Both the position numbers and the translations under genes were made by a program. The notes under the pieces are model-generated. The model saw only the letters and a program-made list of their open reading frames with translations, made no database searches and had not been told where the DNA came from. A stretch of 35,995 bases of DNA from positions 1-35,995 of the forward strand of contig CANSRZ010000003.1 of assembly GCA_947649575.1 (NCBI GenBank), given 5' to 3'. This document shows positions 1-35,995 of the stretch, one piece after another (the stretch's first letter is position 1; each line of letters begins with the position of its first letter). The DNA is from an uncultured Clostridia bacterium (GTDB lineage Bacteria > Bacillota > Clostridia > Christensenellales > UBA1242).

Positions 1-271
1 AACCTGCAAGTTCTTCTGCACTTGTGATAAGCCATGGGTCATCTGCTGTTCCACTACCTGCCCAGTTGGTATCAACGCGGGAAACATCCTCATCCCAATA
101 ACTATTATTTGTTGGAGAAGTCGCACCTTGGGTTGACTGTTCTGGCTGTTCTGGTTTAGGTGAAAAATCTACAAAGCCAAAAACTAGGCCTAAGGTTAGG
201 CCTATTACTCCTACAATTGATAAAACACTTGCTAGCCAGGTTTTCATCTTTTTATTAATAGGTTTCTTCAT
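1..271 (-). CDS. Surface-exposed GLUG-type repeat protein, N-terminal part only
   Basis: The gene starts at 271 with ATG, preceded by a strong AGGAGG site 9 bases upstream, and runs off the left edge after about 90 codons. The visible N-terminus has a lysine-rich start and one hydrophobic segment containing LTLGLVFG, so it is exported or membrane anchored. A short low-complexity linker rich in P, E, Q and S follows. It then reaches a motif of the form GSGTADDPWLITSAEELAG, the usual entry to GLUG-type beta-solenoid regions of gut bacterial surface proteins. The same LTLGLVFG-xx-DF segment occurs in the protein encoded at 1495-3327, so the two are probably paralogous in their export region. Upstream are a normal promoter and a second one carrying a G tract. 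Function beyond surface display or adhesion cannot be stated; the rest of the protein is outside the window. Confidence 0.75.
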   Translation of the reverse strand, partial: MKKPINKKMKTWLASVLSIVGVIGLTLGLVFGFVDFSPKPEQPEQSTQGATSPTNNSYWDEDVSRVDTNWAGSGTADDPWLITSAEELAG

Positions 272-303
272 TAGATTTCTCCTCCTAACTTTACTATACT
301 CAA

Positions 304-332
304 ATTGTATAGTTTTATTTAATTATGGTCAA
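304..332 (-). promoter_or_regulatory. Proximal promoter of the left-edge surface gene
   Basis: On the minus strand TTGACC (327-332), a 17-base spacer and TACAAT (304-309) form a good sigma-A-type promoter. Transcription would start near 297, giving a leader of about 25 bases that contains the AGGAGG site. The paralogous gene at 1495-3327 has a matching site at 3395-3424 in similar flanking sequence. Confidence 0.6.
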
Positions 333-396
333 ATGATTAGAGCGATTTACTCAATTTTAGAGTGGGTTTATAAATGGCAGTGCCACTTTCTAAACT

Positions 397-426
397 ATTG
401 TAGCAAATCTCCCCCCCCCGTGTCAA
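397..426 (-). promoter_or_regulatory. Distal promoter module with a 9-base G tract in the spacer
   Basis: On the minus strand TTGACA (421-426) and TACAAT (397-402) are separated by 18 bases, nine of which (411-419) are an uninterrupted G run. The core TTGACACG, G run, then ATTTGCTA is repeated almost identically at 3635-3665 upstream of the related surface gene. A G run of this length is rare in so AT-rich a genome. Its position in a promoter spacer is the known layout of slipped-strand phase-variable promoters. With one G fewer the spacer would be 17, the sigma-70/sigma-A optimum. Confidence 0.6.
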
Positions 427-527
427 GCAAATTGCATCTGTTTTTAAATTTTATTTATTGACACTTATGACATCGTTTTCTGTTCTTCTAGAAAGCAGGT
501 TTTATATGCAAAATTACATCAAAAAAG

Positions 528-1379
528 CTATTTCCACAAATTGATTTTTGCAGTATCTGTTGCAGTATAAGGAAAAACAATTTTTGAATATTTTATTTGG
601 CTTTGCTTGCAGTAATCACCAATTTCTTGGGCTAAATCACCCCAATAATTTTCTGGCTCACCCTTATAAAGCACCAAATACTCTGGATAAACATCGTGAA
701 AATTCTGCCAAACATAATTGATAATTGCAGGTTTAAATTCATTTCTCAAAGTTAGCGCCTCAAAAGTATATTCGTCAACAAAGTCTTTGGTCTGTTCAAT
801 TATCGCTTTCCAATCAGTAAGTTCAGGCATTAACGGAGAAATCGCCAAAGTTGTTTTTATATTGTTTTTATGTAATTTTTTTAGTGTATTCAAACGTGAT
901 GCTACTGAAAGACCCGCTTCCAAATCTTGTGCCACTTTTTCGTTTAAACTGCACAAAGAAATTGCAACAGTTACATTTTTCATCTTTTTCAGAATGTCAA
1001 TATCACGCAAAATAAGGTCGGATTTTGTTTGAATCACAACCTCACAATCAGCATCACTTAACTCTTTCAACAACTTGCGCACAACTTTATATTTCTCCTC
1101 AAACGGCTTATATGGATCAGTTACGGAAGAAATCAAAATGCGCTTGCCCTCAATTTTACTTTTATTAATAGGATTTTTCCATTTTTTTACATCAACAAAC
1201 TCTCCCCAAGGCTCTTTATGCTTGGAAAAGCGTCTCATAAAACTTGCATAACAATATTTGCATGCATATGGACAACCTGTATAAGGATTTGCAACAAAAT
1301 CAAATCCATCTTGTTTTGATTTTAATAAAATATTAGGTGTATCAACCACCTGAACTTTAACATGATCTAAATTTTTCAT
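528..1379 (-). CDS. Radical SAM protein of the SplB/Rv2578c-like family
   Basis: The 283-residue protein has the radical SAM cysteine motif in NPYTGCPYACKYCYA: Cys36, Cys40 and Cys43 in C-x3-C-x2-C spacing, which ligates a 4Fe-4S cluster that cleaves S-adenosylmethionine. The motif so near the N-terminus, the following SSVTDPYKPFE segment and the overall length fit the COG1533 group (annotated DNA repair photolyase-like, or Rv2578c-like). Most members have no proven substrate, and true spore photoproduct lyases have additional features not seen here, so the substrate is unknown. Start 1379 is supported by a GAGGA site 6 bases upstream and a promoter at 1397-1425. It is monocistronic between two surface-protein genes in the same orientation, with no obvious functional link. 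Confidence 0.85.
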   Translation of the reverse strand: MKNLDHVKVQVVDTPNILLKSKQDGFDFVANPYTGCPYACKYCYASFMRRFSKHKEPWGEFVDVKKWKNPINKSKIEGKRILISSVTDPYKPFEEKYKVVRKLLKELSDADCEVVIQTKSDLILRDIDILKKMKNVTVAISLCSLNEKVAQDLEAGLSVASRLNTLKKLHKNNIKTTLAISPLMPELTDWKAIIEQTKDFVDEYTFEALTLRNEFKPAIINYVWQNFHDVYPEYLVLYKGEPENYWGDLAQEIGDYCKQSQIKYSKIVFPYTATDTAKINLWK

Positions 1380-1396
1380 ATGTTTTCCTCAAAGAT

Positions 1397-1425
1397 ATTT
1401 TACATTACTTTTGGACAATAGGCAA
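1397..1425 (-). promoter_or_regulatory. Promoter of the radical SAM gene
   Basis: On the minus strand TTGCCT (1420-1425) and TAAAAT (1397-1402) are 17 bases apart. The predicted start near 1390 leaves a leader of about 11 bases that consists essentially of the ribosome binding site. Confidence 0.5.
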
Positions 1426-1460
1426 CAATTTCACGCATTTTTTGCGTACTAAATATATAG

Positions 1461-1491
1461 AAAAAAGAAAAGCTTAAAACTTTTCTTTTTT
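1461..1491 (-). terminator. Intrinsic terminator after the surface-protein gene
   Basis: A perfect 12-bp inverted repeat (1461-1472 with 1480-1491, 7-base loop) begins four bases after the stop codon of the gene at 1495. The A-rich arm on the plus strand gives a U-rich tail in the minus-strand transcript. The stem itself is weak (A-T rich with only two G-C pairs). Confidence 0.65.
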
Positions 1492-1494
1492 TAC

Positions 1495-3327
1495 TTAATT
1501 CAATTTACTAAAACCATTATTTGCAAACCAACTAACATCAAAAGTAGGAGCAACCTCAGCCATAAAGAACAGCTCTCTCTGCAAAGGCAAGCCATTGTTC
1601 ATGCCTGCGACCAGTCCCCAACCAGAAAAATCGCCGTCAATGTATAAACCTTCGCCATTCAACTTTGCATAACAAGAACTAATATCGATAGTTCCAGTAC
1701 TTCCTGTCCGAAGTTCAACATTATATAAAGGCAAATCTCTGTTGCTTGTTCCGATAAAACTGCAGTTTGTCATAACAACTTCTCCGCTATATGGCTGAGC
1801 TAATACCCCAACAATACAAGCAACATTTTGACCAGTTGAAACTTTAATTTGACCACTTGCAAAACAATTCATAACTTTTACTGTCATTATTCCAAAGCCT
1901 GCTTTGCCTATTATGCCACCAACATAAGTTTCTCCTGAAACAATTGCCTTTGACACACATTTTTCAATATTCCCACCGCAGTTGCCAGCAATTCCGCCTA
2001 CATAATCTTCGCCTGTAACATTACCATAATTATAACAAGAAGATATAGGCCCCCTAATAGAACTACCAACAATGCCACCAACATAGCTAACACCAACAAC
2101 CCTTGCATAATTCACGCAATTTGTAATAACGCCAGTCATTCCAGCAATTCCGCCTACATATGAACCGCTGCTTATCACTTCAACGTCGCTGCCTACATAA
2201 CAATTATCTATATTGCATCCTATATTCATATTTGTAGCCATAATTCCGCCGCAAACCCCAGTCGAATTGTTGATAATCGAACTATTTTCCAACCTAATAT
2301 TTTTTAAATTTCCTTGGACCGTATTAAATAATCCTGTTGAACTATCCATTTCAGAGATTGTAAAATTTCCACCATCATATGTGCCTCCGAAAATTGCTCC
2401 ATCACCTCCTATACTAACCCATTTGCCTCCAGCCAAACTTATGTTTGCAGTTTGCTTAAAATACTTTCCACTATAAATTTGACCGTTGTTACATTGATAA
2501 GCAATCTCTGCCAACTTTTGTGGTGTGTCAATGATGTAAGGATTTTCCTCTGTGCCTTCGCCAGAAAAACTTTCATGTTGGTCAGTCCATGGGTTTCGCT
2601 CCCATTGAGCAGTCAAAGTTCCGCTAGTGTTAAGTGCGCCAAATGTGTATACATTTGTTGAACTGTTAAAACTTCCACCGCCAGAAAATGTCCAACCTTT
2701 AAAAACATAATTATCGCGTGTTGGCGTTGAAATCTTATAAGTTGTTCCAACTTCTTGATATATAGCTGCATGCTGAGTGCTGCCATTCAATGTGCCACCC
2801 GCTGTGTCAATCTTAAGCATTGGTGCTGTGTCATAATACATATAAACACTAAAATTGCCGTTGTTTAATGCAGTTGTAATAGCACTATCCGTGGTACTGC
2901 TTTCTGAAACACTTGCAAATATTATTACAATTTGACTACTAGTAAAATGATATTTGCTTCTGTTATAATTACAATAGCTTTTGCTTGCATTATATTTATA
3001 TTTTGTTGTAGACTTTGGAGTTCTATATTGAGAAAGCCAAACACTCCACTTAATAGGAGCGCTTACACTTACTATTGTTTTTTCAATTGATAATTCTGCT
3101 ATATTGCCATTATCAGTAAGCTCGCTTTTGTTTGCATTCGTGTTCCAAGTATAGCCTGAAATATCATCTCCTGAAACTTGTAACGCTGCTTGAACTTGAT
3201 TGTCAGTTAGCTTATTTTTAGAAAAAAAATCGCCCAGTCCAAAAACTAGACCAAGAGTTAAGGATAATATAGCTATGATTAAACCTGAAATTGATATGTG
3301 ATTTAGCTTTTTGGAATATTTTTGCAT
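1495..3327 (-). CDS. Secreted InlB-repeat and GLUG-motif surface protein
   Basis: This 610-residue protein begins with a basic stretch and a hydrophobic segment (about residues 12-31, containing LTLGLVFG) that acts as signal peptide or membrane anchor. Residues about 174-243 resemble an InlB B-type repeat: a GGT-type opening, a central YVFKGWTFSGG and a closing TLTAQWER. From about 256 a GEGTEENPYIIDTPQKLAE motif opens a GLUG-type beta-helical region with recurring YVGGIxG units near 390, 415, 442 and 468. There is no LPXTG sortase motif at the C-terminus. The start is supported by AGGAGG 6 bases upstream. Such proteins are usually adhesins or surface-layer components; that role is inferred. 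It shares its export segment and its G-tract promoter module with the gene at the left edge. Confidence 0.85.
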   Translation of the reverse strand: MQKYSKKLNHISISGLIIAILSLTLGLVFGLGDFFSKNKLTDNQVQAALQVSGDDISGYTWNTNANKSELTDNGNIAELSIEKTIVSVSAPIKWSVWLSQYRTPKSTTKYKYNASKSYCNYNRSKYHFTSSQIVIIFASVSESSTTDSAITTALNNGNFSVYMYYDTAPMLKIDTAGGTLNGSTQHAAIYQEVGTTYKISTPTRDNYVFKGWTFSGGGSFNSSTNVYTFGALNTSGTLTAQWERNPWTDQHESFSGEGTEENPYIIDTPQKLAEIAYQCNNGQIYSGKYFKQTANISLAGGKWVSIGGDGAIFGGTYDGGNFTISEMDSSTGLFNTVQGNLKNIRLENSSIINNSTGVCGGIMATNMNIGCNIDNCYVGSDVEVISSGSYVGGIAGMTGVITNCVNYARVVGVSYVGGIVGSSIRGPISSCYNYGNVTGEDYVGGIAGNCGGNIEKCVSKAIVSGETYVGGIIGKAGFGIMTVKVMNCFASGQIKVSTGQNVACIVGVLAQPYSGEVVMTNCSFIGTSNRDLPLYNVELRTGSTGTIDISSCYAKLNGEGLYIDGDFSGWGLVAGMNNGLPLQRELFFMAEVAPTFDVSWFANNGFSKLN

Positions 3328-3394
3328 ATTTCCCTCCTCATTACTAAAAATTCAAGTGCTTGTACGTTAAACTTTATAAGTTTATCATATACGA

Positions 3395-3424
3395 ATTGTA
3401 ACATTTTTATTTAATCAAAGTCAA
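3395..3424 (-). promoter_or_regulatory. Proximal promoter of the 610-residue surface protein
   Basis: On the minus strand TTGACT (3419-3424), an 18-base spacer and TACAAT (3395-3400) form a promoter about 60 bases upstream of the start codon. The spacer and flanks (ATTAAATAAAA and adjoining bases) resemble those of the left-edge gene's proximal promoter at 304-332. Confidence 0.55.
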
Positions 3425-3634
3425 ATCTTTTACGCAATTTATGAGTGAAGTTGATTTATTTATATAACAAGATTAATTTAAAAACTTTCTTTAATTTATT
3501 CAACTTTTATAACTTTTAATTCAGTTGCAAAGTTAAAAAATTTAATTATTTTGCGATTATTATCACTTTCACAAATATTAGATATTTTCAAAACTTTATT
3601 TCCAAATTGCTGCTTTGACATGAATTACAATTTT

Positions 3635-3665
3635 AGTATAGCAAATTTCCCCCCCCCCGTGTCAA
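3635..3665 (-). promoter_or_regulatory. Distal promoter module with a 10-base G tract in the spacer
   Basis: On the minus strand TTGACA (3660-3665) and TATACT (3635-3640) flank a 19-base spacer that includes ten consecutive G (3649-3658). It matches the module at 397-426 at nearly every base apart from the tract length and part of the -10. The predicted transcript would have a leader of about 300 bases before the gene at 3327. A change of tract length would move the spacer toward or away from 17. Confidence 0.6.
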
Positions 3666-3707
3666 CTAAATCTCGAACAAAATAAAATTATTTTCAGTTG
3701 ACACGGG
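3656..3707. repeat. 12-bp inverted repeat anchored on the G-tract promoter
   Basis: The bases CCCGTGTCAACT at 3656-3667 are repeated perfectly as AGTTGACACGGG at 3696-3707, 28 bases apart. The left arm contains the -35 hexamer and the edge of the homopolymer of the module at 3635-3665. The right arm is a second TTGACACGGG facing the other way with only three G. It looks like an inverted, shortened copy of the module's -35 end. Confidence 0.55.
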
Positions 3708-3938
3708 AACAACGCCAGGCTTCGCAGGTTATTTATGGATTTTTGACACGAGGGAGTCGTTAACTAAAATTAAAAGAAAGTTCAAACTTTTTTTCGTTTC
3801 CGCCAATATCAGGCTTCGCGGGTTTTTTATTAATTAACGTTGGAGCTATGTAGCAATGCCACTTTCTTTTTATTCCATAAAATGCGCCATTGACACTTTG
3901 GCAGCGGAGAATTTTAATATGATTGTTTTTTAAAACAA
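3708..3938. other. Non-coding spacer with scattered short repeats
   Basis: No gene with a plausible start was seen here. It contains two similar strings around AGGCTTCGC (near 3717 and 3818), another TTGACACG near 3753 and GGAGCTATGTAGCAATGCCA near 3845. The last resembles one arm and the outer stem of the cloverleaf element at 32009-32085. It may be decayed copies of small palindromic elements; this is a weak inference. Confidence 0.3.
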
Positions 3939-3966
3939 AAAAACGTAGTTAAATAACTACGTTTTT
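3939..3966 (-). terminator. Intrinsic terminator of the rpoB-rpoC operon
   Basis: A perfect 13-bp inverted repeat (3939-3951 and 3954-3966, core ACGTAGTTA) lies seven bases after the rpoC stop codon, with a run of U in the minus-strand transcript. It also separates rpoC from the surface-protein region downstream. Confidence 0.85.
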
Positions 3967-3973
3967 CTATTAA

Positions 3974-6900
3974 TTACATTGCAAATGAATCAGATGTATC
4001 CTTAAGCACAACTGGTTTAACTGAGCGATATTCTTTTACGCCAGTACCCGCTGGGATAAGTTTACCGATAATAACGTTTTCTTTAAGTCCGCGCAGGTGG
4101 TCAACCTTACCTTGAACAGACGCATCAGTAAGAGTTCTTGAAGTTTCTTGGAACGATGCCGCTGAGAGGAAGCTTTCAGTTTTAAGAGAAGCCTTAGTGA
4201 TACCAAGAAGAATTCTCTTAACTGTTGCAGGAACGCCACCCTCTTGCAAGATGCGTTCATTTTCTTCATCAGCTTTAAAGATGTCAACGATTTCGCCAGG
4301 AAGAAGATTTGTATCTCCGCTTGCCTCAACCTTAACTTTTTTAAGCATTTGACGAACAATGATTTCAACGTGCTTATCATTAACTTTAACGTCTTGCCCA
4401 CGATAAGTTGCAATAACTTCATTAAGAAGATATTCTTGCAAGCCTTTGATACCTTTCATTCTCAAGAGGTCGCTTGGATTGATTGCACCAGCAGTAAGTT
4501 GAGAACCAGGCTCAACATTGTCTCCATTCTTAACCATCAAAACAGCAGGTTTTTTAACTTCATAAGATACATCACCCTCACGAGAAGTAACAGTGATATA
4601 GTAATACTTAGGATCTTGTTTGATTGTAACTTTGCCAGCAACTTCAGAAAGTTGGCATTCACCCTTAGGCTTTCTTGCTTCGAATATTTCTTCGACACGA
4701 GGAAGACCTTGAGTAATATCAAGAGCGGCAGCAATACCACCAGAGTGGAAAGTTCTCATTGTAAGCTGAGTACCAGGCTCACCGATTGATTGAGCAGCCA
4801 CAATACCAACAGCTTCACCAACAGTAACCTGTTTTTTGCCTGCCAAATCTCTTCCATAGCACTTAGCGCAAACGCCATGACGGCAACGGCAAGTGAGAAG
4901 ATTTCTAATTAAAACTTTCTTTATGCCACAAGCAACGATAGCATCAGCCTGAGCTTTTGAAATCATTTCATTGGCTTCAACAATTATCTCACCAGTTTTT
5001 GGATTAACAATTTGCTCAACAGAAGTTCTGCCATAAATTCTATCTTCAAGAGGCTCTTGAACTGAGCCTTCTGTAACAATATCACTTACCCAAGCTCCTT
5101 TAACATTTTCACCAGCATCAGCAAAGCAGTCCTCAGTTGTGACAGTCACGTCTTGAGCAATATCAACAAGACGACGAGTCAAATAACCAGAGTCGGCTGT
5201 TTTAAGAGCTGTATCGGTCAAACCTTTACGAGCACCACGAGCTGAAAGGAAATATTCAATAGGAGTCAAACCTTTACGGAAAGAAGCCTTAATTGGGATA
5301 TCCACCTTTTCACCAGAAGCGGTTGATTTAATACCAATCATACCGCAGACATTACAGAGCTGGTCCTCAGAGCCACGGGCTTTTGAAGTAACCATAATTC
5401 TGAATGGGTTAAATTCTTCCATGCCAGCGATAAGAGTTTTCTTAACGTCATCACGGCAGTCATTCCAAATTCCGATATTAGTTTTAAGTTTTTCATCAAG
5501 AGTGATAAGACCACGCTTGTAAAGTTTTTCATTTTCAAGAACTTTTTCTTGAGCGCCAGCCAAGATCTCTTCCTTGCCTTTAGGCTCTTCAATATCAAAT
5601 ACGTTAACTGTAAGAGCAGCAATAGTTGAATATTTGTAGCCTGTCTCTTTAATTCTATCAACAAGTTTAGCACACTCGGTTGTTCCAAGCACTTCATAGG
5701 CCTTGCCAATGATTGCTTGCAAGTCTTTCTTCTTCATAGGCGCGTTAATTTCAAGGTCGCAAATATTTTCTTCCTTGCTTCTGTCAACAAAGCCAAGGTT
5801 TTGAGGAATTGCATCGTTGAAAAGGAGACGTCCAACTGATGTTTTAACAAGTTTAGAATATTCTTTCCCGTCAACTTTCTTAGTCAAACGAATAGAAACT
5901 TCTGCTTGAAGATCAAGTGCCCCAGCTTGGAAAGCCATAACAGCTTCATCTTTTGACTTATAAACATTGCCCTCGCCAGGAACGCCAGGCCTGATCATTG
6001 TCATATACGCACAGCCAAGCACGATATCTTGGTCAGGAGTAACGATTGGGTTACCGTCTGAAAGTTTCAAAAGGTTGTTTGAAGCAAGCATTAAAGTTCT
6101 AGCCTCAGTTCTTGCGTCAAGTGAAAGAGGAACGTGAACAGACATTTGGTCACCGTCGAAGTCAGCGTTGAACGCAGGACAAACTGATGGGTGAAGCTTG
6201 ATTGCTCTGCCCTCAACAAGGACAGGCTCAAAAGCTTGAACAGAAAGTCTGTGAAGAGTTGGAGCACGGTTAAGGAATACTGGGTGATCTTTAATAACAT
6301 CAGCCAAAATATCCCAAACAATAGGTTTTTCTTTTTCAATCATACGCTTTGCAGCTTTAACATTGTGGGATTTGTTAAGGTCAACAAGGCGATTGATAAT
6401 AAAAGGTTTGAAAAGTTCAAGAGCCATTTCCTTTGGAAGTCCGCATTGATACATTTTAAGTTCAGGACCAACGACGATAACTGAACGACCAGAATAGTCA
6501 ACACGTTTTCCGAGCAAGTTCAAACGGAAACGACCTTGCTTTCCGCCAAGCATAGCAGTAAGTGATTTAAGGTCTCTTCCCTTTGAAGAAAGCACGGCTT
6601 TGCCACGTTTGCCATTGTCAATAAGATTGTCAACAGACTCTTGAAGCATACGTTTTTCGTTTCTGATAATAACATCAGGCGCGCCAAGCTCCATGAGCTT
6701 TTTCAAACGATTGTTTCTGTTGATAACACGTCTGTAAAGGTCGTTAAGGTCGCTTGTTGCATAGCGTCCCCCATCCAATGGAACCATTGGACGAAGATCA
6801 GGTGGAAGCACAGGAATAACATCCATAACCATCCAAGTAGGATTGTTGCCAGACTTAATGAAAGCCTCAACAACGTCAAGTTTTTTCATAGCTTTGATTT

Positions 6901-7510
6901 TCTTTTGACCTTTCATGTTAGGAAGTTGTTCTTTCAAAACCTTGCTTTCTTTTTCAAGGTCAACTTCGCTTAAAAGGCGTTTGATAGCCTCAGCACCCAT
7001 GCCAGCCTCAAAAGAACCATAGCCATATTTTTCAACAGCATCACGATATTCTCTATCAGTGATAACTTGTTTGTAAGTAAATTCAGTCTTTTTAGGATCT
7101 AAAATAACATAACTAACATAATAAACAACTTGTTCGAGTGCCTTTGGAGTCATTTCCAAAAGAGTTCCAATCTTTGATGGAACGTTTCTAAAGAACCAAA
7201 TATGAGTGCAAGGAGAAGCAAGTTCGATATGCCCCATACGTTCACGACGAACTTTGGCACGAGTTACTTCAACACCGCACTTATCACAAACAACGCCCTT
7301 ATAACGAACGCGTTTATATTTACCGCAGTGACATTCCCAGTCTTTTCTAGGTCCAAAAATCTTCTCGCAAAAAAGACCATCTTTCTCAGGTTTTTGAGTG
7401 CGATAGTTGATAGTTTCTGGTTTGGTAACTTCACCGTGTGACCATTCTCTAATTTTTTCAGGTGAAGCAACACCAATTTTAATAGAATCGAAGTTGTTTA
7501 ATTCAAACAT
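3974..7510 (-). CDS. rpoC: DNA-directed RNA polymerase subunit beta prime
   Basis: At 1178 residues this is the normal length for a Firmicute beta-prime subunit. The N-terminal zinc ribbon has Cys60, Cys62, Cys75 and Cys78. The catalytic magnesium loop NADFDGDQM is at residues 448-456 with all three aspartates. The C-terminal zinc site [11 protein letters not shown] is near 870-880 with its partner Cys near 795, and the trigger-loop segment ending MRTFHSGG is near 910-920. The protein forms the active-centre cleft of RNA polymerase with RpoB. The start at 7510 has an AGGAG site 9 bases upstream. It is the last gene of an operon starting with rpoB, but unusually five small genes separate the two. 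A strong terminator follows instead of the rpsL-rpsG-fus genes common in Firmicutes. Confidence 0.99.
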
Positions 7511-7579
7511 AATTTTTACTCCTAAATATTTGTTGTTTTGTTAGTTAGTTTTTTATTGTTTCTCTTTACTTTTAATTTT

Positions 7580-7807
7580 TTAATTTTCAATAGAAGGTTC
7601 ATTTTTGTCAGCATTATCTATTGCAGAATAGTCCATAGGCCACTTTTTGCAAGATTTTGGAACTGGAACTCCATCAATTTCTTCATAACCACTCTCTTCA
7701 AGCACCTTACGCATACGTTGATTACCTTTTTGTTCACCAATTCCCGCAACATTTACATGATGTTTTCTTCTAACAAAAGTTTTTTCAACTTTATTTTTTT
7801 CTTCCAT
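7580..7807 (-). CDS. Small protein of unknown function (75 residues) between rpoB and rpoC
   Basis: This short reading frame starts with MEEKNKVEKTF and has a textbook AGGAGG site 7 bases before its ATG, so it is very probably translated. The protein is highly charged. It has a basic stretch VRRKHH near residues 12-17, a predicted helical middle (NQRMRKVLEESGYEE) and an acidic C-terminus; it has no membrane segment or cysteine pair. It begins 9 bases after the previous small gene ends and stops 69 bases before rpoC, so all are likely co-transcribed. I recognise no family. Its place in the core polymerase operon suggests a link to transcription or its control, but that is only inference from position. 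Confidence 0.65.
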   Translation of the reverse strand: MEEKNKVEKTFVRRKHHVNVAGIGEQKGNQRMRKVLEESGYEEIDGVPVPKSCKKWPMDYSAIDNADKNEPSIEN

Positions 7808-7816
7808 TTTATCCTC

Positions 7817-8074
7817 CTATTTCCCTTGCTCGTCGTTTCTATTTGGACGGCAAGATGCGATAACCATTTTTGCAGAATTTTCCCAAGAATGTTCGTCAAG
7901 TTGTGGATATTCACCGCCATAAGATTTTTCAACCAATGTAACATTTGATAGACTGATTTTTGACGGGTCATCAATTTTCTTAGCAGTAAAACCTTTAGTA
8001 ATTTTAATTTCAGGTTGTTTATGTGCATAAGCAGATTGTGTTTTTACTGCACCGTTCTCAATCTTTTCTTCCAT
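7817..8074 (-). CDS. Small protein of unknown function (85 residues) between rpoB and rpoC
   Basis: The frame starts with MEEKIENGAVK and has AGGAGG 6 bases before the ATG. The sequence is polar with a mixed-charge N-terminal part, a KITKGFTAKKIDD stretch near residues 24-36 and a C-terminal ENSAKMVIASCRPNRND segment. There is no signal peptide or transmembrane segment, so it should be cytoplasmic. It is spaced 9 bases from each of its small neighbours. Its first four residues and ribosome binding site match those of the 75-residue gene next to it, but the remainder does not align by eye. No family is recognised. Confidence 0.65.
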   Translation of the reverse strand: MEEKIENGAVKTQSAYAHKQPEIKITKGFTAKKIDDPSKISLSNVTLVEKSYGGEYPQLDEHSWENSAKMVIASCRPNRNDEQGK

Positions 8075-8083
8075 ATTATCCTC

Positions 8084-8392
8084 CTACTGCTCGTTACTTA
8101 ACATAACTCGCTTATATCTGTTTTGTTCTACAACTGCGTTTTGTTTTTCTCGCTCTTCAGGAGAATAATTTATCGCAGAAGTAAAGTTTTCTTGACTAAC
8201 AAAGTAGTCAACTTTGATAGCATAGCCATTTCTGGTCTTAATAATTGTATGAGGAGTTGATTGAGTTTTCGTTTTTTGTTTAGGTTCTTGTTTAGGCATT
8301 TCAGTAAACTCGTTTCTTAACCCTAATCTCTCAGCACGCTTTTGTCTTTCACGCTCAATCAGTTCCTCTCTAGTATAATAATGTTTTGCCAT
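8084..8392 (-). CDS. Small basic protein of unknown function (102 residues) between rpoB and rpoC
   Basis: The protein opens with MAKHYYTREELIERERQKR, a strongly charged predicted helix. A lysine-, glutamine- and threonine-rich linker follows (about residues 32-50), then a short predicted beta region (TIIKTRNGYAIKVDYFVS) and a second charged helix (SPEEREKQNAVVEQNRYKR). The ribosome binding site is only a weak AGAGAG 8 bases upstream, unlike the strong sites of its neighbours, so it may depend on coupling to the gene before it, which stops 13 bases earlier. It is cytoplasmic by composition. No family is recognised; the basic helices would suit a nucleic-acid or polymerase contact, but this is speculation. 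Confidence 0.6.
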   Translation of the reverse strand: MAKHYYTREELIERERQKRAERLGLRNEFTEMPKQEPKQKTKTQSTPHTIIKTRNGYAIKVDYFVSQENFTSAINYSPEEREKQNAVVEQNRYKRVMLSNEQ

Positions 8393-8405
8393 AAAATTTC
8401 TCTCT

Positions 8406-8636
8406 TTAATTTTCTAATTCAATAGGTTCAATAAAATTGTAAGTTGCACCGTTGGTTTCAATATGACAACCGACAAGCAGATGAGTTTTAGTATAAAATT
8501 CAAAATATTTGCCTTTGCCAACAACTTTGATAGTGCCTAGCTTATGTTCAATAATAGGAACATCAGTTTTTAAAGTTGGATTTGCCCCAACTTGTTCCAA
8601 ATATCTTTGATAGAACACAGGCATTTTATCTTCCAT
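8406..8636 (-). CDS. Small protein of unknown function (76 residues) between rpoB and rpoC
   Basis: The frame is open further upstream, but the start at 8636 (MEDKMPVFYQRY) is chosen because AAGGGGGTT lies directly before it and the longer version would overlap the previous gene. The sequence alternates short hydrophobic and polar stretches (TIKVVGKGKYFEFYTKTHLLVGCHI), suggesting a small beta-rich fold such as an SH3-like or OB-like barrel. That is a shape guess only. It has a single cysteine and no export signal. It sits 10 bases after the 82-residue gene and 13 bases before the 102-residue gene. No known family was recognised. Confidence 0.65.
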   Translation of the reverse strand: MEDKMPVFYQRYLEQVGANPTLKTDVPIIEHKLGTIKVVGKGKYFEFYTKTHLLVGCHIETNGATYNFIEPIELEN

Positions 8637-8646
8637 TTTAACCCCC

Positions 8647-8895
8647 TTATAAACCTCTAACCGCTTCGGTCGCGATTTTGCGATTGTGTTGTTTCGCAAG
8701 TTCAATTCCTTGATCGATAGTTACTTGCAAAGGTTGATCTAATAATTTGGGAGTTCGTAAAGTCTCTTCAACAGATTGTTGTTGACTTCGAAATTTTGCA
8801 ATTTCTTTCTCGGATAATGTTGAGACAAATCTATCTTTAAGCACAATCTTTTGAGTTTTTGGCTTTATAACCTGTTTTGTTTTCAAAATTGCCAT
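8647..8895 (-). CDS. Small protein of unknown function (82 residues), first gene after rpoB
   Basis: The start at 8895 (MAILKTKQVIKPKTQK) follows AAGGAG with 8 bases of spacing; the open frame extends further upstream but only through the folded intercistronic RNA, so the longer start is rejected. The N-terminus is very basic, followed by a predicted helix (TLSEKEIAKFRSQQQSVEE) and a second helical region near the end (IDQGIELAKQHNRKIATEAVR). No signal peptide or membrane segment is present. It begins 167 bases after the rpoB stop codon, and that gap forms several stable hairpins that could regulate this and the following four genes relative to rpoB. No family is recognised. Confidence 0.65.
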   Translation of the reverse strand: MAILKTKQVIKPKTQKIVLKDRFVSTLSEKEIAKFRSQQQSVEETLRTPKLLDQPLQVTIDQGIELAKQHNRKIATEAVRGL

Positions 8896-8948
8896 AATTT
8901 TCTCCTTTTGCAACCTTATCGGCTTAGAATTTTTACTTCGCACGAGAG

Positions 8949-9065
8949 TTGCGACAAAACGCCAACGGAGTGCGTTTTCGTTTGGTCGCAAGTAACGGAA
9001 ACTTGCGTTAAGATTGATGACTTTTGCTTCCGCAAAAGTCGAAACGTATAGCAAGATTTCCGTTA
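8949..9065 (-). other. Highly structured intercistronic RNA between rpoB and the small genes
   Basis: Several perfect or near-perfect stems are packed here. The segments 8994-9006 and 9051-9064 pair with a single bulge, taking in the rpoB stop codon, and enclose a perfect 9-bp hairpin at 9019-9040 with a TTCC loop. An alternative 7-bp hairpin at 8987-9007 competes with that outer stem. A further two-part stem joins 8949-8962 with 8972-8991. The arrangement could act as an mRNA processing site, attenuator or translational switch, or be an inserted palindromic element. Stems were found by eye, without energy calculation. Confidence 0.55.
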
Positions 9066-12000
9066 CTCGTCAAAGTCCCCGAAATCATCAAACAAGTCAA
9101 AACTATCAAGGTCATTCTTTGTAGTTTCTTCGTAAAGGTCTTGAACTTCGTCTTTAACGTCCTCAGTTTTATCATCCTCAACAGGAAGAACATCGTCAAA
9201 GTCAAGAGTGATATCCTTGAATTCGCTTTCAGTATCATGAGCAAGTGTGTTTTGATCTTGTTCGTCTTGGCTGAGTTCTGAAAGTGAAATTTCTCTATCG
9301 CCCTCAGTGAGGATCTTGATATCAAGCCCAAGCGCTTGCAATTCTTTTACAAGAACTTTGAATGACTCAGGAATTCCAGGCTCAGCAATTGGAAGCCCCT
9401 TGATAATAGACTCATAAGTTTTAACACGACCATTGAGGTCATCAGATTTAACAGTAAGCATTTCTTGCAAGATATGGCTTGCGCCGTAAGCTTCAAGAGC
9501 CCAAACTTCCATTTCACCAAATCTCTGACCACCGAAGAGTGATTTACCACCAAGTGGTTGTTGAGTGATAAGAGCATAAGGTCCGATTGAACGAGCATGA
9601 ATTTTGCTGTCAACCATGTGTTCAAGTTTAAGCATATATTTATAACCAATTGTAGTAAGGTTTTCAAAAGGCTCGCCAGTTCTTCCATCATAAAGTTGAA
9701 CTTTTCCGTCTGGACGGAAGTTGTTTTCAACAAGGAGTTCTCTGATTTGGTCAGCAGTAGCGCCATCAAATGCAGGAGTTGCAACTTTCCAGCCTAAACT
9801 GCCAGCAACAAGACCAAGGTGAACTTCCATAACCTGCCCGATATTCATACGAGATGGAATACCAAGTGGGCTAAGCACGATATCAAGTGGTTTTCCGTTT
9901 GCAAGGAAAGGCATATCAGCCTCTGGAAGAACGATAGAAACAACACCTTTGTTTCCGTGACGTCCTGCCATTTTATCGCCGACAGAGATCTTTCTCTTTT
10001 GAGCGACAGTAACTTTAACCATCATAGTAACGCCAGGCTCAAGGTCATCTTTGTTCTTTTTAGAGAATACTTGAACATCAACAACAATTCCACCTTTTCC
10101 GTGTTGAACGCGAAGTGAAGTATCACGAACTTCTCTGGCTTTATCACCAAAGATAGCGCGAAGAAGTCTTTCTTCAGGAGTAAGTTCAGTTTCGCCCTTA
10201 GGAGTAACCTTTCCAACAAGGATATCATTTGGATGAACTTCTGCACCAATACGGATAATTCCGTTTTCGTCAAGGTCTTTAAGTGCGTCCTCGCCGAGGT
10301 TTGGAATATCACGAGTGATTTGTTCATCACCAAGTTTTGTAGTTCTGCACTTAATCTCTTGATCATAAAGAGTGATTGACGTGTAAACGTCATCTTTAAC
10401 AAGTCTTTCATTGATAAGGATAGCGTCTTCGTAGTTTTGACCCTCCCAGTTAAGGTATCCGATAAGCACATTTTTACCAACGGCAAGTTCGCCTTTGTCA
10501 GTTGAGTAACCGTCAGTTAAAACATCACCTTTCTTAACTTTTTCGCCCTTAACAACGCAAGGTCTTTGATTGTAACATACATCATCATTTGCTTTAGCAA
10601 ATTTTGTAAGAGTATAAATATCTTCATCGCCTTTTTCAGTTCTCACTCTGATTTCATCGGCTGAAACATAGCTAACTTCACCGTCACGTTTTGCAAGATG
10701 AATACATCCGCAATCTCTTGCAGCTTTGGCTTCCATGCCAGTTCCAACAATTGGAGATTCTGGTCTAAGTACAGGCACTGCCTGACGTTGCATGTTTGCA
10801 CCCATAAGCGCACGGTTAGTTTCATCGCCATTAACAAAAGGAATTAAGCTTGTAGCAACTGAAAGTGCTTGTCTTGGAGAAATATCCATAAGGTCAACTT
10901 GAGAAGCAGGAACTTCAACCACGATTGCGCCATGACGACACATAACACGTTTGTTAACAAAATGACCTTCTTCATCAAGAGGCTCAATAGCCTGAGCGAT
11001 AAAGCATTCGTTTTCAACGTCTGCCATAAAATATTTAACTTCTTTAGTAACAACACCCTTTTCTTTATCAACAATTCTGTAAGGAGTTTCAAGGAAGCCA
11101 TAGTCATTTACTCTAACATAAGCAGCAAGAGTGTTTAAAAGACCGATTGATTGACCCTCAGGAGTTTCAATCGCACAAATTCTGCCATAGTGAGTATAGT
11201 GAATATCGCGGATTTCAGGATCTGCACGTTCCTTTTTAATACCTCCAGGACCAACGGCAGTAATTCTACGCTTTTGAGTAATTCCAGAAAGAGGATTCTT
11301 TTGATCCATAATTTGAGACATTTGAGATTGACTGAAGAAATCTCTGAGCGCTTTATTAACAGCCTTAGGGTTCATGATTTGAGATGGAGTAACCTCAACA
11401 AATTCACGACCTTGCAAGGTTTCTTTAACATTTATAGAAAGTTTTGTGATTCCGCTTCTGAAAGCATTGCAAGTAAGTTCGCCAACAGTTGCAACACGTT
11501 TGTTTGAAAGGTGTTCAATCTTGTCAATCCCAGCAATATCTTCAAGCACATCAAGATAACAACTGATTGTAGCCAAAATATCATCCATAGTTAATGTTGT
11601 GATGATAAGATTTTTAGCATTTGCTTTAATTGCTTCAATGCGTTTTTCTTTTGTCTTATTTTCAGAAAGGATTTGTTGAAGTGCTGGATAATAAACATCT
11701 TCAGTTATTCCAAGTTCTTCTTGTTTGCAAGGGAAAACTTCACTAAGAGTAACGCGATTGTTGCCTCTCATCAAATGTTTTTTGCCAGGAAGCTGAACCC
11801 AAACTTCGTTTACGCCAGCGTTTTGAACAGCTTTTGCACTTTCAGCAGTGAAAACCTCACCTGCTTTCATAAGTTGTTCGCCGTCTACAATAATATCCTC
11901 AGCAGAAACAAGTCCAGGAAGTCTTTCTTTTAAAGCAAGTTTTTTGTTAAATTTATAACGGCCAACTCTTGAAAGGTTGTAATAAGCGTCAGTAAAGAAT

Positions 12001-12770
12001 GAAGCATTGATAAAACTTCTTGTTGTTTCAGCAGAAGCAACGTCGGCTGGACGAGTTTTTCTAGAAAACTCAATCAAAGCGTCTTCTTGGGTTGTGATAA
12101 CTTCACGGTCGATTACGTTTTTGATGTATCTGTTATTGCCAAAAACTTTCAAGATGTCATCATTAGAAAAGCCAAAGCATTTAAGGAAAACGCCAAGAGA
12201 AATTTTGTTTTTTCTTTCAAGAACAATTTTCAAAGCTTCGTTTGCACCTTGAACAATTTGAATCCAAGTTCCGTGAACAGGAATCATATCAGCAGAAAGA
12301 GTTGCGTTATCCTCTTTCTCACGTTTAAGATAAACAGATGGAGCACGGACAATTTGATTGATAACAACTCTTTCAATTCCGTTAAAAATGAAAGACCCTT
12401 GTTCAGTCATCATAGGCACATCGCCCATAAACACTTCTTGCTCAACAGCTTGTCCAGTTTCTTCAACGACAAAGCGAGCCTTAACTTTAAGTGGAGCTGA
12501 ATAAGTTGCACCACGACGTTTGCACTCTTTGATAGAATATTTAGGTTCAGTGAAAGGCAAAATTTCTGTAATATAAAGTTTAGCCTTGCCACTATAATCA
12601 GCAAGTGGGAAGAACTCATCCAAAACAGTTTTAATCCCTTTAGTCAGGAACTCCTCGTAAGATTTCTTCTGAATTTCGAGAAGATTTGGCATTTCAAGAA
12701 GATCTTCACATCTTGCAAATGTGTATCTGTCTTGTTTTCCATTAGAAATTTTCTTAACATTAACTGACAT
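9063..12770 (-). CDS. rpoB: DNA-directed RNA polymerase subunit beta
   Basis: The subunit has 1235 residues from the start at 12770 (MSVNVKKISNGKQ), chosen because AAGGAG lies 9 bases upstream; an in-frame ATG 13 codons earlier has no such site. Typical motifs are the GDKMAGRHGNKG segment near the C-terminal third, the fork-loop region KRRITAVGPGG (residues 500-510) and HYGRICAIETPEG (527-539). The last 60 residues are strongly acidic, an extension common in some Firmicutes. In the rifampicin-resistance region several usually invariant residues differ: Gln499, Thr504, Ile487 and Val506 at E. coli positions 526, 531, 514 and 533. It is the first gene of the operon, with its own consensus promoter and a folded leader. 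Confidence 0.99.
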   Translation of the reverse strand: MSVNVKKISNGKQDRYTFARCEDLLEMPNLLEIQKKSYEEFLTKGIKTVLDEFFPLADYSGKAKLYITEILPFTEPKYSIKECKRRGATYSAPLKVKARFVVEETGQAVEQEVFMGDVPMMTEQGSFIFNGIERVVINQIVRAPSVYLKREKEDNATLSADMIPVHGTWIQIVQGANEALKIVLERKNKISLGVFLKCFGFSNDDILKVFGNNRYIKNVIDREVITTQEDALIEFSRKTRPADVASAETTRSFINASFFTDAYYNLSRVGRYKFNKKLALKERLPGLVSAEDIIVDGEQLMKAGEVFTAESAKAVQNAGVNEVWVQLPGKKHLMRGNNRVTLSEVFPCKQEELGITEDVYYPALQQILSENKTKEKRIEAIKANAKNLIITTLTMDDILATISCYLDVLEDIAGIDKIEHLSNKRVATVGELTCNAFRSGITKLSINVKETLQGREFVEVTPSQIMNPKAVNKALRDFFSQSQMSQIMDQKNPLSGITQKRRITAVGPGGIKKERADPEIRDIHYTHYGRICAIETPEGQSIGLLNTLAAYVRVNDYGFLETPYRIVDKEKGVVTKEVKYFMADVENECFIAQAIEPLDEEGHFVNKRVMCRHGAIVVEVPASQVDLMDISPRQALSVATSLIPFVNGDETNRALMGANMQRQAVPVLRPESPIVGTGMEAKAARDCGCIHLAKRDGEVSYVSADEIRVRTEKGDEDIYTLTKFAKANDDVCYNQRPCVVKGEKVKKGDVLTDGYSTDKGELAVGKNVLIGYLNWEGQNYEDAILINERLVKDDVYTSITLYDQEIKCRTTKLGDEQITRDIPNLGEDALKDLDENGIIRIGAEVHPNDILVGKVTPKGETELTPEERLLRAIFGDKAREVRDTSLRVQHGKGGIVVDVQVFSKKNKDDLEPGVTMMVKVTVAQKRKISVGDKMAGRHGNKGVVSIVLPEADMPFLANGKPLDIVLSPLGIPSRMNIGQVMEVHLGLVAGSLGWKVATPAFDGATADQIRELLVENNFRPDGKVQLYDGRTGEPFENLTTIGYKYMLKLEHMVDSKIHARSIGPYALITQQPLGGKSLFGGQRFGEMEVWALEAYGASHILQEMLTVKSDDLNGRVKTYESIIKGLPIAEPGIPESFKVLVKELQALGLDIKILTEGDREISLSELSQDEQDQNTLAHDTESEFKDITLDFDDVLPVEDDKTEDVKDEVQDLYEETTKNDLDSFDLFDDFGDFDE

Positions 12771-12807
12771 CTTGTTTCTCCTTAAAAATCGCCGACCATA
12801 AAAAAGC

Positions 12808-12843
12808 AAAAAAAGGACTTTGTGACCCCTAAAAAGTCACAAA
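12808..12843 (-). promoter_or_regulatory. Hairpin plus U-run in the rpoB leader (possible attenuator)
   Basis: In the transcript an 8-bp stem (TTTGTGAC with GTCACAAA, 12836-12843 and 12819-12826, 9-base loop) is followed three bases later by seven U. It lies about 60 bases after the predicted transcription start and before the rpoB ribosome binding site, where an intrinsic attenuator would sit. Whether it terminates transcription cannot be judged from sequence alone. Confidence 0.45.
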
Positions 12844-12906
12844 AATCCCTTATTTTTAGTTAAAAAATATTATACCCTTTCACAATCCGCTAATTTCGTT
12901 CATTTT

Positions 12907-12935
12907 ATTATAGCAGAGGGAAAGGCATTTGTCAA
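12907..12935 (-). promoter_or_regulatory. Consensus promoter of the rpoB-rpoC operon
   Basis: On the minus strand TTGACA (12930-12935), exactly 17 bases and TATAAT (12907-12912) form a perfect sigma-A promoter. The start is expected near 12900, giving a leader of about 130 bases. It shows that rpoB is driven locally and not from upstream ribosomal-protein genes. Confidence 0.9.
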
Positions 12936-13191
12936 CACATTTTTCAAAAAAAATTTATAAAAGTCAAAAAATATGCCCAAATAACGGACGTTTTTAAGAA
13001 AAATTCCCATTATTCGGGATTTTTATTGCCAAATATTGTGTTTATATAGTTGCATTTACTACTAAATACAGCTATTTAACCTGCTAAACAAAGTAATACT
13101 TTTGCTTAGTCACCTACAATTTAGCATAAATCGTCAAATTTTGCAAACGATTTGCATGTGTTTTTGCTCAAACTTTTAAATTTTTATCAAA
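12936..13191. other. Intergenic spacer between the giant lipoprotein gene and rpoB
   Basis: No gene was found. An imperfect hairpin with flanking A and T runs near 12999-13024 (ATTCCC with GGGAT) could be a second terminator for the lipoprotein gene. The rest shows only AT-rich sequence. Confidence 0.4.
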
Positions 13192-13221
13192 AAAACAAAT
13201 CGCTTTTCAGCGATTTGTTTT
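13192..13221 (-). terminator. Intrinsic terminator of the giant lipoprotein gene
   Basis: A perfect 12-bp inverted repeat (13192-13203 and 13210-13221, core CAAATCGC, 6-base loop) with flanking A and T runs begins three bases after the stop codon. Confidence 0.85.
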
Positions 13222-13224
13222 AAT

Positions 13225-16200
13225 TTAGATAAACAAGTCATCAAAAGTAGTCTCAAACAACAGAATAGAGAAGTCGTCTTTCACTGGAAGCCAAACCTTG
13301 ACAACATTTTCATGTCCGTTTGTTTCAAGTCCGCCACGTGATAATTCTTCCAATTTGATATAAGGGTTATCCTGCCCGTTAGTTTGCTTTTGTCCACCCA
13401 AATACAAATTATCATCATTCTTGTCGTCCTCGCCAGGGTTTGTCAACTTAGAATACCAGTTCAAAGTGCCATATTCATAATAGCGATCCAATTTAGAATT
13501 GTATACAAGTTCAACTTGTTCAGTTACAGTTGTGGTCTCACCATTATCCCCTGTAACAGTCTTTTCACGAGTCCAAATGTAATAATCAAACAAATTGTTA
13601 AGTGCATCTTGATTTGCGTTTATTTCAGTTCCAAGCATCTGGGAACTTGCTTGACCAAACATTGTGACTGTAAGGTTTGAAAAATCAATTTCAGCATTAG
13701 ATTTAAACTTAACTGATCCGCCTAAACTGCCATCAACTGCGCCATCAACATCTTCCTTGATTTGTCCAAAATAATACACATCTTTGATGTTAGAACCATT
13801 AGCAAGATTTGCAGTATAATTATTATGCTCACCGCTTGATGTTACATCTTTTGGCTCTGAACTTACACGATAATCTTCAAGAGTAACATCAATTGTCCCT
13901 GAGAAGAAACATCTTTGCATGTTAAGCACTCTTGCATGCTTACAAACAAATCCACTAACATTTGCGCTTCTATCAGAAGTGTAAGTATAACAGTTCAACA
14001 CAAGATTTGAAGTGCAATAACTGTCATAGATATCCAAAATTGAGCCGTCGCTTGTTTCTCCAACAAAGCCAGCCAATTGACTGCTTCCGTTTAGCCCCTC
14101 AACCTTTAAGGTTCCGACCTTGACAGCAATCTGATTCATTGTTACATAACCGCCGTTAAGTTTGCCAATAACGCCACCCAAATTGCGTCTTGCGATAATT
14201 TCTCTGCCACTAACAATAATTTGGTCAAGGCTGATATTATTATATACATCACCAACAATGCCACCAATATTGTCAACATTTCCTACCGAACTAGAACCTG
14301 ACGACATTTGAGAATTGATAGTAAATGCTTGTTGCATATCAATTCGTGAAAGTTGTCCACCATACATAACGCCAACAACGCCACCAACTGCGACAGGAAC
14401 TTCTGGGATAATTTCAAAGCTGTTCAGAGTTTGCCCTGTTGCGCTTGTTTCAACTTTAACAATATCCAAATGTCCTCTATTCTCGCCTGCTACATAAGCG
14501 CCATATTCATAAGCTCTAAGCTTGGTTTCAGTTGTAGGCCTTACAATCATATTTTGAACAAGAATATCTTTGCCGACACCACCAAAAGCAAGCCCTGCTC
14601 TGCCACCCATAACAGTGTTGACATCCTCAACAACAATCTTCTTGATTTGGCCTCTTCCACCTGTTGCATAGCCCACCAAGCCACCTGCATAAGAGTATTC
14701 AGTATCAGCCAGTCTGCTGATTTCATAAGAAGAAACTTTCTCTGGTGGAATATAGTTTGCAACTGCTGAAAGGTCGCTTGAAGAATTGAAGATCATATAA
14801 TTGCCCTCAGCTCTTCCGATGAGCCCTCCAACAAAGTTTGCGCCTGCAACGTTAACAACATTGTCATCTCTTGAAATGTTAACATTAAAGATATAGCCAT
14901 TTTTAAGCACGCCCGCAAGGCCACCCACAATAGTTGTGTTTGTAAAGGCAATATCAGTTGCAGGATAAACGTTAAAGTTCATCACAACTCCAATAGAGTT
15001 TGAATCATTGCCAATTTGAGCAAACATTCCAGCTTTATCCAAACTTGAAGCAGAAGCAAGCAGGATGTTTCTAACATTCATGCCGTTGCCCTCAATGCTT
15101 CCACAGAACGTAACTTCATAAAGTTTTGATGGCTCTGGATATTCAGAATAATCTATATCGTTTATAAATCTGTAATGCTTATTATTCAAATTCAAAGCAT
15201 TTCTTTCTTCATAAATCAGATTTTCCATATCACTTGCATTTTTGATTAAATAAGGGTTACGTTGAGAGCCAAGAGCAAAATATTCATCGCTTATGCTGTC
15301 AGCATATTCATATAAAATTTCGCCATTGTCTTGAACATTATCTCTATCAGAAATCAACTCTCTTCTGCCTCTTGCAATAAGGTTAGCAGAAACAAGTTCA
15401 AACCTTTCACCGTTAAACTCAACTTCGTCATAGAGTTTTGAAGTTTTGCCTTTTTCTGAATAGAACCATACAGCATTTGCATTGATTTCATTCATATTAT
15501 AAACAGCAAAAGTTCCAAAATGTTCTTCAAAATTCTCGTCTTCCCTGCTAAAGCCTTTTCTATTTAACTTTGAAACGCCAGGGAAATCTCTTGGAACAAT
15601 ACTATCATTAAGCTCGCCAAGTTCAGGATATCCAGCGCTTATTCCGTTTCCGTCAACGTTTTCGATATCCTCTTTTCTGTTCACAAAGTAATAACACTTA
15701 TCAAACACACCTTGGGTTGCCGATTCACTTGTGCCAATCCCAGAGTTTGCAACAATTTGATTGTTCATAACAAATCCTGCACTAGAAGTTACACGGTCTG
15801 TCAAAATGCTTAAAGAGAAGCTGTTTTCAATATAACCACCGTTGTCATGAACAAAGCCTGCCATTGTTGAAGAGCCCTCAATGTTGATGTTTGAATAACA
15901 GTTAAGCACTCTTCCAGTGTTAGAATACACAAATCCCGCTTGGTCAGAAGATGACACCAAAATGTTTTCTTTATCACGAGAGAACACATACGCGCTTTCA
16001 GTTTCGCCTGAAACATAAGAATTTCTGATAACGGCAGTGTTTTCATTTTGACTATCACCACGATTTACAACAACAAGCCCGCCAAGAGCATAGCCTGTTC
16101 CGTCAACTTCAATTCGTCCGCCCTTGAAATAACAGCCCGCAATTTTACCTGTGTTCACGCCAACAAGACCGCCTGCGTTATAACTTGACAGAATATTGAG

Positions 16201-19200
16201 AGAAGCACGGCTGTTTGTGATATTTCCGCTATTATCACCTACAAGGCCAGCCATAAAGCTTTGATTTCCAAGATTTTTAGGCTCTGACTTGAATGTAAAA
16301 TTCTCGCCAAGAGTTTCATTTTGCGCGCTTTCAACTGAGCAGTTTGTTATTATTCCGCTGTTTGCGCCTGCAAGCAAGCCTGCATAATATGCGTTTTGCG
16401 AAGTTGTTCTGAAATTAATATCTCCGCCAAGCACAACTTTGACATTTTTAAGCACTGTCTGGTCACTAATCTGACCAAACAAGCCCATGTTTGTAACATT
16501 GCCTAAATCATACACGCCGTTAAATGTGATTGAGTAACTATTGCCGTCCAAAGACGCAATTGCTGTGTTGATTGGAGCAAATGGTGTTTCGGTCACTGCT
16601 GTTGAATTAGGGATTATAATGTCTTGCAATAGGATATAATTAGCGCCTGCCTGCATATTCATAAGGTCTTCATAAGTGTCAATTGGAATAGGAGTTTCTT
16701 CACTACTGCTTTGGAAAACATTGAGCGAGAACTCTGTTTTAACAATGTTAGACTGTGTTGTCAAAGCAGGATTATAGTTACAAACATATTGACCTTGTCT
16801 GATTGTAAATGAACCCTCATAAGTAAACAAATAATAAGGAGTTCTTGGATTGTGGGTTCGTCTTGGAACAACATTAAAATCACTGACAGTCATATAAGTG
16901 TTTGTAAATTGTATATCTTTTCCAATAGCCATTCTTGAAGAAGCCGTTTCAGTAGTTATTCCCTCATTTGTAGAGCTTCCGTCAGCAAGCAAATTTGTAT
17001 AAAGTATCCATCTTCCGCCCTCAGTCATGCTTGTCATAAAGCTTTCAACTTTTTGACGAACTGAAGCAATGCTATCATCATATTCAATAAATTGATAAAG
17101 GTCAACTGACAAAGCTTGCTTATTGCCAATTCTTACATTGACAACTCCGTTTGCCATATCACTAACAATATCAGCGTCTTTGGCAAGTTCATAATTATAA
17201 TCAACAACATATTCAAGAACTTGAATTTGAGTGATTGAAGTTGTTTCTCTCAAAATTTCACCGTCTTGCTGTTTTGCTCTTGCAATGATGTTGAAAGTTG
17301 CATAGTCACCAGGATAAGTGATGTCATTTGAAGTTACAACAAGATAATATCTGTCATTTTCTTTTTCAATTCTTGCAAATTGGCTATCAACAGAAAGAGT
17401 TACATTATCTCTGCTAAATCCCCAAATGTCATCAAGAGAAAGTTCATAACGCAAGCCTCTTGCCACTTGATAAGTTGCATGAACACTTGTGTCGCCAGTC
17501 ACAACAGGAGTTTTGCCAACAATATCAACATTGGCTTTGAACTCTATTTTAAGTTGAAGTTCAATGCTCTCCTTTGCAGGAGGTTGATTGTCAGTTCCAA
17601 CATAAACATTAAATTTTGTTATGCCTTGTGCGCCAACGCCATTCGTGCCGATGTTATATCTCAAATAGATAACTCCGTCAAACGGCATTGCATTGTCATC
17701 GCCTGTGCTTGTTCCATAAGCGTCTAAAAGGTCTTGCAAACTGAAACGAACTCCCCTTGCAATGCTAGTACCTGTAATGGCAGTTTCAGTAAATTCAAAT
17801 CTTCCGCTGTTTGGTCTTGAAACAAGCGAGAAGTTTGCCACGCCGTTGCCCTCTTGATAGCAAAGCTCGTCGTTCTCAATTGAGATATAGTCAAAATCGC
17901 AATCTTGTGGAGTCAATGTGATAGCCAAAAGCCCACTCTTGCCAGGAATAGCAATTTTTGAAGTAGAAGAGAATGTTGCATCAGTTTGATTTATATCAGA
18001 ATAGTTATCAATAGAAATTGTTTCAACTGTTGTCTTTTGCAAGTTGATTGTTATCACTTTCACTTTTGATGGATCAGTGCTTGCATAAAGTTCAATTGTG
18101 TATTCGCCATAAATATTTTCATTATATCTATTCTTGTAAATTTCACTGCTAGTGTTAAAAATAATTTGAAGTTTAAATTTGTAAGCAGTAAGTTCGTTTG
18201 AAATATTTTCGCTAGACAATGGCACAAATGTAAGTTTAAATACATCTTTGCATGCATTTAATTGTTCTTCAATTGAGCCAAGGTCAACTCCAGCATAGGT
18301 GCTGAAAATTGCTTTGCCATTTCTTGCAATAACATAAGATGGCTCTTCCTCTTGCCTTGTTGAAAGCACTTCAATTTCAGTGTAAGCCTCTCTTGCAGTG
18401 GTCATTGCAATAGTGTTATATTCGCTCTTTATGCTTTTAGCGCCTTTCAAATAGCGCATTTCAACATTTGTGAGCTTTTTGTTAACATCACAAACATATT
18501 GTTTTCTTACTGTTGCGCTTTCAGCAATAACAACATTCAAGATTGGAGAAAATTCAACATAGTATTTGATATTTTCATCCTTTCCGCCATATTCTTTTGT
18601 TCTGTCATTATGATTGATTGAAATAGTTTGCCCGTTAATCAAAACGTCAACTTCATTTCTTGCAACAGTTTCAAAGCCAGTTGTGTCATAAACATATTCT
18701 TTGACAGGAATTTTATTGCCATCTTGGTCAACCTTAAAATCGCCAGTTTCTGAGTCGATTTCATAAACAACATTGCCCTCTGAGTCAAGTTTGTTTCTGT
18801 AAATTTTAAGTTGAGTTGTCACAACTTCATTGCTGTTAAGATTGATGTTTGTTCCCTTATTGCTAAGCACGCCGTCTTGGATAAACCACTTAATATTGTT
18901 ATCCTCTCTAGCGTCAATATCATTAACAGGTCTGACATACAAGTTCAGATTGCTATCGCCATAAATCTCCAAAATAGAGTCATCAATTGCAACTGCTGAG
19001 TTTGACAAACTTGGATAAATGATAGACTTTGAGTTATCAGAGTTAAAATAGTCAACCACATAGATATAGAAATTGAGAGAGTTGTTTATATCCAAGATGC
19101 TTGCCAAGTTGATTTGAGCAAGTCCTGTGCGAGAAATTGCAAGTCTGCCACTCTGATCAATTGTCAATATATCTGTTGAACGAGAGGTCAAACTCATGCC

Positions 19201-22200
19201 TCTGTCAATCACGATAGGATAAAGCATGCTTTTTGGATTTACAATATTGAAATATTCATCAAGATAAGCCTGACTTTCTGTAACATCAGAAATATCTTCT
19301 TGATAGATAAAGCCGTTTGAAGTAAAGTGGAAAGCATAGAACACGTTGTTTGTCAATTGATAGCCACTGGCAGTTTTTTCCATAAAACTTGCAAAGCCAG
19401 CTTCTGTGTTTGCGCGAACGCTTACACCCTGTTCGCCCTTAGGCAATATTGCGCGAACAAATTTAATTCCATCAGGCATTGTAATGTCGATTTTTCCATC
19501 GCCATTATTGCCGATATAATCAAGCGCTCCTGTATTATCAATTGCCTTTGCAACAACAAAGTCGCCATAAAAACTTGTGCTGTCATTGGCTGTATTTGCA
19601 TATTCGTCCAAACGTCTGCGATTTACATAAGTGAACATGTTTCGAGAAGCATTATCACCCACTTCCATAATTGTGTAAGCAGGGACTAAATTTGAAAAAC
19701 CGCCAAAAGTGAAATAATTTGGATTGAATTTATATTTGCCTTTCTCATCACACAGTTTGTCAGTATCATCACTATCAGCAAAATAGTTGATATTGTTAAG
19801 GCTGATATTATTAACAGAAGAAATTCCTGCATAAACTTTTGCAACCATTGAAGCATTAAAGCCAGTTGCTCCTGCGTCAGTTGCTTGAACTGCAACAGCA
19901 AGAGTTGTTTCATCGCCACTATTAAGCTTTGCATTTGTAAAGCCACTGATTGCGCCAACAAACTTCGTTCCTAAAACAGAAACGCGTGAGGTTATGCCTG
20001 CAAAATTAACACCAATTGTTGTAGTTATGTTTGTATCAAATATTTGATTTGCTCCAAGAAGTCCAACAACGCCTCCGATATATTGTTCGATTTGGTCAAT
20101 GCTGTCAGTAAATGTTGTAAATGTTGTATCTTTAATGCTTCCGCCAACAGTTATTCCTCTGCCAGCTTCATAAACTTGAACTTTGTCAGTAGCGTTAGAG
20201 CCAATTTTGCTATACAATTCCCCGTTTGACGCATAACTAACAATTGCGCCAAAACTGTCACTGCCAGCATCAAAATAGCCAGCCACCATGCCTGCATAAT
20301 TGCGTGCTTTTGTGTTATTTCCGCTTATTTCAATATTAAGATAAGCCAAATAATCAGAGTAACCATAAAGTTCGATTTCGTCATCTTGATAGTCGATTTC
20401 TGTGCCGTCATCAAAAACAACAACTCGTCCAGTATCATATTTCAAAATCTTGCCATTGTTATAACCTGTCACACCACCTATATATATAGATGAAGCAACA
20501 TCAAGTTTGTTTTCAATTTTAAGTTTATCCCCATACAACAAAATGTTTGGAGTTCTTCCATAAAGTTTATTAAGTTTGGCTTCTTCGTTTGCCTTTTCAC
20601 GAGCAATCGCCTCATTAATTTCTTTAATCTCATCCTGATCAGTAGTTCCATTCAACAGATTTTGATATTTGTTTTCAATCGCGATTTCTTGAGCTTTTGT
20701 CAATTTTCTATAATTGTACAATCTGTAATCTTGCTTGATTGTGCCAAGATTTCTGCCAACAACACCGCCAACATAAACAACGCCATTTTCTGTCAAACTT
20801 TCAAATGTGACTTTGCTTTCAGTCAACTCAACGCCAACGTTTATAAGCATAGCGTCTTTGTTAAGCAAGCCAGCAATAAGACCAATATGAGCATTTCCGT
20901 TAACTGCCACATTGATTGAGCCTTTAAACTTAACGCCGTCAATCAGCGCACCGTTTTCCAGTTCTGAGAACAGTCCAAAGTAATTTTCATTTGAAGCGTT
21001 TGTGACTTCAATTCCAATAATCTGAGCCTGCGCTGTATAGCCAGTGATTGAGCCTGAAAATGCTTTTATAGGAAGCTGATTGCTAAACATACTCATGTCA
21101 ATTGTGGTTGAAAGTTTATAATGAGCATCAGGTCTATCATTTATATTAAGCACATCTTCTGGGGTTTCAAGCGAATAAGGATTTTCTTTTGAACCGTCTG
21201 CAAAAGATACACTAATTCTGACGCAACGAGAAGTGTATTCTGGCAAAATAGCATTTCCAGCAATCCAATCAGCCGAAGCGAAAACAATTTCACCTGAAAT
21301 AGTTCCTTGAATATCTGTTATGCCATTTATAAAATTGATAAAGTCATCAGTTATAGTCAGCGTTACAGCCACTACGCCATTTTGAGGCTCGCCTATCACT
21401 ATTCCGCTGTTTCTTGTTGTTATTCCGTTAATTGTTTCGTCAAAAAGTCTAAATTCACCAGTAACAACATCCTCACTGCCCTTATTTTTATATTGCAAAA
21501 CAGGAGCAAAGAAAACTTTATCAAGTTTTGGATTTGTTGCATTTCTAGGAGTTGTTATAAGCACAAGCTCTTTTGTGCGCTGACTTGCAGTGAAAGTTAA
21601 ATCTGTGTTTTTATCACTTTCTTGCAAAGAAAGCCTTGAAACATCAGTATATTCTCTTGAAGTAATGTTGATTGTAAAAGAATATGGTCTATCAAACTGT
21701 CTAACAGTTGCAATAAGTTGCAAAGTTAAAGAAGCATAATCAAAAGCTTCAAAAGTCATAGTTCTTGTGTCAAAAGTTCCGCATCCGTCAAGAGTATAGC
21801 GATTGCCATCTGCTGAATCTGGATTATAGGTCATAATTCCATCAGAAACAAGTGCTCCGTTTTTTCTAACGGCTACATTTGCTCGCCAATAAACATATCT
21901 GTTGTCAAAATTTGCTGAGTCATAACTATTATGATTGCTTGTATCAGATGCCGTTTCTGAAAGTGGATTCAAGAAGAAAAATCCTGATTGCTTAGGCTCT
22001 ACTTGGAAAGTAGCAGTTCTTAAAGTTGCATTGCTTGTGCCAAAATAAACAGTTACATTTCCAGCAGTTATATGGTCTTTTGCATCATAGTCAGCCAAGC
22101 CGTCATGAGTTTTGATAACATCAAGACCGTCTATCAAATTGTAAGAAATAACAATAATTTGATAATTTAAAGATTTTGAAACAAGTTTAAAGTTTTCGTC

Positions 22201-24555
22201 AACAGCATAGCCAAACAAGGTGTAATTTATCACACTTTCGCCAACGCCAGTTGTTGTAAGGTTAACAGAAACCTTTTTGTTGACAATCTCTTGAACACTA
22301 AGCCCTTGTCCATTTTTAATAAAATTTGTATTTATGATAGCAGTTGACTCTCTGTTGCCATTTGCAAGCAGATTAACAACCGCTTTTTCACCAAAAACCA
22401 CCTCATTATTTAAGTTTCTGTTCCTTATATAAACAAGTGTGCTTCCTGGAACATCATTATCATAATTAGGTTTTGTATTTACAACATTTGTAACACTGCC
22501 AGTATCGCTTTCAACAACAGCTTCAATTTCATCCAAACTTTCAACAACATTAAAGGTGACATTAACAGTTGTTCCATTATCAAGAATAACATTATATTTT
22601 GCAGAGCCAACTTTAAGGCCTCTAACGCCAATTTCAAGTTTGTAAATTCCATTATCAACATCTTCAATTCTTGAAATTGAAGTCAGTTGAACAATTCCTG
22701 AAGAAGCAATATCAGAAAGCTCAAAAGAGAAGCTTTCAAAATAAGCAGTTGTATAAAGTCCAGTAAAACTATAAGTTTGCTCACCCACAGGAGTGTAAAC
22801 TCCTCTGCTTGCATGCTCTCTGTCCTCAAAATTGATATTTCTTGCACCTTGGATAACTGCATATTTAATGTTATATGATTTGCTTTGAGGCTCATCGATG
22901 AGATTATAATTCAATTTAACATTTATTGTTCCGTCAGCCTGCAAATTTGCTTCATCATTTACGCCCTTAAAATATAGAAAATCATTAAGCTCAGACAAAA
23001 CAACAGTAGCCATGCCGTTTTCGTCGACCGTTGTATTAGCCGATGTATAACGCTCATTTCTATAACGCATCATAACTTCTCTTGTGTTGAAAGTTACTTC
23101 AAAGTCAGAAACAACTGCGTCATTAGGAGCATATCTCACCTCAAAAGCTTGCCAGCCAACATCCAAAGTTGCATAGTTGTTATAGAAAGTATAAGTTCTG
23201 TTTTCTTCTTCCAAAGAATTGTTTACAGTTATAGTTTCAGGCTGGAATTTTATTTCAACAGGAATTTCAACTTGGCAATTGACATCAGTGTTTGCAATAT
23301 TGCCAAAGCCTTTATAATAAACATTAAGAACAAGTTTTGAAGAAGCTGAAATTGTAGAGATATTTGCAATCCTCAAAGTATAAATTGTCTTGCCCTCTTC
23401 AACTCTAACTGGAGAGCCTGTTGGATTTTTAACAATATTCAAAATTTCAATTTCATCGCCATTTTTATCAATGATTTTTGGTGTTTCAAAGTCAAATTCA
23501 ACCAAATCACTGTCAGTTGGAAGAGTAACCTCCATTTTTACTGTCTTATAATCAGTATAATGATTTGTAGTTCTGTCAAAATCATATCTGTTTGGAATTA
23601 ACACCAATTTATCACTATATTTTGTTGGGTTTTCATGTGAAGTGTCAAAGTTATAAGAATATGTAATTTGGTCACCATTCAAATCTTTCAAAACATAAAA
23701 ATCACGTTGAGTATAAATTTCATCCCCGCTATTATTTATATAGTTGGCAATAAAAGTAAATCTATCACCCAAATAAACTTGTCGAGGAGTGCCTCCCACA
23801 AAGTCATAACGGTCGTCATTCTTGGTGGCAGTTATAAATGGAATATGAACATTGGCATATTCATCGTCTTGAACATCACTGCTGAGAGAATAAAGTTGTC
23901 CGTTGTTTTCAAAAATTAAATAATCATGTTCATTTTGATTTATCAAATACACTTTATCAAATTTTTGATACAATTGATTGTCTTCAGTTTTAACATCATC
24001 AAGAGTTAAATCTTTTCCGTCCTCAGAAGCTACGCCATAAAAATAGAAATCTACATCACGCTTTGTTGACTCATCCTTAAAATTAAAATCTAAAGCACTA
24101 GGCTCAAAAGCGGTCGAGTTTGTAACAAACAAGTTATAGTTGTTATTGCTGATAAAATCTGAATACTCATTGACAATAATTTCAACATCACAAGATTTGC
24201 CACCATCAATCGTAACAGCGTGCAAATGCGCCTTGCCACCCGTCACACCGTTGATAATAACAGTTGTAACGCCGTCACCATTATAATAAGCTTGATAAGT
24301 AAAGCAATCAGTTGTGTCAAACATAGGATTAAGATTAAGCTCGCCATTCATTTTGTTTGTCCAGCCGTTGATTCTAAAAGTGATAACCGCCTCACCGCCT
24401 TTGTCGATATTAACACTATTAGCAATTTCGTCGCCAACATAGGCAGTCAAATTAACATTAGAATAATCAGGTTTTTTACAAGCCGCAAAAAAGAGACCTG
24501 TTAATACAAGCACAAAACTGCAAATAAATAGTGATATTTTTTTCAATTTTTTCAC
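13225..24555 (-). CDS. Giant surface lipoprotein with GLUG-type repeat blocks (3776 residues)
   Basis: The N-terminus has a signal peptide ending in a lipobox (LFFAAC, lipidated Cys26), so the mature protein is tethered to the outer face of the membrane. Residues up to about 1100 are beta-rich and resemble strings of Ig-like modules. Three blocks with GLUG character follow, each opened by a motif such as GSKENPYSLETPEDV or GSQRNPYLIKNASDM and filled with YxGGxxG units: roughly 1115-1600, 2625-2955 and 3090-3560. Between the first two lies another beta-rich stretch. A charged helical insert (about 1275-1340) interrupts the first block. The start is GTG at 24555, with AAGGAG 12 bases upstream, a rather long spacing. 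No sortase motif or catalytic domain was seen. An adhesin or surface-matrix role is inferred. It lies directly downstream of the VirB4-like gene. Confidence 0.9.
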   Translation of the reverse strand: MKKLKKISLFICSFVLVLTGLFFAACKKPDYSNVNLTAYVGDEIANSVNIDKGGEAVITFRINGWTNKMNGELNLNPMFDTTDCFTYQAYYNGDGVTTVIINGVTGGKAHLHAVTIDGGKSCDVEIIVNEYSDFISNNNYNLFVTNSTAFEPSALDFNFKDESTKRDVDFYFYGVASEDGKDLTLDDVKTEDNQLYQKFDKVYLINQNEHDYLIFENNGQLYSLSSDVQDDEYANVHIPFITATKNDDRYDFVGGTPRQVYLGDRFTFIANYINNSGDEIYTQRDFYVLKDLNGDQITYSYNFDTSHENPTKYSDKLVLIPNRYDFDRTTNHYTDYKTVKMEVTLPTDSDLVEFDFETPKIIDKNGDEIEILNIVKNPTGSPVRVEEGKTIYTLRIANISTISASSKLVLNVYYKGFGNIANTDVNCQVEIPVEIKFQPETITVNNSLEEENRTYTFYNNYATLDVGWQAFEVRYAPNDAVVSDFEVTFNTREVMMRYRNERYTSANTTVDENGMATVVLSELNDFLYFKGVNDEANLQADGTINVKLNYNLIDEPQSKSYNIKYAVIQGARNINFEDREHASRGVYTPVGEQTYSFTGLYTTAYFESFSFELSDIASSGIVQLTSISRIEDVDNGIYKLEIGVRGLKVGSAKYNVILDNGTTVNVTFNVVESLDEIEAVVESDTGSVTNVVNTKPNYDNDVPGSTLVYIRNRNLNNEVVFGEKAVVNLLANGNRESTAIINTNFIKNGQGLSVQEIVNKKVSVNLTTTGVGESVINYTLFGYAVDENFKLVSKSLNYQIIVISYNLIDGLDVIKTHDGLADYDAKDHITAGNVTVYFGTSNATLRTATFQVEPKQSGFFFLNPLSETASDTSNHNSYDSANFDNRYVYWRANVAVRKNGALVSDGIMTYNPDSADGNRYTLDGCGTFDTRTMTFEAFDYASLTLQLIATVRQFDRPYSFTINITSREYTDVSRLSLQESDKNTDLTFTASQRTKELVLITTPRNATNPKLDKVFFAPVLQYKNKGSEDVVTGEFRLFDETINGITTRNSGIVIGEPQNGVVAVTLTITDDFINFINGITDIQGTISGEIVFASADWIAGNAILPEYTSRCVRISVSFADGSKENPYSLETPEDVLNINDRPDAHYKLSTTIDMSMFSNQLPIKAFSGSITGYTAQAQIIGIEVTNASNENYFGLFSELENGALIDGVKFKGSINVAVNGNAHIGLIAGLLNKDAMLINVGVELTESKVTFESLTENGVVYVGGVVGRNLGTIKQDYRLYNYRKLTKAQEIAIENKYQNLLNGTTDQDEIKEINEAIAREKANEEAKLNKLYGRTPNILLYGDKLKIENKLDVASSIYIGGVTGYNNGKILKYDTGRVVVFDDGTEIDYQDDEIELYGYSDYLAYLNIEISGNNTKARNYAGMVAGYFDAGSDSFGAIVSYASNGELYSKIGSNATDKVQVYEAGRGITVGGSIKDTTFTTFTDSIDQIEQYIGGVVGLLGANQIFDTNITTTIGVNFAGITSRVSVLGTKFVGAISGFTNAKLNSGDETTLAVAVQATDAGATGFNASMVAKVYAGISSVNNISLNNINYFADSDDTDKLCDEKGKYKFNPNYFTFGGFSNLVPAYTIMEVGDNASRNMFTYVNRRRLDEYANTANDSTSFYGDFVVAKAIDNTGALDYIGNNGDGKIDITMPDGIKFVRAILPKGEQGVSVRANTEAGFASFMEKTASGYQLTNNVFYAFHFTSNGFIYQEDISDVTESQAYLDEYFNIVNPKSMLYPIVIDRGMSLTSRSTDILTIDQSGRLAISRTGLAQINLASILDINNSLNFYIYVVDYFNSDNSKSIIYPSLSNSAVAIDDSILEIYGDSNLNLYVRPVNDIDAREDNNIKWFIQDGVLSNKGTNINLNSNEVVTTQLKIYRNKLDSEGNVVYEIDSETGDFKVDQDGNKIPVKEYVYDTTGFETVARNEVDVLINGQTISINHNDRTKEYGGKDENIKYYVEFSPILNVVIAESATVRKQYVCDVNKKLTNVEMRYLKGAKSIKSEYNTIAMTTAREAYTEIEVLSTRQEEEPSYVIARNGKAIFSTYAGVDLGSIEEQLNACKDVFKLTFVPLSSENISNELTAYKFKLQIIFNTSSEIYKNRYNENIYGEYTIELYASTDPSKVKVITINLQKTTVETISIDNYSDINQTDATFSSTSKIAIPGKSGLLAITLTPQDCDFDYISIENDELCYQEGNGVANFSLVSRPNSGRFEFTETAITGTSIARGVRFSLQDLLDAYGTSTGDDNAMPFDGVIYLRYNIGTNGVGAQGITKFNVYVGTDNQPPAKESIELQLKIEFKANVDIVGKTPVVTGDTSVHATYQVARGLRYELSLDDIWGFSRDNVTLSVDSQFARIEKENDRYYLVVTSNDITYPGDYATFNIIARAKQQDGEILRETTSITQIQVLEYVVDYNYELAKDADIVSDMANGVVNVRIGNKQALSVDLYQFIEYDDSIASVRQKVESFMTSMTEGGRWILYTNLLADGSSTNEGITTETASSRMAIGKDIQFTNTYMTVSDFNVVPRRTHNPRTPYYLFTYEGSFTIRQGQYVCNYNPALTTQSNIVKTEFSLNVFQSSSEETPIPIDTYEDLMNMQAGANYILLQDIIIPNSTAVTETPFAPINTAIASLDGNSYSITFNGVYDLGNVTNMGLFGQISDQTVLKNVKVVLGGDINFRTTSQNAYYAGLLAGANSGIITNCSVESAQNETLGENFTFKSEPKNLGNQSFMAGLVGDNSGNITNSRASLNILSSYNAGGLVGVNTGKIAGCYFKGGRIEVDGTGYALGGLVVVNRGDSQNENTAVIRNSYVSGETESAYVFSRDKENILVSSSDQAGFVYSNTGRVLNCYSNINIEGSSTMAGFVHDNGGYIENSFSLSILTDRVTSSAGFVMNNQIVANSGIGTSESATQGVFDKCYYFVNRKEDIENVDGNGISAGYPELGELNDSIVPRDFPGVSKLNRKGFSREDENFEEHFGTFAVYNMNEINANAVWFYSEKGKTSKLYDEVEFNGERFELVSANLIARGRRELISDRDNVQDNGEILYEYADSISDEYFALGSQRNPYLIKNASDMENLIYEERNALNLNNKHYRFINDIDYSEYPEPSKLYEVTFCGSIEGNGMNVRNILLASASSLDKAGMFAQIGNDSNSIGVVMNFNVYPATDIAFTNTTIVGGLAGVLKNGYIFNVNISRDDNVVNVAGANFVGGLIGRAEGNYMIFNSSSDLSAVANYIPPEKVSSYEISRLADTEYSYAGGLVGYATGGRGQIKKIVVEDVNTVMGGRAGLAFGGVGKDILVQNMIVRPTTETKLRAYEYGAYVAGENRGHLDIVKVETSATGQTLNSFEIIPEVPVAVGGVVGVMYGGQLSRIDMQQAFTINSQMSSGSSSVGNVDNIGGIVGDVYNNISLDQIIVSGREIIARRNLGGVIGKLNGGYVTMNQIAVKVGTLKVEGLNGSSQLAGFVGETSDGSILDIYDSYCTSNLVLNCYTYTSDRSANVSGFVCKHARVLNMQRCFFSGTIDVTLEDYRVSSEPKDVTSSGEHNNYTANLANGSNIKDVYYFGQIKEDVDGAVDGSLGGSVKFKSNAEIDFSNLTVTMFGQASSQMLGTEINANQDALNNLFDYYIWTREKTVTGDNGETTTVTEQVELVYNSKLDRYYEYGTLNWYSKLTNPGEDDKNDDNLYLGGQKQTNGQDNPYIKLEELSRGGLETNGHENVVKVWLPVKDDFSILLFETTFDDLFI

Positions 24556-24577
24556 AATATTAACATACTCCTTTCAA

Positions 24578-24962
24578 GCCTAACGCTTGGCGATTATCAA
24601 TAAACAAATTTTAAATTTAGCTTTAATCGTTCATAACAACCCATCAACCAAAGACCTCAGCACATACTTTTTTTAGAGAAAAGTTAGCAAAAGAAATCTA
24701 AGCATGAATTAATCTCTGATAGTCGCCAAACGTTAGATTGTTATGAACGGATAGAGTTTAAGTTCCTTATCAGTCTGTTGACACACGTCAAACATCTGGT
24801 TCGCGTGCAACATATGGTTGCTATGAACGAATAAGATAAGTTTTTCCTGTACGATTGCTGACAGTCGCCCAGCGCTTGGGCTGGTCGTGCAACATCTGGT
24901 TGCTATGAACGAATATAATAAATTTTTCCTGTACGATTGCTGACAGTCGCTGAGCGTTAGGG
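24578..24962. repeat. Cluster of about 80-bp repeats between the ATPase and lipoprotein genes
   Basis: Two adjacent copies (24796-24880 and 24881-24962) share 64 aligned bases with four differences, starting GTGCAACAT and including TTGCTATGAACGAATA and TTTTTCCTGTACGATTGCTG. A more diverged copy is at about 24718-24795. A partial copy lies in the opposite orientation at 24578-24642 directly upstream of the lipoprotein ribosome binding site. Copies end in a GTCGCC-AGCGTTAGG-type string. The 24643-24715 stretch between the inverted and direct copies shows nothing recognisable. The cluster starts immediately after the ATPase stop codon. Confidence 0.8.
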
Positions 24963-27626
24963 TCATTCGTTTTTGTCTTTAAAGATAGAAACAACATAAT
25001 CAAGCGGATTGATTTGCACCATTGTTCTGGCTGACGGCGCTGTAATAACAAACGATTGACCAACAGACGCAGTAACAATTGCGTTTTGCTCTTCCTCGTT
25101 AATTCCGCCTGAATTTTTATAAAGTTCAATCAAGTCGTTAACGTCATTTGGTGAAAGCGAGAAGATAAGTGAATACTGACATGCGTTAATTACGGCTGTT
25201 GATTGACGCTTAATTTCTTCCGAACCAACAAAGTCGTTGATGTTCTGCGTAATAACGACCTGCATTCCGCCATACTTACGGATACGCTTAGCCATAGACG
25301 CCATAAAGTTTAGCGCCAAAGGATACTTAGGGTTAATGAATGTATGGGCTTCATCAACAACGATAATAATCTTTCTGTTGGTATGATGTATCTTATTATA
25401 ATCTTTATTGTTAATAATCTCATTCTCCAAATATTTAAATACAAGAAGCATTTGAGCATTTGTAATCATCAAGTTGTTACCCGCAATCAAAGATTGGAAA
25501 TTGAAGTTAACAAAGTTTTCATTTGTTTCAATAGAAGTTGGACCGTTCCAAAGGTTACTGTTACGTCCACCCTTTGCAAACTTTCGGATATACGCTTCAA
25601 CAATACGAAGATTGTTAAGCAAGAATTCATCTTTTGCGCTTTTTAATTTATCCATCAAAACTTTGTACAAATCATCAAAGGTTGGATAATCTGTTGGCTT
25701 TAATTTTTGAAGATCGGTATCCTCATTGATATTAAATTTATTATAAAGGTCAAGCACAAGCGAGTTTAGCACCTCAAATGCGTCAGATGGAATACCCTCA
25801 AGCACTGTTCTAAAGAATTGTTCCAAGAACTGCAAGTGCTGATTAAAAGAGTCGTCTTGTTTCTTAACTTCAAAATATTTTTTCTTGCCCTCTTCACCAT
25901 CATCCTTATCAAGCGCACGAATGACGTGGAAAGGATTGATAATACCTTGAAGAGAAGAGCCAACGTCAATCATTTTTCCTTTAAGGTTATATGTCAACTT
26001 ATCATATTCTTTTTCAGGGTCGCAAATAAATATTTTTGTGTTATCCGCTGCAAAGTTTGCAAGTAGCATTTTTGTTGCAAAGGATTTACCTGAACCAGAT
26101 TTTCCAATAATCATCATGTTACTGTTAATTCTTTGTGCGTCACGTTTGAAGAAGTCGACGAAAACTGGATATTCATTGTCACCAATATAGAAACCATTTT
26201 CATCTTGAAGCTCACTTGAAACGAATGGGAACACGCCAGCAAGTGAATCTGTTGGAATGCCTGTGTTATATTCCTTGATATAATCTCTTTGAGAAATGCC
26301 AGTTGAAATGAATGCGTCAATTTGACGTCCAAACATTTCGCTATATTTAAAGCCGTTTTGTTTCAAGATTGCTTTAATATCTTTTCTTGCCGAGTCCTCG
26401 CAAGTGATGAAAGTGTTAACATCATAAAGTTGTTGGTTGTTGTTTTTAAGTTCAACAAGAAGATTCCTTAAAGTTTCAATATGAGTTTGCAGTTCAATCT
26501 GAGTAGAACTTTTGCCTGTCTTGTAAAGTTTGTTTTCCATATCCATGATGGCTTTATCAATTTTGCGTTCAGACTCAAACTTAGGCGCTGCCTTAAATTT
26601 CATAACAACCTTTGTTCTGTCAAGCAGGAAGAAACTTGCACCCCAAGCGTTTCCAACTTGAAGAGGATACTCCTTGATTGCAAAGGTTCTAAAATTTCTG
26701 CCGTCAATGTCATAATTTGCAGACTTAAATTTAATCTTGTTTGGAGTTGCCCAATTTTTATATTCAGAGAAAGTTACGCCCTCAAGTTCACGTTCATCAA
26801 ATTCACGATTATAGTTTGCGCGCAAGAACACTGCAAGTTCAGCGCCATACAAACGTTTGGTAGTGATTGGAACAAGTGCTGTGGCAAGGTTGCTGGCAAT
26901 TCCGTTAATAGAATTTTCAAGTGCTTCCATATCTTTATCAAAAACACAAAGATAAAAGAAGTCTTTATAAATTTTATTTTTTCTGTTCTTGTCTTCAATA
27001 AATGAAACACGTTCTTCAAATATAGGAGCTCTTGCATCAACTTCTTGTTGTGACATCTGCCCCTCATACATCATATCAAGCAAGCGGTCATATTTTTTGT
27101 TTTCGTTGTATGTAAAATTGTCAAGCACCATAGCTTTGTTGATTTTTACAATCTCGCAAGTTTGTCCGCCGTCGACTCTTCGAATAGCATTTGCAAAAGC
27201 GTTGATAACATTGTCTTGATTATAGTCATTCAAAAGCCCAAATAAAATCGGCTTAACTTCAAGCACCGCTCCGTAGTAATCCCCATAAGAAATAAATCTG
27301 TCCTGATAAATGCTTTCAAATGGAATTATATTTTGAATGTTAGGTTTCCCCTTAGCAGGATTTTTTTGATACTTTTTCTTCTGCATAGAAAACCTGACAA
27401 GATAAGATAAAGTCACATACAATCTTTCACTGTCAGAAATTTTAAAAAATATAGCAACAGCAAAAATCCCCCACACAATTGCAATCCAATAATGTCCAGG
27501 AAAGTTTGCTCCAATAAGCACGCCCAAAATCGCAGCGACAATGATACCAATAACAAGGTCAAGACCTGTAACGCCTTTAATAAATTCAAGTTTGACGTTT
27601 GTTCTTTTAGGAATAACTCTAACCAC
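24963..27626 (-). CDS. VirB4-family ATPase with N-terminal PrgI/VirB3-like membrane segment
   Basis: This 887-residue protein has a Walker A motif GKSGSGKS near residue 508 and a Walker B motif IIIVVDEAHTF near 755, followed by a motif NINDFVGSEEIKRQS typical of VirB4/TraC/TrsE-type conjugation ATPases. The first 90 residues hold two hydrophobic helices (about 22-45 and 48-68) and a basic stretch ending MQKKKYQ. This resembles PrgI/VirB3 subunits, suggesting a VirB3-VirB4 fusion (inference). VirB4 proteins power type IV secretion at the inner membrane. The start is GTG at 27626 with GAGGTG 7 bases upstream. No relaxase, coupling protein, VirB6 or lytic transglycosylase is visible in the window. 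The downstream gene is the giant lipoprotein, likely in the same transcription unit. Confidence 0.88.
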   Translation of the reverse strand: MVRVIPKRTNVKLEFIKGVTGLDLVIGIIVAAILGVLIGANFPGHYWIAIVWGIFAVAIFFKISDSERLYVTLSYLVRFSMQKKKYQKNPAKGKPNIQNIIPFESIYQDRFISYGDYYGAVLEVKPILFGLLNDYNQDNVINAFANAIRRVDGGQTCEIVKINKAMVLDNFTYNENKKYDRLLDMMYEGQMSQQEVDARAPIFEERVSFIEDKNRKNKIYKDFFYLCVFDKDMEALENSINGIASNLATALVPITTKRLYGAELAVFLRANYNREFDERELEGVTFSEYKNWATPNKIKFKSANYDIDGRNFRTFAIKEYPLQVGNAWGASFFLLDRTKVVMKFKAAPKFESERKIDKAIMDMENKLYKTGKSSTQIELQTHIETLRNLLVELKNNNQQLYDVNTFITCEDSARKDIKAILKQNGFKYSEMFGRQIDAFISTGISQRDYIKEYNTGIPTDSLAGVFPFVSSELQDENGFYIGDNEYPVFVDFFKRDAQRINSNMMIIGKSGSGKSFATKMLLANFAADNTKIFICDPEKEYDKLTYNLKGKMIDVGSSLQGIINPFHVIRALDKDDGEEGKKKYFEVKKQDDSFNQHLQFLEQFFRTVLEGIPSDAFEVLNSLVLDLYNKFNINEDTDLQKLKPTDYPTFDDLYKVLMDKLKSAKDEFLLNNLRIVEAYIRKFAKGGRNSNLWNGPTSIETNENFVNFNFQSLIAGNNLMITNAQMLLVFKYLENEIINNKDYNKIHHTNRKIIIVVDEAHTFINPKYPLALNFMASMAKRIRKYGGMQVVITQNINDFVGSEEIKRQSTAVINACQYSLIFSLSPNDVNDLIELYKNSGGINEEEQNAIVTASVGQSFVITAPSARTMVQINPLDYVVSIFKDKNE

Positions 27627-27720
27627 TTTTTTACACCTCGTTCAAGATTGTAAATTCGGCAAAATAAATATCAGCAAAAAACATATAATTTACAGTATTA
27701 TTTTACAACAAATTAACACA

Positions 27721-28019
27721 AAAATACAAACGATTTAACAATAAAAATATTATTTTTTATTATATTTTTTAATATATATAGCGCCATAAAAAACAGAAAA
27801 AATAATAATTTTTTATTTAATTAAAAAATTTAGCAAAAAATTATTTTAAATAAATTAAAAAAGATTTAATTTGATATTATTTTAAATTGCAAAAAAATAA
27901 ATTAAAAATTAAATAATTAAATAAAAAACACGAAAAAATTAATTATTTTTCGCATTTTTTTGTTAATTTTTATTAATTTTGATTAAATTATTTATTTTTT
28001 AAAATTATTTTTTTGCAAA
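27721..28019. other. Extremely AT-rich intergenic spacer
   Basis: By hand count only about 27 of these 300 bases are G or C, far fewer than in neighbouring sequence. Long A and T runs dominate and no reading frame with a ribosome binding site is present. It lies between the stop of the PRC-barrel gene and the upstream region of the ATPase gene. It could be a promoter-proximal curved or easily melted region. No DnaA boxes or iterons were seen. Confidence 0.6.
27931..27952 (-). terminator. Possible terminator of the PRC-barrel gene
   Basis: CGAAAAA and TTTTTCG arms form a weak 7-bp stem followed in the minus-strand transcript by a U-rich run. It is about 70 bases after the stop codon, inside the AT-rich spacer, and might be fortuitous there. 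Confidence 0.35.
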
Positions 28020-28763
28020 TTATTTTGAATTAATTATCAATAAATTTAATTTATTGTGCTTTTTTGCCTTGTCAATTTTGGCTTGATTTATGACTTGCCC
28101 CTCGCGAATAATAAGCTCGTTATTGTACCCAAAAATATCAACCGTTGCTTTTTTATTTAACAGCGAGCTTGGCGCAAGAGTAAGTTTTGATGGAACAATT
28201 ATAGCTTTATTGGTGGCGCCTGCAATTTTAAAAGAATTATTTTGAGTATTTTCATTTGATAAATTTATATTTTGAGTTTCAACTTTTTGAAATAAATTTT
28301 CTTGACTTTTTATTATTTTCACTCCTGAATTTTTTCTTCTTTTTTTATTGCCAAAAAATAAACAATCAACTCCGCAAGAATAAATATTTTTAGGCAAAAT
28401 TTCACAGCGTTCTGTCAATAGTTTTGTGACCTTAAATTTTTCAAGTTCCACATCAAAAACTTTGCCAAGAAATTGCCCCTTGTCATCAACAACAGTTTTA
28501 TTGATTGGATTGTTTGAATAACCTAAATAATTTGGCTCAAGCTTATATGCGCTTTCCACAATTATACAATCCTCGCCGATAGTTTGGATATCCTTAACAG
28601 GCAGATAATTTTCTTTTTCACTTTCCTCGTCTGCCACAACCAGTCCAACAAGTTTTGTTAGATTGGCATCAAAACAGCAGTCCAAAACATAGCCAATGTT
28701 TTGACCATTATCAATCGCGATTACATCTTTTGCGATAAAGTTTGTCATCTTTTCATTTTTCAT
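28020..28763 (-). CDS. PRC-barrel domain protein
   Basis: The N-terminal half contains two PRC-barrel-like repeats (about residues 6-75 and 80-135), shown by patterns such as IAKDVIAIDNGQNIGYVLDC and NKTVVDDKGQFLGKVFDVE; each is a small beta-barrel used in RNA-processing (RimM) and sporulation (YlmC/YmxH) proteins. The C-terminal 110 residues are polar and asparagine-rich with a basic end. The annotated start at 28763 has no ribosome binding site and lies one base after a -10 hexamer, so a transcript would begin inside the first codons. The ATG at 28748 (MTNFIAKDV) may be the true start, with a leader of only about 9 bases. Length is 247 or 242 residues. Binding partner unknown. Confidence 0.8.
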   Translation of the reverse strand: MKNEKMTNFIAKDVIAIDNGQNIGYVLDCCFDANLTKLVGLVVADEESEKENYLPVKDIQTIGEDCIIVESAYKLEPNYLGYSNNPINKTVVDDKGQFLGKVFDVELEKFKVTKLLTERCEILPKNIYSCGVDCLFFGNKKRRKNSGVKIIKSQENLFQKVETQNINLSNENTQNNSFKIAGATNKAIIVPSKLTLAPSSLLNKKATVDIFGYNNELIIREGQVINQAKIDKAKKHNKLNLLIINSK

Positions 28764-28792
28764 ATTGTAACTTATTCAAAAGAATAACGCAA
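28764..28792 (-). promoter_or_regulatory. Promoter of the PRC-barrel gene, overlapping its 5' end
   Basis: On the minus strand TTGCGT (28787-28792), 17 bases and TACAAT (28764-28769). The predicted start near 28757 is downstream of the first possible start codon, implying a leaderless or very short-leader transcript. Confidence 0.5.
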
Positions 28793-28860
28793 TATTTATA
28801 AACGCCAAAATTAGACAAAATATTTTTATCACGATAAATTTTTATATAGGCAAAAAGATA

Positions 28861-28889
28861 TTGACAATTTGCTTTCAAAGTGTTATAAT
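28861..28889 (+). promoter_or_regulatory. Consensus promoter of the DUF1858 gene
   Basis: TTGACA (28861-28866), 17 bases and TATAAT (28884-28889) form a perfect sigma-A promoter. Transcription would start near 28896, ten bases before the AGGAGG site of the gene. It diverges from the PRC-barrel promoter. Confidence 0.88.
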
Positions 28890-28917
28890 AAGTTATAAAT
28901 TGTTTAGGAGGTGCTTT

Positions 28918-29151
28918 ATGGATAAAGATTTAGTTATCAATGAAAACATGACAATTGCAAGCGTGCTTCAACTTGACGAAAGCATGTCAGATGTGTTTAT
29001 GGGTTTTGGAATGTTTTGCATTTTTTGCCACCTCAGTGAGGATGAAACAATTGCCGAAGCTTGCAAAGTTCATGATGTCGACACAAAATTTCTTGTTCAA
29101 AAATTAAATGAAACTTATCAAAAAGCTGTCAAAAAAAGTGCAAAGAAATAA
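28918..29151 (+). CDS. DUF1858 domain protein with CxxC motif
   Basis: The 77-residue protein starts at 28918 (MDKDLVINENMT), with AGGAGG six bases upstream; the frame is open further 5' but that part overlaps the promoter. The pattern NENMTIASVLQLDESMSDVFMGFGMFCIFCHLSEDETIAEAC matches the DUF1858 family, sometimes called the hybrid-cluster-protein-associated redox disulfide domain. Its cysteines Cys34 and Cys37 form the CxxC pair, here CIFC instead of the more usual CLGC-type, with a third Cys49. Members are small cytoplasmic proteins proposed to act in redox chemistry; no reaction is established. It is a single-gene unit with a consensus promoter and a terminator shared with hflX, suggesting strong, independent expression. 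Confidence 0.88.
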   Translation: MDKDLVINENMTIASVLQLDESMSDVFMGFGMFCIFCHLSEDETIAEACKVHDVDTKFLVQKLNETYQKAVKKSAKK

Positions 29152-29154
29152 TAT

Positions 29155-29181
29155 AAAAAGACCTGTCATCAGGTCTTTTTT
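29155..29181. terminator. Bidirectional terminator between DUF1858 gene and hflX
   Basis: An 11-bp stem (29155-29165 and 29170-29180, core GACCTG, loop TCAT) is flanked by A and T runs on both sides and lies between two convergent stop codons. Confidence 0.88.
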
Positions 29182-29182
29182 A

Positions 29183-30289
29183 TTAAATCATTGTTTTTAT
29201 CTTTGCAAGAAGTTTATCAATCCCCTTGCCTGTTTTTGTTGAAATCAAAATTTGTTTTTCTTGAATTTCAATCGGCTCTTTCAATAGGTCGCATTTATTG
29301 AACACCAAAATTCTATTATCCGTGCAACCCAATTTATCAAGCACTTCATTTGTCACTTCAATATTCTTGACATATTCTTTTACGCCGTCAATATTCTTTG
29401 TCATTGACACATCAACCACATGCAAAATTAGGTCAGCATCCCTAGCTTCCTCCAAAGTTGATGAGAAAGCGTCAACAAGTTCGTGAGGAAGTTCGCTGAT
29501 AAAGCCAACCGTGTCGGTGATGATTGCATTTTGATTGTCGCCAAGATATAACTTTCTGCTTGTTGTGTCAAGAGTTGCAAATAGGCGGTCGTCAGCATAA
29601 ATTTGTTCTTTTGCAAGCAAGTTTAACAAACTACTTTTGCCCGCGTTTGTGTAGCCAACAAGAGCAACACGCGGTGTTTGATTTTTTTCTCTTGCCCGTC
29701 TTGTAACTTGCCTTTGCGCTTTAACTTTGTCAATCTGTTTCTTTAAAGCCACCATTTCGTTTTCAAGTACACGTCTGTTAAGTTCAAGTTTGCTCTCGCC
29801 TGGGCCACGCATGCCAACTCCCGCTCCGCCATAACGCCCGCTTGTGCCTTGATATTCTTTAAGTCTTGGAAGCAAATATCTATCTTGCGCATATTTAACT
29901 TGCAACTTTGCCTCACTTGATAATGCGCGAGTTGCAAAAATATCGATGATAAGTCCAACTCTGTCCAGAACTCGCACATCCAAAGCATCAGAAATATTTT
30001 TCATCTGCGAGCCAGTCAAGGCATAGTCCACTATAACAACGGAGATTTCCTCTTCAAGTTCTTCAATAGCCTTTTTAATTTCTTGCAACTTGCCAGAGCC
30101 CAAAACTGTAGCACGCGAAAAATCCTTGATGTTCTGGCTAAAAGAAGCCACTACATTAAGTCCGCTGGACTGGCTAAGCCTGTTGATTTCATCAAGTTTA
30201 CGCTCTTTGTTATCATTCTTTTTGGTGCAAACCACAATTGTAACACAGTTCTCTTGCACTACTTTATTGTCAATAAATTTGTTTTTCAT
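29183..30289 (-). CDS. hflX: Ribosome-associated GTPase HflX
   Basis: With the start at 30289 the protein has 368 residues, slightly shorter than typical HflX. It shows the family-specific glycine-rich GGAGVGMRGPGE (154-165) in the linker before the G domain, G1 GYTNAGKSS (212-220), G3 DTVGF (259-263) and G4 NKCD (331-334). HflX binds ribosomes, splits stalled 70S particles and is often linked to heat or antibiotic stress. The longer frame (16 more codons) is rejected because a TATAAT box lies inside it. The predicted transcription start coincides with the A of the chosen ATG and there is no ribosome binding site, so the mRNA appears leaderless. It is a single-gene unit with terminators on both sides. 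Confidence 0.95.
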   Translation of the reverse strand: MKNKFIDNKVVQENCVTIVVCTKKNDNKERKLDEINRLSQSSGLNVVASFSQNIKDFSRATVLGSGKLQEIKKAIEELEEEISVVIVDYALTGSQMKNISDALDVRVLDRVGLIIDIFATRALSSEAKLQVKYAQDRYLLPRLKEYQGTSGRYGGAGVGMRGPGESKLELNRRVLENEMVALKKQIDKVKAQRQVTRRAREKNQTPRVALVGYTNAGKSSLLNLLAKEQIYADDRLFATLDTTSRKLYLGDNQNAIITDTVGFISELPHELVDAFSSTLEEARDADLILHVVDVSMTKNIDGVKEYVKNIEVTNEVLDKLGCTDNRILVFNKCDLLKEPIEIQEKQILISTKTGKGIDKLLAKIKTMI

Positions 30290-30295
30290 AAAGTT

Positions 30296-30323
30296 ATTAT
30301 AACACAAACTTATGCTTATACAA
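30296..30323 (-). promoter_or_regulatory. Promoter of hflX, giving a leaderless transcript
   Basis: On the minus strand TTGTAT (30318-30323), 16 bases and TATAAT (30296-30301). Only six bases separate the -10 box from the hflX ATG, so +1 falls at about 30289. Confidence 0.6.
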
Positions 30324-30326
30324 AAT

Positions 30327-30350
30327 AAAAACAGCAAATTTGCTGTTTTT
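30327..30350 (-). terminator. Terminator between the 222-residue lipoprotein gene and hflX
   Basis: A perfect 24-base palindrome (AAAAACAGCAAA and its complement) ends at the stop codon of the lipoprotein gene at 30349. The U-rich end in the minus-strand transcript fits an intrinsic terminator, and the hflX promoter follows immediately. Confidence 0.75.
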
Positions 30351-31017
30351 ACACGTCGCTTGCCAAGATTGTTCCGTCAAAGACACTGATAATTATATTA
30401 AAACTTTTGTTGTCCTGCCCTACAAAACTGAAACACCAAAACAATGATTGCGAGTTTTCATCCTGCTCGCCCAAGACTTTTAAATAACATTCGCCAAACA
30501 ATTTGCCTGCTTTTGTATAATTTTTCAACACTTCTGCAAACTGTTTGCAAGCAACTGAAATTGCTTGACTTGACGAAATCTCAAAATCCTTGCTTACAAT
30601 TGGGATATTTTGCTGACCGCCTAAAAATTCAATTGCGACTTCATCCTTATCTTCAAGCAAATAGCCAAGGTCAAACATAAAAGCCTTTGCAATTGGATTA
30701 TACACCAGTTTTAAATCTTGACTTTGTCCGTTTACAATCAGTTTGCAATTGGTCTCTTTTTCTTTCTCAGAATTTGTCTTATCTTTTAAAATAATCAGAG
30801 AAAAATCCACAGTGTCATGATGAACGCCGTCAACAAGATAAGGATTTTCACGCTGACCAACACTAATTGAAACAGAGAAACTATCGTTCTCTGCATAATA
30901 ATATGTTTTTGTGATTTCACTCATATTTGCCTTAACAAGTGATTGCTCTGATTTTTGGCAACCCACAAAGGCAATGCTTGCCGATAAAAGCAATAATGCA
31001 ACTAAAAATTTTTTCAT
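30349..31017 (-). CDS. Lipoprotein of unknown function
   Basis: The 222-residue protein has a short signal peptide with lipobox FVGC (lipidated Cys20) and should be anchored on the outside of the membrane. The mature part is beta-rich with a motif GQRENPYLVDGVHHDTVDF near residues 55-73 and an FGECYLKVLGEQDENSQSLFWCFSF segment near the end. The latter resembles the strand pattern of small PepSY-like domains; this is a weak guess. The start is supported by GAGGTTAAAG directly upstream of the ATG. It is divergent from the aldolase gene and is followed by a terminator, so it is monocistronic. No partner or function can be read from context. Confidence 0.8.
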   Translation of the reverse strand: MKKFLVALLLLSASIAFVGCQKSEQSLVKANMSEITKTYYYAENDSFSVSISVGQRENPYLVDGVHHDTVDFSLIILKDKTNSEKEKETNCKLIVNGQSQDLKLVYNPIAKAFMFDLGYLLEDKDEVAIEFLGGQQNIPIVSKDFEISSSQAISVACKQFAEVLKNYTKAGKLFGECYLKVLGEQDENSQSLFWCFSFVGQDNKSFNIIISVFDGTILASDV

Positions 31018-31043
31018 TCTTTAACCTCATAGTTAAAATATGT

Positions 31044-31071
31044 TTGCTTTTTCTAAAAAATGTTGTAAAAT
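31044..31071 (+). promoter_or_regulatory. Candidate promoter of the aldolase gene
   Basis: TTGCTT (31044-31049), 16 bases and TAAAAT (31066-31071). The start would be near 31078, leaving a leader of about 12 bases that holds the AAGGAG site before the ATG at 31091. Confidence 0.45.
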
Positions 31072-31090
31072 GTTAAAGTAAGGAGAAATC

Positions 31091-32008
31091 ATGAAAAAAG
31101 ATTTAAAATTCTATCTAAACAAAGCATTAAAAGAGGGCTTTTGTCTTGGCGCATTAAATTTTTCTAATATGGAATGTTTACAAGGAATTATTGACGGAGC
31201 AAAGGCGACAAACTCACCTATCATCATCTCTGTCAGCGAGGGAGCACTAAAATATATGCAAGATGACTATTGTATGGCTCTTGCAAATGTTGCCAGAAAG
31301 AATAAAGGAATATTTTTACATCTCGACCATGGCAAGAGTTATGAGATTTGCAAAAAAGCTGTTGACCTTGGCTTTGACAGCGTTATGATTGACGGAAGCA
31401 GTCTTGATTATGCTGAAAACATTAAGCTCACAAAGAAAGTTGTGGATTATGCACATAAAAAGGAAGTGCTTGTTGAAGCTGAACTTGGTCAAATTAAAGG
31501 CATTGAAGATGAAGTCAGTTCTGCAAGTCATCATTACACAGACCCAATTCAGGCGTTGGAGTTTGTTAAAAAAACTGGCGTTGACACTTTGGCTGTTGCA
31601 ATCGGGACTAGCCACGGAGCTTACAAATACTCTGGTGAAAAAACTTTAAGATTTGATATTTTATCTGATATTGAAAAGTTATTGCCTGCTTTCCCTCTTG
31701 TTTTGCACGGAGCATCAACTGTTGACCAAGAGCTAGTTAACAAAATCAATAAGTTTGGTGGCGAAATGAAAAGCGCAACGGGAATTCCTGCTGAATTATT
31801 AGTCAAAGCGGTCAAAGAGCATAATATTGTTAAAATCAACACCGACACTGACCTTAGGCTTGCTATAACTAGCGCTGTCAGAGAAGTTTTAATGCAAAAT
31901 CCAAGCATTTTCGATCCAAGGGATTATTTAAAAGTTGGAAGAGAACAAGTTAAGCAAATAACAATCAAGAAAATCAAAAAAGTTTTCTTTTCTGAGAACA
32001 AATTGTAA
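31091..32008 (+). CDS. fba: Class II fructose-1,6-bisphosphate aldolase family enzyme
   Basis: The 305-residue protein carries the class II signature HLDHGKSYE with catalytic Asp79 and zinc-binding His80, followed by GFDSVMIDGS, EAELGQIKGIED (residues 130-140), GTSHGAYK with zinc-ligand-type His175, VLHGAS with His206, and the phosphate-binding KINTDTDLR. These fit the zinc-dependent enzyme cleaving fructose-1,6-bisphosphate to dihydroxyacetone phosphate and glyceraldehyde 3-phosphate in glycolysis. Tagatose-bisphosphate aldolases (GatY/KbaY) belong to the same family and cannot be ruled out by eye. The start has AAGGAG six bases upstream. It is a single gene followed by the cloverleaf element and a terminator. 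Its location beside a spore-formation gene carries no clear functional meaning. Confidence 0.88.
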   Translation: MKKDLKFYLNKALKEGFCLGALNFSNMECLQGIIDGAKATNSPIIISVSEGALKYMQDDYCMALANVARKNKGIFLHLDHGKSYEICKKAVDLGFDSVMIDGSSLDYAENIKLTKKVVDYAHKKEVLVEAELGQIKGIEDEVSSASHHYTDPIQALEFVKKTGVDTLAVAIGTSHGAYKYSGEKTLRFDILSDIEKLLPAFPLVLHGASTVDQELVNKINKFGGEMKSATGIPAELLVKAVKEHNIVKINTDTDLRLAITSAVREVLMQNPSIFDPRDYLKVGREQVKQITIKKIKKVFFSENKL

Positions 32009-32085
32009 ACGGCATTGATAATTTGCTTCGCAAATTATTGCACTTGCCAAAGCAAGTGCTCTATGCGGGCGCATAGCAATGCCGT
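32009..32085. repeat. 77-nt perfect four-stem cloverleaf palindrome
   Basis: An outer 9-bp stem (32009-32017 with 32077-32085, ACGGCATTG) encloses three perfect hairpins: 9 bp at 32018-32038 (loop TTC), 8 bp at 32040-32059 (loop CAAA) and 7 bp at 32061-32076 (loop GG). Only single T residues separate the second arm from its neighbours. Almost every base is paired, so either strand can fold the same way. It is the size of a tRNA but has none of its conserved loop bases. A small palindromic mobile element or structured RNA is likely. It begins 1 base after the aldolase stop codon and precedes a separate terminator. Confidence 0.75.
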
Positions 32086-32102
32086 CCCCCTAAATCACAA
32101 TT

Positions 32103-32131
32103 CCGCAAAGTAATTCACTTTGCGGTTTTTT
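32103..32131 (+). terminator. Intrinsic terminator of the aldolase gene
   Basis: A 9-bp stem CCGCAAAGT/ACTTTGCGG (32103-32111 and 32117-32125) with a 5-base loop is followed by six T. It comes after the cloverleaf, which would therefore be in the aldolase transcript's 3' region. Confidence 0.9.
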
Positions 32132-32170
32132 ATAACAAAATAAAAGATTTTGCAAAATTCTACAAAATTT

Positions 32171-32200
32171 GACATAATTTTTAAAAGGCATTCATAAGTT
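32171..32200 (+). promoter_or_regulatory. Candidate sigma-E-type promoter of spoIIID
   Basis: GACATAAT (32171-32178), 14 bases and CATAAGTT (32193-32200) resemble the mother-cell sigma-E consensus (GTCATATT, 14, CATACAMT) known from Bacillus. The expected start is near 32207, just before the GGAGGT site. In B. subtilis spoIIID is transcribed by sigma-E, which supports the call. An overlapping TTGACA (32170-32175) lacks a good -10. Confidence 0.5.
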
Positions 32201-32220
32201 TACTTTGTGGAGGTAAACCT

Positions 32221-32478
32221 GTGAAAGATTATTTGGTTGAACGGGTTTTGTTGGCAGCTGGCCACATAAAAGAAACCCATGACACTATCCGAGAAACGGC
32301 CAAGAAGTTTGGTTATAGCAAAAGCACAATCCACAATGATGTAAGTTATCGCTTGCCAGAGATAGATTTTGCATTGTATGAAGAAACAAAAAGAATTTTG
32401 GACGAAAACTTTGCCGATAAGCATAATCGCGGTGGCGAGTCTACAAGAAAAAAATATATGACAGAGCAAGAGGTTTAA
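32221..32478 (+). CDS. spoIIID: Stage III sporulation transcriptional regulator SpoIIID
   Basis: The 85-residue protein begins at a GTG with GGAGGT eight bases upstream. Its sequence follows the SpoIIID family closely: MKDYLVERV at the start, a helix-turn-helix at about 21-42 (TIRETAKKFGYSKSTIHNDV), and a conserved basic C-terminal tail containing HNRGGESTRKKYM. SpoIIID is a small DNA-binding protein that activates and represses genes in the mother cell between the sigma-E and sigma-K stages of endospore formation. Its presence indicates that the organism descends from spore formers and probably still sporulates. It stands alone on the plus strand with its own promoter and a terminator shared with acpP. 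Confidence 0.95.
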   Translation: MKDYLVERVLLAAGHIKETHDTIRETAKKFGYSKSTIHNDVSYRLPEIDFALYEETKRILDENFADKHNRGGESTRKKYMTEQEV

Positions 32479-32485
32479 ACTTACA

Positions 32486-32515
32486 AAAAAAGAGAGCGGC
32501 AAAACTCTCTTTTTT
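32486..32515. terminator. Bidirectional terminator between spoIIID and acpP
   Basis: An 11-bp stem (32486-32496 and 32505-32515, core GAGAG) flanked by A and T runs lies between the two convergent genes. Confidence 0.8.
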
Positions 32516-32530
32516 ATTTAAAAAGTTATA

Positions 32531-32761
32531 TTATTTTTTAATTTCTTCGATTGCTTTAACAATTGCTGGAATTGTTTTTAAACTCTCAACTTTTTCATCA
32601 GGAATTGTAACTTCAAACTCATCTTCAAAAGTAGTAAGAAGTTCAACAACGTCAATAGAGTCAGCTCCAAGTTCAACGATATCAGCATCGTCAGCGATAT
32701 CATCAGTAGATATGCAAAGTTGTTCAGCAACCAATTTTTTAACTTTTTCAATAGTATTCAT
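32531..32761 (-). CDS. acpP: Acyl carrier protein
   Basis: The 76-residue acidic protein from the start at 32761 (MNTIEKVKKLVAEQL) has GGAGG seven bases upstream; a longer frame of six codons lacks one. The phosphopantetheine attachment site is Ser35 in LGADSIDVVEL, with DSID replacing the common DSLD. The predicted four-helix arrangement and length are typical of the fatty-acid-synthesis carrier. No other fab genes are next to it; it is placed alone between spoIIID and spoIIQ with its own promoter. It may be the housekeeping carrier or a second copy; the sequence looks fully functional. Confidence 0.93.
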   Translation of the reverse strand: MNTIEKVKKLVAEQLCISTDDIADDADIVELGADSIDVVELLTTFEDEFEVTIPDEKVESLKTIPAIVKAIEEIKK

Positions 32762-32800
32762 AAAAAATCCTCCATTCAAGCAAACTGCTTTCTAAATATG

Positions 32801-32829
32801 AATATATCATATTTTAAATCAAAATGCAA
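32801..32829 (-). promoter_or_regulatory. Promoter of acpP
   Basis: On the minus strand TTGCAT (32824-32829), 17 bases and TATATT (32801-32806). The start is expected near 32794, about 33 bases before the ATG. Confidence 0.55.
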
Positions 32830-32907
32830 ATGATTACATAAAAAAATGACAAATTTTTATTATTTTGCCATTTTTTATCAGGTTAAGGAATATATTTCAG
32901 CATTATG

Positions 32908-33486
32908 TTATTTGTTTTGAAGCTCTATATAAAGATTTGGATCAACTTTTTTATCGTCTTTTGTCAAAGTAAAATGCAAGTGATCACCGTCAGCCTCTTC
33001 TGCCGAAGCAGTTGCTCCTGCAACGCCAATTTTTTGTCCAGTTGTCACTTTGTCGCCTTTGCTAACCAAAAGATCTTTGCCAAGTGAAGAATAAATGCTT
33101 ACAAATCCGCCCTCATGTTGAATCTTAACAATATGTCCCTCCATATAGTTATATGCAACATCAAGCACCGTTCCGTCAAGCACAGAATACACAAAACCGT
33201 CAGCAGAAGTCATATCAATTGAAAGATGTGCTTCCCATTGATTTAAAGTTGTGTTTTCTTGAAGTTCCAAAGCAGAAAAATCTTTGAGTATTTCTGGACT
33301 TGTCATTGGCAACCCAAACTTTAAATCACTTGTAGAAACATCCACATCGTCTGGCACTTTATGTCCTCCAGTAAGTCCAAGCACAAGCCCAGTTGTCGTC
33401 AATGCAAGCACCAGAACAATCCCTGCAATGTAGCCACCAAATTTTTTGAAGAATTCCTTAACCCTACTCTTCTTTTTTATTTCCAT
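32908..33486 (-). CDS. spoIIQ: Stage II sporulation protein SpoIIQ, M23 peptidase fold
   Basis: From the start at 33486 (MEIKKKSRVKEFF, AGGAGG nine bases upstream) the protein has 192 residues: a short basic cytoplasmic tail, one membrane helix (about 19-40) and an extracellular LytM/M23 domain (about 82-188). The metal ligands are present: His87 and Asp91 in HLSID, and HLHF with His169 and His171. The IYSSLGKDLLVSKGD segment is typical of SpoIIQ. In spore formers SpoIIQ in the forespore membrane pairs with SpoIIIAH of the mother cell during engulfment. Unlike the Bacillus form, clostridial SpoIIQ keeps the catalytic site, as here. The neighbouring spoIIID supports this assignment. A generic M23 cell-wall endopeptidase is the alternative. 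Confidence 0.8.
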   Translation of the reverse strand: MEIKKKSRVKEFFKKFGGYIAGIVLVLALTTTGLVLGLTGGHKVPDDVDVSTSDLKFGLPMTSPEILKDFSALELQENTTLNQWEAHLSIDMTSADGFVYSVLDGTVLDVAYNYMEGHIVKIQHEGGFVSIYSSLGKDLLVSKGDKVTTGQKIGVAGATASAEEADGDHLHFTLTKDDKKVDPNLYIELQNK

Positions 33487-33506
33487 GTCAATTGACCTCC
33501 TGTCAG

Positions 33507-33535
33507 ATTTATTGCCTAGATTTTTAAATTTATAC
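33507..33535 (-). promoter_or_regulatory. Possible sigma-F-type promoter of spoIIQ
   Basis: On the minus strand GTATA (33531-33535), 14 bases and GGCAATAAAT (33507-33516) partly fit the forespore sigma-F pattern (GYATA, 15-16, GGNRANAMTR), with a slightly short spacer and one -10 mismatch. In B. subtilis spoIIQ is under sigma-F. Confidence 0.3.
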
Positions 33536-33542
33536 ATTAATT

Positions 33543-33998
33543 TTAAAATCCAGTTAAAATCATTGGAAAGCCCATAATTATATGGTCGCTAGCAACGGCA
33601 ATTTGAACATTTATTTTTTTGTTACTAATATACTTGTAATCAGAATAAAAAGTTGTGTAGCCATAGAAAACTTGATAGCCAAGCAAATCTCCACCTTTAA
33701 AGTAATCTATTTTATAAAATGCCACAAGTTCTTTTAAACCAGATTGCTCAAAATATAAAACAATGCCGTCCACTTGCTTAAAATTTTTCATTTGACTTTT
33801 TATTGACTCTCTGCTTGCATAATGCAAATATTGATTGCCATTTTTGATAATATACTCACAATCGTCAAAATTGTTTTTATATTTTGAAATCACACAGGCT
33901 CTTGAAATTTGCTGATTATCAAACAAAATATCCTGTTTAAATGGTTGCACAGCGGTCAAACTTAAACCTAATAATAAAAAAATCAATAATCTTTTCAT
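33543..33998 (-). CDS. Small secreted protein, possibly YwmB-like
   Basis: The 151-residue protein has an N-terminal signal peptide (MKRLLIFLLLGLSLTAV), then a beta-rich domain, and ends in NVQIAVASDHIIMGFPMILTGF. That ending resembles the closing strands of the YwmB/DUF1779 family (N-x-Q-x-A then a G-x-P segment). In Bacillus and many Clostridia ywmB is near murA, spoIID and spoIIQ, and here it lies 57 bases upstream of spoIIQ, which strengthens the idea. Size is smaller than Bacillus YwmB (about 240). No strong ribosome binding site precedes the ATG (only weak AAG), so the start is uncertain. Function in Bacillus is itself unclear; the name is tentative. Confidence 0.55.
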   Translation of the reverse strand: MKRLLIFLLLGLSLTAVQPFKQDILFDNQQISRACVISKYKNNFDDCEYIIKNGNQYLHYASRESIKSQMKNFKQVDGIVLYFEQSGLKELVAFYKIDYFKGGDLLGYQVFYGYTTFYSDYKYISNKKINVQIAVASDHIIMGFPMILTGF

Positions 33999-34050
33999 AA
34001 AAAAATTATTGACTTAAATTTGTGGCTTAACATAAAAATTTTGTAGAAAA

Positions 34051-34392
34051 TTACAAAATAAATAGCAAAATTAAACATACAACAGCAAAAATAAAGCTGA
34101 CTGAAGCCCCGACAATATAAAGTATCATCTTCGTTCTTTGGTCAAGTGGTTGCTTTTTCTTTTCAACCTCTGCTGAAGTTGAAGTGCTGACCTGCTGGGT
34201 ATTTTCATTAATAACAGTTTGCTCAGCGTTCGCAGTTTGTTCAACAAATGCAGGCTGTTCAACATGAGGTTGAGCAACTTGCGGTTGTGGTGATTGCGGA
34301 ATATTATTTATATTTGTTTGATTTGGCACACCTTGTGTAAAATTTGGTCTTGGAGGTGGTGGAGGTGGAAATCTTCTGTTTTCGTCTGCCAT
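34051..34392 (-). CDS. Proline/glutamine-rich tail-anchored membrane protein
   Basis: The start at 34392 (MADENRRFPPPPPPRPN) has AAGGAG eight bases upstream; the frame upstream is open but unsupported. The 113-residue protein has six consecutive prolines at 9-14, a Q-, V- and P-rich disordered stretch with repeated QPxVxQP- and EQTxxAEQT-like units (about 30-70), a basic KKKQPLDQRTK segment and one hydrophobic helix at the very C-terminus (about 89-113). It therefore probably projects into the cytoplasm from a C-terminal anchor. No enzyme motif is seen. It lies 53 bases after the 185-residue membrane protein gene, and probably in one operon with it. Function unknown. Confidence 0.75.
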   Translation of the reverse strand: MADENRRFPPPPPPRPNFTQGVPNQTNINNIPQSPQPQVAQPHVEQPAFVEQTANAEQTVINENTQQVSTSTSAEVEKKKQPLDQRTKMILYIVGASVSFIFAVVCLILLFIL

Positions 34393-34446
34393 ATTATTCT
34401 CCTTATAGATATATTTTACAACAAAATTGCAAATTTGCAAAACAAT

Positions 34447-35004
34447 TTACTCAATAAAATTATATCCCCAAAAACTTTCAATAGTATGGTCAACAGAAAG
34501 TGTTTCGACAAGAAAGGTTATGATATATGTTTGACTGCTTGCCAAGATATATTCCTCATCAAGATAAATCTGTGAGCACAAAGAAATTTTGTTTTGCGCT
34601 GGCATAGCCGAAGTAAAATAATAATATCCGTCATTCTCATTAAAAACCCAGTTAGAAGTAGTCATCAAAGAAAGCGGTTGATATTCATTTTTAGAAGTAT
34701 ACACAAAAGCCCTTGCCCTAACATAAACATCCATATCGCCAACATCGTCCAAGTTTTTGATAGCAACAACCTGTTTTAATTTTTCCCCGCCAAGATAGCC
34801 CCCGTTCAAATTTAAACTGATTGAGTTTGCGCTATTTTTATGAACTTCAATTTCAATATTATTGCCAAGTTGAAAATCTGTAACTTTTTCTTTTTCATTG
34901 CTAAAAAACCAGCCTGAAATGCCAAGATAGAAGCAGATTACAAGCAAAACTGAAAGCACAATAACAGCAAAAAGCCAACTATAAAATTGTTTGTCTTTTT
35001 TCAT
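34447..35004 (-). CDS. Single-pass secreted protein with TasA/SipW-substrate-like features
   Basis: The 185-residue protein has an N-terminal membrane helix (about residues 10-32) and an extracellular beta-domain. The segment VVAIKNLDDVGDMDVYVRARAFV, followed by NWVFNENDGYYYFTSAMPAQNK and a stretch ending SQIYL, fits the pattern of TasA/CalY-like and alternate-signal-exported matrix proteins: D-V-Y-V-R, then W-x-DGYYYY and a regular turn. No SipW peptidase gene is in the window, so this is tentative. The start has AAGGGGAATT upstream of the ATG and a promoter at 35043-35070. It is the first gene of a short run with the 113-residue tail-anchored protein. Confidence 0.65.
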   Translation of the reverse strand: MKKDKQFYSWLFAVIVLSVLLVICFYLGISGWFFSNEKEKVTDFQLGNNIEIEVHKNSANSISLNLNGGYLGGEKLKQVVAIKNLDDVGDMDVYVRARAFVYTSKNEYQPLSLMTTSNWVFNENDGYYYFTSAMPAQNKISLCSQIYLDEEYILASSQTYIITFLVETLSVDHTIESFWGYNFIE

Positions 35005-35042
35005 AATTCCCCTTAATGCTTAGTCTTGCAAAAAGAGCAAAA

Positions 35043-35070
35043 AGTATACATTAATGCTTTGTTTAAACAA
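35043..35070 (-). promoter_or_regulatory. Promoter of the 185-residue TasA-like gene
   Basis: On the minus strand TTGTTT (35065-35070), 16 bases and TATACT (35043-35048). Start expected near 35036. It lies directly after the terminator of the flippase gene. Confidence 0.45.
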
Positions 35071-35097
35071 AAAAACTTATCAGACTGATAAGTTTTT
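35071..35097 (-). terminator. Terminator of the flippase-like gene
   Basis: A perfect 13-bp stem (35071-35083 and 35085-35097, core CTTATCAG) with A and T flanks. It overlaps the stop codon of the gene at 35096. Confidence 0.85.
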
Positions 35098-35995
35098 ATC
35101 TTGACGAACGTGGAAATCTTCGATTTTGTGCTTTTCTCTGTTTGTTTCGAGCCAATCTGAACTTGTCTATTTGTTCCTGCTTAAAAATCTTACTTTCTTC
35201 CACCAAAGTTTCCTTGCGTTGTAGCCATTTATATTTTCTATTGCCATAGAAAACGTCATAAGTGATAAGGCTTATCCCTTGCAAGAGATAATAATAATAT
35301 GAGAATAATCTCCATAAAATCAAAGCCCAGAAAAGTGTTCCGCCAGTGAAATATGCAGCAAACATCGCTGAGAAAGTAAGTTCGCTCATGCCTGTTCCGC
35401 CTGGCAAAGGGAAGAAACTTGCAGCAAGGTCAATCAGCACTGCCATAACAAAGAAATCCCCCCACATTTGCGCTTCAAAGCCATGAAAAATACTAAAAAT
35501 CAAGTATGGGAAAGTGTAAACCAACAGCATTCTTGCCATATAAGACGTAAACAACACAATAAAGTCTTTTGGCGACTTGGCAATTTGACGCATAACAGTT
35601 TGATAATCTTCAATTATCTTCATGATTTTATCATAAGTTTTTTCATAACTTTTCAAAAGTTTCATTTTTTGAAGAAGTTTCAAGATTCCAACAACAAGTT
35701 TTCTGCCCCAATTTTTGCTGATCGATATAAACACAACGGCAAACAGCATAAACATGCCAAGGATAAAGCCAATAATACTTGCAATTGACACAAGCGAGTT
35801 ATATTTAGGATTTGCCCACGAAATGCACATACAAATAAAACTTAAAACTACCCAGCATATTTGCTGGAACACCATTTTTGTAAGCGGAATGCTCATAGCG
35901 GTGTGAAGAGGTATATCTCTGCTTTTTAAATAAGTTATTTGAAAAGGCTGTCCACCCGTTGATAATGGCGTTGCCGCATCATAATATCTTCCTAT
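35096..35995 (-). CDS. UPF0104/LPG-synthase-TM family membrane protein, 5' end cut by the window
   Basis: The frame is open to the right edge: 300 codons are visible, the first reading IGRYYDAATPLSTGGQPFQI, a hallmark of the UPF0104 family (also called lysylphosphatidylglycerol synthase transmembrane region, the flippase half of MprF). A second mark is FFPLPGGTGMSELTFSAMF near the middle. Several hydrophobic helices and a strongly basic C-terminus follow. Members are integral membrane proteins, some proposed to move lipids or lipid-linked molecules; no synthase domain is attached in the visible part. An internal Met at 35896 is not the start. The substrate is unknown. Confidence 0.88.
   Translation of the reverse strand: MGRYYDAATPLSTGGQPFQITYLKSRDIPLHTAMSIPLTKMVFQQICWVVLSFICMCISWANPKYNSLVSIASIIGFILGMFMLFAVVFISISKNWGRKLVVGILKLLQKMKLLKSYEKTYDKIMKIIEDYQTVMRQIAKSPKDFIVLFTSYMARMLLVYTFPYLIFSIFHGFEAQMWGDFFVMAVLIDLAASFFPLPGGTGMSELTFSAMFAAYFTGGTLFWALILWRLFSYYYYLLQGISLITYDVFYGNRKYKWLQRKETLVEESKIFKQEQIDKFRLARNKQRKAQNRRFPRSSR

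Follow-up and report, generated by a model that had tools for sequence, protein, structure and literature searches.

The rpoB and rpoC genes adjoin in nearly all bacteria. Among the closest described systems are insertions into the core transcription-translation cluster, for which the excerpted text of one survey reports 163 alteration events in 204 genomes and the insertion of nrdHEF between rplL and rsmC within the rpoBC operon (PMC8046335). The locus analysed here resembles the insertions in that text in that a few genes have been inserted into that cluster, and it has the features of a gene insertion into a core operon, with same-strand foreign genes lying between normally adjacent core genes in some lineages only. 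It is found in a window of 35,995 nucleotides, the whole stretch of DNA that was analysed, which lies on contig C3 of a 1.09-Mb genome.

Five small genes between rpoB and rpoC

The end of rpoB and the start of rpoC are separated by 1,552 bases, and this spacer holds five frames on the same strand as both genes (Table 1). Spacing within the block is 10, 13, 9 and 9 bases, with 167 bases before gene 1, which are not empty but occupied by a double-hairpin repeat, and 69 after gene 5. Anti-Shine-Dalgarno energies for genes 1 to 5 were -8.9, -10.9, -5.0, -10.2 and -10.2 kcal/mol. Compared with 256 ATGs within known genes, of which 7.4% reach -5 and 0.8% reach -7, these values identify strong ribosome sites in genes 1, 2, 4 and 5 and a weak one in gene 3. 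The first-pass annotation, which had described five frames between rpoB and rpoC, 9 to 13 bases apart and with mostly strong ribosome binding sites, is borne out on both position and spacing, and on site strength for four of the five genes.

Table 1. Features of the rpoB-rpoC region, in window coordinates
Feature	Position	Strand	Remarks
rpoB	9063..12770	-	MSVNVKK start; mechanical frame starts 12809; assigned by eye and from tblastn matches of the rpoB end in relatives
double-hairpin repeat	8935..9068	-	first stem includes the rpoB stop codon and the preceding codon; R1 bit score 128.5, the window copy being among those used to build the model
tail TTCTAAGCCGATAAGG	8914..8934	-	common to the rpoB and rpsG repeat copies
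gene 1	8647..8895	-	82 aa; no relative found; lowest codon score among the five
gene 2	8406..8636	-	76 aa; ribosome site overlaps gene 1 stop
gene 3	8084..8392	-	102 aa; weak ribosome site; no relative found
gene 4	7817..8074	-	85 aa; ribosome site overlaps gene 3 stop; relative in G121
gene 5	7580..7807	-	75 aa; ribosome site overlaps gene 4 stop; no relative found
rpoC	3974..7510	-	1178 aa

Counting both strands, the gap contains six frames of at least 70 aa, namely the five genes and a sixth that overlaps them; 300 dinucleotide shuffles gave 0.46 such frames on average and never more than 3. In-frame codon scores, which depend partly on base composition, were 0.006, 0.295, 0.153, 0.317 and 0.420 for genes 1 to 5; all exceed those of 48 out-of-frame open stretches (mean -0.520, maximum -0.210), and real genes cut into 80-codon pieces score between -0.141 and 0.567. 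The score of gene 1 is low and borderline relative to the other four. By codon use all five frames are coding, and all five are intact.

Searches of the five proteins against Pfam, PHROGs, NCBIfam and PADLOC returned weak sub-threshold hits only and placed none of them in a recognised family, in agreement with the first-pass annotation, which had recognised none. All five fell below the cut-offs of the curated polymerase subunit and factor families in Pfam and NCBIfam, none matched the PADLOC models of anti-phage defence, and neither Pfam nor PHROGs revealed an integrase or transposase among them. Solved structures yielded no name for the small genes, and among the matches listed from the open-licence PMC literature no title was recognised as concerning these genes or the hairpin repeat. 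The structure of gene 2 was modelled from its single sequence as a low-confidence helix and four strands (pLDDT 67.6).

Several features of the surrounding sequence were recorded alongside. Window positions 9063-9090 encode the conserved acidic tail of RpoB, which, among the relatives read, is FDDFGDFDE in 77 and FDDFGDFDD in 8. The rpoB gene of genome G002 (locus L008) is interrupted in frame by a TGA, some 74 codons short of the usual stop and within the variable acidic tail, reflecting either a truncation or an assembly error. Directly upstream of rpoB, at the place expected for rplL, a 3776-aa frame with a lipoprotein-like start was identified by eye (13225-24555), and positions 24963-27626 encode an 887-aa protein that, also by eye, resembles a VirB4/TraC-type conjugation ATPase.

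The rpoB-rpoC junction across the genus

An rpoC start was located in 101 genus genomes, and the rpoB-rpoC gap was measured in 95 of these, the remainder having ended at a contig edge or not been fetched. It measures at most 50 bp in 47 genomes, 51-150 bp in 17, 151-600 bp in 28 and more than 600 bp in 3, exceeding 150 bp in 31 of the 95 and reaching its greatest length in the window. By comparison, 80 loci from public genomes, mostly from other Firmicutes with at least three from the same genus, have a median gap of 40 bp and a longest gap of 180 bp. This junction is a hotspot of insertion in the genus. A quick tree built from the ends of RpoB and RpoC, in which the place of the window is weakly supported, puts G128, G002, G110 and G111 nearest to it; their gaps span 126-291 bp and differ in content, that of G002 holding a different 74-aa frame and that of G111 the hairpin repeat without a frame.

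The five frames are absent from the junction in the other 94 measured genomes. Searching 112 genus genomes with the five proteins joined, a query that may miss distant relatives of such short proteins, we found a single convincing relative, that of gene 4 in G121 (E 1.2e-7). The two proteins are identical at 27 of 61 residues (dN 0.546, dS 1.554), and the G121 gene sits between secY- and adk-like genes; these names, like rpsG, fusA and trpS below, were assigned by eye from translations and not by family search. Genes 1, 2, 3 and 5 have no convincing relative among the 112 genus genomes, nor did 396 genomes taken from the order yield one. A two-row profile of gene 4 that includes the G121 relative recovered no third member, and a search of genome contigs with a gene 4 profile gave 150 pattern matches but no relative. 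Weak hits were not counted, whether from the two-row profile (four genomes, E 0.004 to 0.04), from the genus (G116, G088, G102 and G083; E 0.024 to 0.115, in frames of 269-1168 aa) or from the order (five genomes, E 2.5e-4 to 0.09).

The five-gene block is lineage-specific and not an old shared insertion. The earlier suggestion of an old insertion under selection is not supported, given the absence of the five from the junction in 94 genomes and the want of a convincing relative for four of them. Absence from sister genomes, which the first-pass annotation had put forward as grounds for rejecting its proposal, counts in this way against an old age of the block; it leaves the coding part standing, as the frames look coding.

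Other small genes occupy the junction elsewhere in the genus. Family F1 (about 65 aa) lies between rpoB and rpoC in five of its six genomes, looking whole in G093 and G008, carrying a TAG in G099, short in G105 and split into two frames in G034. Since F1 has decayed in three genomes, guests also get lost. The sixth match, in G012 (E 6e-5), a 59-aa frame that follows a trpS-like gene, is probably a true F1 relative, so that F1 is likely not exclusive to rpoB-rpoC. Family F2 (about 145 aa) gave seven strong matches in 6 of the 112 genus genomes, all directly upstream of rpoC: G070, G087, G076, G097 (two tandem copies), G081 and G061, whose contig ends before rpoB becomes visible. A further candidate member in G120 (E 0.005) was not counted.

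The genome of the window carries a second such locus between rpsG and fusA (L046 10071-10994), which has two additional genes, 92 and 194 aa long and likewise unrecognised, behind a copy of the hairpin repeat. The 92-aa gene has relatives elsewhere, in G012 and G024, and the 194-aa gene belongs to family Y, which occurs in 4 of the 112 genus genomes and in every one of them between rpsG and fusA; a profile built from these four members found no fifth among the 112. Nei-Gojobori dN/dS values were 0.20 for F2 of G087 versus G070, 0.25 for the F2 tandem copies of G097, and 0.23 over 77 codons for Y of G081 versus G088. These values show that F2, and with Y a second sister family, is under purifying selection, and hence that some guests are kept by selection. 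Profiles A3, A4 and A7 already include most of the matches that they report and for that reason added little beyond their own rows.

A double-hairpin repeat beside the guests

The repeat upstream of gene 1 was searched with a covariance model built from six copies, which identified 8 strong copies in the genome of the window and matches in 69 of the 112 genus genomes (E 1e-4, with stricter filters). None was found in 89 loci (493 kb) assumed to lie outside the genus, and none of the eight loci compared with Rfam passed a gathering score except through tRNAs; the repeat matched no known RNA family there. A search of 49 loci, which covered every one of the 34 relatives whose gap exceeds 100 bp, placed the repeat between rpoB and rpoC in 10 of the 95 genomes, that of the window included.

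In an alignment of 51 copies, 48 of them distinct, 88.9% of cells are paired and both-side changes occur in 31 of 33 pairs (14 of 15 in helix 1), against shuffled means of 67.3% and 21.4 and at most 50.7% paired in slid versions, the alignment having been fitted to the structure and favouring it. Placement was classed for 46 of the 51 matches, namely the best-scoring ones and three added rpoB copies, so that the shares are not those of a random sample. In 16 copies the neighbour is a tRNA no more than 2 bases away (10 follow its 3' end, and 6 adjoin its 5' end in the opposite orientation). Another 22 are placed -14 to +20 bases from the stop codon of a frame of at least 80 aa, with rpoB copies accounting for 10 of these, and the other 8 fall into neither group. 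The five left unclassed were already covered (two in L135 and that in L097) or were the weakest (L183 1912-2055 and L177 23-133).

The stem often opens with the A of a tRNA CCA or with letters of a stop codon, and the far arm matches them, as in the arm pairs GAGTGAC/GTCACTC, GAATAG/CTATTC and AATAGG/CCTATT; in G122 the stem opens immediately downstream of the stop codon. Among 35 chosen copies, a first stem that covers 11 or more positions and starts at -1 to +4 of the element is present in 29, G035 among these being doubtful, and 6 do not fit. Arms vary among copies yet pair mutually, and the element has no constant terminal inverted repeats. The match between arm and host gene end may reflect selection on RNA folding or the mode of insertion. 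The tail that follows the repeat in the window (8902-8934), and that recurs in L046 near 10042-10070, extends in both places as far as the first guest's ribosome site; the tail of the rpoB and rpsG copies differs from that of the tRNA copies seen in this genome. Other repeat-like sequences, unlike the double hairpin, were seen in the gaps of G110 (L049), G128 (L055) and G030 (L116).

Of the 10 genomes whose gap contains the repeat, 3 have a guest, versus 9 of the 85 whose gap lacks it (p 0.11); among gaps above 100 bp the figures are 3 of 10 with the repeat and 9 of 25 without (p 1.0). In this count G081 was entered as broken or uncertain, although its F2 frame is uninterrupted from what may be a GTG start. 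As the association is not significant, a single mobile unit comprising repeat and guests was dropped as an idea, and we treat the two as separate tenants of a permissive spacer.

Origin and possible roles of the guests

By their coding character the five are real small protein genes; most probably they are recent at the scale of the genus, reside as guests in the rpoB-rpoC spacer and are expressed with the operon, and that they are accessory and dispensable we infer. Promoter-like and terminator-like sites are no more frequent than in shuffles, which makes co-transcription with rpoBC likely and, with it, the expression in step with the enzyme that the first-pass annotation had anticipated. The rpoBC message would include the five genes, each translated from a ribosome site of its own, with the overlap of site and preceding stop coupling translation at genes 2, 4 and 5. 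Different species have different small genes in the spacer, with or without the double-hairpin repeat, and selection keeps some of these families; the essential operon would most likely give the guests steady expression and guard them against loss. The conserved flanks would also let homologous recombination exchange the spacer between species, which could explain the patchy occurrence of F1.

Small, tightly packed genes without relatives resemble mobile cargo, and the block might instead be cargo or debris that a phage, plasmid or other mobile element left behind, transcribed passively with the operon and in the course of being lost. The dispersed repeat at one edge of the block and the repeats and decayed frames in sister gaps are consistent with such an origin, which we nevertheless regard as rather unlikely: phage and plasmid records contain no match to the five, PHROGs gave weak hits only, and five scans of viral contigs returned a single match, L125, discarded as a chance peptide match inside a 1749-aa frame. 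Intact frames with gene-like codon use further argue against debris, and the non-significant association between repeat and guests argues against a mobile unit. That the five are chance open frames that go untranslated is very improbable; four of them lack relatives and the codon score of gene 1 is borderline, but the codon scores lie above every null stretch, ribosome sites are present, the frame count exceeds that of shuffles, and gene 4 has its relative in G121.

The guests could also be polymerase-associated factors that bind RpoB or RpoC during synthesis and tune assembly, transcription or resistance to phage proteins that capture the polymerase. This interpretation is best supported for F2, which occurs only next to rpoC and is under purifying selection, and draws on the concentration of F1 at the same junction, a position that would give expression in step with the polymerase. 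It appears unlikely for the guests at large, as none of the five matches a known polymerase factor and similar guests are found at rpsG-fusA, at secY-adk (the gene 4 relative) and behind the trpS-like gene in G012 (the F1 relative), so that the guest habit is not special to polymerase. The rpsG-fusA and secY-adk cases argue for general operon guests; given that F2 is confined to the junction, an association with polymerase would still be a fair idea for the junction as a whole. We hold it decidedly doubtful that the junction is a slot for fast-changing accessory polymerase factors particular to each lineage, with parallel slots at rpsG-fusA and secY-adk serving translation. Were it so, the five, F1 and F2 would be made beside nascent RpoB and RpoC and would retune or shield the polymerase, for example against takeover by phage.

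Small genes recur between rpoB and rpoC in this genus, with at least one family found nowhere else and kept by selection; they are candidates for unknown transcription factors, and the junction provides a case of how essential operons acquire new genes. The hairpin repeat, which frequently uses the end of its host gene, a stop codon or a tRNA terminus, to complete the stem, likewise deserves study. Like the bacterial small mobile sequences and REP-type repeats described in the excerpted texts of PMC2229807 and PMC2817692, it is a short dispersed intergenic stem-loop, but its outer arms are not constant between copies and correspond to the terminal bases of the adjacent gene. The hairpin elements of sponge mitochondria, among which the excerpted text of PMC2800124 mentions double hairpins, likewise invade intergenic regions and are scattered among relatives, whereas the repeat described here belongs to a bacterial genus. 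As for the guests themselves, the insertions in the excerpted text of PMC8046335 are known metabolic genes, none of them named there at rpoB-rpoC, whereas the window and its relatives present unrecognised small genes that vary by lineage at one and the same junction.
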